This document shows positions 1 to 51,193 of a DNA stretch of 51,193 nt, piece after piece. Under the pieces are notes generated by a model. The model did no database searches. It saw only the letters and a program-made list of their open reading frames with translations, and was not told the origin of the DNA. The first letter of the stretch is position 1. The number at the start of each line of letters is the position of its first letter. A program made the translations under genes and the position numbers. The stretch is from a virus, in IMG/VR virus record IMGVR_UViG_3300035670_000303, positions 1 through 51,193 of that record; one strand, 5' to 3'.

Positions 1-127
1 CCCTGACCAGCCTGATGATTGTCACCGCGCCGATGGTGGCGTCGGGCTTTGCTGCGGCGCTGCAGCTTCCCTTGTGGGTTGCAGCAGTTCTGCTGCTGCC
101 TGCCTATGCCGTGCTGACTGAGTTCAT
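1..127. repeat. 127-bp direct repeat, copy 1 (at window edge)
   Basis: Positions 1-127 are identical to 44257-44383. The first difference is C128 versus T44384. The left boundary cannot be seen because the window starts inside the repeat. The repeat covers most of a small membrane-protein gene. Confidence 0.95.
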
Positions 128-137
128 CCAGCCGTAG
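1..137 (+). CDS. small two-segment membrane protein, 5' truncated
   Basis: The frame is open from the window edge and ends at TAG 135-137, giving 44 visible residues that are almost entirely hydrophobic (LTSLMIVTAPMVASGF... then LWVAAVLLLPAYAVL...). This suggests two short membrane segments and a holin-like size. The complete version of the same gene lies at 44244-44393 and differs only at the last residues (IQP here, IQL there). If 44256 is joined to 1, the five missing N-terminal residues (MGRAA) are restored in frame. T7 has its holin (gp17.5) just after the fibre and before the small terminase, which fits this place, but no holin function is proven. Confidence 0.6.
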   Translation, partial: LTSLMIVTAPMVASGFAAALQLPLWVAAVLLLPAYAVLTEFIQP

Positions 138-204
138 CCTTGCCCTTGCTGGCCTCGCCATCGCCGCGTGGTTACGCTGCAACCATGTAGCGCAACCGCC
201 AGCC

Positions 205-429
205 GTGTTCGAGACCCTTGCTGCCGCCGGGGTGGTTGCCATGGTGGGATCGCTCTGGCGCCTTTCGGTCGAACACGCCGGGATGCGCGTCACCTTGGAG
301 CAGGGACTGAACTCGGTGCTCAGGGAGTTCCAGGGTCTCCGGCACGACCTCAACAGAGACATCGCCCGAGCCGAAAGCATCCTGGCCGACCACGAAACCC
401 GGATCCGCAAACTGGAGGAGGAGCCATGA
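205..429 (+). CDS. small membrane-anchored coiled-coil protein (lysis region)
   Basis: 74 residues from a GTG start. A short hydrophobic N-terminus (about residues 3-17, LAAAGVVAMVGSLW) is followed by a charged helical stretch rich in heptad-like Leu/Ile positions (about 28-72), the build of a single-pass membrane protein with a coiled coil. This architecture is seen in phage spanin (Rz/gp18.5-like) and holin-accessory proteins, and the gene sits between a holin-like gene and the endolysin. It overlaps the next gene by ATGA. The function is inferred from position and shape only. A degenerate inverted repeat (CGCTGCA 175-181, TGTAGCG 186-192) lies just upstream. Confidence 0.55.
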   Translation: MFETLAAAGVVAMVGSLWRLSVEHAGMRVTLEQGLNSVLREFQGLRHDLNRDIARAESILADHETRIRKLEEEP

Positions 430-674
430 GAAGCCGCATCACCGGCCACTTCGATGTATCGCTGATCCTCCCAGCCCTGATTGGCCTCATCTACGCCGGC
501 ACCGGCGGGTGGACTGCTGAGCGATGGAACGCTGCCCTGGCGATCATGGGCCTGGGCGCAACCGCAAGAGCAGGATTTGAGCGCGGCTACAACACCTACA
601 ACCCCGACCTGCGCCAGCCTGATCGCCCCCGCGACGAGAAGGGGCGCTTCATCGCAGGCCCCCATGACCGATGA
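426..674 (+). CDS. holin-like small membrane protein
   Basis: 82 residues. Hydrophobic segments at about residues 11-25 (VSLILPALIGLIYAG) and 36-50 (AALAIMGLGATARAG) are followed by a charged, probably cytoplasmic tail ending in DEKGRFIAG. The ATG overlaps the previous stop (ATGA at 426-429), indicating translational coupling in a lysis cassette. The size and two-segment topology fit a class II holin. The family is not recognised from sequence alone. Confidence 0.5.
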   Translation: MRSRITGHFDVSLILPALIGLIYAGTGGWTAERWNAALAIMGLGATARAGFERGYNTYNPDLRQPDRPRDEKGRFIAGPHDR

Positions 675-978
675 CACCCGCATCGTCGCGGACATCGTGG
701 TTGGCGGCCTGCTGGCCCGCTGGCTGGGCGCTGCGCTGCAGCTGATCGCCCTCAAGGCCTTCATTGAGCCGGCAGCTGTGTGGGCCGGCCGCTCGCCCTA
801 CCGCTGGCTCGATCGCCTGCTGGGCGACGTCCTGCCCGATGGCCCGGGAGGCTCAGTAGTCCCAGCGCACCCTGGGGCGCCCCGGCCGGATGCCCACATG
901 CACGAACCCCCGATGGGCGCCGTACCCGAGGCTGTAGGGCCAGTTGGCGTCGCACCACCGCTGGAGCTCGACCACTGA
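664..978 (+). CDS. hypothetical protein overlapping the endolysin gene
   Basis: 104 residues, starting 11 nt inside the previous gene. The N-terminal half is hydrophobic/amphipathic (IVADIVVGGLLARWLGAALQ). The C-terminal third (from about nt 853) is Pro/Gly/His-rich and runs antisense to the convergent endolysin gene, so that part may be an incidental extension of a shorter membrane protein. No family recognised. Confidence 0.4.
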   Translation: MTDDTRIVADIVVGGLLARWLGAALQLIALKAFIEPAAVWAGRSPYRWLDRLLGDVLPDGPGGSVVPAHPGAPRPDAHMHEPPMGAVPEAVGPVGVAPPLELDH

Positions 979-1464
979 CATGCCATCCAGGTAGAAGTCC
1001 ACGGCGCCAGTTTCAGGGGCGTCGTACAGGTGCTCGCTTCGTGATGCGCCGCCCACCTGGGCATTGATCTTTGGCGGCCGGTGGCCAGAGGTGATGATCG
1101 CCGGACGCCGGAAGTGGTCCCTTGCCTTCTGCACAAACTGGCAGAGCACGATCGCGGTGTTGCATTGGTGCTGGCGGGTGAAACGCCTGGCCTCCGACCA
1201 CAGCGTCAACTCGCCATAGGTGACATTGCGGGTGATGCTGTAGCTGAACGGGGATGTCGGCTTGAAACCTTCCACCGGCTCGATCGGCTGGTCTTGATAC
1301 CCAGCCACCCATTCCGCGCTTTCATGCAGCAACCCCTTGTCTGCCTGGCGGATGTGCTGGCCCAGCTTCAATACCGCTGCCTTCTGATGCGGTTCGCCTT
1401 TGTAATGCTCCCAGAAATCCAACCAGCGCTCATCCGTGAGCGGCTTCTTTGTGGTGGGCATCAT
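853..1464 (-). CDS. endolysin, peptidase M15-like (D,L-carboxypeptidase/endopeptidase fold)
   Basis: 203 residues from ATG at 1464 (a second ATG is at 1461). The C-terminal half has the zinc-site pattern of M15-type peptidases: His145 and Asp156 in SRSEHLYDAPETGAVDF, and His189 in FVHVGI, near the end. The first ~110 residues are a helical region of unknown role. Such enzymes cleave peptide cross-links in peptidoglycan, so this is the likely host-lysis enzyme beside the holin-like genes. It is on the minus strand, convergent with the holin-like genes and divergent from the small terminase, with the palindrome 1476-1491 between the two starts. A longer reading to 1506 exists but would run through that palindrome. 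Confidence 0.75.
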   Translation of the reverse strand: MMPTTKKPLTDERWLDFWEHYKGEPHQKAAVLKLGQHIRQADKGLLHESAEWVAGYQDQPIEPVEGFKPTSPFSYSITRNVTYGELTLWSEARRFTRQHQCNTAIVLCQFVQKARDHFRRPAIITSGHRPPKINAQVGGASRSEHLYDAPETGAVDFYLDGMSVVELQRWCDANWPYSLGYGAHRGFVHVGIRPGRPRVRWDY

Positions 1465-1475
1465 GGGAGCAGAAC

Positions 1476-1491
1476 TCTGCATCCATGCAAC
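1476..1491. promoter_or_regulatory. TCTGCA-N4-TGCAGA-type inverted repeat between divergent endolysin and terS
   Basis: Reads TCTGCA TCCA TGCAAC (10 of 12 consensus half-site bases). It ends 1 nt before the GTG of the small terminase (+) and 11 nt before the ATG of the endolysin (-), so it could serve both directions. A 17-base stretch (AACTCTGCATCCATGCA) is identical to the site before the SSB gene at 13116. Confidence 0.6.
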
Positions 1492-1492
1492 C

Positions 1493-1765
1493 GTGGCTGA
1501 CGCCAACCTGCGAGAGCTCTACGACCGCGGGCACAAGGCCGTGGTCGAGCAGCTGGTCGAAAAGATCGAGAACGGCGATGCAGACGATGGCGACCTGCGG
1601 CTGTTCGCCCAGCTGATGAAGCAGAACAACATCAGCGCCGCACCGATCGAAGGCACCGCCACCGAGGCGATGGCCAGGATGGCCGCCAAGCTCCACACCT
1701 TCGGGGCACTGGAGGAGAAGGCGAAGGTGGTGCCGATCCGCCCGGCACCGCCGGCTAGCGCTTGA
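1493..1765 (+). CDS. terminase small subunit (T7 gp18-like)
   Basis: 90 residues from GTG 1493, matching the 89-residue T7 gp18. The start at 1463 would translate through the regulatory palindrome and is less likely. The protein is helical and acidic (LRELYDRGHKAVVEQLVEKI, then DADDGDLRLFAQLMKQNNISAAP) and ends in a Pro/Ala tail. It would bind phage DNA and direct the large subunit during packaging. It lies next to the large terminase, but on the opposite strand, and their 3' ends overlap by 11 nt. T7 encodes both on one strand. Assignment rests on length, context and a loose resemblance. Confidence 0.65.
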   Translation: MADANLRELYDRGHKAVVEQLVEKIENGDADDGDLRLFAQLMKQNNISAAPIEGTATEAMARMAAKLHTFGALEEKAKVVPIRPAPPASA

Positions 1766-3518
1766 CGCCGCCCACCGCGCCGCTGGCCTTCGGGATGATC
1801 CCCAGGGCCAGTGCATCGAGCTTCGCGCCGGTCTCATCGAACCAAGCCGCCAGGGAGGCCTCCACCAGCTCCTCCTGGCGCCGCTGGGCCACGCGCAGCT
1901 GGTCCTGGGCCGCGGCCTCCACGAAGTGGGCTGCAGCGATCGCCAGGGCGTCGATCCGGTCGTCGTAGAGCAGGCTGCCCCTGTCGGTGGTAATCCGGCT
2001 CAGCTGGAACATCAGCGAGCGTGGGTGGCCGGTGTCCGCATCCCGCTCGGCACCTTCCCAGTCCTTCTGGATCAGCTCGCTGTTCACCACCAGCCGGTGC
2101 TGCTGCACCAGGGGCGCGAGCACGTCAATGATCCGCCGCTCCTTCTGCCCAGCTGACCGTGGGGCCTCCTCGATCGAGCAGGGGTAGATGCGCTGCATCA
2201 CCGGCTGCAGGATCTTGCTGAACATGCCATCGCCGAAGTTCGGCTCAGGGATGACGGCATTGACCTGCCAGCGCTTGGCGATGCCCGCCAGCAGCTCCAG
2301 CACGTCGTCCTCATACCCCCGGGTGGTGCCGCCGCTCTCGAGCACAAACAGGTTGCCGCTGAGCTCGGCCACCACCGCCCAGGACAGTTCATCACTGCCG
2401 CGGCCAGAGGGGTCGATCGCCAGCACGCTGCGCCACTTCTCCGACCTGGGCAGCCAGCCCTGCACCATCATCGGCCGGTGGTAGTAGCGGTCAGCACCCA
2501 GACCCACGCAAGGCAGTTCGTTGATCCGCTGCTCTGCGCCGGATGCCCAGCTGATCACCTCCGGCAGCGCCTTGCCATCCAGCGGCATCACGATCAGGTC
2601 GCCCAGCCGGATCGGGAACTTGTCGAGGGTGCTCAGCCGGCAGTTGAGCATGTACTGCAGCTGCCAGCTGGCCTTGGTGCTGCCGGTCTCCCGCTGGATC
2701 AGCTCGGTGTCGTCAAACCGCTCCGGGTCGGTTGGGCCGCCCACCAGCTGCGGGTTGGTCTCGATCTCCTCCACCATGAGGGGGTCGAGGCAGCCGTCGT
2801 AGACATCGAAGGTGTCCGGCTTGGGGTAGCGGGCCGGCCACATCCGCATCTTGTACCCGCGCTCGCGCACCAGCCGCCAGTACATCGACGTTTCCAGGTG
2901 CGGTGTGCCGCGGAAGCTGATCTGCCGTGGCAGCGGCTGGCCGGCATCCGGCAACAGGATCGACTCGAACTCGGTGGTGGCCGCCCACAACCGCTCCTGC
3001 TTGAGCGGCGTGATCGAGTTGGTGAGGGTCTCGATGTCGTCGGGAATGATCATCGTGGCCCGCTTGCCGGTCAGCGACGGGCTGAGGATCCCGCACGCCC
3101 GCACCGATGGCGCACCATCGCCGCCGATGATCGCCGGGCCCACGTCGAACGCCAGGACGGACTGCCGCTGGTTCTCCTTGGGCTGGAGGCACTGCAGCAG
3201 GTCGATCTCCCGGATGCACCGGGCCATGAAGGTGGTGATCTCCTCGGCCTTGGTTTCGGTGGCGCCAGGAATCAGGATCTTCTCGCCCTCAGGGTCAATC
3301 CGCAGCCGGTGCAATGCCCGGGCGCCGCTGATGGTGGATTTGGCGATGCCACGAAAGCCAACCGTCACCGTGCGGTTGGGGCCCACCTCGTCCCATTCAC
3401 AGATGCGCAGCTGCTGCTTGGTGGGTTCATCCGCTAGACCCAGCTCGCGGAGGATGTAGCAGAAGAAGTAGGCGAACCGGCCGATGCCCAGTTCAGGTGG
3501 GATGGGGTAGACGCTCAT
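1755..3518 (-). CDS. terminase large subunit (T7 gp19-like packaging ATPase/nuclease)
   Basis: 587 residues, almost the length of T7 gp19 (586). The N-terminal ATPase has a Walker A-type loop GFRGIAKST at residues 54-62 and a Walker B-like segment TMIIPDDIE. The C-terminal nuclease domain shows VLAIDPSGRGSDELSW and LLYDDRIDALAIAA, which supply the acidic metal ligands. The enzyme pumps DNA into the prohead through the connector and cuts concatemers. It is the last gene of a minus-strand cluster that starts at the RepL-like regulator, and its ATG overlaps a tiny upstream ORF. Having terL on the strand opposite to terS and the virion genes is unusual for T7-like phages. Confidence 0.92.
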   Translation of the reverse strand: MSVYPIPPELGIGRFAYFFCYILRELGLADEPTKQQLRICEWDEVGPNRTVTVGFRGIAKSTISGARALHRLRIDPEGEKILIPGATETKAEEITTFMARCIREIDLLQCLQPKENQRQSVLAFDVGPAIIGGDGAPSVRACGILSPSLTGKRATMIIPDDIETLTNSITPLKQERLWAATTEFESILLPDAGQPLPRQISFRGTPHLETSMYWRLVRERGYKMRMWPARYPKPDTFDVYDGCLDPLMVEEIETNPQLVGGPTDPERFDDTELIQRETGSTKASWQLQYMLNCRLSTLDKFPIRLGDLIVMPLDGKALPEVISWASGAEQRINELPCVGLGADRYYHRPMMVQGWLPRSEKWRSVLAIDPSGRGSDELSWAVVAELSGNLFVLESGGTTRGYEDDVLELLAGIAKRWQVNAVIPEPNFGDGMFSKILQPVMQRIYPCSIEEAPRSAGQKERRIIDVLAPLVQQHRLVVNSELIQKDWEGAERDADTGHPRSLMFQLSRITTDRGSLLYDDRIDALAIAAAHFVEAAAQDQLRVAQRRQEELVEASLAAWFDETGAKLDALALGIIPKASGAVGGVKR

Positions 3519-3634
3519 GCAGAGAGCCCCCCTGCCGAAACAGAGGGGCCCTCACACCACCACCGACCTTTGGCTTGGGCGTTCACCGCTGCCATCAAGC
3601 CGGTAGTCCCCCGGGAACCACCCCAGCAGGTCAT
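3515..3634 (-). CDS. possible 39-residue leader ORF upstream of terL
   Basis: ATG at 3634, stop overlapping the terL start (GCATGA), 11 nt after the stop of the preceding minus-strand gene. The spacing and overlap are like true coupled genes, but the peptide (starts MTCWGGSRGTTGLMAAVNAQ) matches no family I know. It also covers a G/C-rich hairpin, so it may only be part of a structured leader. Confidence 0.25.
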   Translation of the reverse strand: MTCWGGSRGTTGLMAAVNAQAKGRWWCEGPSVSAGGLSA

Positions 3635-3645
3635 CACAGGGTAGC

Positions 3646-3969
3646 TCAGCTGCCGTAACCGAGTTCGACCCAGATCCCTTCGTGCGCCAGGACTTTCTCC
3701 ATCAGCTCGTTCTTGGTGAAGTCGTCAGGGTTCACCGTTTCCCCCCAGGTTGTCTCCAGCAGTGCAGCGATGTCGGCCTTAAGCAGTGCCGTCAACGCCG
3801 CGATGCGGGCGTTCAGCAGATCAACGATCGGGGACAGGTGGGTGGTGATGTTCAGGTCCACAATCCGTTCCCAGATGCGCCACAGCGGCACCACGGAGCC
3901 GGAGAACAGGCTGAGGTCCCTGCGCACGGAGCTGTCCAGCCAGACATTCATCGAGCGGGCCTGGGACAC
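3646..3969 (-). CDS. hypothetical protein, minus-strand operon
   Basis: 107 residues from GTG 3969; an ATG at 3951 gives 101. Helical, with a Leu/Ala/Ile-rich middle (IVDLLNARIAALTALLKADIAALLET) that may form a coiled coil. The GTG starts 1 nt after a degenerate inverted repeat (3971-3986, minus-strand reading CCTGCA GGGG TGCAGC) related to the one before the small terminase. It lies between the winged-helix regulator and terL on the same strand. No family recognised. Confidence 0.5.
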   Translation of the reverse strand: MSQARSMNVWLDSSVRRDLSLFSGSVVPLWRIWERIVDLNITTHLSPIVDLLNARIAALTALLKADIAALLETTWGETVNPDDFTKNELMEKVLAHEGIWVELGYGS

Positions 3970-3997
3970 GGCTGCACCCCTGCAGGACAGCTACAGG

Positions 3998-4393
3998 CTA
4001 CTCCGGGTCGCGGACGACATCCAGGGCTTCATCGAACTGCTGGAACAGGTGGCCGCGGCGTTGCGGGCTGCCCACTGAGGCCAGGCGGGGGTTGATGAGG
4101 AAGTAGCGGCTGCCGGAGGACTTGTCCACGGCGCGGGCGATCAGCTTCTCCTGTCGCAGCCGTCTGATGGACAGGCAGATGTTTGAGCTGGAGACGTTGA
4201 TCTGCTCGGCCAGGGCCTTCTGGGTGACGTTGACGCGACCGCTGCGCCAGTTCATGTGACCGAGAAGGATCAGCAGGACGGCCAGGTCACGGGGCTCCAG
4301 CCGCTTGTCGGCCAGGGCGCCTGCTGCAGCGGAGACGAGTTCTTCGACAAACAGCATGACGAAGTTTTCCGAGCCATTTTCTCTGGGCTTCAT
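3998..4393 (-). CDS. winged-helix protein, RepL/replication-initiator-like or repressor
   Basis: 131 residues from ATG 4393; a GTG at 4444 would extend it through an operator-like site and is less likely. The middle is a clear helix-turn-helix (VTQKALAEQINVSSSNICLSI) followed by a wing and the phrase SRYFLINPRLA, which resembles RepL-type plasmid initiators and related phage regulators. It could act as a lysogeny regulator, a replication initiator, or both. The site at 4436-4461 lies 43 nt upstream, suggesting autoregulation. It heads a leftward cluster ending in terL and is divergent from the early operon. Confidence 0.6.
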   Translation of the reverse strand: MKPRENGSENFVMLFVEELVSAAAGALADKRLEPRDLAVLLILLGHMNWRSGRVNVTQKALAEQINVSSSNICLSIRRLRQEKLIARAVDKSSGSRYFLINPRLASVGSPQRRGHLFQQFDEALDVVRDPE

Positions 4394-4435
4394 TGTGAGG
4401 CGCGAATGGTGGGAGAAAGCAAGGTTCCCGCTAGT

Positions 4436-4461
4436 AGGTGACACCTAGGCGATCCCTAGGG
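4436..4461. promoter_or_regulatory. CCTAGG operator-like site upstream of the RepL-like gene
   Basis: AGGTGACACCTAGG at 4436-4449 contains the inverted repeat AGGTG-A-CACCT. A second palindrome CCCTAGGG follows at 4454-4461. Near-identical sites occur at 9047-9060 (AGGTATCACCTAGG) and 13071-13084 (AGGTATTGCCTAGG), the first with the same preceding TAGT. Probably the binding site of one of the phage regulators. Confidence 0.55.
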
Positions 4462-4903
4462 AATAACGAACTCAGCAGTGGTACAAATGTTCAGCCCAGT
4501 CATACCAAGGGATCTGCTCTCGATAAAGTGAATGTCGATTTACTTTAGCCCCCAAGCACCCCAGTCCACCACTGACGATCCGAGATTCAGTCTGATCTCT
4601 TACTGGAGACCCAAAGCAGATTCACAACCCGGGGGAAAGAAGGGGGAAAGAAGGACAGAGGGCCACTCCCACCACGCTGCCTCCCACCCCACCTCCAGCC
4701 GGGCTGCCACCCTGCCACGACCACACCACCATCGCCACCCACGCCCGCCTTCCGGTGGGGTGGCACCACCTCCCTGGTATCTCCGCACCCCAGCGGACCC
4801 GCAGCCGCCTTCCTGGGCCGCCTGGCCCCCTCCTGTGCATCGCTGCAGACCACCCGCCCCCGGGTTGATCGCTGCAGATCCGGCGTCATCCGGCCCAGAC
4901 CGT

Positions 4904-4963
4904 TTTGGGGTCGCGTCATCTAGTGGGGTCCCAATTTGGGGTCGCGTCATCTGGTGGGGTCCC
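4904..4963. repeat. tandem 29-bp direct repeat, period 31 bp
   Basis: Units 4904-4932 and 4935-4963 begin TTTGGGGTCGCGTCATCT and differ at one base (A4922 versus G4953). The location upstream of the early operon suggests iterons or operator sites. Confidence 0.85.
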
Positions 4964-5188
4964 CCACGCGAGGCGCAGCTGCTTCCCCCCTATGGGGGCC
5001 GCTCTGCTGCCCCTGGGGCCGCCGGTGGCTGCCCTGGTGCTGCCTGCCTGCCCTGCCTGCGGCTGCTGCGCACCCTGGGGCCTGCCCGGCCAGTGCTGGT
5101 GGGCCACTGCTGCGGATGCGTGATCCGCTGCGCCGGGCTGGTGGGGTGATGCCGGGGCAGCTGGGGTAACTGGTCCGCTCTTTTTTGA

Positions 5189-5203
5189 GAATGGTTCCCA
5201 TTC
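5189..5203. promoter_or_regulatory. inverted repeat in AT-rich early promoter region
   Basis: GAATGG-TTC-CCATTC is a perfect 6-3-6 inverted repeat. It is flanked by TTGAGA at 5185-5190 and TATTCT at 5205-5210, which could be weak -35/-10 elements (14-nt spacing is short), and by two direct GTTAC copies at 5215-5229. Likely an early host-polymerase promoter/operator. Confidence 0.35.
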
Positions 5204-5293
5204 CTATTCTTACTGTTACGAATTGTTACAGGTATGCACGCGCCCGCTTGGGACACGAATCAACCACGCACCAAAGCGGGCAGACTGTGGACA

Positions 5294-5309
5294 TCTGCAG
5301 TGATGCAGA
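5294..5309. promoter_or_regulatory. perfect TCTGCA-N4-TGCAGA inverted repeat before the early operon
   Basis: Reads TCTGCA GTGA TGCAGA, a perfect copy of the recurrent element. It is followed directly by a CCACCACCACC leader and the ATG at 5336. Confidence 0.65.
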
Positions 5310-5335
5310 CCACCACCACCGAACCTGGACAACCG

Positions 5336-5569
5336 ATGACCACGACGACCACGCCGGCGCCGCTTGCGGACGCTGGCGAGACGATGCAGCGGCTGGCGTT
5401 CTGCCTGACCGCTGCAGTAGTGGCAGGCCGCTGCCACCAGTCGCAGGCCGACCAAGCGCTGAGCCGATGGCTGATGCGCCCGGTCGAAGCCTCAGGGCTG
5501 ATGGAGCAGTTCGCCCACGTCAGCGCCGCCCACCGCGGGCTAATGCTGATCCGCTGGAGGCCTTCATGA
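5336..5569 (+). CDS. hypothetical early protein
   Basis: 77 residues from ATG 5336, beginning MTTTTTPAPLADAGETMQRL and then helical with Cys and Trp residues. A longer frame from 5234 would translate the palindrome and CACC leader, so the later start is preferred. No Shine-Dalgarno sequence; the start is preceded by a CACC-rich leader. First gene of the rightward early operon. No family recognised. Confidence 0.5.
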   Translation: MTTTTTPAPLADAGETMQRLAFCLTAAVVAGRCHQSQADQALSRWLMRPVEASGLMEQFAHVSAAHRGLMLIRWRPS

Positions 5570-5703
5570 CCCGCAGCACAGCCGCCGCCCTGGTGCTGGC
5601 GGTGCTGGGGATGGCAGCCGCCGCCCTGGTGCCGCCGGTGCCAGAGCTGCCCGGGGAAGCCCGGCCAGCAACGCCGCACCACTGGCAGCACGCCAGCCAC
5701 TGA
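5566..5703 (+). CDS. small secreted or membrane peptide
   Basis: 45 residues. The N-terminus is a long hydrophobic run (AAALVLAVLGMAAAALVPPV) after MTRST, like a signal peptide or membrane anchor, with a short Pro/His-rich tail. The ATG overlaps the previous stop (ATGA). Function unknown; early membrane peptides of lytic phages often target host envelope processes, but nothing here proves that. Confidence 0.45.
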   Translation: MTRSTAAALVLAVLGMAAAALVPPVPELPGEARPATPHHWQHASH

Positions 5704-5778
5704 CGACAGCCCGGAGGGGGCCCGGTGCCCTCTCCCTGCTGCCCTCAGCAGCACACCACCACCACCACCGACCGACCG
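5704..5778 (+). promoter_or_regulatory. intergenic leader cassette, copy 1 (two hairpins plus CACC tract)
   Basis: The order is AGCCCGGAGGG, then CCCTCTCCC able to pair back with it, a second hairpin (GCTGCCCTCAGCAGC), then an ACACCACCACCACC tract and ACCGACCG next to the ATG. The same layout fills the gaps 7168-7236 and 8188-8257. Confidence 0.65.
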
Positions 5779-5967
5779 ATGACCACGACACTTGCCGCCC
5801 TGGTGCTCGCCCTTCTCCTGTTGCCCTTGCTGGTCCTGTTGTGGGCCACCGAAAGCCGGCAGCAACGAGCCCGCCGGATGCGGGGATACGGGATGACTCA
5901 GCAGGCAATCGCAACCCGGCTGGGCTGCAGCCGCACCACGGTGCGCCGACTGCTCGCCGCGGCCTGA
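5779..5967 (+). CDS. membrane-anchored helix-turn-helix protein
   Basis: 62 residues. One strong membrane segment at residues 5-21 (LAALVLALLLLPLLVLLW) is followed by a basic stretch (ESRQQRARRMR) and a complete recombinase/homeodomain-like helix-turn-helix (GMTQQAIATRLGCSRTTVRRLL) up to the C-terminus. It should bind DNA while tethered to the inner membrane, which is uncommon for such a tiny protein. ATG 5779 is chosen because the frame upstream encodes the CACC leader as poly-Thr. It is preceded by leader cassette copy 1. Confidence 0.6.
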   Translation: MTTTLAALVLALLLLPLLVLLWATESRQQRARRMRGYGMTQQAIATRLGCSRTTVRRLLAAA

Positions 5968-6000
5968 TCACCACACCACCAACACCACCACCGACGACCG

Positions 6001-6363
6001 ATGACAACGACAACCGCAAAGACCAAGACCGAGGAGCTCGCCGCTGTGCGGGCCCTGGCCGACCAACTGGGCCCTAACAGCTACCTGGGCCCTTGGCTGC
6101 GCGACGCCCTGCCCTGGCTCGCTGATCAGCTCCGCTGTGACCTGATGCCCCAGCGGGCCCAAACCATGGTTGAGGAGGCAGCCCGCCTGAGGGCCGATGC
6201 CTGCACCGATGCCATAGCCATCCGCAACCAGGCCCACAACGAAGCCCGCCAGACCCGCGAGGAGGTCGAGGCATGGGCAGGCAAGCGGACGGAAGAAGTG
6301 AGCGCCATCACCGGCCGCGCATGGGACGCCCTGCGGCTGGCCATGAAGGAGCTCGAACGATGA
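6001..6363 (+). CDS. early coiled-coil protein
   Basis: 120 residues, starting MTTTTAKTKTEELAAVRALA. Residues ~60-118 are highly charged and helical with Ala-rich heptads (AARLRADACTDAIAIRNQAH), suggesting a coiled coil. The start is preceded by a CACC-rich leader without Shine-Dalgarno. Its stop overlaps the next ATG. No family recognised. Confidence 0.55.
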   Translation: MTTTTAKTKTEELAAVRALADQLGPNSYLGPWLRDALPWLADQLRCDLMPQRAQTMVEEAARLRADACTDAIAIRNQAHNEARQTREEVEAWAGKRTEEVSAITGRAWDALRLAMKELER

Positions 6364-6536
6364 AACAGCACCGATACCACCAGGGGGCCCTAGCGGTCCC
6401 CTCCGCACAACCCCGCGACTACAGCCCGCCCGAGCTTGAGCTAGCCGGCCCGCAACAGGGCTGGTTGGCCCTCGATGGCGGCGCCCTGGGTCCGCTGTTC
6501 AACGACCACACCACCACCACCGAACCCGACCGATGA
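6360..6536 (+). CDS. hypothetical small early protein
   Basis: 58 residues (MKQHRYHQGALAVPSAQPRD...). The ATG overlaps the previous stop and its own stop overlaps the next ATG (ATGA on both sides). The last residues (HTTTTEPDR) are encoded by a CACC-rich leader of the following gene, so the C-terminus may be a by-product of that leader. No family recognised. Confidence 0.4.
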   Translation: MKQHRYHQGALAVPSAQPRDYSPPELELAGPQQGWLALDGGALGPLFNDHTTTTEPDR

Positions 6537-6712
6537 CCCACGCCACAGCGCAACGCTGGCGACTGGTCAGCTACCACCCGACATGGGGCAGCGACTGGCG
6601 CCACTTCGCCACCTACTACGAGGCAGTGCAGGCCCGCGCCCGGCTGCTGGCCCTGCCGTCCGACGGCACCGGCTACACGATCGAGCCCTGCCAGCCGGAA
6701 GGGGACCGATGA
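6533..6712 (+). CDS. hypothetical small early protein, aromatic-rich
   Basis: 59 residues beginning MTHATAQRWRLVSYHPTW. Trp, Tyr and His are frequent in the first half, with a helix (YEAVQARARLLAL) in the second. It is coupled by ATGA overlaps at both ends. The CACC tract lies just before the start. No family recognised. Confidence 0.45.
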   Translation: MTHATAQRWRLVSYHPTWGSDWRHFATYYEAVQARARLLALPSDGTGYTIEPCQPEGDR

Positions 6713-6879
6713 CCCGCACCTATCCGCAGTGGTGCCGCTCCCTGTATTGCGGGGAGACGGCCTGCCCCGCTGGCTGCCCACACCTGCCCGAGCTGCAGGA
6801 GTTCAAGGCTTGGCAGCGGCGCACCAACGCGCACCAGCCGGACCCGATCTGGAGCCCGACCATCTGGCAGGAGGCCTGA
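6709..6879 (+). CDS. small cysteine-rich protein
   Basis: 56 residues starting MTRTYPQWCRSLYCGETACP. Four cysteines lie within residues 9-23 (C-x4-C-x4-C-x3-C), then His, which is compatible with a compact zinc site. Coupled to the upstream gene by ATGA. No family recognised. Confidence 0.5.
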   Translation: MTRTYPQWCRSLYCGETACPAGCPHLPELQEFKAWQRRTNAHQPDPIWSPTIWQEA

Positions 6880-6882
6880 ACA

Positions 6883-7167
6883 ATGCCCATCAACGACCTA
6901 TCGGACCCATGCGCTCAGGCGCTGCTGCGCAGCCGGGAACCCAAGCCGAACCCATGGCCCGGCAACCCCAACGCCTATGAGTGCCCCTGGGGCTGCAACG
7001 GGACCGGCTACATGCCGTGGTTCAGCCATATCGAAGGCGGAGTTTGTTTCCGCTGCCACGGGACCGGCTGGATTCTTGGCCGCGGCCACCAGCCCGCACC
7101 GATCAAGCGGGGCAACACCAGCCGCGCCAAATGGCGCAAGGAAGCCGGCCGGATCGTGCCGGCATGA
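6883..7167 (+). CDS. DnaJ-type zinc-finger protein
   Basis: 94 residues. Two CxxC-like knuckles, CPWGCNGTGY and CFRCHGTGW, have the CxxCxGxG flavour of the DnaJ central zinc finger. The C-terminus is basic (IKRGNTSRAKWRKEAGR) and could bind nucleic acid. It follows the cysteine-rich gene by 3 nt and ends just before leader cassette copy 2. Role unknown. Confidence 0.55.
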   Translation: MPINDLSDPCAQALLRSREPKPNPWPGNPNAYECPWGCNGTGYMPWFSHIEGGVCFRCHGTGWILGRGHQPAPIKRGNTSRAKWRKEAGRIVPA

Positions 7168-7236
7168 CACCAGCCCGGAGGGGGTGCGCTCCCTCCCTGC
7201 TGGTCTCACCAGCAACACCACCACCACCACCGACCG
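7168..7236 (+). promoter_or_regulatory. intergenic leader cassette, copy 2, before the ArdC-like gene
   Basis: The order is CAGCCCGGAGGGGG, then CTCCCTCC (hairpin 1), GCTGG-TCTC-ACCAGC-type hairpin 2, and AACACCACCACCACCACC with GACCG before the ATG. It keeps the order, spacing and many bases of copy 1, although the flanking genes are unrelated. Confidence 0.7.
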
Positions 7237-8187
7237 ATGACCAAGACCGCAACCAAGACCAAGCCCAAGACCCGCAAGCCCTACGACGGGCCCACCCCAG
7301 AGGAGAAGCTGGCCGCCGATCTCATCGCCCTGATGGAGCAGGGCATCAACCCATGGCGCCGGCCCTGGGTTGGCTTCAACGGCGAGCACCGCAACCTTCT
7401 GACCGGCCACCAGTACCGCGGGGGCAATCCGCTCCTGTTGGAGGTCGGCAACCTCAGCCGGGGCAACACGCTGCCCCTGTGGATGGGTGCCGGCCAGGCC
7501 AAGGCCAACGGCTGGATGCCAGCCAAGGGCAGCAAGGCCGCCCGCATCGCTCAGCCGCGGCCCGTGAAGTTCGAGGACCCCGACAAGGAGCCCGGCGAGA
7601 TCAGCAGCAGGGACAAAAACTTCATCGTCTATGGGCTGGTGCCCGTGTTCAATGCCGCCGACCTGGTGGGCGTTGACGAGGACAGCGCCGCGGCCCTGGC
7701 CCGCCGCATCGACGAGGCGACCGGGAAGGTCGATCACCGGCCCGAGCCAGAGCGTCTCGCGCACGCCGAGGACGTGTTGCAGGCCTGGCCCGTGGAGGCC
7801 CGCACCGGCGGCACCCTGGCCTGTTACAGCCCGGCGCTGGATCGAATCTCCCTGCCCGAGCCGCGGGCGTTCGACAGCCGCGAGCACTTCGCCGCGACCT
7901 GGGCCCATGAAGCGATCCACAGCACCGGCCATAGGGACCGGCTGGCCCGCGACCTGTCGGGCAAGTTCGGCACACCCGCCTACGCCCGGGAGGAGCTTAT
8001 TGCCGAAATGGGCAGCGCGATTCTCTGCCGCCGGCTGCAGATCGGCTCAGAGCTCAAGGACCATGCCGACTACCTGGGCGGCTGGTGTCAGATCCTGCGC
8101 GAGGACCCGCGGGCTGTGCTCAAGGCCCTGGGCGCTGCCAAGAAGGCCGCCGATCTGATTGCCCCCGAAGCGATCGAGGAGGCGTGA
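7237..8187 (+). CDS. ArdC-like antirestriction protein (ssDNA-binding N-domain plus zincin metallopeptidase)
   Basis: 316 residues. The N-terminal domain (about 18-150) has the ArdC-type phrases LMEQGINPWRRPWVG and NLLTGHQYRGGN, linked to single-stranded DNA binding. The C-terminal zincin-like domain has an HExxH motif near residue 225 (WAHEAIHSTGH) and a downstream Glu (EELIAEMGS). ArdC homologues on plasmids and phages protect incoming DNA from restriction, which would suit an early phage gene. It is expressed from leader cassette copy 2 without an obvious Shine-Dalgarno sequence. A role in ssDNA handling is also possible. Confidence 0.8.
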   Translation: MTKTATKTKPKTRKPYDGPTPEEKLAADLIALMEQGINPWRRPWVGFNGEHRNLLTGHQYRGGNPLLLEVGNLSRGNTLPLWMGAGQAKANGWMPAKGSKAARIAQPRPVKFEDPDKEPGEISSRDKNFIVYGLVPVFNAADLVGVDEDSAAALARRIDEATGKVDHRPEPERLAHAEDVLQAWPVEARTGGTLACYSPALDRISLPEPRAFDSREHFAATWAHEAIHSTGHRDRLARDLSGKFGTPAYAREELIAEMGSAILCRRLQIGSELKDHADYLGGWCQILREDPRAVLKALGAAKKAADLIAPEAIEEA

Positions 8188-8257
8188 TCCCATCCCGGAG
8201 GGCTGTGGCCCTCCCTGCTGGGTTCACCAGCGCAACACCACAACCACACCCCGAACC
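8188..8257 (+). promoter_or_regulatory. intergenic leader cassette, copy 3
   Basis: The order is ATCCCGGAGGGC, then GCCCTCC (hairpin 1), GCTGGGTTCACCAGC (hairpin 2), then AACACCACAACCACACC before ATG 8258. It is the third copy of the element at 5704 and 7168. Confidence 0.65.
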
Positions 8258-8446
8258 ATGCTCACCATTAGCACCACAGAGGCTGCCCTGCTGGCTGCCC
8301 TGCTCCGCCCAAGGGTCACAGCGCTCAGCGAGCTGCTGGCTGCCCAGATCCAATGCCTGCCGCCTGGCGATTCCAGCTGGGCCGATACGGAAGAACAGCT
8401 CGAGACCGCTCAGGCTGCCCTCTCCAAGGTGGAGGCGATCCGATGA
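8258..8446 (+). CDS. hypothetical small early protein
   Basis: 62 residues, MLTISTTEAALLAALLRPRV..., helical and Ala/Leu-rich with a probable second helix (EEQLETAQAALSKVEAIR). ATG 8258 directly follows leader cassette 3. The stop overlaps the next start. No family recognised. Confidence 0.5.
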   Translation: MLTISTTEAALLAALLRPRVTALSELLAAQIQCLPPGDSSWADTEEQLETAQAALSKVEAIR

Positions 8447-8589
8447 GACGCTTCCTGGGAATAATCAGGCCGCTGCGCGTGCCGCTGCTGTTCGTGGTCA
8501 TCCTCGCCGGCTGGCCCCTGGTGCTGCCCCTGGCCTGGCTCACGCTGCTGGGCTTCTGCGCGTACTGGTTGATCTGGGGGAAGCGATGA
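8443..8589 (+). CDS. small two-pass membrane protein
   Basis: 48 residues. MRRFLGIIRPLR precedes two hydrophobic stretches (VPLLFVVILAGWPLVLPL and AWLTLLGFCAYWLIW) and a basic end (GKR). ATGA overlaps on both sides show tight coupling. Function unknown. Confidence 0.5.
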   Translation: MRRFLGIIRPLRVPLLFVVILAGWPLVLPLAWLTLLGFCAYWLIWGKR

Positions 8590-8921
8590 GCGCCACCCCT
8601 GCAGACGTTGCCGCCATGCTGCGCGGCATCCGGGCCCACCATCAGGCGATCAGCGCCAGTGCAGTTGAGACGCTTTTGCACGTCGCAACAGGCGCAGACT
8701 GCAGCGCCGAGCTGTGCCGCCGAATGGGGGTGGTGCGCCAAACCGTCAACCGGAACCTGCAGCACCTAGTTGGCCGCGGCCAGATTGGCAAAGGTCGGGT
8801 TAGGTCCAGGCTGGGGCTGGTGCAGCGGTCGAAACACCCGGACCGCAAAGGGTTTCGGCTTGAGCTCACGGAAAACGGCCGCGAACTTTTAGCTAGTACA
8901 TTTGGACCATTTGAGCCATGA
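8586..8921 (+). CDS. winged-helix (MarR-like) regulator
   Basis: 111 residues from ATG 8586. A DNA-binding winged helix is seen at about residues 37-68 (SAELCRRMGVVRQTVNRNLQ), followed by a wing and KGFRLELTENGRELL. It resembles the protein at 9064-9381, and both lie just upstream of the integrase, a usual place for lysis-lysogeny control. Target unknown. Confidence 0.6.
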   Translation: MSATPADVAAMLRGIRAHHQAISASAVETLLHVATGADCSAELCRRMGVVRQTVNRNLQHLVGRGQIGKGRVRSRLGLVQRSKHPDRKGFRLELTENGRELLASTFGPFEP

Positions 8922-9046
8922 GAATTCGGCTTTTGGCGACCGTCTGCGTCCCTATCACAGGACGATGGCTGGAGTGGTCGCTATGGCTTGAGAACCATGG
9001 CGGCCGGCCCCGGCTTGCTCTGCAGCGGTGCCAAACTCCAGGTAGT

Positions 9047-9060
9047 AGGTATCACCTAGG
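9047..9060. promoter_or_regulatory. CCTAGG operator-like site before a winged-helix gene
   Basis: AGGTATCACCTAGG, 3 nt from the GTG at 9064. It matches the site at 4436-4449 in 12 of 14 bases and shares the preceding TAGT. Upstream, at 9019-9034, is a weak TCTGCA-GCGG-TGCCAA element. Confidence 0.55.
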
Positions 9061-9063
9061 ACC

Positions 9064-9381
9064 GTGGATCTCCGTTCACTGGCCTTGGCTTTAGGCACTT
9101 TTGCCACCCAAGACCCGACCCGTTTCCCGCTGCACCACGCCCGGCTGTTCCTTGAAGTCGCTCTAAACGAGCCGACCACCTTCGAGCACCTAGAGCAGGC
9201 CCTCAACCTGACCAACTCCAGCGTGTCCCGATCGGTCTCAGCCCTCAGCGATCGAAACCGCCACGGCGACCGCGGCTACCGGCTGCTCACCGTGGAACGC
9301 GACCCCGAGGAGGGGCGTCGCTTCCTGGTCCGCCTGAGCCCTAAAGGCCGGCTGCTGCTCCAGCAGCTGCAGCGGATCTGA
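9064..9381 (+). CDS. winged-helix (MarR-like) regulator next to the integrase
   Basis: 105 residues from GTG 9064. The recognition region LEQALNLTNSSVSRSVSALS and the wing (GYRLLTVERDPEEGRRFLVRLSPKG) are typical of MarR-type domains that use a single-domain form. Placed 34 nt before the integrase and directly behind an operator-like site, it is a good candidate for an autoregulated integration or lysogeny switch. Confidence 0.65.
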   Translation: MDLRSLALALGTFATQDPTRFPLHHARLFLEVALNEPTTFEHLEQALNLTNSSVSRSVSALSDRNRHGDRGYRLLTVERDPEEGRRFLVRLSPKGRLLLQQLQRI

Positions 9382-9415
9382 TCACACCACCACCACCACC
9401 ACCAACAGAACCACC

Positions 9416-10402
9416 ATGACCGGATCAGTTCGCCGCACGGCGGACGGCTGGATTGCCGATGTCTGCATCAACGGCACCCGCCGCACCGCCAAACGCAAGA
9501 CCAAGACCCAGGCCATCGAGGCCAAGCGCCAGCTGCTCGAGCTCCTGGTGGCCCGCAGCAAAGGCGAGCCGGACGGCATCACCATCACCGATGCCCGGGC
9601 CCTCTCCCTGCGCATCCGCTGGGCTGGCAAGGCCTTCGAGCGGACTGCGGCCATCTACAGCCAGGCCGCCGTAGATCACTTCGGCCCGCTCACCCAGCTG
9701 GGCAGCATCACTGCGCCAGCCGTGGAGGAGTGGCGGCAGCTGCTGCTGCGCGGCGGCAACCGCCCAGGGACCGTAAACGCCAAGGTGAGCTGCCTGCGGG
9801 CCATGTTCGGCGATGCCGTGCTCCATGGGCACCTGGCTGCAATCCCGCCGCTGCCCAGGCAGCTGACGAACCGCAACGTCAAGGACCGCACCTTCTCCGA
9901 TGCTGAGATCGCAGCGTTCTGCGATCGGTTCCATGCCGCAGGCCAACCCGCCGCGGCCGACCTTTTCATCTTCCTGCTGGAGACCTGCTGCAGGTGGGGC
10001 GAGGCCGAGCGGCTGCGTGGGGCTGATGTGGATGTGGAGCGCCAAAGGGTCACCTTCTGGGAGACCAAAGCCAACCGGGCCCGCAGCGTGCCGCTCACCC
10101 GCCGCGGCCTGGATGCCCTGCTCCCCCATCTGCCGGCCGTGCCGGGCCATCGGGTCTACCCCTACAGCTACAGGCAGTTCAAGTGGCTGTTCGAGTGCGC
10201 CAAGGAGGGGCTGGGCATCACCGACCCGGCCCTAACGATCCACTGCACCCGCCACACCTGCGCGAGCAAGCTGGCGACCAAGGGGATCCCGCTCCACCAG
10301 CTGATGGCCTTCGGCGGCTGGACCTCACTCCAGAGCGTGCAGCGCTACCTGCACCTGCACACCGATGCCCTGGCGTCCTGCGTGGCAGCGCTTGAGGCCT
10401 GA
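9416..10402 (+). CDS. int: tyrosine recombinase integrase
   Basis: 328 residues. The N-terminus is an arm/core-binding region (GSVRRTADGWIADVCINGTRR and a helical SAM-like domain). The catalytic domain shows Arg193 (CCRWGEAERLR), the HxxR pair His276/Arg279 in IHCTRHTCASK, a GGW motif, and the nucleophile Tyr311 in QRYLHL. It would integrate phage DNA at a host attachment site. Candidate attP sequence lies immediately downstream, before the RNA polymerase gene, as in cyanophage P-SSP7. The start is preceded by a long CACC tract instead of a Shine-Dalgarno sequence. The catalytic set looks complete. Confidence 0.92.
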   Translation: MTGSVRRTADGWIADVCINGTRRTAKRKTKTQAIEAKRQLLELLVARSKGEPDGITITDARALSLRIRWAGKAFERTAAIYSQAAVDHFGPLTQLGSITAPAVEEWRQLLLRGGNRPGTVNAKVSCLRAMFGDAVLHGHLAAIPPLPRQLTNRNVKDRTFSDAEIAAFCDRFHAAGQPAAADLFIFLLETCCRWGEAERLRGADVDVERQRVTFWETKANRARSVPLTRRGLDALLPHLPAVPGHRVYPYSYRQFKWLFECAKEGLGITDPALTIHCTRHTCASKLATKGIPLHQLMAFGGWTSLQSVQRYLHLHTDALASCVAALEA

Positions 10403-10440
10403 CTGTGGATGCGTCCACCGGATCACGGGAGGATGCAAAC

Positions 10441-10480
10441 TGGGTGCGGTTGGGTGCAGGTTTCTGCATCCTCTGCACCC
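10441..10480. repeat. short direct and inverted repeats downstream of int (candidate arm sites)
   Basis: Direct repeats TGGGTGCGGT (10441-10450) and TGGGTGCAGG (10451-10460), and a perfect 8-bp inverted repeat GGGTGCAG 10452-10459 / CTGCACCC 10473-10480. These could be integrase arm-binding sites or a terminator-like hairpin; no U-tract follows. Confidence 0.4.
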
Positions 10481-10519
10481 TTCTCATTTGCTGAGAAGCC
10501 TTGCCACAACTGGCCGGGG

Positions 10520-10566
10520 GTCTAGCTATCTGGTGAAAGCAGCGGACTCATAATCCGTTTTCCAGT
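10520..10566 (+). other. tRNA-like sequence with CAU anticodon arm; candidate attP core
   Basis: Positions 10542-10558 form a 5-bp anticodon stem (one G-T pair) around the seven-base loop CTCATAA, with CAT at 10549-10551. A D-arm-like TAGCTATCTGGTGAAAGCA precedes it. No matching acceptor or complete T arm is found, so it is a tRNA fragment rather than a working tRNA. Such fragments beside an integrase are typical attP cores that rebuild the host tRNA (here Met or Ile2 type) on integration. Confidence 0.6.
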
Positions 10567-10582
10567 TCTGCATCCCTGCAGA
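10567..10582. promoter_or_regulatory. perfect TCTGCA-N4-TGCAGA inverted repeat upstream of the RNA polymerase gene
   Basis: Reads TCTGCA TCCC TGCAGA. It directly follows the tRNA-like core and lies 88 nt before the RNA polymerase start, with another small inverted repeat (CCTGA...TCAGG) near 10590-10606. Confidence 0.6.
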
Positions 10583-10670
10583 TGTCTGGCCTGAACTGCA
10601 GTCAGGCACCCACTGATCAACTCTGCGGGGGTGGGGTGTAATAAGTGCATCGTGATACCGATGCTGCATC

Positions 10671-13070
10671 TTGCCTGCATCCTGCAATTCCTACACACCC
10701 TCGGAGGACCGCCAGCGGCATCTGGAATCGGCGGCTCAGGAGGCGGCAATCAACCGCTCGCGGATCGCCCGGGCCAAGCTCAAACAGCAGGAGAAGGAGA
10801 GCGCCACCGAATACGGCAGGGCCCTGTTCCATGCCCACGGCGAGCGGGTTGCGCTGGCGCTGGAGCACAAGCTGGGCAAGGCGCTGAACCGTGAAGAGTT
10901 GGCCGGCCCGTATCACGCCGGCATGTGGCTGCTGTTCCAGCTGGGCGACAAGGGGCCCCGCTCGATCGCTGCCGTCGCTCTGGGGGTGGTGCTCGATCGG
11001 ATCAGCAAGCCCACCAGCCACCGGGCCATGGCATCCGCCATCGGCAAGGCGATCGAGGCAGAGATCAGAGCGCTGCCGATCGAGGACCGGGGGCAGGATC
11101 TGTTGCGCATCGCCCGCCGGCGGCACGGGAAACAGCTGGCATCAAGGGCCCGGCTGGAGCAGCTGCGCATCCAGGTGGAGCCCTGGGCTGCTGCTGATCG
11201 CTTCCAGGTGGGCGCCTTCCTGCTGGAGATCATCACCACCGAAACCGAGCTCCTGCGAACGACGAAGCAGCCAGGGCGCCGCGGCCTGCAGCTGGTGCCG
11301 GCGCCCGTGGTGGCCGAGATCATCGCTGCCCATCCGCCCACGCCAGCCCGGGCCCGCCGGCTGCCGATGCTCACCCCGCCCAGGCCATGGGAGGGGATGA
11401 CCGGCGGCGGGCACCTCGACAACACCGAGCCCCTGGTGCGCAGCCGCAAAGGGCATCCGATCGACTACCTCACCACCGAGGCCCTGCAGCCGGCGCTGCA
11501 GGTGGTGAACACCCTGCAGGAGCAGGAGCTGCGGCTGGATCCATGGATGGTGGGCAACCAGCGCATTGCCTGGGATGCAAACTTGCGCGGCCTGTTCCCG
11601 ATCCTGCGCGATCCGATCGAGGCCCCGCCCAAACCCACCGAGCTGGTGGGCAAGGAGGCCATGGCCCGCTGGCATCAGCAGGAGCAGGCATTTCACCGGG
11701 ATCGGATCGAAGGCCGCCACGCCCGCAACCAGATCGAGAGCTCCATCCGCCAGGCCGAGCAGCTGGCCGGCGAGCAGCTGTGGTTCAGCTGGTGCATAGA
11801 CATGAGGGGCAGGGCGTACACCGCCAACCGGCTCACCACCCACCAGGGGCCCGACCATGAGAAGGCCCAGATCCTGATTGCCAACGCCAGGCCCTGCGAC
11901 GACCGCGCCGCCGACTGGATCCTCAAGGCTGCCGCGATCCACTGGGGCATGAAGGGCAGCTGGGTGGACCGGCTGCAGTTCGGGCGGGATCAGATCGAGC
12001 GGATGCTGGCCGCGGCCGAGGACCCGCTGGAGCGTGTCCATCTATGGCGTGATGCCAAGGAGCCGTGGCAGTTCCTGGCCTGCTGCCGGGCCATCCAGCA
12101 GTGGATCGAGGACCCCAGCCAGCCGATCCATCAGCCGGTGCGGCTGGATCAGACCAGCTCCGGCCCGGGCATCATCGGCGCGCTGCTGAGGGATCGCGGG
12201 CTGGCCCGGGCCTGCAACCTGATCGGCACCACCTGCCACGACCTCTACACCGAGCTGGCCCAGGAGGTGACGCTGCTGCTGCGCTCTGATCTGGAGGCCG
12301 GCGATGCCAAGGAGCAGCGGCACGCGGCCTGGTGGCTGGAGAAGGGCATCACGCGGGCCATGGCCAAGATCCCCGTCATGTCCACGGTCTACGGGGCGAA
12401 GCTGCTGGGTGTGACCGAGCAGCTGGTGGCCCTGCTCGATGAATCAGAGGGTGCGGTGTCCCTGGGCCGGCTGGAGCGCGAGCGGCTGCTGCCCTGCCGC
12501 TACCTGGCGCGGAAGTTCGGCCTGGCTGTTGGCGCCCGCCTGGGTGGCGCCGTGGCGTTCCAGGCCTGGCTGCGGGCCGTGGTGCGCTGCTGCAGCGCCA
12601 AGAACAAGCCGATGCAGTGGACAACACCGATGGGGCTGCCGATCCGGCTGGGCAAGGAGCTCACCGCCAGCAGCGGGGTGAAGTCGCTGCTGCATGGCAC
12701 CCGCCGCTGGCAGACGCTGCTGGATGCGCCGCCACCGGGGAAGCTCAGCGCCCTGGAGACCGGCCGGGCGATCACCGCCAACCTGATCCACTCCTTCGAC
12801 GCGGCCTTGGTGTGGGCGATGGTCTGCGATGGTGCAGATAAAGGCGTCACGGTGCTGCCCAACCACGACTGTTTCGCCGTCCCGCCCTGCGATGCCGAGT
12901 GGCTGCACAGCACGCTGCTGTGGCGCACTGGGGAGCTCTACCGGCCGGACTGGCTGGCCGAGATCACGGCCGAAATCCAGGCTACGGCTGGGGTGCAGCT
13001 GCCAACGCCGCCGATGGTGGGCACGCTGGAGGTGGGGGAGATCGGCAGGAACCCCTACCTGTTCTCCTAG
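10671..13070 (+). CDS. T7-like single-subunit RNA polymerase
   Basis: 799 residues if started at TTG 10671. The segment DRQRHLESAAQEA aligns with the T7 N-terminus, so the start should be near there, but it is not certain. T7 landmarks are present: PRPWEGMTGGGH; DMRGRAYTAN; catalytic Asp493 (LDQTSSG, T7 D537); GITRAMAKIPVMSTVYGAK with Arg562, Lys566 and Tyr574 (T7 R627, K631, Y639); and His732/Asp733 (NHDCF, T7 H811/D812). The C-terminus NPYLFS echoes the conserved aromatic end. It is ~80 residues shorter than T7 gp1, mainly in the N-terminal half. It should transcribe middle and late genes from phage promoters. Confidence 0.93.
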   Translation: MPASCNSYTPSEDRQRHLESAAQEAAINRSRIARAKLKQQEKESATEYGRALFHAHGERVALALEHKLGKALNREELAGPYHAGMWLLFQLGDKGPRSIAAVALGVVLDRISKPTSHRAMASAIGKAIEAEIRALPIEDRGQDLLRIARRRHGKQLASRARLEQLRIQVEPWAAADRFQVGAFLLEIITTETELLRTTKQPGRRGLQLVPAPVVAEIIAAHPPTPARARRLPMLTPPRPWEGMTGGGHLDNTEPLVRSRKGHPIDYLTTEALQPALQVVNTLQEQELRLDPWMVGNQRIAWDANLRGLFPILRDPIEAPPKPTELVGKEAMARWHQQEQAFHRDRIEGRHARNQIESSIRQAEQLAGEQLWFSWCIDMRGRAYTANRLTTHQGPDHEKAQILIANARPCDDRAADWILKAAAIHWGMKGSWVDRLQFGRDQIERMLAAAEDPLERVHLWRDAKEPWQFLACCRAIQQWIEDPSQPIHQPVRLDQTSSGPGIIGALLRDRGLARACNLIGTTCHDLYTELAQEVTLLLRSDLEAGDAKEQRHAAWWLEKGITRAMAKIPVMSTVYGAKLLGVTEQLVALLDESEGAVSLGRLERERLLPCRYLARKFGLAVGARLGGAVAFQAWLRAVVRCCSAKNKPMQWTTPMGLPIRLGKELTASSGVKSLLHGTRRWQTLLDAPPPGKLSALETGRAITANLIHSFDAALVWAMVCDGADKGVTVLPNHDCFAVPPCDAEWLHSTLLWRTGELYRPDWLAEITAEIQATAGVQLPTPPMVGTLEVGEIGRNPYLFS

Positions 13071-13095
13071 AGGTATTGCCTAGGTGGCTCCTAGG
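13071..13095. promoter_or_regulatory. CCTAGG operator-like site between RNA polymerase and SSB
   Basis: AGGTATTGCCTAGG (13071-13084) followed by CCTAGG at 13090-13095, the same two-part layout as the site at 4436-4461. Confidence 0.45.
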
Positions 13096-13115
13096 TGCCA
13101 TGCTGCTGCAGCAAC

Positions 13116-13131
13116 TCTGCATCCATGCAGC
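13116..13131. promoter_or_regulatory. TCTGCA-N4-TGCAGA-type element before the SSB gene
   Basis: Reads TCTGCA TCCA TGCAGC (11 of 12 consensus bases), 4 nt before the ATG at 13136. There is no room for a normal ribosome-binding site between element and start. Confidence 0.6.
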
Positions 13132-13135
13132 ACAA

Positions 13136-13780
13136 ATGCCGCGAGAACTGATTGTGACCCCAGTGGGCGAAGCCTGGTGGGCGAAAGTGTTTGAGCCTGA
13201 GGAGGATCGCTTCGAGGAGGACAAGCCTCGCCAGTGGTCGATCGAATGGGCTGGCCCGCAGAACAGCCGCGAGGTGCTGGGCCTCATGCAGGCCATCGAG
13301 GCCGAGTTCGCTCGCCTCAATGGCGATGGCGCCAAACCCAGCAAGAACGCCTGGCCGTTCAAGGAGCAGACCGACAAGGAAGGCAACCCCACCGGGCTGC
13401 TGGCGTTTCGGATGCGCAAGAACGAAACCACCAAGAAGGGCAAGGTGCTCCAGGCGCCGGCCATCTACGACAGCCACAAGAACCCATGGCCTGCCGACAC
13501 CCTGATCGGCAATGGCAGCAAGGTGAAGGTGGCGTTCAGCTGCTACGGCTGGGAGGACAAGTTCGGCAAGAAGGGCATCAGCCTCAGTCTTGAGGCGGTG
13601 CAGGTGCTGGATCTGGTGCCCTACGAGCAGCGCGATCCCGGCGATGCCTTCGGGGTGGAGAACGGCTATGTGGTGGACACCCCGGCCGATGCGTTTGGTG
13701 GTGGTGAGGAGCTCACCCCGAGCCAGCGACTGCAGCGCCAGGCCGCGCAGCAGCAGGTCGAGGAGGAGATCCCGTTCTGA
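13136..13780 (+). CDS. single-stranded DNA-binding protein (gp2.5-like role)
   Basis: 214 residues from ATG 13136. An OB-like core is followed by a low-complexity linker and the acidic-aromatic tip VEEEIPF, the classic end of SSB proteins that docks partner enzymes. The core resembles phage SSBs annotated near T7-like RNA polymerases (KVKVAFSCYGWEDKFGKKGISLSLEAVQV). It coats ssDNA during replication and recombination. It overlaps the RusA gene by one base. The tip is intact, so it could recruit host replication proteins. Confidence 0.75.
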   Translation: MPRELIVTPVGEAWWAKVFEPEEDRFEEDKPRQWSIEWAGPQNSREVLGLMQAIEAEFARLNGDGAKPSKNAWPFKEQTDKEGNPTGLLAFRMRKNETTKKGKVLQAPAIYDSHKNPWPADTLIGNGSKVKVAFSCYGWEDKFGKKGISLSLEAVQVLDLVPYEQRDPGDAFGVENGYVVDTPADAFGGGEELTPSQRLQRQAAQQQVEEEIPF

Positions 13781-14169
13781 TGACCGTGCGATCAGCTGAC
13801 TTTGAGCTGCCGCTGCCGCTTCAACCCAAGGAGCGGCCGCGCTTCTCTGGCCATGCTTACAACAGCAAGAAGTACCGGGACTGGATGCAGCAATGCCGAG
13901 CAATTCTCGGCGAGTGGTGGACAATCCCGCCGCTTGATAAGGGTCAGCTGCTCGCTGTTCAGTTCTATTTCCGGGGGCCTGGCACCAGTGATCTCGACAA
14001 TCTCTGCGGTGCAGTGATGGATGCCGGCAAGGGCATTCTCTGGGTCGATGACCGGGTGACGATTCTCAAAAGGATCGAAGCCGAGTGGGAGCAGGCTCCC
14101 AAGAAACAACAATCCATCATTCTCAAGGTGATCTGGGATGAACAATCACGGCTATCCACCGCTGGCTGA
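13780..14169 (+). CDS. rusA: RusA-like Holliday-junction resolvase
   Basis: 129 residues, the usual RusA length. The diagnostic acidic segment SDLDNLCGAVMDAGKGILW-VDD gives the DxDN and later Asp residues that bind metal. The N-terminus (FELPLPLQPKERPRFSG) also fits. RusA dimers cut four-way junctions. T7 uses gp3 endonuclease I for this task, so RusA appears to be a replacement from the temperate-phage pool. Coupled to the SSB gene. Confidence 0.88.
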   Translation: MTVRSADFELPLPLQPKERPRFSGHAYNSKKYRDWMQQCRAILGEWWTIPPLDKGQLLAVQFYFRGPGTSDLDNLCGAVMDAGKGILWVDDRVTILKRIEAEWEQAPKKQQSIILKVIWDEQSRLSTAG

Positions 14170-14362
14170 GCAGGAGTGCGGCAACTGCCGCTACAGCCGT
14201 GCCACCAAAAGAACCGACGACGTGCTCAGTTGCCGGCGTGATTCGCCCAAGCTGACTGATCTCAAGCACTCCGACGACGACAAGACCTCATGGGGCTGGT
14301 GGCCGGCTGTCTGCCCTGACTTCTGGTGCGGCGAGTGGGCGCCGCAGGAGGTGACTCGATGA
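14138..14362 (+). CDS. small zinc-ribbon-like protein
   Basis: 74 residues, overlapping rusA by 32 nt. Cysteines in [29 protein letters not shown] suggest a zinc-binding fold; the C-terminal [14 protein letters not shown] phrase is typical of small conserved phage proteins of unknown role. The stop overlaps the next ATG. Confidence 0.55.
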
Positions 14363-14928
14363 GGTGCCCCCGCTGCGACCACGACCGCACCAAGGTCGAA
14401 GAAACTCGGCCGCGAGAGGAAGGCGACCTGCGGTATCGCCGCTGCCTCAAATGCGCAGAGCGCTTCACCACCATGGAGCGGGTGTGCGTCAACGACCCAG
14501 GCGCGGCCGGGTATCTCGACGCACATCCCCTGCGGGTGGTGCCGGAACCCCAGCAACCCGCCAAGGCCCCTGCCAAGGCCGCCCGCGCCGCCCGGTTCAT
14601 GCCGGACGAGGTGCCCGACGACTTCGGCATCACCGCCGAGGCTGCACCGCTGCTGCTGCAGTGGTGGCGCGAAAGCCGCCGCAGCAAGCACGGCAGCAAG
14701 GCCACCTGGACTGAGGCCGCCTGGTTGGGCAGTGTTGCCCGGGTGGGCCGGCTCCCCGCCGCCAAGCAGGTCGAGCTCTGCACCGCTGGAGTGGAGAACG
14801 GCTGGCAGTCGCTGCGCGAGGAGTACCTGGGCAGCCACAAGCCGCTCGGCCTGCCGCAGATGGGCCGCCGCCCCATGCCCAAGGACCCCGCCATGCTCGC
14901 CGCGCTGGAGGAGCCATGGCCGGCCTGA
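14359..14928 (+). CDS. NrdR-like zinc ribbon fused to a replisome-organiser-like C-terminus
   Basis: 189 residues. The N-terminus ([18 protein letters not shown] and [14 protein letters not shown]) is like the NrdR zinc ribbon. The C-terminal half ([14 protein letters not shown]...[14 protein letters not shown]...[13 protein letters not shown]) resembles the tail of phage replication initiator/organiser proteins that end in an NGWQ-type motif. I infer an origin-binding or loader-partner role. It is clearly not full NrdR because the ATP-cone is absent. It overlaps both neighbours. Confidence 0.55.
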
Positions 14929-15428
14929 CTGCCGAGACCTTCCTGGCGGTTGCCGAAATGGTGGCCGGGCACCTGCGGCTCAAGGAGGCCGATCGGTGGA
15001 GCCCCCATGTGTGCCGGCTCAAGCTGCACAGCTTCAAGGCTGAGTTCCCCGAGGTGAACGACCCGCAGCTGATGTGGGCCGCCGAGAGGTGGATCCAGTC
15101 CACCGACCCCCAGGCGTTCCATCGGTTCCCGATCTGGGCTGAGCTGATGGCGCCGCTGTACCGGACAGAGGGCGGGCTGGCGAATCGCAGCTGGGGCCCG
15201 AAGGAGGACCTGCCTAAGTTCGTGCAGTTCAAGCCGGCCCAACTGGCGCTGCTGCCCGAGCTGCCCGCCTCGATCCATGCCGCGCCCGACCCGGCTAATG
15301 CCGGCGCCTATGCACTGGTGCAGGGCAGCCAGCGGCCGGCGCTGCCGCCAGCTGACGAGGCCCAGGGCCTCACCGATGAGCAGTGGCAGGCCTATCTGGA
15401 GCGGGTGAAGGAGGAGGCGGCAGCATGA
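14916..15428 (+). CDS. putative helicase-loader-like protein
   Basis: 170 residues. The first ~90 residues ([20 protein letters not shown], then [21 protein letters not shown]) form a small helical domain with a general likeness to G39P-type loader N-domains; the rest is linker. It follows the NGWQ-type protein, the order seen for initiator/loader pairs in temperate phages. With no phage helicase visible, loading of the host DnaB helicase would make sense. The family assignment is tentative. Confidence 0.4.
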
Positions 15429-15673
15429 ACCCGAAATACACAGACAACTGCTGCTCATCCTGCGGTGGTCAAAGTCTGGAGGTGATTGAGTCAAGACAAA
15501 GAAAAGATTGGCGCCGCCGCCGGCATAGTTGCGTGCAGTGCGGGCACAGATGGACCACATACGAAATCAGCGCTGAGCGATTTGAGGAATACCGGGCCGC
15601 AAGCCATGCGCTAAGAGCAATTCTGGATTGCAATAGCGAATACCAGCAAAAGGAGGCCCCATGCAGCCCCTGA
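15425..15673 (+). CDS. second NrdR-like zinc-ribbon protein
   Basis: 82 residues. CCSSCGGQSLEVIESRQRKD and CVQCGHRWTTYEIS copy the NrdR zinc-ribbon layout (CxxC - basic stretch - CxxCxxRxTTxE) without an ATP-cone. ATGA-coupled to the upstream gene. Probably a small DNA-binding protein. Base composition is visibly less GC-rich than the neighbours (AAATACACAGAC, AAGACAAAGAAAAG), which hints at separate acquisition. Confidence 0.55.
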   Translation: MNPKYTDNCCSSCGGQSLEVIESRQRKDWRRRRHSCVQCGHRWTTYEISAERFEEYRAASHALRAILDCNSEYQQKEAPCSP

Positions 15674-15879
15674 TCAGCAGCGCTGCACTGCAGGGGATCC
15701 TCGAAAAGGGTCTGCTGCAGGGGTACTGGTCGATCGACCAGTTCAACAAGACCAGCAAGAAAGGCGAGCCGGTGTTGCCCACGCCTGGGTTCATCACCGA
15801 GCACCCGCAGTTCTTCGACCGGGCCCACCGCGACCTTGATGCCTACGCCCAGGGCGCGGGCAGGAGGGATTGGTTTTGA
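15661..15879 (+). CDS. hypothetical protein
   Basis: 72 residues from ATG 15661, with AGGAGG at 15650-15655 as Shine-Dalgarno. Starts MQPLISSAALQGILEKGLL, then KTSKKGEPVLPTPGFITEHP. No family recognised. Overlaps the gene before by 13 nt and the next by TTGA. Confidence 0.5.
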   Translation: MQPLISSAALQGILEKGLLQGYWSIDQFNKTSKKGEPVLPTPGFITEHPQFFDRAHRDLDAYAQGAGRRDWF

Positions 15880-16103
15880 GCTGGCCCACCGACTACGAGA
15901 TCGGCCAGCCGGTGCGCGTCCGCTACCAGGGCGGATGGCGCAGCGGCCAGGTGGTCTCCACCCGCACCCGCAGCTGCATGGTCCTGCTGGTGCGCGGCAG
16001 CAATCAACAGACCATCAACATCCACGATCCCCGCAACATTCAGCCATGCCCCCCAACAAAGACGACCGGCTCGATGTCGAACGATCAGCCGTCCTTCGGC
16101 TGA
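15876..16103 (+). CDS. small SH3/Tudor-like protein
   Basis: 75 residues from TTG 15876, which overlaps the previous stop and has GGAGGG 7 nt upstream. YEIGQPVRVRYQGGWRSGQVVSTRTRSC has the look of an SH3/KOW-like beta barrel that reads modified residues or RNA. The last ~20 residues overlap the next gene. Role unknown. Confidence 0.45.
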   Translation: MSWPTDYEIGQPVRVRYQGGWRSGQVVSTRTRSCMVLLVRGSNQQTINIHDPRNIQPCPPTKTTGSMSNDQPSFG

Positions 16104-16213
16104 GAAGTGATGCGCTGCAACGTGTGCAGCAATCAGGCGAGAGCTTTTCTGGCCGCTGGTGGGATGGCTACCTGCGGGCTATTGACCACATTCTCGAAAT
16201 GGAGAACGAATGA
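16046..16213 (+). CDS. hypothetical small protein
   Basis: 55 residues (MPPNKDDRLDVERSAVLRLR...), charged and helical. It begins inside the previous gene in another frame and its stop overlaps the next start (ATGA). No family recognised. Confidence 0.4.
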   Translation: MPPNKDDRLDVERSAVLRLRSDALQRVQQSGESFSGRWWDGYLRAIDHILEMENE

Positions 16214-16440
16214 TGGGCTGGAGTGAACCAAAGGTCTACGAGTTTGAGGGCCCGCAACCTGTCATCGGCCCCGGCGTCAGCCGCCCCAAGCCAACCGAAT
16301 CAGCCCGGCTGTTTCGGCTCCGGGTGAAGCTGCCCGGCAAACCCCAGATGACGGTCACGCTGCCAGCGCCCACCCGAGGCAAGGCGATCATGTACTGCAA
16401 GAACCGCTGGCCAGGCTGTGATGCGGAGGTGGTGGAGTGA
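16210..16440 (+). CDS. hypothetical protein
   Basis: 76 residues. The C-terminal half (FRLRVKLPGKPQMTVTLPAP then KAIMYCKNRWPGCDAEVVE) predicts a small beta-alpha unit resembling short conserved phage proteins. The stop overlaps the next GTG. No function assigned. Confidence 0.45.
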   Translation: MMGWSEPKVYEFEGPQPVIGPGVSRPKPTESARLFRLRVKLPGKPQMTVTLPAPTRGKAIMYCKNRWPGCDAEVVE

Positions 16441-16775
16441 GTACACCACACCGCGCCACACCTGAGCAGTGGGCCAATCAAGAACATTGGGCTAAATGCG
16501 ACGAGGACAGCGCCTGCCTGATTGATCTCCGCGCCCGCGTCGAGGCGCTGGAGGCTGCGGCCAACTTATCAGCCGGCCTTACAAGTTCCAACCATCCGGC
16601 CGCACCAGATAGTTCGCTGGTCAAGAGGGTGCATAGCTGCATCGTGGGCGAGCCACCGTGTGGCCGCATGCGGGCCCGCGCCGCAATCCGCGAGGTGGCG
16701 GCGGCTGCCAGGGGGCTCCGGTTCACGACCGCCAGGGCTCTGATCGACTGGCTGGAGCGGGAGGGATTGCGATGA
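16437..16775 (+). CDS. hypothetical protein
   Basis: 112 residues from GTG 16437. Helical N-terminus (PEQWANQEHWAKCDEDSACL, ARVEALEAAANLSAG), three later cysteines and a C-terminal helix (IREVAAAARGLRFTTARALI). Overlaps both neighbours by 4 nt. No family recognised. Confidence 0.45.
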   Translation: MSTPHRATPEQWANQEHWAKCDEDSACLIDLRARVEALEAAANLSAGLTSSNHPAAPDSSLVKRVHSCIVGEPPCGRMRARAAIREVAAAARGLRFTTARALIDWLEREGLR

Positions 16776-17008
16776 AGCTATCCACGCTTGATCTCGGCGG
16801 CGGCATGACTGCCAGCGCCCACCGTGGCGGCCCGTCCGGTCGCTACTTCGTTGGCTACTCCAAAGGTGTCAGCTGGCTGTTCTATGACATCGAATCGCTG
16901 CGCCGTTTTCTTCGCCTGCCACCTGGGACACCAAGCCGCCAGGCCTTTGATGAATGGGCGAACAGCCTTGAACCCGACGAGCCGACCACGAATGAAAGCT
17001 CTAATTGA
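16772..17008 (+). CDS. hypothetical protein
   Basis: 78 residues (MKLSTLDLGGGMTASAHRGG, then FVGYSKGVSWLFYDIESLRR). A mixed alpha/beta small protein that overlaps the exonuclease gene by 17 nt. No family recognised. Confidence 0.45.
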   Translation: MKLSTLDLGGGMTASAHRGGPSGRYFVGYSKGVSWLFYDIESLRRFLRLPPGTPSRQAFDEWANSLEPDEPTTNESSN

Positions 17009-17732
17009 CACCGAGGTCTATCTGTTCCGCGCTGCTGCAGCGTGCGAAATGGAAGCCGAGTGGGCCCCCGACGACTGGACCTACATCTGCCGCCACGGTG
17101 ACGCGCAGGCCCAGTTCCAAGACCAGATCGCAGAGCTGCTCGACCACCTGCAGGGTCTCCAGCCGGTGCTGGTGTTCTCCGCTGGTGTCAGCTTCCGCTA
17201 TGGCGTCTGGCCCAAGTACAAGGCCAACCGCAAGAAGTACCGCAAGCCCGCCGGCTACCGGCAGCTCAGGCAGTGGGTCGCCCAGGCCGCGCCATCCCGC
17301 GGCTGGCGGGTGGTCGAGCTGCCCGACATCGAAGGCGATGACGTGCTCGGCGTCCTCTACGAGGAAGGCGACGTGATCGTGTCGATCGACAAGGACATGC
17401 TCACCCTGCCCGGCCACCACCTGCGGGACGGGCAGATCATCGAGGTGTCCCGGCACAACGCGGACATGGCCTTCTACACCCAGGCCCTGGTCGGTGACAC
17501 CAGCGACAACTACCCCGGCTGCCCGGGCTGCGGTCCCGTCGCTGCAGAGAAGGCGCTGGCCGGGTGCTCAACTGAACGTGAAATGTGGGCTGCAGTTGTT
17601 GCCGCCTTCGGCAAGAAAGGTCTCGATGAGCGCTATGCCATCCAGCAAGCCCGCTGCGCTCGCATCCTCAGGCCCGGCGAATACGACCTGGACAGTCACA
17701 CTGTCCGCCTATGGGAGCCCCCGGTAGCCTAA
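16992..17732 (+). CDS. 5'-3' exonuclease (T7 gp6-like, FEN family)
   Basis: 246 residues from ATG 16992; T7 gp6 has 300. FEN-family acidic sites are visible: MKALIDTEVYLFRAA at the N-terminus, DIEGDDVLGVL, SIDKDMLTLPG, and the helix-hairpin-helix region GDTSDNYPGCPGCGPVAAEKAL. It removes RNA primers and resects ends, freeing nucleotides and enabling recombination. It closes the DNA-metabolism block just before the virion genes, as gene 6 does in T7. Confidence 0.9.
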   Translation: MKALIDTEVYLFRAAAACEMEAEWAPDDWTYICRHGDAQAQFQDQIAELLDHLQGLQPVLVFSAGVSFRYGVWPKYKANRKKYRKPAGYRQLRQWVAQAAPSRGWRVVELPDIEGDDVLGVLYEEGDVIVSIDKDMLTLPGHHLRDGQIIEVSRHNADMAFYTQALVGDTSDNYPGCPGCGPVAAEKALAGCSTEREMWAAVVAAFGKKGLDERYAIQQARCARILRPGEYDLDSHTVRLWEPPVA

Positions 17733-17737
17733 GGAGG

Positions 17738-17753
17738 TCTGCATAGGTGCAGT
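17738..17753. promoter_or_regulatory. TCTGCA-N4-TGCAGA-type element at the start of the virion gene block
   Basis: Reads TCTGCA TAGG TGCAGT (11 of 12 bases). An unusually strong Shine-Dalgarno-like AAGGAGGT at 17731-17738 abuts it. The element overlaps the GTG assigned to the next gene. Confidence 0.55.
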
Positions 17754-17919
17754 GTTCCCACTCGTCAGCGACGAATTGATCGCCAGGCTGGAGGCCACCT
17801 TCGGCCAAAAGCCCGATCGCTCGATGAGCCATCGGGAGATTGATCACTGGATCGGCGAGCAGAGCGTGGTGGACTGCATCAAGCGCTGGCACGCCGAGCA
17901 GCAGGGAGGGCTGGGCTGA
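17752..17919 (+). CDS. hypothetical small protein before the virion genes
   Basis: 55 residues from GTG 17752 (MFPLVSDELIARLEATFGQK, then SMSHREIDHWIGEQSVVDCI). AAGGAGGT lies 13 nt upstream. An internal ATG at 17824 is an alternative start giving 31 residues. Helical; the stop overlaps the next ATG. No family recognised. Confidence 0.5.
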   Translation: MFPLVSDELIARLEATFGQKPDRSMSHREIDHWIGEQSVVDCIKRWHAEQQGGLG

Positions 17920-18320
17920 TGTGCGTTGGCGGCTCCGCCCCCAGGGCCACGATCACCGTTCCCAACTACGACCGTTACGACCGGATGCTCGATCGGCAGA
18001 TCGAACTCACCCAGTCCGTCCAGAACACCAAGACGCTGGCGAAGCAGGAGAAGCTGAACTTCGCCATCGCCCAGCAGCAGGGGGCGCTGGCCAACCTGCT
18101 GAGCGTGCAGGAGGCCCGGGCCAATGCGACCGCTGCCGACGCGCAGCGCATGGCTGCACTGATTGGCACGCCGCCGCCCGAGCCGACAGCCGAGGCGCCC
18201 GTCATTGGCGACAGCCGCAAGGGAATGAGCCAGGCAGAGGGCAAGCGCACGCTGCGGATTGACCGCAGGTCCCGCTCCTCCAGCGCTTCTGGCGCTGGCC
18301 TCAACATCGCTCGGTATTGA
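17919..18320 (+). CDS. gp6.7/gp7.3-like virion or tail-assembly protein (first paralogue)
   Basis: 133 residues. It starts MCVGGS and ends with a basic Ser-rich stretch and GAGLNIARY. T7 gp6.7 begins MC and T7 gp7.3 ends in a Ser/Gly-rich GGGINI tail, and both lie just before the connector gene, so the resemblance fits in position and form. The middle is a long helix (LTQSVQNTKTLAKQEKLNFA). Probably a minor virion component needed for tail assembly or adsorption. Confidence 0.55.
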   Translation: MCVGGSAPRATITVPNYDRYDRMLDRQIELTQSVQNTKTLAKQEKLNFAIAQQQGALANLLSVQEARANATAADAQRMAALIGTPPPEPTAEAPVIGDSRKGMSQAEGKRTLRIDRRSRSSSASGAGLNIARY

Positions 18321-18322
18321 CC

Positions 18323-18706
18323 ATGTGCACCGGATCCAGCCCAAGCCGCCCGAAGATCAAGGAGGTGGGGCCAAGCAAGAAGGAGATGCGGAAGCAGAAG
18401 AAGGAGATCCGCGGGTTGAAAGCGGAGATCCGCGACACCCAAAAGGATTTCCGCCAGCAGCTCCAGGCCCAGATTGATGCGGCCAACCTCGCCGCCGAAG
18501 AAGCCGCAGCCGAGGCCGCTGCGCAGATGGCCGCAATGGAGCTGGCCAACTCCCAGCCCGTCTACACGGTCGAGACCGCCCAGCAGGAAGCTGTCTCGCC
18601 CCAGGTCACCCAGCCCACCCAGCCGCAGCAGCCGATCCGCACCACCGGCAGCCTGACGATCGGGGCCCGCCGCGCTCCGGCCACTGGCCTGAACATCGGC
18701 CGATGA
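18323..18706 (+). CDS. gp6.7/gp7.3-like virion or tail-assembly protein (second paralogue)
   Basis: 127 residues from ATG 18323. MCTGSS at the start and ATGLNIGR at the end repeat the ends of the previous protein. Between them lies a charged coiled coil (KKEMRKQKKEIRGLKAEIRD) and a Gln/Pro/Thr-rich linker. The shared termini suggest a common docking role in the virion. The stop overlaps the connector start. Confidence 0.55.
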   Translation: MCTGSSPSRPKIKEVGPSKKEMRKQKKEIRGLKAEIRDTQKDFRQQLQAQIDAANLAAEEAAAEAAAQMAAMELANSQPVYTVETAQQEAVSPQVTQPTQPQQPIRTTGSLTIGARRAPATGLNIGR

Positions 18707-20340
18707 CTGCAGAAGCCCGCTACAAAAAACTCGAACCAGCTCGCAACCACTGGATCGACCGTGGCCGCGAGGCGGCGGCATTGACCCTGCCATGGCTGCT
18801 GCCATTCGACGGGGATCCGGAACCCCAGGCGCTGGAGAAGATCACCCATCCGTGGGACGGCATCGGCCAGCGGGGCGTCCACAACATCGCCAGCCGGCTG
18901 CTGCTGGCGCTGCTGCCACCCACTGAGACGTTCTTCCGGTTCGTCCACGACGACATGGAGTTTGCCCGGCAGCAGGCCCAGCTGGCAGCAGAGGGGATGC
19001 CGCCTGATCGAATCGCTGAACTCAAGACCCAGATCGACAAGACCCTGGGGCTGATGGAACGGGCGGTGCTGCGCAGCATCGAGACCAGCAACGACCGCAC
19101 CGCGCTGCATGAAGCGCTGCTGCACCTGATCGTGGCCGGCAACTGCATGGCCTATGTCCCCGAGGACGGCTGCAAGGTGTTCAACCTCTACCGCTATGTC
19201 CTGCGGCGTGACCCGATGGGCAAGCCGCTGGAGGCGATCGCCTGCGAGCGGATCCCGGCAGACGAGCTGCCCGAGGCGGCCCGCACCATCCTCGACCAGG
19301 CCGAGCCGATGGACGCCAGCTACGAGGAGCTCCCCGGCGGCGGGCAGGAAAAGCAGCCTGACGAGCGGATGGTGAAGGTCTACACCCACATCTGCTGGGA
19401 GAAGGACAAGTGCCGCTGGTATCAGGAGATCAAGGGCCGGCGCATCGAGGGCAGCGAAGGCAGTTCGCCCCGTGACGTGGCGCCCTGGATTCCGCTCCGC
19501 ATGTTCCGCATCGACGCGGAGGACTACAGCCCTGGCTATGTCGAGGCCGCGTGCATGGCCGACCTGCAGACCGCGAACGCCCTCACCCGGGCCCTGACCG
19601 AGGGTGCGCTGGTGAGCGCCATCTGCAAGTTCCTGGCCAAGCCCGGCGCTGCCGTCACCGCCAAGCAGTTCAACGAGGCCGCCAACGGCGCTTGCCTCAC
19701 CGGCAACCCGGAGGACATCACCGCCGTACAGGTGGGGAAGGGCAGCGACCTGGCCGTGGCCGAGCAGCGGTTGCAGCGGGTGCAGGCCCGGCTGGCTACT
19801 GCCTTCATGCTGAGCGACATCCGCGACAGCGAGCGCACCACCGCCGAGGAGGTGCGGCTGCAGGCCCAGCAGATCGAGAACAGCCTGGGCAGCGTCTACT
19901 CGATCCTCACGACCGAGTTCCAGTACCCCTACATCAGCCGCAAGCTGCACCTGCTCACCAAGGCCGGGGGCCTGCCGCCGCTGCCGGATGACTCGATCAA
20001 GCCGGTGGTGAGCGTGGGCCTGGCAGCCGTGGGTCGGGGTAACGATCTGGAGCGGCACGCCCGCTTCATGCAGATCCTGCAGCAGACGATCACCCCGGAA
20101 GGCACGCTGCAATACCTGATGCCCACCGAGCTGATCAGCCGGCTGGCGGCAGCCATGGGAATCGACACCGTGGGCCTGATCAAGACCCAGGAGCAGATCG
20201 CCGAAGAGCAGGCCGCCCAGCAGCGGGCCGCCCAGCAGCAAGCGCTGCTGCAATCGCCAGTGGCGGATCCGCAGAAGCTGGCCACCGCCGCGGCCACCGT
20301 TCAGGACATGCAACAACCCACTGAGGAGCCCGCCCAATGA
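18703..20340 (+). CDS. head-tail connector (portal), T7 gp8-like
   Basis: 545 residues versus 536 in T7 gp8. Typical connector phrases: RYKKLEPARNHWIDRGREAA at the N-terminus, LLLALLPPTETFFRFVHDD, HLIVAGNCMAYVPE, and the ending rich in Gln/Ala. It forms the dodecameric ring through which DNA is packaged and to which the tail binds. Overlaps of 4 nt on both sides. Confidence 0.93.
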   Translation: MTAEARYKKLEPARNHWIDRGREAAALTLPWLLPFDGDPEPQALEKITHPWDGIGQRGVHNIASRLLLALLPPTETFFRFVHDDMEFARQQAQLAAEGMPPDRIAELKTQIDKTLGLMERAVLRSIETSNDRTALHEALLHLIVAGNCMAYVPEDGCKVFNLYRYVLRRDPMGKPLEAIACERIPADELPEAARTILDQAEPMDASYEELPGGGQEKQPDERMVKVYTHICWEKDKCRWYQEIKGRRIEGSEGSSPRDVAPWIPLRMFRIDAEDYSPGYVEAACMADLQTANALTRALTEGALVSAICKFLAKPGAAVTAKQFNEAANGACLTGNPEDITAVQVGKGSDLAVAEQRLQRVQARLATAFMLSDIRDSERTTAEEVRLQAQQIENSLGSVYSILTTEFQYPYISRKLHLLTKAGGLPPLPDDSIKPVVSVGLAAVGRGNDLERHARFMQILQQTITPEGTLQYLMPTELISRLAAAMGIDTVGLIKTQEQIAEEQAAQQRAAQQQALLQSPVADPQKLATAAATVQDMQQPTEEPAQ

Positions 20341-21311
20341 CCGCCACCCCGATCCAACCCACCCCCGACCAGCTGGCCCTGGCCGGCCCTGGCTACGACA
20401 AGGACGCACTGGCTGGCTTCCTGCAGGAGATCGCCGAGGAGGACCAGGCTCTCGCCGCCGGTACGCTGGAGCCGCCCGCCCCGGTCGCGGCACCTGACTT
20501 CGCCACCCTGGAGGTGCAGGGCGACGAGGTGGAGGCCGAGCAGGAGCAGGGCGAACAGCGGCCCCTGGCCGGGAAGTTCAAGTCCCCCGAGGATCTGGAG
20601 AAGGCCTACCTGGAGCTCCAGAAGAAGCTGGGGCAACGGGCTGATTCAACCGTCAAGGATTCCTTGACAGCTGAGCCTGAGCCCATCGAGGTGAAGCCGC
20701 TCACCCGCGAAGAGTCGGTGGAGGCCTGGGGCGAGTCTGTCGTGACCGCCGCCGAGCAGGAAGGGATCGACCTGCAGGAATGGTGCAATGACCTCTACGC
20801 CGGCAAGGACACCAGCGAACGCCGCGGCAAGCTGGCGGCAGCGCTGGGCCTGCCCGAGACGCTGATCGAGCGCTACGAGGCCGGCTCCCTGGCTGCCGTG
20901 GCGCCCAAGGAGCAGGCGGCTGCTGGCCTGAGCGACGAGGACGTGGCCTCGATCCGCGCCATGGCTGGCGGTGATGCCAAGTTTGCCGAGCTCAGCCAGT
21001 GGGCTCTGGCCAATCTCACCGAGGCCGAGCTGGCGGATTACAACGATGCGGTCAACACTGGCAACCCGGCTGCCGCCCGCGCTGCTGTCCGCTGGCTGCA
21101 GAGCAAGGCCGCCACGGCGGATAAGGAGCCGGCCCTGGTGATGGCCAGCGGCGGCACCGCCAACCCTGCCCTGGATGTGTTCGAGACCGAGGAGGAAGCG
21201 ATGGAGGCCAAGCAGGTGCTCACCAAAGGCGGCAAGCAGCGCTACTTGGTGGACGAGAAGTACCGCCGCTACATCGACGCCAAGTTTGCACGGTCTCCGA
21301 TCTTCCTGTAG
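20337..21311 (+). CDS. capsid assembly scaffold, T7 gp9-like
   Basis: 324 residues (T7 gp9: 307), very acidic, with LAGKFKSPEDLEKAYLELQK, the hallmark phrase of this scaffold family, at about residues 80-98. The C-terminal helix (YLVDEKYRRYIDAKFARSPI) would contact the capsid protein. It directs prohead assembly and exits before packaging. Lies between connector and capsid genes, the T7 order. Confidence 0.9.
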   Translation: MTATPIQPTPDQLALAGPGYDKDALAGFLQEIAEEDQALAAGTLEPPAPVAAPDFATLEVQGDEVEAEQEQGEQRPLAGKFKSPEDLEKAYLELQKKLGQRADSTVKDSLTAEPEPIEVKPLTREESVEAWGESVVTAAEQEGIDLQEWCNDLYAGKDTSERRGKLAAALGLPETLIERYEAGSLAAVAPKEQAAAGLSDEDVASIRAMAGGDAKFAELSQWALANLTEAELADYNDAVNTGNPAAARAAVRWLQSKAATADKEPALVMASGGTANPALDVFETEEEAMEAKQVLTKGGKQRYLVDEKYRRYIDAKFARSPIFL

Positions 21312-21329
21312 AAGGTGTGCATGAGTACG

Positions 21330-21345
21330 TCTGCACTCACGCAGA
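21330..21345. promoter_or_regulatory. TCTGCA-N4-TGCAGA-type element upstream of the capsid gene
   Basis: Reads TCTGCA CTCA CGCAGA (11 of 12 bases), 73 nt before the GTG at 21419. The remaining intergenic stretch holds the palindrome GGCCTAGGCC near 21355. This is the expected place for a strong capsid promoter (T7 phi10). Confidence 0.55.
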
Positions 21346-21418
21346 GCACAGGCCGGCCTAGGCCGACACCCTGATCGCAAAACCGTAGAGGTGGCAGAGG
21401 CTCACAGCAAACCTTGCA

Positions 21419-22453
21419 GTGACGCTTATCACGCCATCGCGGCTTGGCCAAATCAAAGGCAATGCCGCAGACAACTACGCCCTGTTCCTGAAACTGGGCA
21501 TGTCGGAGGTATTGACCGCCTTCGATCGCAAAACCGTTTTCACCGGCCGAGTCAAAGAGCGCTCCATTCGGGGTGGTCAAAGTGCTCGGTTCAAGGTGAC
21601 TGGCCGGCGCATCGCTGGGTATCACACCCCTGGCACGCCGATCACCAACGTCCCCACGGACGGCAACAACCCCAACCCCAGCAACGCACCTTCGGATCGC
21701 AACGAGGAGATCATCAATCTCGATGGTCTGCTGGTGGCGCCCGACACCGTGTACGACCTGGACGACCTCATGGAGGACGTGCAGTATCGGCAGGACATGA
21801 TGCACCAGCTGGGTGAGGCCCTGGCCCGCGAGAAGGATGCCCGGATTGCCCGGGTGCTCTATGCCGCGGCCAAGCGCAGCACCGAGCCGCTGAACAAGGC
21901 CAGCAATGCCGGCCGCACCGGCACCGCCCGGACCCTCAGCGCCGGTTATGCCACCGCCTCGAAGCAGGCCAAGGGCGATGAGCTCGCTTCTGTCATCGGT
22001 GACATCAAGGTCGCCATGCAAAAGAAGGATGTCCCCACGGATGACCTTGTGGTTGTCGTGCCTCCCGATGAGTACGACTTCCTCAACGAAGGCAGCAAGG
22101 TGATCAATGCCGATTTCAACCAGGGGTCGGCCAATGGCACCTATGGCGGCGGCACCATCGGCCGGGTGAAGGGTCTCCCGATTATGTGGTCTAACCATGT
22201 GACCCAGGCGGCCTACACCAACACCGCCTTCGATCGCAACGCGGCCTACCAGCAGAACCTGTCCAAGTGCCGGGCTCTGATCTTCCACAAGGACGCGATC
22301 GGTGTGCTCACCCTGCGCCGCCCGCAGCTGCAGATGACCGCCCCCGGCGGGGACTACAACGTGGTCTACCAATCGCAGCTGTTTGTGGCCCGCATGGCCA
22401 TCGGCATGGGGATTCTCCGCGCCGAGTGTGCCGCCGTGATCGAAGTCCCCTAG
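21419..22453 (+). CDS. major capsid protein, T7 gp10-like
   Basis: 344 residues from GTG 21419 (an upstream in-frame stop at 21386 leaves no better start); T7 gp10A has 345. HK97-fold features of the family are clear: RVKERSIRGGQSARFKVTGR, DGLLVAPDTVYDLDDLMEDV, DDLVVVVPPDEYDFLNEGSK, and a C-terminal IGMGILRAECAAVIEVP. It builds the icosahedral shell. No Shine-Dalgarno is evident. It is followed by a strong terminator. Confidence 0.95.
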   Translation: MTLITPSRLGQIKGNAADNYALFLKLGMSEVLTAFDRKTVFTGRVKERSIRGGQSARFKVTGRRIAGYHTPGTPITNVPTDGNNPNPSNAPSDRNEEIINLDGLLVAPDTVYDLDDLMEDVQYRQDMMHQLGEALAREKDARIARVLYAAAKRSTEPLNKASNAGRTGTARTLSAGYATASKQAKGDELASVIGDIKVAMQKKDVPTDDLVVVVPPDEYDFLNEGSKVINADFNQGSANGTYGGGTIGRVKGLPIMWSNHVTQAAYTNTAFDRNAAYQQNLSKCRALIFHKDAIGVLTLRRPQLQMTAPGGDYNVVYQSQLFVARMAIGMGILRAECAAVIEVP

Positions 22454-22479
22454 CCTGGGTAGGGACAACGGAGGCTTCT

Positions 22480-22508
22480 GCCCCACCTGCTCCTGGGTGG
22501 GGCTTTTT
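22480..22508 (+). terminator. Rho-independent terminator after the capsid gene (T-phi analogue)
   Basis: Perfect 8-bp stem GCCCCACC 22480-22487 / GGTGGGGC 22496-22503, 8-nt loop, then TTTTT 22504-22508. T7 also has its main terminator directly after gene 10. Confidence 0.85.
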
Positions 22509-22529
22509 CATGGCTGCCGATAGCATTGG

Positions 22530-22545
22530 TCTGCACCGTCGCAGC
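22530..22545. promoter_or_regulatory. TCTGCA-N4-TGCAGA-type element before tail tube A
   Basis: Reads TCTGCA CCGT CGCAGC (10 of 12 bases), preceded by ATTGG exactly as at the fibre site 37459. It ends 3 nt before ATG 22549. Confidence 0.5.
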
Positions 22546-22548
22546 GGT

Positions 22549-23190
22549 ATGGGGCTGACCAACCAATCGGCGACGCCGGGCCGCACCAGCCTGCTCGATG
22601 CGGTGAACATCCTGCTGGCCAACATCGGCGAGCAGCCAGTCAGCACGCTGGAGGACCAGCAGGTACTGGAAGCCCGCAACGCCGAGGACACGGTGCTGGA
22701 GTTCCACAAGGAAGGGCAGACCCGTGGCTGGAGCTGGAACACCGAGCGGGACTATCCCTTCACCCGAAACGACGCCGGCGAGATTTCGGTCCCGGCTAAC
22801 GCCATCAGCTGGCAGCCAGACCCCTACCAGTTTCAGCACCGTTACCAGCTGCGTGGCCAGCGGGTCTACGACAAGTGGCGCCACACCTACCTGATCGAGG
22901 AGAAGGAGCTGCTGGCAGACGTGGTGTGGCTGCTGCCCTGGGATGAGTGCCCCGAGGCCTACAACCGCTGGAGCCTGATCCGCTCTGCCCGCGTGTTCAG
23001 CGCACGGACGGTCGGCGACATGGCCAGCGTGCAGTACACCCAGGTCGATGAACAGCAGGCGCTGATCGAGCTGCTGCGGGTGGAGAACACCCAGGAGGCG
23101 CCCAACATGATCACGGGCCGGCGGCGCTTCCCAACCTTCCAGCCAGCTGAGGGGCTGACCGACCGCCTGATGGGGGGTGTGTTCTTGTGA
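22549..23190 (+). CDS. tail tubular protein A, T7 gp11-like
   Basis: 213 residues from ATG 22549 (T7 gp11: 196); an ATG at 22510 inside the terminator region would add 13 residues and is less likely. LLDAVNILLANIGEQPVSTL and FHKEGQTRGWSWNTERDYPF are family phrases, and the C-terminal region (GRRRFPTFQPAEG) fits too. It forms the ring between connector and nozzle and is the gatekeeper of the tail. Overlaps the next gene by 4 nt. Confidence 0.88.
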   Translation: MGLTNQSATPGRTSLLDAVNILLANIGEQPVSTLEDQQVLEARNAEDTVLEFHKEGQTRGWSWNTERDYPFTRNDAGEISVPANAISWQPDPYQFQHRYQLRGQRVYDKWRHTYLIEEKELLADVVWLLPWDECPEAYNRWSLIRSARVFSARTVGDMASVQYTQVDEQQALIELLRVENTQEAPNMITGRRRFPTFQPAEGLTDRLMGGVFL

Positions 23191-25691
23191 GCCTGGTTAG
23201 CTACATGATCCCCAACCTGATCCAGGGGATCAGTCAGCAGCCGGATGCTCTGCGCGACCCGACCCAGGGCGAAGTGCAGGTGAATGGCATGAGCTCCCTG
23301 GTTGATGGCCTGCGCAAGCGAGAGGGCACCCAGGTCATCGCCAAGGTGTCCAATGACACGCTCGGCAATGTCGCGCTGCACCAGATCCAGCGCGACGCCG
23401 AGGAGCAGTACTTGGTGGTGATCGCCAGGAATGACATCAAGGTGTTCGAGCTGCTCACCGGGGTTGAGCGCTCGGTGTCGGCGCCCGATGGCTACGGCTA
23501 CCTGGCCGGCGGGGGCAACCCACGGCTGGATGTCCGCGCCGCCACGATCGCGGACTACACCTTCATCAGCAACACCAAGCGGCTGCCCGCGATGGCGGCG
23601 GCCACCGCACCAGCGGACCCAAGGCCGCTGCCGCATGAGTGCCTGGTGTGGGTCAAGGCCGCCAACTATGGCCAGACCTACAGGGTCAACCTCAACGGCA
23701 CCGAGGTCACGGTCCAGACCGCCATTCAGCCAGTGGTGGTGGATGACGGCACTGTGACCGAGAACAGGATCTCAGCGGCCGAGATTGCAAGCCAGCTGCG
23801 CACTGCGCTGGCTGGCGTTGCCGGGGTCACCATCACCAGGAGCGGGTCGGTGTTGTGGCTGCGGAGCAGCAGCGCCATCACGATCGAGGCGACCGACGCC
23901 CGTGCCAACGCTGACATCGCGGCGATCACTGGCTCTGTCCAGTCGTTCACCGAGCTGCCGACCGCTGCCCCGAGTGGCTATCAGGTGAAGATCGAGGGCA
24001 GCCCCAGCAACAGGTTCGACAACTACTACGTCCGCTTCGTCCCCGGCGAGGGCGCCGGCGCCTTTGGCGAAGGCGTGTGGGAAGAGACCGTGGCGCCAGG
24101 GACCCAGTTCAGGATCGACGCGGCAACCATGCCCCACCTGCTGGTGCGGCTGCCCAACCGCAGCTTCTGGTTTGGCCCAGCAGATGGCCGGACGGTCAGC
24201 GGGGTCAAGATCCCCAAGTGGGGCGAGAGGGGCGCCGGAGACCTGGACACGTCGCCAGACCCGTCATTCATCGGGCACCCGATTCAGGACGTGTTTGTGT
24301 TCAAGAACCGGATGGGTTTCTTGGCCGATGAAAATATCATCCTCAGCCGCACAAGGGACTTCTTCGAGTTCTTCCCAGAGACCGCTACTGCCGTTCTCGA
24401 CACTGACCCAATCGACCTGACGGCGACCAACCCGCGTGTGGCGCTGCTGCGTTATGCCATTCCGTACCAGGATGAGCTGATTGTTTTCGCGGATCAGATC
24501 CAGTTTCGGTTCAATTCCGCAAACGCTTCGCTGACGCCATCGACTGCGCAGATCACGCTGCTCACCCAATACGAGATCGACCCAAACGTCAGGCCGATAC
24601 AGGCCGCTGGCTCGATTGTGTTTTGCCAGACCAACGGCGAGTGGTCGCAGTTTCAGGAGTTCAGCATCCGAGGCGCGGGGACAGCGCTGGTGGCTGATGC
24701 GTCCGACCTGACGACGTATGTAAGCAGCTACATCCCGAACCAAGTCACAAGGCTTTCGGCCAACGATATTGGCTATTCCTGGTTTGCGATTTCGGACAAG
24801 CCTGGCTATCGCAATCGCATCTATGTCTTTAAGTATTTCAATCGCAGCACGGCGGAAGGGGTGCGGAGGGAGCAAAGCAGCTGGAGCTACTGGCAGCTGA
24901 ACGGTGCCGGCCGGATTCTGCAGATCGTCTGCGTGCAAGAAGTTCTCTACGTCCTTGCTCAGTACGGCAGTGGGGTGTGGCTGGAGAAGATGTCGGTCAC
25001 CGACAAGATGAGCGAGCCGGCGGGCAGGGTGCTGCCGCTGCTCGACCGGCTGGTCAGCACCACGACGGACACGCCGCAGGCCATGCGCGTTGCCGATGGC
25101 ACCTACGACCTGGCGACGGACACCACGGCTTGGCAGCTGCCGTTCCCGGTTGAGGCCCGCACTGTTGCCGCCAGGGCCGGCCTGGCGCAGGGGCAAGGCG
25201 TCAGCGCAGTGTTGGGCGAGACCAGCGATGGCCGGCGCATCAGTGCAAGGGGCGACTGGCGGGGCAAGGCCGTCTATTTCGGCGAGGCCTACGAGTTCCT
25301 CTACCGCTTCACTCGCTTCAAGCTCTACCGGGATGCCGGCGATGGCCGCGTGCCGGGGAACGTGGAGCGGGTGCAGGTCCGCCATGCCCGCGTCCGCTAC
25401 CACGGCTCCCTCTATTTCGAGGCGCACGTCATGGCAGAGCGCCGCAGGGCCGCGGTCTACACCTTCACCGGCAAAACCTTGGATGTCCGCGGCTCTGTCG
25501 TTGGCGATGAAGCCTTCCCCAATTCCGAGCCGCGGCCTCGCCGCTATCTCGATGGCGTGTTCACGATCCCCATTCAGTCGAGGGGCGACACCTGCATCGT
25601 TGAGCTGCGCAGCAGCAGCCCAGACCCCTGCCAGTTCACGACCTGCGAATGGGTGGGCCTGGCGTTCAGCAAGGCGAGGGCAATGCGATGA
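23187..25691 (+). CDS. tail tubular protein B (nozzle), T7 gp12-like
   Basis: 834 residues from GTG 23187 (T7 gp12: 794). The N-terminus MIPNLIQGISQQPDALRDPT is characteristic, with the later beta-propeller-type repeats and IPYQDELIVFADQIQFRFN. Six copies form the tail nozzle to which fibres attach. Translationally coupled to its neighbours. Confidence 0.93.
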   Translation: MSLVSYMIPNLIQGISQQPDALRDPTQGEVQVNGMSSLVDGLRKREGTQVIAKVSNDTLGNVALHQIQRDAEEQYLVVIARNDIKVFELLTGVERSVSAPDGYGYLAGGGNPRLDVRAATIADYTFISNTKRLPAMAAATAPADPRPLPHECLVWVKAANYGQTYRVNLNGTEVTVQTAIQPVVVDDGTVTENRISAAEIASQLRTALAGVAGVTITRSGSVLWLRSSSAITIEATDARANADIAAITGSVQSFTELPTAAPSGYQVKIEGSPSNRFDNYYVRFVPGEGAGAFGEGVWEETVAPGTQFRIDAATMPHLLVRLPNRSFWFGPADGRTVSGVKIPKWGERGAGDLDTSPDPSFIGHPIQDVFVFKNRMGFLADENIILSRTRDFFEFFPETATAVLDTDPIDLTATNPRVALLRYAIPYQDELIVFADQIQFRFNSANASLTPSTAQITLLTQYEIDPNVRPIQAAGSIVFCQTNGEWSQFQEFSIRGAGTALVADASDLTTYVSSYIPNQVTRLSANDIGYSWFAISDKPGYRNRIYVFKYFNRSTAEGVRREQSSWSYWQLNGAGRILQIVCVQEVLYVLAQYGSGVWLEKMSVTDKMSEPAGRVLPLLDRLVSTTTDTPQAMRVADGTYDLATDTTAWQLPFPVEARTVAARAGLAQGQGVSAVLGETSDGRRISARGDWRGKAVYFGEAYEFLYRFTRFKLYRDAGDGRVPGNVERVQVRHARVRYHGSLYFEAHVMAERRRAAVYTFTGKTLDVRGSVVGDEAFPNSEPRPRRYLDGVFTIPIQSRGDTCIVELRSSSPDPCQFTTCEWVGLAFSKARAMR

Positions 25692-26137
25692 GGTGGGCGC
25701 CGCCGACCAAGGATCGGGTGCTGCATGTGGCCCGCCACCTGCGCAGGCAGGATGCAGTCGAAGTGTTCTGCAGTGATGGGTTGCAACCAGCAGAAGCGGT
25801 AATCCTCAGCTGGAAAAACTCCCCCGACTGCCGTTGCATAGAGGGAGATATTGGAGAGCCAGTGGGCCTGTGTGGCATTGCGCCAAGGGGGAGGATCTGG
25901 ATGCTGGCCACCGATGGCCTGCTGGCCACACCGTCCCATCGCCGGCAGTTCGCCAGGGGTGCAAAGCTCTGGGTGGATGGGCTGGTTGCTGAGGGTGCTG
26001 GGCCGCTGTGGAACCTGGCGCTGTCCAGCAACGTGATCACCCTGCGGTGGCTGCGGTCGCTGGGGTTTGAGCTCAGCACGCCCGAGCCCCATGGGCCCTG
26101 CGGGCAGCTGTTCACCTTCTTCGAGAGGAGGGCCTGA
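25688..26137 (+). CDS. internal virion protein / gp13-like acetyltransferase-fold protein
   Basis: 149 residues (T7 gp13: 138). The C-terminus NVITLRWLRSLGFELSTPEP and LFTFFERR is typical of gp13-like proteins, which have an acetyltransferase-like fold. In T7 it is needed for correct virion morphogenesis. It lies between gp12 and gp14 homologues as in T7 and overlaps both. Confidence 0.75.
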   Translation: MRWAPPTKDRVLHVARHLRRQDAVEVFCSDGLQPAEAVILSWKNSPDCRCIEGDIGEPVGLCGIAPRGRIWMLATDGLLATPSHRRQFARGAKLWVDGLVAEGAGPLWNLALSSNVITLRWLRSLGFELSTPEPHGPCGQLFTFFERRA

Positions 26138-26955
26138 TGCCTCTGCCCCTGATGGGCCTATCCCTGGCAATGGGCGGCCTGAACGCAGGCCTGGGGATCC
26201 TTGGTGCTTCGCAGAAGCAAGCTGCCGCCGAGCAGGATTACGTCAACCAAAAGGCGTTCCAGAGCGCCAACCAGCAATTCGCCCAGTGGCAGGCGGGGTT
26301 CACCAAGCGCTACGCCGACGCCAATCAGCAGTACCAGTATTGGCAGTCCACGCTGGCCTACAACCAGCAGCGGGCCTATGTGAACAGCCTGCGCAACTTC
26401 GAGCTGAGCAAGGCAATCGCTCAGGCCGAAGTGGTCAGGCAGACGCGAGCCGCCGCTGGTGCTGACTTTGCCCTGCAGTCCGATGCGCTGAGCCAGCAGT
26501 TTGCCGAGGCCTCGATGGCTGATGCCGTGGCCTACCAGCAGTACCAGGTGGCGGCGCTCAAGGCGCGGGCGTCAGTGGCGGCCAGCGGGCAGGAAGGCAG
26601 CAGCATCGACCGGCTGATCAACGATTACGCCCGCCAGCAGGGCGACTACGCCACGATCCAGCAGATCAACGAGGGGCTGCGCAGCAGGCAGTACACGAGG
26701 GCGCAGACGGCCCAGGTGACCCAGTACCTGAGCCGATACAACAGCCAGCAGTTCTACGAGCAGCAGCCGTATCTGGAGCCGATGCGGCCCTTCCAGCCGC
26801 TGCCGACACTGCTTGCCCCGCCGGCGCCAACGATGACCGGGGCGGCGCCCAGTAGCGGCCCTGGCGTACTGGGTGGCCTGACCGGGCTGATGGGTGGCAT
26901 CAACGCTGGCATCAGCACCTACTCCACCCTCTCCAACATCGCAGCCGGTTCATGA
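26137..26955 (+). CDS. internal virion protein, T7 gp14-like
   Basis: 272 residues (T7 gp14: 196). A Gly-rich hydrophobic N-terminus (MGLSLAMGGLNAGLGILGAS), a long Gln/Ala-rich helix, a proline-rich linker (LPTLLAPPAPT) and a second Gly-rich hydrophobic end. gp14 forms the outer-membrane pore during DNA ejection, and the two hydrophobic ends suit that. Order and overlaps follow T7. Confidence 0.82.
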   Translation: MPLPLMGLSLAMGGLNAGLGILGASQKQAAAEQDYVNQKAFQSANQQFAQWQAGFTKRYADANQQYQYWQSTLAYNQQRAYVNSLRNFELSKAIAQAEVVRQTRAAAGADFALQSDALSQQFAEASMADAVAYQQYQVAALKARASVAASGQEGSSIDRLINDYARQQGDYATIQQINEGLRSRQYTRAQTAQVTQYLSRYNSQQFYEQQPYLEPMRPFQPLPTLLAPPAPTMTGAAPSSGPGVLGGLTGLMGGINAGISTYSTLSNIAAGS

Positions 26956-29816
26956 GCAGGGATCTTCCGCTGAACCAGATCCGCCCTGAGGCGCAGCCGC
27001 TGAGCACCTTCATCCAGCCTGCGCAGCGCCAGGTGGCGGCACCGGCCGAGCCGCTGGAGATCCCGCGGGTGGCGCAGATCAATGTGATCCAGCAGGGCAG
27101 CGGCGGCAGCATCGCCGGTGCCAACAACTTCGCCCGGACTGCTGCAGCGCTGGCGCCGTTCAACCAGCAGCTGACGCAGCTGGTGGGCACCGGGCTGGCG
27201 CTCTACGCCAAGAACGAGGTGCAGCAGGGCATCAACGAAGCGATGCGGGCGAAGGCGCTGCTCGATGAGCAGACGGCCCAGTCCGGCGCCGAGTACGCGG
27301 CCGAGAACCGCAACCTGTCGGTGCAGGACCCGATCGCGGGCCTGATGATGGATCAGGTCAACCCGTTCCGCGCAGCAGGGCGGCAGCGGGCGCTGACCGA
27401 GCTGGCTGCGATCGAGGCCCCGAGCGCGATGCTCACGGCCTACCGGCAGGCGCTGAAAGGCGGCGACGGGCAAGAGCCAGCCTTCAGGTGGAAGGAAGGC
27501 GACCCGAAGCTGGCGCAGCTCAAGGCCGAGGTGACTCAGGGCCTGGTGCAGAAGTACCAGCTGGATGAAAGCTCCCCGGGGTTTGCGCAGAAGTTCCTGC
27601 CGCAGCTCAACCAGGCCAGCGACAAGATCACCGAGCTGCAGTGGAAGGACCGCCAGGACTACCTCAAGGACTCGGTGTGGCGCACGGCCCAGGCGCAGCT
27701 GCTGGGGTTCTACAAGCAGGCCCTGGACACTGGCATCGAGTTCAACGGCGAGCGAATCACGGTTCAGCAGGGCGCCCGGTGGCGGACTGCCCTGCTTGCG
27801 GCATGGACGATCGAGCTCGACCGCATGGCCGATGAGCTGGGGATCGCGGGCGAGGTGGTCCCGATGAAAGTCCAGGCCATCCGCGGCGCACTGGCCATCG
27901 CAAACGCGAACGGCAACACCGAGCTGGTCGAGCTGCTGAGCCAGGTCGCCATTGGCCCGCCGGACAAGCACGGGTTCCGGGCGCCGGCCAGCTTCTACAT
28001 GACCGAGGACATCCTCGATTCCCAGATCAAGTACGGGGAGCTGTTCTACAAGCGGCAGCAGCGCGAGCAGGAATCACTGGGCCAGGCGTACCAGGACGAG
28101 CTGATCAACAGGACCTATGAGCTGCCGGATGACCTGGCGAGGCTGCAGGCGATTGAGGAGTTGCGGGAGGACGAGCGCTTTAAGGCGCTGCCTCTCAGCC
28201 AGAAGCTGGAGCTTGAGCAGAGCACCGTCGCCACCGTGAAGAAGGTGACGGACATGGGCCGCAGCACGGATGGCGTGGCGGCCCTGCTGCAGGACATGGA
28301 CGGTCGGGTGGGAACCCAGTGGAACGCCAGCGAGGCAACCAGCGAGTTCGAGGCGGCTCTGGCCAGTGCGCCGGAGGATCAGAAGCCTGCGCTGCGGCAG
28401 CAGTTCGCCGCGATCCGCCGCCGCAACAACGAGCGCGAGGCATCGCCCACCAGCAGGGATGTGAGCAATGTGATCGAGCTGCGGATCAAGGCCAACGCCA
28501 GGGCGGCATACCCCAACAGCGTCACCGAGGCGGCAATCCGCGAGCAAAGCGTGCAGCAGCTGATGGCCGGCCTGACCGATGCCGACGCGAAGGCGTCAGT
28601 GCAGCGGCAGTTCTCGGCCTACCAGCCGTTCGTCCGCCAGCGGATTGCCCAGGCCGAGGGCGAAAAGGGCGCACCACTCACCAATGCCGAAGCCGTCGCG
28701 GTCGCCACAAAGGCTCTTGACGAATACGGGTCGCGGGACCCCAAGCAGAAGCAGTACCTGTTCCCCGGTGTCGATGGCCAGCCGGGTGTTGCCGGCAGCC
28801 AGCCGCAGCAGCAGGGAGCAGCTGCAGGCAGCGGCGCCCAACGGCAGGGCCCGCCACCAGGCACCAGGCCCGCCACCAAGCCGGTGTACCCCAGCGGCCA
28901 GCTGGACAACATCCCCGATCGGCAGAGCCGGGTGCGCAGCTGGCGTTCTGAGCCGGTGCTGGATGCGCAGTCGGTCGTCACCGAGGCCAACCGGATCCTG
29001 TACGAGGGCGGCAAACCCAGCGCCGCGCTGCAGCGGTTCGCCAAGGACGCCGGCACCACCCCAGGCGCACTGCTCAACCGGCACATCGACTACTACCCCG
29101 GAGGCATCCGAGTGACACCAGAAGAACGCGAGCGGCTGCAGCGCGACGGCCGGCGGGCGCAGGCCACCCGCAGCGCAGCGCAGACCACGCAGACCGCTGC
29201 CAGATCGCCGCAGGACAGCCCGGTAGCGCGGGCGGCCGGGTGGATGCTCGACATGGTGATGGGCACCAGGCCAGCGGTTGCATCACAGTCCCAGCCCCGG
29301 CTGCGGTCGGCGGCCGGCGCTGGTGGCAGTGGGCAGGTGGCGATGAGGAGTGGGGGCGGCGGCGGGACGCCGCTGACCAAGCTGATCGGCTCGCATGAGA
29401 GCTACGGGGGCAACTACGGGGCCTTCAACCGTGGTGGCAGCAACCAGGGCCACACGGCCCACGGGAGCGGCATCGACCCCGGCTTGACCAACATGACCAT
29501 CGCCGAGATCCAGCGGCGACAGCTGGCGCCTGGCGTGCCCAAGGGGCAGCAGCTGCACGCTGTTGGCAAGTACCAGATCATCGGCAAGACCCTGCAGGGC
29601 CTGATCCGAAACGGCCTGGCATCGCCATCGGAGCGGTTCACCCCCGCTGTTCAGGATCGCCTGTTCATTGCGTTGGCTCGCGGGCGGATTGTTCGCGGGA
29701 ATGTTGAGGCCACCATGCGCGGATTGCAGCAGGAGTGGATAGGCCTCCAGTACGCCGACAAGGCGAAGTTGAGACAAGCAACCATCGACCTCATGCGCAA
29801 CGCGGGGATGCTCTGA
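26952..29816 (+). CDS. internal virion protein, gp15-like, with C-terminal muralytic domain
   Basis: 954 residues, longer than T7 gp15 (747). Residues ~1-770 are helical, Gln/Ala-rich core-protein sequence. The last ~150 residues look like a lysozyme/transglycosylase-type domain: IGSHESYGGNYGAFNRGG with candidate catalytic Glu816, then HAVGKYQIIGKTLQGLI. In T7 the transglycosylase sits at the N-terminus of gp16, so here it appears moved to the end of the preceding protein. It would open peptidoglycan as the ejection channel forms. It overlaps gp14 by 4 nt. Confidence 0.8.
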   Translation: MSRDLPLNQIRPEAQPLSTFIQPAQRQVAAPAEPLEIPRVAQINVIQQGSGGSIAGANNFARTAAALAPFNQQLTQLVGTGLALYAKNEVQQGINEAMRAKALLDEQTAQSGAEYAAENRNLSVQDPIAGLMMDQVNPFRAAGRQRALTELAAIEAPSAMLTAYRQALKGGDGQEPAFRWKEGDPKLAQLKAEVTQGLVQKYQLDESSPGFAQKFLPQLNQASDKITELQWKDRQDYLKDSVWRTAQAQLLGFYKQALDTGIEFNGERITVQQGARWRTALLAAWTIELDRMADELGIAGEVVPMKVQAIRGALAIANANGNTELVELLSQVAIGPPDKHGFRAPASFYMTEDILDSQIKYGELFYKRQQREQESLGQAYQDELINRTYELPDDLARLQAIEELREDERFKALPLSQKLELEQSTVATVKKVTDMGRSTDGVAALLQDMDGRVGTQWNASEATSEFEAALASAPEDQKPALRQQFAAIRRRNNEREASPTSRDVSNVIELRIKANARAAYPNSVTEAAIREQSVQQLMAGLTDADAKASVQRQFSAYQPFVRQRIAQAEGEKGAPLTNAEAVAVATKALDEYGSRDPKQKQYLFPGVDGQPGVAGSQPQQQGAAAGSGAQRQGPPPGTRPATKPVYPSGQLDNIPDRQSRVRSWRSEPVLDAQSVVTEANRILYEGGKPSAALQRFAKDAGTTPGALLNRHIDYYPGGIRVTPEERERLQRDGRRAQATRSAAQTTQTAARSPQDSPVARAAGWMLDMVMGTRPAVASQSQPRLRSAAGAGGSGQVAMRSGGGGGTPLTKLIGSHESYGGNYGAFNRGGSNQGHTAHGSGIDPGLTNMTIAEIQRRQLAPGVPKGQQLHAVGKYQIIGKTLQGLIRNGLASPSERFTPAVQDRLFIALARGRIVRGNVEATMRGLQQEWIGLQYADKAKLRQATIDLMRNAGML

Positions 29817-29819
29817 CCC

Positions 29820-32800
29820 ATGCCACTGAAACTCACCGGCCCCGCACAGCCCGTCGTCCGCGACCAGCCCCAGGCCAAGTACACCGACGAGAACCGCCCG
29901 ATCGGCGCCAAGTCCATCCTGGGTGGCCGGCAGGTGGTGTGGGCTGGGCCGGATTGGCGGTGGCAGTCGCCCAAGTCCTTCGGGAAGCTCAAGAGCAGCG
30001 GCAAGCTGAACCGCTCGATCTTCAGCGACCCGCTGGGGGTGATCGGCAACGAGCTGCGCTACATCGGCCGCCAGATGCAGGCCACCAACCAGCGGGCACA
30101 ACAGGGCGCCCTGCGCAGTGTTGGCCAGGCAGTCACCAGAGCGCTGCCTGGCGTGAATGTGGTGAACGCCCTGCCGGCCGTGCTGGGGCAGACCGGCCGC
30201 AACCTGCAGGCGGGCCTCACCGTGGGCGCGGCCGAGAACGCCGCCAAGCTGGGCATCGCCCTCACGCAGAAGGTCCGCGGCCGGCCGGCTAACCCGGAGA
30301 ACGCCGGGGTAAACAGCCTGGTGGAGCGCATCAGCGATGCCGGCTACCGGGTGCTGGGCGCCACCCCGCCAGGGCAGCAGAACCAGTTTGAGCGGGGCCT
30401 TGATGCGGTCGCCCGCGGCACTGGCGCTGGCATCGTCGGCACTGCCGTCGCGGCCAAGGCCATCCCCGCCATCGGCGTTGGCGCTGCTGGCGCCGTGGTG
30501 ACAGGCGGTGTGCGGCTGGCGGCTGGCGAGGTGCTGAGCACCTTCTTCGATGACAACCGCGGCGGCAACCTGGCCAACCTGGGCGAGGCCTTTGGCCGGC
30601 CACTGCCCCTGTCGGTGAATGTCGGCGAGGACGACTGGATCGACGCGGGCCTGAAATCGCTGATCCCCAACGCCATCCCCGGCCTGCTGCTGTCCGGGGC
30701 GGGCGAAGCGGCCGGTGGCTTCAAGAACACCCGCCGGTGGCTGCGCGATCGGCGCACGGTCTCGCAGGTCACGGACGCCCGCACGCAGCTGGAGCAGGCC
30801 GGCATCACCCAGACCGATCCGGCCACGGGTGCGACGGCCTTCAAGCCGACCGAGCCGGACCCGACCGGCCAGCAGGCGCAGATCAACAAGTTCTTCGAGG
30901 ACATCGGCGAAACCGACCAGCCGCAGACGGTGTACGGCAGCCTGCGGGGTGACCAGCCGGCGGCGCCAGCACGGCCCCCAGCGGATGCGGTCGACCCGGC
31001 GCCCGCCCCTGAGGCAACCCCGGCACCCAAGGCCGATACCGAACCGGCCGCGGCCCCTACTGCCGGCGGCGAGCTGGAGGTGGAGGGCGTCGAGATCGAC
31101 CCGTTCGAGCTGATCTACGACCCCGAGCTGCCCGAGGCGGATGTGGTGTTCAACCTGGTCCGCGACCTGGACGACACCGATCTGCAGGCCCTGCTGGCCC
31201 AGCCCGGCCCGGTGGTGCCGCGCATCGACGAGCTGCTGATGGCCAGGGAGGCCATGCCGGTGCGGCCGGAGCTGGAGCAGGGCCGGGTGATGGCACCGGC
31301 CGAGAGCGTGGCTGAGCGGATCGGTGGCGATGGCCAGCCCCTGCCCTACGAGCAGACGCTGGAGGCGATGCCGCTGGAGACGCTGCGGGGTGCCGCTGCA
31401 CCGGAGAACAACCCGGCCCTGGCCCAGCTGATCGGCGACATCACCGGCCGCGAGTTCGAGGAGTTCACCAAGGCGGACATCATCGAGGGCCTCGCCAAGT
31501 ACCGGGAGCAGTCCGGCCAGGCCCTGCTGGTGCGCGACTGGCAGCAGTCATTCCGCCCCACGGGCGAGATCCAGGCCGACCCGCAGCGGTTCCAGTTCAA
31601 GCAGGGCGTCAACGAGGTGGGCGAGCAGGCCGGCAACAGCCTGGCCGGCGTGGACCGCTGGGACACGGTGGCCGAGGGCACGCTGGATGTGTGGACCGAT
31701 CCGGCCAATGGCGTCACCTATGTGGTGAACGGCCACAACCGGCTGGCCCGGGCTGCCCAGCTGGGGGTGCCCACGGTGCCGGTGCGCGAGCTGCCGGCCG
31801 CCACTGCTGAGGAGGCCCGGGCGCTGGGGGCGCTGGCAAACATCAAGGAGGGCCGCGGCACGGTGTTCGATGCCGCCAAGTTCATGCGCGACAGCGGCAT
31901 CACCGACCCGGAGCAGCTGCAGCGGATGGGTGCGCCGATGACCGATGGGCACGCTGCCCGTGGGCTGGCGCTGGCGCAGCTGCCGGACAACATCTTCCAG
32001 GCCGCCGTGGATGGCCGGCTGTCCGTTGGCAAGGCTGCAGCGATCGGCGGCAGCGGGCTGGACGAGACGCAGATGCAGAGGGCCTACAAGGCGGTGTCCT
32101 CTGGCAAGGACATGAGCGATGCCAAGTTCAGCGAGATCGTGCAGCAGGTCCGCAGCGCCCCGGTGGTGGAAGGTGATCAGGTGGATCTGTTCGGCAACAC
32201 CGAGGCGATGTCCCTGATGGGGCAGAAGGCCGATCTGGTGACCGCCATCCGTAACGATCTGCTCAAGGAGAAGCGGGTATTCGGCACCGCTGCCCGTGGC
32301 GCCGGCCGCCTGGAGCAGGGCGGCAACGTGATCAACGTGGAGAACAGCCGCGCCATCGCTGCCGACGCCGGGCAGGTGCTGGGCATGTTCGACCGACTCA
32401 AGTACGCCCCCGGCCCGGTGGGCGAACTGCTCAACGACGGCGCCCGCCAGATTGCCGAGGGCGCCAAGCCGAAGGTGATCGCTGACCGGATCCGCGGGGA
32501 GATCGCCGAGGCCGTGCGCCGCAGCCTGGACGAGCAGGGCCTGCCCACCGCACGCCCCAAGACAGGGGACCCGGGGCTAGATGCCTTCGCCGACGAAATG
32601 CGGCAGGCACGCACGGGGATAGATGAGCAAATGGCCGCAGGCGAAGAGGAGATGGCTGTTGTGGCGTATGGGCCGCTTGACTTCGAGTTCTGGGGGGATT
32701 CTCCGGTCGAAGTCCACCTGAGAAGGTTTGACGATCTCGAAGGCGACAGGCTGGCTCAAACAGGAGCAGCACAGGATCGTGCCGCCTCGATGAGCCCAAG

Positions 32801-34040
32801 GCAAAAAGCGATGCTGCTCAAAAACAGCTTTGACCGGGCAAGAACCGTTCTCGAACCGGGCCGCTACGTCCTGAACTCAGAAGTGCCGGCGACAAGAAAG
32901 ATGCTCGCCCGGCTGTACCGCGATGACCCAGATTTTGATTGGTTCAGCCGCGGCACCGACGCCCCATCTACCCCCTCTGGAGACAGCTATCCGGTCCTGA
33001 CCGTGCGCGAGCAGGGCCTGCCCACCGCCCGCCCGGCCGGTGCTGCTGCCGAGCCAGCGCCCCAGGTGGTGGAGCTCACCCCCGAGCAGCGCCAGGCTGC
33101 GCAGATCGAGGTGATCCGCCGCGCTGTGGATGAAGCCGAGGTGCGGCCACCGGAGACGCCGATCCCCGAGCTGCCCGATGGCCCGGCTCTCACCCCTGAT
33201 CTGGCCAGGGCCGACCTGGAGACCCGTGGCGGCCAGGTGGAGCCCGGCACCCCCGCTGCGCAGGCCATGGCGGATGAGATCCGCCTGGCGGCTGAGTTTG
33301 CCGAGCGCGATGCGCAGATGCGGGCCATCGCCGAGGAAGGCGCCAAGGACGCGATGGGCTACGAGCTCAAGACGTTCGAGGAGAAGAAGGCGCTGGGGAT
33401 GACGGATGGCTACGACCCCGAGCCGGTGATGCCCACGGAGGTGATGCCCCGCGACACCGGGCCATCCATCCCCGATCTGTTTGAGCAGCAGGCCAGGGAG
33501 ATCGCAGAGTCGGATGCGCGGCTGTACCGGAGGGCAGGCGAAGGACTGCAGCGGATCCGGGAGGGGCTGGATCAGCTGGATCAGCTGGAGGATCCGGCCC
33601 TGGCCCCCGCCCCGGTGCGCCCCGAGCCGCTGCAGCTGGCCGATGACCCGCCCCCCGAGCCGACGACGACGATCCGCTTCACGCCCACCCAGCGGGCCGA
33701 GCTGGAGAACATGAACGAAACCCTGCTCAGGGAAATGGGCTGGAGCCTTGATGGCCCCATGGGCAAGCAGCAGCTTGAGGCCCTGGAGCGCAACATCCGA
33801 ACCGATTACGCCAGCCCAGAAGCAGGCGGCCTTGATGAAGTCAGCCCGCAAGTGCGTCGGTCGATGATCGGCTTGGCGGACAAAATGCGGAAGGCGATCG
33901 AGGCACTGGATCAGCAGCCCCAAGGAGGCCGGCCCAAACCCCGCACCAAGACGGCCGACCAGGCCGCCCGCCAACAGATCCAAGCCAACGAACAGCGGAT
34001 GGCTGAGATCCGCCGCAAAGCTCAACAGGAGGGCTGCTGA
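29820..34040 (+). CDS. large internal virion protein with ParB/DdrB-like domain
   Basis: 1406 residues, starting 3 nt after the gp15-like gene. The N-terminal ~300 residues hold a hydrophobic Gly/Ala region (GTAVAAKAIPAIGVGAAGAV). Residues ~560-760 look like a ParB-superfamily domain (YVVNGHNRLARAAQLGVPTV, then LPDNIFQAAVDGRLSVGKAA), as found in ejected phage proteins such as P1 DdrB. Pro/Ala-rich linkers and a charged helical C-terminus follow. It occupies the gp16 position together with the next gene. A segment between two copies of EQGLPTARP (about residues 904-1063) looks inserted. Role: core protein, ejected with DNA, perhaps protecting or binding it. Confidence 0.75.
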   Translation: MPLKLTGPAQPVVRDQPQAKYTDENRPIGAKSILGGRQVVWAGPDWRWQSPKSFGKLKSSGKLNRSIFSDPLGVIGNELRYIGRQMQATNQRAQQGALRSVGQAVTRALPGVNVVNALPAVLGQTGRNLQAGLTVGAAENAAKLGIALTQKVRGRPANPENAGVNSLVERISDAGYRVLGATPPGQQNQFERGLDAVARGTGAGIVGTAVAAKAIPAIGVGAAGAVVTGGVRLAAGEVLSTFFDDNRGGNLANLGEAFGRPLPLSVNVGEDDWIDAGLKSLIPNAIPGLLLSGAGEAAGGFKNTRRWLRDRRTVSQVTDARTQLEQAGITQTDPATGATAFKPTEPDPTGQQAQINKFFEDIGETDQPQTVYGSLRGDQPAAPARPPADAVDPAPAPEATPAPKADTEPAAAPTAGGELEVEGVEIDPFELIYDPELPEADVVFNLVRDLDDTDLQALLAQPGPVVPRIDELLMAREAMPVRPELEQGRVMAPAESVAERIGGDGQPLPYEQTLEAMPLETLRGAAAPENNPALAQLIGDITGREFEEFTKADIIEGLAKYREQSGQALLVRDWQQSFRPTGEIQADPQRFQFKQGVNEVGEQAGNSLAGVDRWDTVAEGTLDVWTDPANGVTYVVNGHNRLARAAQLGVPTVPVRELPAATAEEARALGALANIKEGRGTVFDAAKFMRDSGITDPEQLQRMGAPMTDGHAARGLALAQLPDNIFQAAVDGRLSVGKAAAIGGSGLDETQMQRAYKAVSSGKDMSDAKFSEIVQQVRSAPVVEGDQVDLFGNTEAMSLMGQKADLVTAIRNDLLKEKRVFGTAARGAGRLEQGGNVINVENSRAIAADAGQVLGMFDRLKYAPGPVGELLNDGARQIAEGAKPKVIADRIRGEIAEAVRRSLDEQGLPTARPKTGDPGLDAFADEMRQARTGIDEQMAAGEEEMAVVAYGPLDFEFWGDSPVEVHLRRFDDLEGDRLAQTGAAQDRAASMSPRQKAMLLKNSFDRARTVLEPGRYVLNSEVPATRKMLARLYRDDPDFDWFSRGTDAPSTPSGDSYPVLTVREQGLPTARPAGAAAEPAPQVVELTPEQRQAAQIEVIRRAVDEAEVRPPETPIPELPDGPALTPDLARADLETRGGQVEPGTPAAQAMADEIRLAAEFAERDAQMRAIAEEGAKDAMGYELKTFEEKKALGMTDGYDPEPVMPTEVMPRDTGPSIPDLFEQQAREIAESDARLYRRAGEGLQRIREGLDQLDQLEDPALAPAPVRPEPLQLADDPPPEPTTTIRFTPTQRAELENMNETLLREMGWSLDGPMGKQQLEALERNIRTDYASPEAGGLDEVSPQVRRSMIGLADKMRKAIEALDQQPQGGRPKPRTKTADQAARQQIQANEQRMAEIRRKAQQEGC
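32531..33028. repeat. 21-bp direct repeats flanking an inserted 456-bp segment
   Basis: Positions 32531-32551 and 33008-33028 are identical (CGAGCAGGGCCTGCCCACCG then C). They are 477 bp apart, a whole number of codons, inside the 29820-34040 gene. The DNA between them is less GC-rich than its surroundings in places (for example GATGAGCAAATGG, GGCAAAAAGCG). Confidence 0.7.
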
Positions 34041-34042
34041 CC

Positions 34043-37000
34043 ATGGCCAACAACTGCAACGACTACTTCGACGAGCTCCAGAAGCTGCAGGAGGACAACG
34101 ACCGCCTGCGGCAGGAGCTCGCCACCTCCGAAGCCGCACGCAAGGCCGGCGAGGCCTTCCTGCGCACCGAGGTCAAGAAGCAGTGGGTGTTCAAGATGCA
34201 GGACGGCTCAGTCCGTTCGCTCACGGATGCCGACATTGACCGGGCCTACAGCGATTTCGCCAACCGGCTCGAATCCAACGAGCTCAACCAGATCGTGCAG
34301 CGCGGCCTGGGCAATCGCTCCAAGCCGGTCGGCAGCAATGGCCGGTTTGTCAACTACCGGATGCTGATTGACACCGCCAACATCACCGACGCTGAGGACT
34401 GGGCGCGGCTCACCGAGGCGCTGGTCGGCACCTGGAAGCAGATGGCGCCAGAGGACTTCCGCCTGGTAACGGAGGTGTGGGGCCGCGACCGGCTGATGGA
34501 GACCGTGGCCAATGCCTACAAGGACTACATCGACGCGGACGCCATCGCCACATCGCTGGCGAACAACACCGCTGGGTTTATGAATCTGGCCGAGAAGATG
34601 ACCCGCCTGCGGTTCGTCTCCGACATGGCCAAGGAGGGCTACCTGAACACACTGGACCAGATCCACCAGTTCATGGGCAGCACCAGCTCCAAGGTGCCTG
34701 ACGGCCTCAAGCAGCGGGCCTGGAGCTCCTACAAGACAGCGCTGATGGCCGAGCGGCATGTGGCGGCTGCCAAGCGCAACACCGGCCAGGCGCTGCGATC
34801 GCTGCAGACCGACTTCGACCGGCCGGAGATGTTCATGCCCGACATGGCCGAGGCAGCGCAAACGCTGGGCGCCAAGGCTGCAGACGTGAAGCCGGACGAG
34901 CACTTCGCCAAGGTGATCCAGGCGATCGACAACGGCGATGCCGAGGCGATCAAGCAGCTGCGGATCGCGGCGGTGCTCGACTCGATCGACCCCAACGTCA
35001 CCCTGGGCAAGGGCTGGGCCAACACCCACATGCGCTTTGGCAATGCGCTGGTGAAGGACGCCCAGCTGACCAACTTCGGCAGCCAGGTGCGGGCCAACAT
35101 GCTCGGCACCTGGCTGGCCAACACCCACGGGTTCGCCCACCAGGCGTTCGAGAACGTCGGCAACCTCACCCCCAACGGCACGAAGTTCAGCCGGGAAGCG
35201 TTCAGCGAGGGCCTGCGGGTGGCGTGGGAGAGCGCCAAATACTCCCACGACGGGGTGCGGCGTGCCTGGCGCGAGCTGGCGGCTGATGCGTTCTTCCGTG
35301 GCGATGCACCGTTCGGCGGCAACCTCGACACCTACGGGCCCCGGGCCAGCAACAACGATCAGCTGCTCGCCCAGGTAAAGGGCCTGCTGGAGGAGCCCTA
35401 CCTGCCCGGCGGCCCACTGCGGCCGGAGAACTGGGCCCGCACGGTCCACAAGATCCAGGCCGGTGCGCGGATGCTCGCCTTCCACTGGTCGGGTGGCCGC
35501 CATGAGGTGCTCACCCCAGCGCTGCGGGCGATGAGCGCCACCGACAGCGTGCTCGGCTACGACGCCTTCCTGTTCAAGCTCAAAAACGACCTGGAGATCA
35601 AAGCCCGCCGCGACGGTGTGCAGCTGGGTCTGTTCGACCAGCGCAGCCGTGAGGAGTGGGTGGAGAAGCAACTGGACAACGCCTTCTACCAGCTGGCACC
35701 CACCGAGGAGAACGTGCTGGCCTTCCGCCGGCAGCACAAGCTCAAGGGCAGCGACATCAGCGACGACGAGATCCGCTCGATCATCACAGCCGATCGCGCA
35801 CGCAACACCTACGGCTACCCCACGCTCGACACGCCCGAGGCCCAGGGCGCCATGGACTACAGCCTGCGCAACCGGATGCAGAGCGCCCCCGAGGGTGGGC
35901 TGCCTGCCGCCATCGACGAGGCGGTGATGGCCGCCCGCAAGCACTGGGCCATCGACTCGCTGGTGCCCTACTGGCGGGCGCCGTTCAACCAGTTCCTGTT
36001 CGACACCCGCCTCACCTTCGGCCCGCTGGCCGAGACGGTCGAGGTGATCTTCGGCAAGAACCCCACCCAGGAACAGATCGCCAAGGTGCAGGCCGGCTGG
36101 GTCACCACGGGCGGGTTGCTGGGCCTGTTCGCTGGGCTGGACATGGCCGGGCTGATTGAGGGCAATGGCCCGCTGCCGCCAGAGGCACGCCGCGCCTTCC
36201 TGCTCGAAGGCCGCAAGCCCAACAGCATCGCCGGCATCCCCTACCTGGGTGGCCTGCCGATCCTCAACACGCTGTTCCTGTGGAAGGACATCAAGGAAAC
36301 CTTCGTCAGCGGCAACTACTCCAACTTCGACCAGTACAACGCCTTCTGGGGGATCGCCCAGGTGCTCACCAGCCAGCTGATCCGCCAGACCGGCTTCGGC
36401 CAGATGCAGCGGCTGATCGACGCACTGCTCGACCCCGAGAACGAAATGCCGCGGCTGGTGGGCTGGCTGGGCCAGGGCCAGCTGCCGTTCAGCGGGGTCA
36501 TGCGCGACGCGCAGCGGCTGACCGGCTTCGGCGGTGCTGACCTGTACCAGGACCGCGACCCGCTGGGTGAGGAGCGCTACGGGCTGGGCGAGGAGGACTG
36601 GCAGACCAAGACCGAACGCACCCTGCGCGGCTTGGCCTACGGCACCATCCCCCTGCTGGGCCTCCCAGGCGGCGCACCGCGCAAGGAGCAGGACTTCCTT
36701 GGCCAACCGATCCAGCTGGAGTTCGGCGCCGACTGGAAAGAAGCACTCAAGAGCCGGTTCCACCCGCGCATGTGGCCCCGCGCCTACCAGCGGGTCTATG
36801 CCGAGCTCGATGCCCAGGGCCAGCTGCGGCTGCCGCTGCCGCTGCTCACCCGCCGGCTGGAGGGCGTGGCGATGTCTGCAGAGCTGCAGAAGGAGTACAA
36901 CGACACCTTCGGCACCGTGAAGGGCAGCATCCCCCTGGAGGCCCGCGCAGAGCTGGCCGGCCGCAAGATCAACGTCACCTTCAGCTTCAAGAAGGAAATC

Positions 37001-37429
37001 CCGATCGACCTGCGCAGCCAGTTCGCCGGCTCCGGCGTGGTGGTGACCAAGGCGGGCGATTCGGCCACGATCGACCTGGGCCCGTTCCTCAGTAAGCACG
37101 TCAAGGGCAAGACGATCGTGGAGGCCTTCACCAGCCTGTTCAACGATCCGGTATACCAGCGGATGCAGGACCAGCCAGGCACCACCTCCGATCTGGAGGT
37201 GCGCGACATGCCGCCATCGCAGCGCCGGCAGCAGGCGGCATCGCGGATGATCCAGGGCATCTACGACCACTACTCCCTGCTCACCCTCGATCAGCTCAAC
37301 GCATCCGACACCCCGGCCGCCCAGGACTGGCGCCAGAAGCGCAGCGCCATCGCCGAGCAGCAGTTCACCCAGCAGACCGACCGGCTGCAGGACCTGATGG
37401 AGGCCCTGGGCCAGCCAGCGGCCAGATAG
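34043..37429 (+). CDS. large internal virion protein (gp16-type core protein, C-terminal part)
   Basis: 1128 residues, starting 2 nt after the previous stop. Helical N-terminus with a coiled coil (LQKLQEDNDRLRQELATSEA). Phrases such as PYWRAPFNQFLFDTRLTFGP and hydrophobic GGLLGLFAGLDMAGLI are like the C-terminal half of large phage ejection proteins that span the inner membrane. Together with the upstream gene it would do the work of T7 gp16 (1318 residues). A 1092-residue open frame on the other strand is a composition effect. Confidence 0.72.
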   Translation: MANNCNDYFDELQKLQEDNDRLRQELATSEAARKAGEAFLRTEVKKQWVFKMQDGSVRSLTDADIDRAYSDFANRLESNELNQIVQRGLGNRSKPVGSNGRFVNYRMLIDTANITDAEDWARLTEALVGTWKQMAPEDFRLVTEVWGRDRLMETVANAYKDYIDADAIATSLANNTAGFMNLAEKMTRLRFVSDMAKEGYLNTLDQIHQFMGSTSSKVPDGLKQRAWSSYKTALMAERHVAAAKRNTGQALRSLQTDFDRPEMFMPDMAEAAQTLGAKAADVKPDEHFAKVIQAIDNGDAEAIKQLRIAAVLDSIDPNVTLGKGWANTHMRFGNALVKDAQLTNFGSQVRANMLGTWLANTHGFAHQAFENVGNLTPNGTKFSREAFSEGLRVAWESAKYSHDGVRRAWRELAADAFFRGDAPFGGNLDTYGPRASNNDQLLAQVKGLLEEPYLPGGPLRPENWARTVHKIQAGARMLAFHWSGGRHEVLTPALRAMSATDSVLGYDAFLFKLKNDLEIKARRDGVQLGLFDQRSREEWVEKQLDNAFYQLAPTEENVLAFRRQHKLKGSDISDDEIRSIITADRARNTYGYPTLDTPEAQGAMDYSLRNRMQSAPEGGLPAAIDEAVMAARKHWAIDSLVPYWRAPFNQFLFDTRLTFGPLAETVEVIFGKNPTQEQIAKVQAGWVTTGGLLGLFAGLDMAGLIEGNGPLPPEARRAFLLEGRKPNSIAGIPYLGGLPILNTLFLWKDIKETFVSGNYSNFDQYNAFWGIAQVLTSQLIRQTGFGQMQRLIDALLDPENEMPRLVGWLGQGQLPFSGVMRDAQRLTGFGGADLYQDRDPLGEERYGLGEEDWQTKTERTLRGLAYGTIPLLGLPGGAPRKEQDFLGQPIQLEFGADWKEALKSRFHPRMWPRAYQRVYAELDAQGQLRLPLPLLTRRLEGVAMSAELQKEYNDTFGTVKGSIPLEARAELAGRKINVTFSFKKEIPIDLRSQFAGSGVVVTKAGDSATIDLGPFLSKHVKGKTIVEAFTSLFNDPVYQRMQDQPGTTSDLEVRDMPPSQRRQQAASRMIQGIYDHYSLLTLDQLNASDTPAAQDWRQKRSAIAEQQFTQQTDRLQDLMEALGQPAAR

Positions 37430-37458
37430 ACCGCCCTGCCAGGGCGCGGCAAGATTGG

Positions 37459-37474
37459 TCTGCAGCCGTGCAGA
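37459..37474. promoter_or_regulatory. perfect TCTGCA-N4-TGCAGA inverted repeat before the tail fibre gene
   Basis: Reads TCTGCA GCCG TGCAGA, preceded by ATTGG. It ends 4 nt before the GTG start at 37479. Confidence 0.65.
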
Positions 37475-37478
37475 TCTT

Positions 37479-41726
<4,248 letters not shown>

Positions 41727-41729
41727 AGG

Positions 41730-41745
41730 TCTCCACCACTGCAGA
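41730..41745. promoter_or_regulatory. TCTGCA-N4-TGCAGA-type element after the fibre gene
   Basis: Reads TCTCCA CCAC TGCAGA (11 of 12 bases), between the fibre stop and the start at 41783. Confidence 0.5.
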
Positions 41746-41782
41746 ATAAGGGGGCTGTCTTGGCCTGCCATGGCCGCCCCCC

Positions 41783-42133
41783 ATGCCATCTGCCCAAGCA
41801 CCTGAATACTTCGGGGTCCAGCGGGTTATTGGGCCCGATGGCGGCCCCATGCCCACCGACCCCCTCGGCATCCCCGGCGTGGCCCGGCAGCTGGCAGCTG
41901 GGGCCTCCAGCGCGAACACTGCGCTGACCAGCACCTGCCGGCGGATCTCGATTCGCGCCGTGGGCGCTGACATTCGCTACGCCATCGGCAGCAGCAGCCA
42001 GACGGCCAGCGCCACGTCTCATCTGATTGGCATTGGCGAGCGGCTGGATGTGGCGGTGCCTGCCACGCCGAACATTGCCGTGATCCGGGGCGGGACGACA
42101 AACGGAACGCTGGAGCTGACGGAGCTGCTCTGA
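41783..42133 (+). CDS. small beta-rich phage protein
   Basis: 116 residues from ATG 41783 (an ATG at 41848 would give 94). Ser/Thr/Ala/Gly-rich and beta-type (ADIRYAIGSSSQTASATSHL, then VAVPATPNIAVIRGG). It resembles small capsid- or tail-decorating proteins found beside adhesin genes. It overlaps the next gene by one base. Function inferred from context. Confidence 0.5.
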   Translation: MPSAQAPEYFGVQRVIGPDGGPMPTDPLGIPGVARQLAAGASSANTALTSTCRRISIRAVGADIRYAIGSSSQTASATSHLIGIGERLDVAVPATPNIAVIRGGTTNGTLELTELL

Positions 42134-43356
42134 TGAGGCTCCACGGGACACGGCGAGCGGCGATTGCGCAGGCACGCGGGCTGGGCAATCCGCTGTGGGA
42201 TCTGGCTGGTGTGCCGCCATCCCTAGACCTGCGCTTCGCTGAGTCGAAGAGCCTGATTGATGCGGTCAGCGGGCAGCAACTGATCACGTTCACCAGGGCC
42301 AGCACTGGGACGTACGTGGACTCCGATGGCGTGATCCGCAGCGCAGCGAATGACATTCCGAGGTTTAACCACAACCCGCTCACGGGCGAGTGCCTGGGGC
42401 TCCTGGTCGAGGAGCAGCGGCAGAATTTGCTGCTGCAGTCGGAAGACTTTTCAACGACGTGGAGCAAAGATGCAGGGGTAGTCATTACGACGAACAGTGC
42501 AAGTTCGCCCGATGGGACAATCACCGCTGATTTACTAGACGGGACAGGGGCCACAAACTTTATTGCTCAGTCAATATCGATCACGTCTGGTGCCACGTAT
42601 ACAATCAGCGCATGGGTAAAAAGCGCGGGCCTAGGCAAAGATACGTTTAGGCTGTTCGGAGACAGCAGCCAATTCTCTGGGCTGCTGACAGCAACAAACA
42701 CTTGGCAGCGTTTCACTTTCACTTTCATATCGGCAAACACTGCATCAAGGACTCACGGTATAACAAGAGATGCTAGTAACAACCCTATTGGCCTCTACAT
42801 CTGGGGCGCCCAGTTAGAAGCCGGAGCTTTCCCCACATCCTACATCCCCACCACCGGCACCGCCGCGACGCGCACGGCTGATGTCGCGTCGATTTCCGGG
42901 ACCAATTTCAGTTCGTGGTACCGGCAGGATGAGGGGAGCATATTTACAGACGCACTAACAACGATGAGATTCTCCGGCTCTAATGCGTTTCCGCGTATTC
43001 TCAATATATCCGATGGAGGCAATAGTAACAACGTGGAGTTGTATTACCGAGTGCTTTCTGCTTACACTGATGCGGGGTATGCCGTCGCAAGCAGTGGCGT
43101 CTCGCAGGCAGGCTTTGACACCGCCTCGGAAACTAATGGCTCAAAGTTGGCAGTTGCTGCAAAGACCGACAGCTTTTCGTTTAACGTTAGCGGTCTGACC
43201 AGAAGTACGGACAACAGTGGCACCCTGCCAATACTAAACCAAGTAAGCATTGGTAAAAGGCCCGCAGGTGCGAATGTTTTTACTGGCACCATCCGCCGCA
43301 TCACATATTTTCCCCAACGCCTTCCCGATTCCACGCTGCAATCCATAACCCTCTAG
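42133..43356 (+). CDS. adhesin-like protein with carbohydrate-binding/LamG-type modules
   Basis: 407 residues. The N-terminal phrase SLDLRFAESKSLIDAVSGQQ-LITFTRASTGTYVDSDGV, with LLVEEQRQNLLLQSEDFS, is a recurrent phage tail-adhesin signature. A jelly-roll domain (YTISAWVKSAGLGKD... FPTSYIPTTGT) and a second lectin-like part follow. It probably works with the fibre in receptor binding. The part after ~42430 is visibly poorer in GC than the surroundings, as expected of an exchanged receptor-binding module. Confidence 0.65.
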   Translation: MRLHGTRRAAIAQARGLGNPLWDLAGVPPSLDLRFAESKSLIDAVSGQQLITFTRASTGTYVDSDGVIRSAANDIPRFNHNPLTGECLGLLVEEQRQNLLLQSEDFSTTWSKDAGVVITTNSASSPDGTITADLLDGTGATNFIAQSISITSGATYTISAWVKSAGLGKDTFRLFGDSSQFSGLLTATNTWQRFTFTFISANTASRTHGITRDASNNPIGLYIWGAQLEAGAFPTSYIPTTGTAATRTADVASISGTNFSSWYRQDEGSIFTDALTTMRFSGSNAFPRILNISDGGNSNNVELYYRVLSAYTDAGYAVASSGVSQAGFDTASETNGSKLAVAAKTDSFSFNVSGLTRSTDNSGTLPILNQVSIGKRPAGANVFTGTIRRITYFPQRLPDSTLQSITL

Positions 43357-43358
43357 CC

Positions 43359-43691
43359 ATGTACTGTTTCCGCTTCGACACCCGCCAACAGTTCCGCAGC
43401 CTCGCTGCAGCCGAGGGCCTGATCAACGCTGAGGGTGAGCTGATCACCGGAGGCCACGGCTTCGCGGTGGATGAGATCGGCGTCATCTACGAGGGTGGCA
43501 CCTACGACCCCGAGACGGGCGAAGTCATCACCCCGCCCGTCGCCCTCCCCGGCTGGCACGTCAATTCCGTCAGCCTGGCCCCTGAGGCATGGGACGCCTA
43601 TCTGGTGGTGGTCAATTCCCCCGCCCGGATCTTTCTCGGCGGCGCCACCCAGGCCCCGGACACTGCCACCCTGGAGGCTATGAATCAATGA
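43359..43691 (+). CDS. hypothetical protein, fibre-adjacent
   Basis: 110 residues (MYCFRFDTRQQFRSLAAAEG..., HVNSVSLAPEAWDAYLVVVN). A mixed alpha/beta small protein, 2 nt after the adhesin gene and coupled to the next one. Possibly a fibre chaperone or attachment protein; no family recognised. Confidence 0.5.
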   Translation: MYCFRFDTRQQFRSLAAAEGLINAEGELITGGHGFAVDEIGVIYEGGTYDPETGEVITPPVALPGWHVNSVSLAPEAWDAYLVVVNSPARIFLGGATQAPDTATLEAMNQ

Positions 43692-43996
43692 TTGATCGCC
43701 TGACTGCGAGCGTTCTGCGCGATAAGCGCCACTTCTTCGCTGAGTTCACGCCTCGCGCTGAATATGATGGACGGCCCGTAATTCCCGAGCTCCTGAGACA
43801 CGCCGGGGCCATATTGAAGTGTCGTCTCGGGTGGCAGATGACTGAAGGCGATCCATACCCTGGCGAGTGGGCAGTTATTAGCGCTTCTGACGATCCAGAT
43901 CTATTAGGCCGTGCGTGGCTTGCCTCTGGCGATCTGACGCTGTTTATGTGCCCCTCATCATCAAACCTGCTGCACTCGCCTGAGGTAACGCAATGA
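43688..43996 (+). CDS. hypothetical protein
   Basis: 102 residues from ATG 43688 (MIDRLTASVLRDKRHFFAEF...). Contains FTPRAEYDGRPVIPELLRHA and GWQMTEGDPYPGEWAVIS. Overlaps both neighbours by 4 nt. GC is lower than the average of the region. No family recognised. Confidence 0.5.
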   Translation: MIDRLTASVLRDKRHFFAEFTPRAEYDGRPVIPELLRHAGAILKCRLGWQMTEGDPYPGEWAVISASDDPDLLGRAWLASGDLTLFMCPSSSNLLHSPEVTQ

Positions 43997-44262
43997 CCAG
44001 CCCCTATCTTCGCGCCGCCCAGAAGTTCCCAGCCCTCCGCCAGCAGGCCCAGGAACGCCTCAGCAAGCGCCCCGGCCACGCAGGCCGCCCAATCATCCCC
44101 GAGGTGGTAGAGGATCGCCCCGGCAAACCAGCAGCGCCCGGCAGGCAGCCCGAACCCGCACAGGATGCCGTGGTGGTGCGCCGCGCCAAGGACAGCAAAG
44201 GCCGGTTCAAGGCTGACGATCCGTCCACGCCCGAGGACGAGGCATGGGAAGAGCTGCCCTGA
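43993..44262 (+). CDS. hypothetical charged protein upstream of the holin-like gene
   Basis: 89 residues, Arg/Pro-rich with an acidic end (RAKDSKGRFKADDPSTPEDE). The phrase D-KGRF also occurs at the end of the protein at 426-674. Its 3' end overlaps the start of the small membrane gene by 19 nt. Role unknown. Confidence 0.5.
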   Translation: MTSPYLRAAQKFPALRQQAQERLSKRPGHAGRPIIPEVVEDRPGKPAAPGRQPEPAQDAVVVRRAKDSKGRFKADDPSTPEDEAWEELP

Positions 44263-44393
44263 CCAGCCTGATGATTGTCACCGCGCCGATGGTGGCGTCG
44301 GGCTTTGCTGCGGCGCTGCAGCTTCCCTTGTGGGTTGCAGCAGTTCTGCTGCTGCCTGCCTATGCCGTGCTGACTGAGTTCATTCAGTTGTAA
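44244..44393 (+). CDS. small two-segment membrane protein (holin-like), complete copy
   Basis: 49 residues from ATG 44244 (MGRAALTSLMIVTAPMVASG...), ending IQL. It is the full form of the gene cut at the window start; residues 6-46 are identical. Two hydrophobic segments separated by a Leu-Pro-Leu turn. It sits after the adhesin genes, the T7 holin position. The codons after 44383 differ from copy 1, marking the point where the two sequences part. Confidence 0.55.
   Translation: MGRAALTSLMIVTAPMVASGFAAALQLPLWVAAVLLLPAYAVLTEFIQL
44257..44383. repeat. 127-bp direct repeat, copy 2
   Basis: Identical to positions 1-127. Left of this copy lies the T7-like genome and right of it the siphovirus-type block. 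Confidence 0.95.
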
Positions 44394-44432
44394 AAACGCC
44401 GGTAAACTATAAACAACACCACCGATCACGCC

Positions 44433-46259
44433 ATGACTGTTGAAACCCGCGCAGCATGGATGATCGGCACTTACAGGAATGTCACGCTTGCTCCGAGTCC
44501 ACCGAACGGTCCGACCGCGCAGAAATTCGGCTGGGCGGACACCCTGGCCCGCCTCACGCTGAATCCTGCTGATCCGGCGCCGATTGCCAGATTCATGGCG
44601 CTGCTGACCAGTACGCAGTACCGGTTTAATGAGTCGTTCATGCCTGCTGGCGCTGGCTGGATTCTCTGCCAGTTCTGGGACAGGTTCACGCCTGAGCAAC
44701 GGGCCACGCTGGCGGCCAAGCTGAAAACAGTTAGCGGCCTGCTGAACCACGGCACCGAGAACCATTTTCTAATCAAGTACGTCGGCGCTTCGCTGTTCGC
44801 CCAGCTCTGGCCCAGCGAGACGGGCTGGTATGACGCGATCACCAAACGGCGCATGTCCAGTGCTGAGTTTGGCGTTGTGGTGAAGCAACGCCTACTGGCT
44901 ACGTTGAGCAGCTACTTCGACAAGGCATACAACGAACATCTCTCCCCGAACTACCTGCCGGTTCATCTGTACCCACTGCACGCGCTCTATAACTGCACCA
45001 CCGATCCTGAGCTCAAGGCCGCTGCCGATGCCGTGCTCACCTATCACGCTGCAGACATGGCGGCGAACTTCTTTCACGGCAACACCATCGCCCCGTACAA
45101 CCGGCCTGGCCCCTACCGCAACATCGAACCGCAGCGCAACACCATCCTGAACTCTCACATCAAGGCGCTGTACTGGCTCTACTGGGCTGAACTGATGCCA
45201 GTCAGCGACCGCCCGCCGATGCGGTTTCCATCGCTGAACTCGTTTGAGGAAGCCCGCCACTTCGCCGTTACCGCCGCCATCTCCACCTGGCGTCCGCCTG
45301 CAGTGCTCGCTGATCTGGCTGCCGGTCGGGGGATCCTGCCGTTCACCCTGCGCGGGTCTGCTGCAGGGTTCGGCGAGTTCGCCCGTGGTGATGCTGCCTA
45401 CACCGAGCGAACCGTTTACCGCCATCAGGAGTACGCCATCGGCAGCGGGAACTTCACCACCAACATCAACAGCCCAGTGCCAGCTCGTGGCCGTGGCCTG
45501 AGCGAGCGCTGCGGCCATCAGATTCTCCTCAAGACCTGCAAGCCGCTCGCCGAGATCACCTGCACCCATCCCTACTGGCGCTCCGCCCCTGGCCAGTACG
45601 CCTGGCTATCGCGCAGCTCGCCGTTTCAGCAGAACGCCCAGCACGAATCCACGCTGATCTCGCTGTTCAACATCCCCGCCACCGATCCGTTCAAGGGCAG
45701 AACCGACCGGACCTGGGAGAAATACCGGGGCGGCATGATTCAGCAGGCATGGATCCGCTGGCCTAAGGGCCTCGACGAGGCGGTGCAGGACCGTGGCTGG
45801 CACTTCCTGCGGGAAGGCTCCACCTACGTCGCCATCCGCGCCTGGGGCCCATCGGAGCTGGTCACCAACGAGTTCCCCGATATGACAGTTCTGCGCAGCA
45901 ACGGCGCTCAGAACGTCGTGGTGATCGACGTGGCCAGCGCTGACGAGTTCCCCACCTTCGCCGCGTTCCGCGCTGCCGTACTGGCTGCTCCGCTGTCGGT
46001 CGATCTGGCAGGTCCGAGCGTCTTCTACCGCAACGTGCGCGGACAAACGATCTCCGCATCCTGGGGGACGTTCAACACGGCCAGCCAGATTGTCGAATCA
46101 TTCCCTCGCGTAGAGGTGGACGGTCAATCTCAGCCCGCTCGATCTGCTGCTGTCATCCAATCGGGCCCGATCAGCCTGGTGGGCCGCGTGCTCAAGGTGA
46201 AACTGCCCAGCGGCAGCCTGTCGGTGGATTGGAGCGGCAGCCTGCCGGTGCTCTCCTGA
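44433..46259 (+). CDS. putative polysaccharide lyase/depolymerase (alpha/alpha-toroid-like)
   Basis: 608 residues. The helical middle (YNEHLSPNYLPVHLYPLHAL, AADMAANFFHGNTIAPYNRP) has the feel of heparinase/alginate-lyase-type toroids with conserved Asn/His/Tyr, followed by a beta-sandwich C-terminal half ending in short beta strands. I infer a capsule or sheath depolymerase; the exact family is unsure. The leader AAACAACACCACC before the ATG resembles the early CACC leaders. It lies between two small membrane genes and upstream of siphovirus tail genes. Confidence 0.5.
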   Translation: MTVETRAAWMIGTYRNVTLAPSPPNGPTAQKFGWADTLARLTLNPADPAPIARFMALLTSTQYRFNESFMPAGAGWILCQFWDRFTPEQRATLAAKLKTVSGLLNHGTENHFLIKYVGASLFAQLWPSETGWYDAITKRRMSSAEFGVVVKQRLLATLSSYFDKAYNEHLSPNYLPVHLYPLHALYNCTTDPELKAAADAVLTYHAADMAANFFHGNTIAPYNRPGPYRNIEPQRNTILNSHIKALYWLYWAELMPVSDRPPMRFPSLNSFEEARHFAVTAAISTWRPPAVLADLAAGRGILPFTLRGSAAGFGEFARGDAAYTERTVYRHQEYAIGSGNFTTNINSPVPARGRGLSERCGHQILLKTCKPLAEITCTHPYWRSAPGQYAWLSRSSPFQQNAQHESTLISLFNIPATDPFKGRTDRTWEKYRGGMIQQAWIRWPKGLDEAVQDRGWHFLREGSTYVAIRAWGPSELVTNEFPDMTVLRSNGAQNVVVIDVASADEFPTFAAFRAAVLAAPLSVDLAGPSVFYRNVRGQTISASWGTFNTASQIVESFPRVEVDGQSQPARSAAVIQSGPISLVGRVLKVKLPSGSLSVDWSGSLPVLS

Positions 46260-46396
46260 TGTTCTCAATCCTGTTCATCGTCGCCTGTTGGATCCTCATC
46301 CCCTGGCTGGCGGCATCCACCACGATCCCCCTCCCGCTGTTCCTGCTGCTGATCCTGCCGGTGCTGGTGCTATTGGTTGACCGGATCCAGCCATAG
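46259..46396 (+). CDS. small membrane protein related in form to the holin-like genes
   Basis: 45 residues, nearly all hydrophobic (ILFIVACWILIPWLAASTTI, LPLFLLLILPVLVLLVDRIQP). It shares the two-segment layout and the IQ-P ending with the protein at 1-137. The ATG overlaps the stop of the lyase-like gene. Function unknown; holin-like. Confidence 0.5.
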   Translation: MFSILFIVACWILIPWLAASTTIPLPLFLLLILPVLVLLVDRIQP

Positions 46397-46405
46397 CCTG
46401 TTCCC

Positions 46406-46705
46406 ATGACCTCCTGGACCCGCCTACATACCCGGATGTGGGACACCGCGTCCCGCCGGCTGGGCCGCGTGCCAGTGGTGGCCGGCGCCGTGAGCACAAC
46501 CGGAATCTTCGATGAGAAGTCTGAGCTGGTGCTAGATGAGCAGGTGGTGAGCGTTGAAAATGCCCTGACCGTGCGCACCAGCGAGCTGGGCCACCTGCGC
46601 TACGGAGCCAGCATCACGGTGGACGGCGTGGCTTACCGGGTACGCCACGAGCCGATGCGGATAGCGGATGGCCTGCTCTGCGTGATCTCGCTGGAGAAAG
46701 CATGA
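46406..46705 (+). CDS. head-tail joining protein-like (lambda FII type)
   Basis: 99 residues. A beta-rich small protein; the C-terminal GASITVDGVAYRVRHEPMRI-ADGLLCVISLE has the form of FII-like head-tail joining proteins, which attach the finished tail to the capsid of siphoviruses. It starts the siphovirus block and is coupled (ATGA) to the tail-terminator-like gene. Confidence 0.6.
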   Translation: MTSWTRLHTRMWDTASRRLGRVPVVAGAVSTTGIFDEKSELVLDEQVVSVENALTVRTSELGHLRYGASITVDGVAYRVRHEPMRIADGLLCVISLEKA

Positions 46706-47130
46706 CCACCAAACGGGAGCAGATCCTGGCCGCTGTCGCCACTGCGTTGGCGGCCACCAGTGGCGCCACGGGCAGGGTGTACCGCTCCAGGCAAGAACCC
46801 CTCAGCCGCAACGAATCGCCGGCGGTGGTGATCCAGCCGGGCCCGGAGTCGAAGTCTCCCGAGCCGGTCAGCACCTGCAAGATCGACCACACCCTCACGC
46901 TGGTGGTGGCCGTCTACGCCCGAGGCACAATCCCCGACCAGGTGGCCGATCCGGTGGTGAAGTCCGTTCACGGCTTGCTGATGGCAGACCGCACCCTGGG
47001 CGGCCGGGTGATGGACATCTGGCCGCTGGCCCGTGATCCGCAATTCTCCGAGGCTGACCTGGCCGCCGTGTGGGAGGTGCTCACCTACCAGGTCCGCTAT
47101 CGCACCAGCGTCACCGACCTGGGGGCTTAG
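46702..47130 (+). CDS. tail terminator-like protein (lambda gpU position)
   Basis: 142 residues: an N-terminal helix (REQILAAVATALAATSGATG), then alternating strands including HTLTLVVAVYARG and VLTYQVRYRTS. Such alpha/beta proteins at this place cap the tail tube. Identified by order and general pattern. Confidence 0.6.
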   Translation: MTTKREQILAAVATALAATSGATGRVYRSRQEPLSRNESPAVVIQPGPESKSPEPVSTCKIDHTLTLVVAVYARGTIPDQVADPVVKSVHGLLMADRTLGGRVMDIWPLARDPQFSEADLAAVWEVLTYQVRYRTSVTDLGA

Positions 47131-47142
47131 GTGAGCTCCATA

Positions 47143-47166
47143 GGCTGAGGTTGCGGATTCTCAGCC
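47143..47166 (+). promoter_or_regulatory. hairpin between tail terminator and tube genes
   Basis: Perfect 7-bp inverted repeat GGCTGAG 47143-47149 / CTCAGCC 47160-47166 with a 10-nt loop. No U-tract follows, so RNA processing or translation control is more likely than termination. Confidence 0.4.
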
Positions 47167-47172
47167 CTGGGT

Positions 47173-47337
47173 ATGCCCCGTTCCAAACCTGAGCCAGATC
47201 CCCGGCCCACCGATGGCGGCAGCTACCTGCTGTGCCCGGATACCGGCAAGTGGATCGACCAGGAGGCGCCGGCACCCGTGGCACCCGCTCCTATTGCCCC
47301 CATCGACGCCCTGAGCGATGACCCTGCTGACTCGTAA
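47173..47337 (+). CDS. small proline-rich hypothetical protein
   Basis: 54 residues (MPRSKPEPDPRPTDGGSYLL, then CPDTGKWIDQEAPAPVAPAP). Ends inside the start of the tail tube gene (20-nt overlap). Similar short Pro/Ala-rich proteins occur between tail genes. Function unknown. Confidence 0.45.
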   Translation: MPRSKPEPDPRPTDGGSYLLCPDTGKWIDQEAPAPVAPAPIAPIDALSDDPADS

Positions 47338-48274
47338 GCGGCTGCTCATGGCGGCCGTTGAATCCACCTATGGCACTGCCGCCACCTTCGCCGGCACCGA
47401 TGCCCTGCTGGTGAGCAACCTCGATATCACCCCGCTCGACGTGTCCCTGCTGGACCGTGAGCTGGTGCTTCCGTTTTTCGGCAACAGGGAGAAGGTCGTC
47501 GGCCAGCGCATGGGCTCGGTGACCTTTGATGTGGAGATCGCCGGATCTGGCACCGCCGGTACCGCACCCCGTTGGGGCCGGTGCTTGCGGGCCTGCGGGT
47601 TCGGCGAGACGGTGGTGGCCGCTGACCCAGGCCCGGGTTCGGTGACCTACACCCCGGCCAGCGCCTCGATCGTCGGCCTGTCGCTTGACTTCAACGCCGA
47701 CGGCAACCGACACCTGCTCACCGGCTGCCGCGGCACCGCCACCCTGAACCTGGCGGTGGGCGAGATCCCCCGGATCAGCTTTGAGTTCATGGGGATCTAC
47801 AACGCAGTCACCGCTGCGGCGGCCACCTCCCCAACGTTCGCCGATCAGGCCGACCCGGTGGTGGTGAACTCCACCAACACCACCGGAGTGACGGCATTCA
47901 GCTTCAGCGCCTGCATGGAGAGTTTCTCCCTGGCGCTGAACAACGAGACCCCATTCCGGCAGCTGGCCGGCTGCAGCCAGAGCATCCCGATTGTCGATCG
48001 TGCTCCCAGCGGCGAGCTGGTGATTGAGGCCCCGATTGTTGGCAGTGGCGCCGGCCAGAAGGACTTCTTCGCCGCAGTGTCGGCGCAGACCCTTGGCGCG
48101 ATCGGCTGGCAGCACGGCCAGACCGCCGGGAACATCGTCACCTTCAACGCCCCCACCTGCAATCTGGATGGCCCCAGCTATGCCGATTCGGATGGCGTGA
48201 TGATGCTCAACCTGCCATTTATGCCCGTGCCCACCAGCGCAGGCAACGACGAGTTCACCCTGGTGCTCACCTGA
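47318..48274 (+). CDS. major tail tube protein
   Basis: 318 residues. The N-terminus MTLLTRKRLLMAAVESTYGT is common among siphovirus tube proteins, followed by a beta-sandwich rich in Gly/Thr, VTFDVEIAGSGTAGTAPRWG, and FNADGNRHLLTGCRGTATLN. The position between tail terminator and the frameshifted chaperones is exactly that of lambda gpV. It polymerises around the tape measure. Confidence 0.78.
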   Translation: MTLLTRKRLLMAAVESTYGTAATFAGTDALLVSNLDITPLDVSLLDRELVLPFFGNREKVVGQRMGSVTFDVEIAGSGTAGTAPRWGRCLRACGFGETVVAADPGPGSVTYTPASASIVGLSLDFNADGNRHLLTGCRGTATLNLAVGEIPRISFEFMGIYNAVTAAAATSPTFADQADPVVVNSTNTTGVTAFSFSACMESFSLALNNETPFRQLAGCSQSIPIVDRAPSGELVIEAPIVGSGAGQKDFFAAVSAQTLGAIGWQHGQTAGNIVTFNAPTCNLDGPSYADSDGVMMLNLPFMPVPTSAGNDEFTLVLT

Positions 48275-48307
48275 TCCAGGGCACTGTTCACCACTCACGG
48301 CTAACCC

Positions 48308-48676
48308 ATGGCATTCGTTCTCAAGCAGTCGGCCAGCTACACCTGGCCGGTGCCCCTGCTCATCCCCGTGGATGGCGGCCGGCGTGAAAAGCACAGCTTC
48401 GATGCGGAGTTCAAGCGGCTGCCGCAGAGCCGGATCAACGAGATCATCAAGCTGGCCCGGGCCCTGGAGCTCGGCCGCGCCGATGAGGAATCACTGGACG
48501 ACAAGACCGCCGCGAAGGAGATCCTGATCGGCTGGGCCGGCATCACCGACGACAGCGGCAAGGATGTGCCATTCAGTGAGGCTGCACTGGATCAACTGCT
48601 GGAGATTCCCACCATCGCAGGCCAGATCATCCGCGCCTGGTTCAACAGCATGGAGGTCGCCAAGAAGGGAAACTGA
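48308..48676 (+). CDS. tail assembly chaperone G-like
   Basis: 122 residues, ending VAKKGN-stop. A helical protein (KRLPQSRINEIIKLARALEL, AAKEILIGWAGITDDSGKDV) like lambda gpG and its relatives. It lies between the tube and tape-measure genes. The last codons form a perfect slippery heptamer. Confidence 0.75.
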   Translation: MAFVLKQSASYTWPVPLLIPVDGGRREKHSFDAEFKRLPQSRINEIIKLARALELGRADEESLDDKTAAKEILIGWAGITDDSGKDVPFSEAALDQLLEIPTIAGQIIRAWFNSMEVAKKGN

Positions 48677-49044
48677 TCGGCGCTGTCGATCACTGGTGGC
48701 ACGGTGATGGCGGCGCCAACGATGACCTGCTGGCGGACCTCAAGGCTTACGGGGCCGATGCCAGTTGCCTGCCGGAGAGCATCACCAAACCGCAGGTGTT
48801 TGAGGTGTGGCCCGAACACGAAGACGCTGTGATGCTGTTCCTGCAGTGCCAGACCCAGTGGCGTGTTGGCGGCTCCGGTGTGGTGGGCCTGGACTATGGC
48901 GTCGTTCTACAGATGATGGATCTTTACGCTGTGGGTAACCGGCGCCAGGCTCTGGAGGATCTGCAGATCATGGAGAGCCGCGCCAAGGAACTGATCAACC
49001 GGGCAGCTGAGCCGAAACAGCCAAAGAAGGGAGGGAAGCGGTAA
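48308..49044 (+). CDS. tail assembly chaperone G-T fusion (by -1 frameshift)
   Basis: After the heptamer the -1 frame reads LIGAVDHWWHGDGGANDD... without stop to TAA 49044, giving a ~245-residue product. The T part includes VFEVWPEHEDAVMLFLQCQT and a charged tail (AAEPKQPKKGGKR). It has no convincing start of its own at its beginning, which supports expression only by frameshifting. In lambda the G:GT ratio matters for tail assembly on the tape measure. Confidence 0.8.
48667..48673 (+). other. programmed -1 ribosomal frameshift site GGGAAAC
   Basis: Codons AAG-GGA-AAC-TGA present the heptamer G-GGA-AAC in the right phase. A one-base backward shift continues into an open frame to 49044. Lambda uses GGGAAAG at its G-T junction. 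Confidence 0.85.
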
Positions 49045-51193
49045 TGGCGATGAACATGGAAGCGGTCCTGAGGATCGCGGCGAAGGTTACAGGTGCGCAA
49101 GAAATCAGCGCATTGCGGGACAACCTGGACTCCCTGAATCAATCCAGCGGGCTGGCGCGAAAGACCTTCAACGACGCCCCGAAAGAGGCCAGCGAAGGAT
49201 GGGCGTCTTCTGCGCTGAAAGTTGCCGGCCTCACTGCGGCAATCGGCACCTCGGTGATGGCTGCCGTTCAGTTTGAATCCGCCATTGCCGACGTTCGCAA
49301 GGTGGTTGACGGACTGGAGACCCCTGCCGCACTGCAGGAGATCAGCGGCGAGATTCTGGAGCTCTCAAGCCAGATGCCAATCGCTGCAGAGGGGTTTGCT
49401 CAGATCTATGCAGCCGCTGGGGCGTCGGGCATTGCGCGAGATGAGCTCAGAGGCTTTGCGGTCATGGTTGCGCAGGTGGCCACGGCCTTTGAGATGACCG
49501 CAGAAGAGGCCGGCCGATCATTGGCCCAGCTGCGCGTCTCTCTGGGCCTGTCCAACAAGGAAGTCGGCTCGCTGGCCGACATGATGAACTACCTGGAAAA
49601 CAGCACGGGCGCATCAGCTTCTCAGCTGGTGGAGTTCATGACCCGTTCTGGCGCTGTCGGTCAGATGGTGGGACTCACGGCCGGGCAGACCGCTGCATTT
49701 GGCGCGGCGATGGTGCAGGCCGGATTTGAAACGGAAGTGGCCGCCACCAGCTTCAACAACATGGTCAAGGCGCTCAGCCGCGGGCCCTCCATGACTGAGC
49801 GACAGGTGGACGCTCTGCGCCGGTTGGGCTACAGCATGGCGGACGCCAAGCAGGTCGAAACCGAGCTCACCCGAGAGGCGGAGAACGCCAGCCGCCGGCG
49901 TGTGGACGCGGCCAGGTCTCAGAAGGATCAGGTCATCCGCCTGGCCCAGGAGCAAAGCGACCGCAGGATCGAGATCGCCCGCGACGAAACCGACCGACTG
50001 AGCAGGGAGATCAACCGGCGGTACCGCAATGAGCAGCAGGCGCTGCAGGATAACTGGGACGACCAGGCCAAGATTCAAGAGGACCGCCTGCAAGATCGCG
50101 CAGATGCACAGATCAAGGCCCTGCAGCGCCAGGAACGGGCCGAGATCGACTACGCGCAGAAGATCGCTCAGGCTCAGAAAACCGACGCTACAGCCGCTGT
50201 GGACCGGATCCGCGACGCCTACGAGGCGCGGATTGAAGCCGTCCGCGATCAGGTAGACCGTGAGTTGACGGTGCAGCGCCGGGCAGCCCGAGATCAGCAG
50301 CAATTGATTCGCGATCAGCTGGATGATCGCAGGGAGCTTGAACTTAGGGCGAATGCAGATCGCCTCTCGCTGGTGGAAAAACAGGAAGACGCCTTTATGG
50401 ATGGGCAGAAGGCCGCCGCAGAAGGCCGGTTCAAGGCCATTGAAGAGGCTGAGAAGTCTTTCGTTGAGAGGGCCAAGGCCAACGCGAAAGCAACAGGAGA
50501 GTCGCTGGCAAAGGCCTCGACTCAGGGCTTTGCTGATCGGATGGAAAGGGACGCCATTGGCACAATCACGGAAGTCCTGGGCAAGATCAGCAACCTGCCC
50601 AAGTCTAAGCAGTTGTCTGTAATCAGCGATCTGTTCGGCGATGAAGCAAGGGCGCTGTCGCCATTGATCAACAACATTGGCGAGCTAGATAGGATTCTGG
50701 CACTGTCAAACGACAGCACTAAAGCCGCAGGTTCGGTACTCAAGGAATACGCTACTCGGAGCGCTACCGCCGAAAATCAACTCAAACTGCTCAATAACGG
50801 ATTTACCCAGCTGAGAATTGAGCTTGGGAATGCCTTCTTGCCAGCGCTTGCAGCCTTGCTGCCGCCGCTGACGACTGTAATCAACGCTGCCGCCAGCCTT
50901 GTAAAGGCGCTGCAGCCTGCGATCAGAGCCGTTGCTGGTCTGCTGGCCTTTGGCTATGTGGTGCCTTCGATCGTTTCGTTCGTCGGTGCCATCAGCGGCG
51001 TTGTGGCGATCTTCTCCGCTACAAAATGGATCTCGGGCCTGGCATTGCTGGCTGGGCTACCAGGCCCCATCCGGCTTCTGGCCGCGGCATTCACGTTGCT
51101 AGGTGTTGCCGCGAGTCCACTGGGGCCAATCCTCAACGCTGTGGTGATCGGGCTAACGGCGCTGCAGTTCTTGAACTTTGCCAAGAGCTTCAT
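49044..51193 (+). CDS. tape measure protein, 3' truncated by window end
   Basis: 716 residues visible from ATG 49044, with no stop before the window edge. N-terminus: AKVTGAQEISALRDNLDSLN. A TP901-type core follows at about residues 60-260 (FESAIADVRKVVDG, TEVAATSFNNMVKALSRG), then a long charged coiled coil (~265-480, many RxxD/QxR repeats), then hydrophobic segments (LPALAALLPPLTTVINAAAS, GLLAFGYVVPSIVSFVGAIS). It sets tail length and helps DNA entry. It begins at the last base of the chaperone stop codon. Confidence 0.88.
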   Translation, partial: MAMNMEAVLRIAAKVTGAQEISALRDNLDSLNQSSGLARKTFNDAPKEASEGWASSALKVAGLTAAIGTSVMAAVQFESAIADVRKVVDGLETPAALQEISGEILELSSQMPIAAEGFAQIYAAAGASGIARDELRGFAVMVAQVATAFEMTAEEAGRSLAQLRVSLGLSNKEVGSLADMMNYLENSTGASASQLVEFMTRSGAVGQMVGLTAGQTAAFGAAMVQAGFETEVAATSFNNMVKALSRGPSMTERQVDALRRLGYSMADAKQVETELTREAENASRRRVDAARSQKDQVIRLAQEQSDRRIEIARDETDRLSREINRRYRNEQQALQDNWDDQAKIQEDRLQDRADAQIKALQRQERAEIDYAQKIAQAQKTDATAAVDRIRDAYEARIEAVRDQVDRELTVQRRAARDQQQLIRDQLDDRRELELRANADRLSLVEKQEDAFMDGQKAAAEGRFKAIEEAEKSFVERAKANAKATGESLAKASTQGFADRMERDAIGTITEVLGKISNLPKSKQLSVISDLFGDEARALSPLINNIGELDRILALSNDSTKAAGSVLKEYATRSATAENQLKLLNNGFTQLRIELGNAFLPALAALLPPLTTVINAAASLVKALQPAIRAVAGLLAFGYVVPSIVSFVGAISGVVAIFSATKWISGLALLAGLPGPIRLLAAAFTLLGVAASPLGPILNAVVIGLTALQFLNFAKSF

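Follow-up and report, generated by a model that had tools for sequence, protein, structure and literature searches.

Bacteriophage T7 carries five early RNase III sites, several of which lie upstream of its RNA polymerase gene (PMC4858673). In T4-type phages, PeSLs have been described as mobile regulatory cassettes (Arbiol et al. 2010; Comeau et al. 2014, as cited in PMC4503421), and cluster K mycobacteriophages carry SAS/ESAS, a start-associated sequence of unknown function with an upstream inverted repeat in about half of cases (PMC3203893). Here we describe an intercistronic RNA element of T7-like cyanophages, three copies of which lie in the window, the whole 51,193-nucleotide stretch analysed (IMG/VR record IMGVR_UViG_3300035670_000303). 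For a structured phage RNA family that matched no Rfam entry at the gathering score or at a meaningful E-value, the comparative record is unusually complete (95 copies, three co-varying arms), and literature searches for hairpins and intergenic elements of cyanophages turned up no previous account among the papers covered. Whereas intercistronic elements are mostly presented as lone hairpins, this one draws the stop codon itself into its fold and retains a competing arm.

A sequence-only reading of the window had pointed to the gaps at 5704-5778, 7168-7236 and 8188-8257, which measure 75, 69 and 70 nt and each hold, in the order it gave, a GGAGGG...CCCTCC hairpin (H1), a GCTG...CAGC hairpin (H2), a CACC tract and an ATG. 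It placed the gaps correctly, but the element itself starts 3 nt earlier, at the upstream stop codon (5701, 7165 and 8185), because the UGA is base-paired in one of two folds. Both hairpins are real; what had been missed is a third arm that includes the stop codon, and therefore also the two-state nature of the element. Each copy lies on the + strand and runs from the UGA to the last base before the downstream ATG, through arm A (the UGA of the upstream gene plus 7 nt), H1, arm B, arm C and a CACC leader. Copy 1 (5701-5778; R1 74.9 bits, E 1e-12; also matched by the descriptor given below) precedes the gene of a 62-aa HTH protein at 5779-5967. Its arm A (5701-5710; UGA at 5701-5703 followed by CGACAGC) pairs with 5738-5747, the UGA with UCA; it is followed by a 9-bp H1 (5713-5735, from fold and covariation), arm B (GCTGCCCTCA, 5738-5747), which is complementary to A as well as to C, arm C (5748-5753, from the fold with A masked), which is the 3' half of H2 at 5737-5753, and an unstructured CACC leader (5754-5778). 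Copy 2 (7165-7236; R1 66.9 bits, E 4e-11) ends before the ATG of an ArdC-type antirestriction gene (7237-8187; Pfam ArdcN and MPTase-PolyVal). It comprises an arm A (7165-7174; UGA plus CACCAGC) that pairs at 9 of 10 positions with 7199-7208, an H1 folded with 8 bp (7177-7196), arm B (GCTGGTCTCA, 7199-7208), arm C (7208-7214, the 3' half of H2 at 7198-7214) and a CACC leader (7215-7236). Copy 3 (8185-8257; R1 67.4 bits, E 3e-11) precedes a 62-aa gene of unknown function (8258-8446), and its arm A (8185-8194; UGA plus TCCCATC) pairs at 8 of 10 positions with 8217-8226; H1 folds with 7 bp (8197-8214), and arm B (GCTGGGTTCA, 8217-8226), arm C (8227-8232, the 3' half of H2 at 8216-8232) and the leader (8233-8257) complete the element.

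The window holds just three instances of CCCGGAGGG, one per cassette, and a sequence-free descriptor built from the stop codon, A, H1, B and C matches these three cassettes and nothing else on the entire + strand, compared to 0.33 in Markov shuffles. Matches on the minus strand at the cassette sites were rejected as the quasi-palindromic mirror of the hairpins. A fragment at 3541-3567 that had been proposed as a relative is not a copy: its one hairpin, of 4 bp, gives a fold no better than that of shuffled sequence (z +0.55), and the fragment has neither A, B and C arms nor an ATG after it, is matched by neither the covariance model nor the descriptor, and shares with the cassettes the CACC tract as its sole common feature. 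As context outside the element, the + strand carries an integrase gene (9416-10402), which served as the marker for finding relatives, and a T7-like RNA polymerase gene (10671-13070; Pfam RNA_pol and RPOL_N). A weak MarR match at 9064-9381 adjoins the integrase.

The structure of the element (H1, A:B and B:C) is well supported by comparison of its copies. H1, placed between arms A and B, has nine pairs in a 34-copy alignment, with 100% of cells paired and double-sided changes at three pairs, and 19 of the 66 distinct H1s are capped by a c(UNCG)g RNA tetraloop. The A:B helix keeps a fixed register over 10 positions, of which position 4 is almost always mismatched. Its pairs were tallied on alignment A3, whose fitting took in H1 and H2 but not A:B, and which includes two minus-strand rows (quasi-palindromic mirror matches); there, 90.1% of A:B cells are paired compared to 26-44% when slid, and 52 cells carry double changes compared to 18 when shuffled (0/500). 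H1 and A:B together are 93.4% paired, with double changes in 12 pairs. Arm C is a partial copy of A that also pairs with B, and this B:C helix, the H2 hairpin, is 88.6% paired with 12 double-change cells against 1.0 in shuffles. With its own arms A:B scores 8.0, falling to 6.76 +/- 0.13 after arms are swapped between copies, and the B cores are of four types (GCUG, GCAG, GAGG and GUGG), for each of which matching A and C cores are kept. The UGA:UCA pairs hardly vary, their pairing being backed by the register and the kept GA and not by covariation. The sequence-only reading had staked its structured RNA cassette on compensatory changes in relatives; these are present and strongly support it.

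A:B and B:C are mutually exclusive and close in energy. In the A:B state the element would form a single long irregular hairpin, in which UGA:UCA is followed by a 1x1 mismatch, about 6 bp, a 2x2 loop and then H1; in the B:C state it would form two adjacent hairpins. Nearest-neighbour models at 37 C place both states within 2 kcal/mol in 64 of 93 copies and give A:B a probability between 0.05 and 0.95 in 67 of them, with A:B favoured in 57 copies and B:C in 36. The resting state could be B:C with A:B transient, or the reverse. S-SRP02 (MW822601), which infects Synechococcus SR-C1, has elements at 11605 and 12019; its R1 match at 12790, a poor fit to the three-arm design, was excluded when folds and identities were tallied.

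The geometry around the stop and start codons is similarly regular. In 85 of 95 copies the first three positions are TGA; no other stop codon is found there, and in most of the remaining copies a stop lies just upstream. Comparison of the copies shows that the stop codon normally forms the foot of the A:B helix. In 91 of 94 copies, 12-13 nt separate the U of the UGA from the start of H1, a spacing that is about the footprint of a terminating ribosome. Between the end of H2 and the AUG lies an unstructured leader (median 24 nt). Readthrough of the UGA (SECIS-like or through fused genes) was rejected, as the TGA-to-ATG distance is 78, 72 and 73 nt in the window copies and, among relatives, does not hold to one value modulo 3. 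A GTG inside H1 of copy 1 was likewise dismissed as an in-frame start, the GTGs of copies 2 and 3 being out of frame. L046, with CGA for TGA and in-frame TGAs in its RNA polymerase gene, was rejected as a case of TGA recoding and attributed to decay or sequencing error, because that gene is frame-shifted in several places.

We propose, with a probability of roughly 45%, that this is an intercistronic element for processing and insulation that is gated by ribosomes, resembling the early RNase III sites of T7 with a switch added, a function that we infer from sequence comparison. A two-state RNA element would sit between cistrons on the polycistronic mRNA that T7-like cyanophages make early. A ribosome terminating at the UGA would cover arm A and force H1 and B:C to form, so that the CACC start region would stay open to a second ribosome. 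With no ribosome at the UGA, the A:B plus H1 hairpin would form and could act as an RNase III-type site for processing and insulation, keeping the two cistrons apart as in T7, and the unstructured CACC leader would then allow independent translation of the downstream gene. Since it carries its own stop-to-start junction, the element would work before any gene and be reshuffled with genes. In a candidate host family, 34 of 41 genomes encode RNase III. The A:B form may be a poor RNase III substrate, its lower helix being short and mismatched and its internal loop a symmetric 2x2. The earlier suggestion of a translation leader is plausible; the CACC tract is also found before early genes without hairpins. 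A shade more tentatively, the element might be a bistable RNA part that senses the ribosome on the upstream stop codon, an interchangeable stop-to-start junction for dozens of unrelated genes. The stop codon within the fold and the preserved competing arm suggest a local readout of translation termination within a polycistronic message.

It is possible, with clearly lower odds, that the element is instead a translational-coupling switch, by which upstream translation tunes downstream initiation with no RNA cleavage. A:B would free arm C and lengthen the single-stranded landing site, and B:C would shorten it, a scheme that agrees with the stop codon within A:B, the footprint-like spacing, the near-equal energies and the tight H2-to-AUG distance. 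However, the expected effect on initiation is small, because the CACC leader and AUG are unpaired in both folded states of the window copies, and with unrelated genes on both sides of the elements an insulator fits better than gene-specific coupling.

The 95 copies lie in the early region of T7-like cyanophages from pond and sea cyanobacteria, always on the coding strand; in every case where element and RNA polymerase gene could both be located, the two share a strand and the element lies upstream. Apart from the three in the window, the covariance model finds many copies in other phages (E-values down to 7e-14). In 201 genomes of the family of a Synechococcaceae MAG it found none at E <= 0.05, a weak test with strict filters, and a host-genome repeat was rejected after an exact pattern search of 84,980 species genomes returned scattered matches only, unlike the cassette. 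Downstream genes belong to 32 families; 21 pairs of copies are at least 98% identical with each pair before different gene families, and nine upstream families are followed by two or more downstream families. Identity at the nucleotide level reaches 89% with copies in phages whose RNA polymerase is ~28% identical. Near-identical copies before unrelated genes imply that the elements shuffle, which bears out the earlier suggestion of a mobile intergenic element as far as movement goes; nothing suggests self-driven transposition. The same exchanges and identities would suit a PeSL-like conserved linker at recombination module boundaries, with early-gene swaps by homologous recombination as its main role, an explanation that we find unlikely. 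What homologous recombination requires is shared sequence; it has no need of compensatory changes, RNA tetraloops or A, B and C arms that change together. The constant spacing to stop and start codons points to an RNA function, and shuffling may be consequence rather than purpose.

In trp-type attenuators, consecutive RNA segments pair exclusively and one can be masked by a ribosome at a stop codon, and the HK022 put-type antiterminator RNA consists of two adjacent hairpins. Having three mutually exclusive segments like the former and two adjacent hairpins like the latter, the element could use the choice between A:B and B:C as a translation-coupled attenuator or a put-type antiterminator. Such transcription attenuation or RNA polymerase pausing is improbable, given that several copies occur per operon, each between genes, unlike a single promoter-proximal put or attenuator, and that the cassettes have no U-tract or terminator-like match. 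As had been recognized, they are not usual promoters or terminators: an intrinsic terminator was rejected for want of a T run after the hairpins and an internal promoter because scanning found none, and a consensus scan of 4400-10700 gave no sigma-70-like site. Least probable is a 3'-end stabiliser whose hairpins would do no more than hold off 3' exonucleases or protect messages from RNase E. Such a role would fit a hairpin directly after the stop codon and the MarR match adjoining the integrase (9064-9381), the related cyanophage P-SSP7 up-regulating RNase E through its MarR protein, pMarR (PMC9692554), but would leave the conserved arm C and the A-to-C match unexplained.

The ribosome-gated element that we favour offers a testable case of early-gene insulation by T7-like phages in hosts with poorly known RNA processing, and of early-gene exchange in which no expression signals need be built anew. 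Cyanobacterial expression constructs could also make use of it as a compact stop-to-start part.

Like SAS/ESAS, the element precedes genes of different families; SAS/ESAS differ in their 17-bp inverted repeats, variable spacer, lack of a stop-codon arm and of a reported alternative fold, and unrelated sequence and hosts, and the cyanophage family consensus differs from the GGGATAGGAGCCC-type start-associated sequence. PeSLs, as the source cited above presents them, are likewise intergenic stem-loop cassettes repeated between early genes and tied to module shuffling, and here too the same cassette stands before different genes and gene swaps occur at it. In that account, however, PeSLs hold an early promoter and a terminator-like stem-loop, whereas neither a promoter nor a U-tract was found in the cyanophage element, whose arms start at a stop codon. 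With trp-type attenuators it shares, on comparative and energetic grounds, two mutually exclusive helices of which one could be masked by a ribosome, but it has no leader peptide or T-run terminator and occurs in many copies between ordinary genes. The T7 sites, also from Autographiviridae, are irregular hairpins between early genes of the early region, with an upper stem, internal loop and lower stem, a plan that in the cyanophage version is conserved by covariation; at the T7 0.4/0.5 junction, too, the upstream UGA folds into the lower stem. No sequence relation to the T7 sites was found, the three-arm descriptor finds no match in T7, and T7 folds show no arm C and a larger, asymmetric internal loop in place of the 2x2 loop. 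The second, mutually exclusive fold made possible by arm C belongs to the cyanophage element.

The window, a viral record 51,193 bases long, carries genes for the terminase large subunit, capsid and tail proteins, a tyrosine integrase (9416-10402) and a T7-like RNA polymerase (10671-13070). Its closest named relative is Synechococcus phage S-SRP02, a member of the Autographiviridae from a Singapore lake. Three copies of a structured RNA element (5701-5778, 7165-7236 and 8185-8257, plus strand) occupy early-region gaps, with the terminase gene (opposite strand) on one side and the integrase and RNA polymerase genes on the other. The sequence features and gap lengths that a sequence-only reading had assigned to these cassettes match the window. 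That reading had also called the genes behind them unrelated, correctly so because their products differ: a helix-turn-helix protein of 62 aa, an antirestriction protein of the ArdC type and another 62-aa protein, which has no Pfam match. Upstream of the early region, 4905-4970 holds two copies of the unit TTGGGGTCGCGTCATCT(A/G)GTGGGGTCCC, possibly operator- or origin-like, and an AT-rich stretch with a GAATGGTTCCCATTC palindrome ahead of the first early gene (5185-5235) is a candidate early control region.

A total of 95 distinct copies came from three pattern scans across viral contigs, from integrase relatives and from R1, a covariance model based on 34 copies; all accepted copies lie in the sense direction. 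In a whole-record search of 22 viral contigs and S-SRP02, strong matches were confined to one early-region cluster, usually of two to five elements per phage; wherever both could be placed on a contig, the RNA polymerase gene lies downstream of the elements and shares their strand. They are flanked by 32 downstream and 34 upstream protein clusters. Nine upstream families have two or more downstream partner families, 21 pairs of elements with an identity of 98% or higher stand in front of different families, and copy 1 shares 88.7% identity with elements from phages in which the RNA polymerase matches that of the window at 28% identity. The element either travels with exchanged genes or is under extreme constraint, and both may hold together.

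Conservation begins at the stop codon of the upstream gene. Positions 1-3 are TGA in 85 of the 95 copies and TAA or TAG in none; for comparison, TGA ends 36 of the 47 genes in S-SRP02 and 25 of the 40 long ORFs in the window. Arm A, the first 10 nt of the element, pairs with arm B, which is also 10 nt long and lies directly 3' of the first hairpin, H1. Practically all copies use a single register: UGA is paired with UCA, a mismatch nearly always occupies position 4, and positions 5-10 are paired apart from one or two exceptions at most. The same arm B pairs as well with arm C, which lies 3' of it, and the two helices are mutually exclusive. The second hairpin of the earlier account, H2, is this B:C helix, and the pairing of arm A with B had been overlooked. 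Where TGA is missing from positions 1-3 (ten copies), G and A are always retained at positions 2-3, and nine of these copies have a stop a few nucleotides upstream, suggesting that GA is retained for base pairing. Separately, a T7-like RNA polymerase homologue with in-frame TGAs (10150-12192 of L046, another sequence) was considered for stop-codon recoding, which was rejected; it has several frameshifts and is a decayed prophage or the product of sequencing errors.

Covariation supports both helices. In an alignment fitted to H1 and H2 and not to A:B (94 rows, 77 distinct; rows are related and two are antisense mirrors), 90.1% of A:B cells are paired, versus 26-44% after a slide of 1-3 columns. 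Double-change cells number 52 versus 18 in shuffles, with 0 of 500 shuffles as high, and the UGA:UCA pairs hardly vary. Pair 5:65 is GC in 46 rows and CG in 25, and pair 8:62 occurs as AU, UA and CG. A:B and H1 jointly are 93.4% paired, with two-sided changes in 12 pairs, many copies having been picked up initially with sequence patterns in which part of the 5' arm of H1 is fixed. B:C is 88.6% paired, with 12 double-change cells versus 1.0 in shuffles. The A:B score is 8.0 when every copy keeps its own A arm and drops to 6.76 +/- 0.13 once A arms are swapped among copies, and each of four B cores (GCUG, GCAG, GAGG and GUGG) has fitting A and C cores.

With arm A masked as a stand-in for a terminating ribosome, the resulting fold lies within 2 kcal/mol of the A:B-forced fold in 64 of 93 copies, and A:B probability is between 0.05 and 0.95 in 67 of 93. 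Counted from the U of UGA, H1 starts 12 or 13 nt further on in 91 of the 94 copies, a spacing in line with the downstream footprint of a ribosome sitting at a stop codon. H2 ends a median of 24 nt ahead of the AUG, just beyond an initiating ribosome, so that H1 and H2 fit between two ribosomes. Formation of A:B would require that no ribosome occupies the stop codon.

The CACC tract between H2 and the ATG is a separate module. Hairpin-less (ACC)n leaders lie directly 5' of early ATGs at 5309-5337, 5983-6000, 6509-6532 and 9385-9415, and the tract also precedes starts in S-SRP02. This A/C-rich leader seems to be a general early translation leader of the window phage, likely serving SD-independent initiation as an unstructured landing site. 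The stretch at 3541-3567 near terL, proposed earlier as a related fragment, has only the CACC tract in common with the cassettes; its hairpin is of 4 bp and no ATG follows.

A sequence-free descriptor of the design recovered only the three known copies on the plus strand of the window. It also matched two sites in S-SRP02, 11605 and 12019, and one in AP013547, a marine uncultured phage; two more junctions, in AP013547 and in AP013548, likewise marine and uncultured, were judged by eye to fit the design. The marine junctions keep the three arms but have different sequences (6261 and about 6527 of the sequence designated L104; about 3190-3280, minus strand, of L107). One by-eye junction has AGA:UCU at its base, overlapped by a TAG, and a C.C mismatch at position 4. 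Descriptor matches were not above chance in P-SSP7, Syn5 and the T7 early region, and none in AP013546 resembled an element.

We propose, at a probability of roughly 0.45, that the element is a processing or insulation site gated by the terminating ribosome. The T7-like place, the hairpin shape and the presence of an RNase III gene in most of the genomes tested for one candidate host family point to this reading; translational coupling, a recombination linker, attenuation and simple stabilisation rank as its rivals. Upstream of the integrase, 9064-9381 has a weak MarR-family match, below Pfam's cut-off. Since a phage MarR drives host RNase E expression in P-SSP7 (PMC9692554), phages of this lineage may manipulate RNA processing.

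RNase III cuts the T7 early message at five sites between cistrons (PMC4858673); the element occupies the corresponding place in phages of the same family. When folded, T7 early junctions form irregular hairpins shaped like the elements, and at the 0.4/0.5 junction (T7 1424-1499; 725-800 of our T7 stretch, L106) the gene 0.4 stop UGA likewise lies in the lower stem. The element is at most a candidate T7-type RNase III site. With no promoter found in a consensus scan and no U-tract, it falls outside the PeSL definition, nor is it a SAS/ESAS. It has no Rfam match, is unmentioned in the S-SRP02 genome paper, and no earlier description was found in the literature searched. Intercistronic hairpins, shuffled cassettes and alternative pairing are known singly; to our knowledge their combination, with a stop codon inside the fold, has not been described before. 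We therefore regard the element as a variant on known themes, with a real chance of being more.

Follow-up and report, generated by a model that had tools for sequence, protein, structure and literature searches.

A temperate-type T7-like cyanophage proposed to replicate by the host replisome through a phage initiator/loader pair

How does a phage that transcribes with its own T7-type RNA polymerase copy its DNA when neither a DNA polymerase nor a primase-helicase is visible among its genes? The question is raised by the DNA-metabolism block of the window, i.e. the whole stretch of 51,193 nucleotides that was analysed (IMG/VR record IMGVR_UViG_3300035670_000303). A reading made from the sequence alone had proposed a hybrid, in which T7-style transcription and virion are combined with replication by the host replisome.

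T7-type genes and missing replisome genes

The block opens with a T7-type single-subunit RNA polymerase (10671..13070; PF00940 2.4e-45, phrog_414 2.9e-125), whose catalytic residues D493, K566, Y574 and D733, aligned to T7 D537, K631, Y639 and D812, are intact. It continues with a gp2.5-type SSB (about 13097..13780; phrog_112 gp2.5-like 3e-20), a RusA Holliday-junction resolvase (13780..14169; PF05866 7e-9), a small cysteine-rich, zinc-ribbon-like accessory protein (14138..14362; reading frame, phrog_15838 0.002), the gene pair described below, a second NrdR-type zinc-ribbon protein (15425..15673; PF22811 2.5e-9) and a gp6-type 5'-3' exonuclease (16992..17732; phrog_107 3e-55, PF02739), all on the plus strand and all placed as the sequence-only reading had claimed. 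The T7-type virion block follows on the same strand (18703..44262; profile matches) and comprises portal, scaffold, capsid, tail tubular A and B, internal virion proteins, tail fibre and further tail proteins, and the minus strand carries an endolysin of the peptidase M15 type (853..1506; PF08291 1.7e-19) and the T7-type terminase large subunit (1755..3518; PF22530 2.7e-33, 61% to S-SRP02). With an RNA polymerase that retains its catalytic residues and with T7 portal, capsid, tail and terminase, the phage is Autographiviridae-like. Repeated promoters of the phage RNA polymerase were sought by 14-mer counts, which returned low-complexity repeats only.

The phage is a T7-like virus of cyanobacteria, and dozens of related viruses share its arrangement. 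Its RNA polymerase clade and the RNAP-SSB-RusA-NrdR-loader-exo synteny are those of the S-SRP02/G9 lineage. S-SRP02 (MW822601), a cultured and lytically propagated isolate with a burst size of about 50 (PMC8790148), and uvMED G9 MedDCM-OCT-S38-C3 (AP013548) have the early gene order of the window, with RNA polymerases 47% and 36% identical, NrdR/NGWQ proteins 44% identical and loader proteins 61-64% over the aligned part. A clamp-like protein is present in S-SRP02, and the window gave no tblastn match to it.

Six-frame profile searches of the window found no DNA_pol_A (PF00476), DNA_pol_B or DNA_pol3_alpha, and no gp4-type primase-helicase or DnaB_C domain (PF03796), bearing out the claim that T7 gp4 and gp5 have no counterpart here. 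T7 served as positive control for pol A and DnaB_C, the control genomes were positive for all four families, and the sister phages S31-C1 and S37-C6 were also positive in the PF03796 search. Among 46 related virus records, of which at least three are closed (G004, G011 and G027), not one contains a family A polymerase or a DnaB-type helicase, with the T7 control positive in both searches; the absence is therefore not due to a lost read, a check that the sequence-only reading had called for. Both families are likewise missing from cultured S-SRP02 and from MedDCM-OCT-S38-C3, and together these searches support the absence of polymerase and primase-helicase as a lineage-wide trait. In the published description of S-SRP02 (PMC8790148), whose text mentions neither primase nor helicase and whose tree uses a "DNA polymerase" gene, the name "DNA polymerase I" is given to the 5'-3' exonuclease; the gene so named holds exonuclease domains only, and this annotation is corrected here.

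T7-like cyanophages without a DNA polymerase are already published. The MPP-C cyanopodoviruses (P-SCSP1u and relatives) resemble the window in having an RNA polymerase, SSB and exonuclease and no DNA polymerase (PMC9860041), but they keep the gp4-type primase/helicase as a core gene, whereas the window group is devoid of helicase. Their SSB ends in EEEF, while the window group has the gene pair and an IPF-type tip, and no integrase is annotated in P-SCSP1b (MPP-C), unlike in the window. No description of the additional loss of the helicase, of the pair or of the SSB tip seems to exist in searchable papers.

The gene pair in the helicase slot and the SSB tip

Two adjacent plus-strand genes lie between RusA and the exonuclease. 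The first (14359..14928; PF22811 8e-10) encodes the proposed initiator half, or DnaB-recruiting partner; the name NGWQ-type protein, given to it earlier, fits its C-terminal half, the N-terminal part being an NrdR-type zinc ribbon. The second (14916..15428) encodes the proposed helicase loader, a 170-aa protein of a new family with 80 homologues in the same slot. In 79 of these 80 loci the 14359 gene is directly upstream of the loader-like gene, the order being RNAP-SSB-RusA-pair-exo-portal, and no loader-bearing locus among the 80 has a gp4-like helicase. The uvMED G9 sister phages S31-C1 (AP013547) and S37-C6 (AP013546) share with the window the RNAP-SSB-RusA-slot-exonuclease order, MarR and integrase, as well as the absence of DNA polymerases A, B and C, but their slot is filled by a gp4-like Toprim-DnaB primase-helicase, where the rest have the pair. 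This distribution supports the view that 14359 and 14916 constitute a constant pair that seems to replace the helicase in its slot.

The assignment of functions to the pair is less direct. Zinc fingers, NrdR zinc ribbons among them, make up most of the PDB profile matches of the 14359 protein, whose NGWQ half is weakly similar to O-type initiators (phrog_678, at best 0.0018 among 44 homologues and 0.21 for the window protein). The 170-aa protein matches no Pfam, PHROG or PDB family, PHROGs having been run on all homologues, and its hhalign probability against lambda P is 0.2%, in a weak test with a lambda P profile made from near-identical sequences; "loader" is therefore used in a functional, inferred sense. 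The 170-aa protein has distant homologues (per-genome E 2.4e-8 and 1.5e-4; hhalign 94.5%, 8e-8) that sit directly behind an initiator-like protein of 338-415 aa, among Erf and PDDEXK exonuclease genes, with an integrase in one case and without a T7 RNA polymerase, in DNA of the prophage/temperate-phage type. A scan of viral contigs with the distant loader gave no matches. Since hhalign did not join the NGWQ domain to this initiator-like protein, we do not claim that the two are homologous, and the winged-helix protein described below was likewise without support against it. The earlier proposal that 14359 and 14916 resemble initiator/loader pairs of temperate phages thus keeps the constant pairing and the distant homologues beside initiator-like proteins on its side, without a sequence match to a loader family, and we infer that they may act as such a pair.

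The SSB belongs to the gp2.5 family, yet its C-terminal tip, EEEIPF, is of the bacterial-SSB type and differs from that of its T7 relatives. A tip of the form (D/E)x(I/V/M/L/A)PF is present in 66 of 73 loader-bearing phages and in 24 of 30 clusters at 80%, these being counts over related sequences, and in none of 55 relatives of T7 gp2.5, whose C-termini are acidic residues followed by F, mostly ..DF. The host-type tip is also missing from P-SSP7, MPP-C and the helicase-bearing phages G007, S31-C1 and S37-C6. In T7, the acidic tail of gp2.5 ending in F serves gp5 and gp4. By its motif, the tip of the window SSB is host-SSB-type.

Temperate-type features and the winged-helix gene

Upstream of the RNA polymerase, on the plus strand, are a MarR-like regulator (9064..9381), whose homologue in S-SRP02 holds the same position before the integrase, a tyrosine integrase (9416..10402; PF00589 1.6e-19) and an attP-like core (10520..10557) that resembles the D and anticodon arms of a CAU-anticodon tRNA. 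These 38 bp are invariant in seven genomes, including a Cyanobium MAG contig, and ARAGORN found no whole tRNA there. With its integrase, its MarR-like regulator and the tRNA-like core, the phage may be temperate. The temperate T7-like phage LUZ100 (PMC10134795) shares the MarR-integrase-RNAP lysogeny cassette and the T7 virion with the window but, unlike it, is described with a DNA polymerase and a primase/helicase.

A small gene on the minus strand (3998..4393), next to the terminase and conserved in relatives, had been read as RepL-like and as another possible initiator. It encodes a winged-helix protein, but not specifically RepL (17.2 bits vs a cut-off of 20.3), as MarR, HTH_36 and DnaD_N score similarly and all its profile scores are below cut-off (HTH_36 7e-5, RepL 0.0036, DnaD_N 0.006). 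The protein may be either an origin-binding initiator or a regulator. Paired CCTAGG repeats upstream of the gene (4434..4461), in an AT-richer gap (GC 0.49-0.53 at 4401-4600), are a candidate operator or origin element; the repeat pair is kept in four relatives and is a perfect inverted repeat in S-SRP02. A split O-protein, with the winged helix as N-terminal half and NGWQ as C-terminal half of phrog_678, was considered and set aside, the scores being suggestive but too weak to claim it.

Replication of the phage genome

We regard it as probable that the phage is a temperate-type T7-like cyanophage that replicates by the host replisome, started via a phage initiator/loader pair. Transcription, recombination (SSB, RusA and exonuclease), packaging and virion are, by homology, T7-like and phage-encoded, and the phage DNA would be made by the host replicase, as the absence of polymerase genes suggests. 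The zinc-ribbon/NGWQ and 170-aa proteins would bring host DnaB to the phage origin, which the winged-helix protein may mark, and through DnaB the host DnaG and Pol III would reach it, while the host-type SSB tip could be a docking site for SSB-binding proteins of the host instead of T7 gp5 and gp4. The logic proposed here, a phage initiator and loader recruiting host DnaB and Pol III, is that of lambda O/P and SPP1-type initiator/loader systems, although no relation of the window loader to lambda P could be detected by sequence and lambda O-like scores are weak. The lineage-wide absences and the SSB tip speak for the host-replisome side of the hybrid first proposed, in which the loader function is putative. 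As to origin, we give an even chance to a scenario in which a widespread aquatic lineage swapped the entire T7 DNA-synthesis machine for a new and unrelated DnaB-recruiting family, the 14359/14916 pair, and its SSB was re-tipped as a host mimic, the sisters with gp4 and without gp5 representing an intermediate step.

Copying by host Pol I or another host polymerase seems unlikely to us. The start would then be recombination-dependent or RNAP-primed, host DnaB would arrive via PriA-type restart, and the pair would be regulators or recombination accessories. RNA polymerase, SSB, RusA and gp6-type exonuclease do form a recombination-capable set, host-type SSB tips could serve PriA-type restart too, and host Pol I is one of three options named for MPP-C phages, beside host Pol III and an unrecognised enzyme; Pol I is, however, argued to be mainly a repair enzyme (PMC9860041), and a pair that takes the helicase slot, with a distant homologue beside an initiator-like protein, fits better with active helicase loading.

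Very improbable, in our view, is a divergent DNA polymerase and/or helicase hidden among the unnamed ORFs. Contrary to the statement that 1-44256 holds no large unassigned ORF, unnamed ORFs of 954, 1406 and 1128 aa lie at 26952-37429, with family matches weak or none and no BLASTP match of virion-block ORFs to P-SCSP1b proteins, and on sequence alone one of them might be a very divergent polymerase. They are nevertheless in the internal-virion block, between tail tubular B and tail fibre, which is where T7 has its internal virion proteins; the 1128-aa ORF has a homologue in the last gene of the S-SRP02 virion block, and no early-region ORF is large enough to encode a polymerase.

The record itself is chimeric. 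Positions 44257-44383 are identical to 1-127, and this exact 127-bp repeat closes the genome, so that 1-44256 is a complete closed circular phage genome (circular or circularly closed). The gene order across the junction is matched in the circular isolate S-SRP02 and in G004, a relative that is likewise closed, through an overlap of 127 bp, and in which an unbroken run leads from the tail genes through 205-429, endolysin and terminase to 3998-4393. Joined at the repeat is a siphovirus piece foreign to this phage (44384..51193, plus strand; tail tube and tape measure, Phage_tube_2 4e-20 and PhageMin_Tail 8e-31), without match to the relatives compared. The first bases of the record fall inside an open frame. 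Replication genes left outside the window by an incomplete or chimeric assembly, as this open frame and the foreign tail might suggest, are ruled out by the closure, by the synteny conserved across the junction and by the closed relatives (G004, G011 and G027) and circular isolate that do not have these genes.

The lineage of the window goes beyond MPP-C, in that the helicase was lost as well. The two-protein module encoded in its helicase slot and the host-type tip of its SSB are concrete candidates for a role in polymerase-less replication, and S-SRP02 represents the lineage in culture. If the proposed reading is true, it adds a helicase-loader family new to Pfam and PHROGs, and a single virus would combine phage transcription with host replication, which suggests that in phages the systems of transcription and of replication are separable.

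Gene content and genome closure

Family searches identified in the window a T7-type terminase (1755–3518, minus strand), a tyrosine integrase (9416–10402), a T7-type RNA polymerase (10671–13070) retaining the equivalents of T7 D537, K631, Y639 and D812, a gp2.5-type SSB and RusA; a MarR gene (9064–9381) was recognized by homology. The phage also encodes a NrdR zinc-ribbon/NGWQ protein (14359–14928), a 170-aa putative helicase loader (14916–15428), a second zinc ribbon (15425–15673), a gp6-type exonuclease (16992–17732) and the full T7 virion block. Between the integrase and RNA polymerase genes, a tRNA-like 38-bp core (10520–10557) is invariant in seven genomes, and in the most distant one, a Cyanobium MAG contig (L009), the sequence to the right of the core has diverged, a combination expected of attP. 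An ArdC-type anti-restriction protein (PF18818, 1.7e-40; PF08401) is encoded at 7237–8187, and S38-C3, a uvMED group G9 phage, also has an annotated antirestriction protein.

The IMG/VR record is 51,193 bp long, and positions 1–127 are repeated exactly at 44257–44383. The gene order at this junction (tail fibre, small tail genes, 205–429 and, on the minus strand, M15 endolysin, terminase and a winged-helix gene) is present as a single unbroken run in the related record G004, and the circular genome of the cultured Synechococcus phage S-SRP02 matches the layout of the window; therefore, 1–44256 is a complete phage genome. End overlaps of 127 bp (G004, G011, G027) or 123 bp (G045) close the relatives, and the recurrence of exactly 127-base repeats in several assemblies would be the trace of a k = 127 assembler at a closed circle. 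The 127-bp repeat stretch holds a gene for a 48-aa membrane-type protein. Beyond it, the sequence codes for a 608-aa protein and for a tail tube and tape measure of siphovirus type; past 44384 no compared relative gave a match. This stretch is foreign DNA and the record a chimera, joined either through 127 bp common to both phages or by an assembly artefact.

Missing replisome genes and the helicase slot

Six-frame searches of the window for DNA polymerases of families A, B and C and for a DnaB-type helicase gave no matches, and S-SRP02 and S38-C3 likewise lack these genes. Neither DNA_pol_A nor DnaB_C was matched in any of 46 related virus records bearing the 14359 and/or 14916 family, searches in which the positive control, T7, matched both; counts across loci and records, here and below, cover related sequences and should not be read as numbers of independent events. 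The large unnamed ORFs of the window fall within the internal-virion block, and the 1128-aa ORF has a homologue in the gene that ends the virion block of S-SRP02 (24%, 6e-34). The proposal of the sequence-only reading, a phage with no DNA polymerase or primase-helicase, thus holds for the closed genome.

In the sister phages S31-C1 and S37-C6 (also group G9), RusA and the exonuclease flank a Toprim + DnaB_C protein, which in S37-C6 matches the phrog_239 primase/helicase (2e-108). The window, S-SRP02, S38-C3 and 80 scanned loci instead carry the 14359/14916 pair in this slot, with the 14359-type gene directly upstream of the 14916-type gene in 79 of the 80 and a constant order of RNA polymerase, SSB, RusA, pair, exonuclease and portal. 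No scanned locus has both pair and helicase. Since S31-C1 retains a small NrdR-type ribbon ahead of its helicase, the ribbon may be the older component of the slot. Cyanobacterial genome assemblies also contain relatives of the window phage, either integrated or co-binned, on contigs that are short or of phage size (L303, 44.8 kb; L304; L295; L009), and L304 has a RuvC-like ORF (2524–3000) at the usual RusA position.

The 18 T7-like cyanopodoviruses described by Cai et al. (MPP-C) have a primase/helicase and lack DNA polymerase, and the authors gave copying by host Pol I, by host Pol III or by an unrecognised enzyme as alternatives (PMC9860041); we confirmed that family A polymerase is absent from the MPP-C phage P-SCSP1b. 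The S-SRP02 lineage was presented as new, with its 5'-3' exonuclease labelled "DNA polymerase I" and a tree including "DNA polymerase" (PMC8790148), and the gene so labelled has exonuclease domains only. LUZ100 shows that a temperate T7-like phage with the MarR-integrase-RNA polymerase cassette of the window phage can possess a full T7 replisome (PMC10134795). We found no report, in the open-licence literature, of a T7-like phage that has lost both polymerase and helicase, of the pair or of the SSB tip described below. S-SRP02, which lacks DNA polymerase, encodes a sliding-clamp-like protein, p014 (10903–11607; phrog_947, 2e-8; weak beta-clamp domain), that might attract host Pol III or displace it. 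By tblastn, p014 has relatives in 3 of the 80 loader loci (L027, L041, L080) and none in the window.

The SSB tip

Strand displacement by T7 DNA polymerase requires the C-terminal phenylalanine of gp2.5 (Ghosh et al., 2009, as cited in PMC9917605). T7 gp2.5 and all 55 fetched relatives end in acidic residues and F, nearly all in ..DF. In bacteria, the SSB tip (DDDIPF in E. coli) is the docking site for proteins of host replication and repair. The window SSB ends in EEEIPF, following that bacterial pattern, which this host's SSB may share, and (D/E)x(I/V/M/L/A)PF ends were found in 66 of 73 loader-bearing phages (24 of the 30 clusters formed at 80% identity). Since P-SSP7 (DDDF), MPP-C (EEEF) and the helicase-bearing G007 (YNF), S31-C1 (ACPF) and S37-C6 (TTED) lack such a tip, it tracks the pair and not simply the lack of a polymerase.

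Homologues of the putative loader, candidate origin and proposed replication

The sequence-only reading likened 14359/14916 to temperate initiator/loader pairs. The 14916 family has no match in Pfam, PHROGs or PDB and no relation to lambda P was found, which weighs against this likeness; in its favour, 201 cyanobacterial genomes searched by profile yielded two distant 14916 homologues (per-genome E values of 2.4e-8 and 1.5e-4), in agreement with hhalign (94.5%, 8e-8), both directly after a gene for a 338–415-aa protein. These upstream proteins look like winged-helix initiators, one scoring weakly for HTH and DUF1376 and the other for neither. One genome has Erf-type annealing, PDDEXK exonuclease and integrase-like genes on the same contig, the other an exonuclease-type gene nearby, and T7-like genes, searched for around both, were absent. 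Temperate phages that replicate with the host replisome have their replication block laid out in this way. The neighbourhood is the chief independent argument for the loader role, which we infer from position, co-occurrence and distant homology. Such initiator-like and distant 14916 genes lie in prophage-type DNA at L293 4022–5784 and L294 8882–10381, their proteins matching no Pfam or PHROG family above cut-off.

The winged-helix protein (3998–4393, minus strand), earlier called RepL-like, matches MarR-type regulators and the DnaD-type initiation protein 2vn2 (0.011), and could be an initiator or a regulator. Beside it, an AT-richer gap with paired CCTAGG repeats (4434–4461) may serve as origin or operator. 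A stretch of 37 bp that seems to be non-coding (4591–4627; TCTGATCTCTTACTGGAGACCCAAAGCAGATTCACAA), near-identical in the window, L004, L005 and L007 amid diverging surroundings, is a candidate promoter, packaging or origin element. A leader of ~20–80 bp, ending ..CACCACCACCACCGACCGATGAC, directly precedes the start codons of successive early genes (5311, 5754, 5983, 6509, 7216, 9385); L004 and S-SRP02 have similar CACCACC runs in their early regions. The leader is possibly a repeated translation/expression leader or a recombination linker.

For this closed genome, with T7-type transcription, recombination and virion genes, neither polymerase nor helicase, the pair in the slot and a host-like SSB tip, we propose that the pair would load host DnaB at a phage origin, that host DnaG and Pol III would then join, and that the SSB tip would link phage ssDNA to host proteins.
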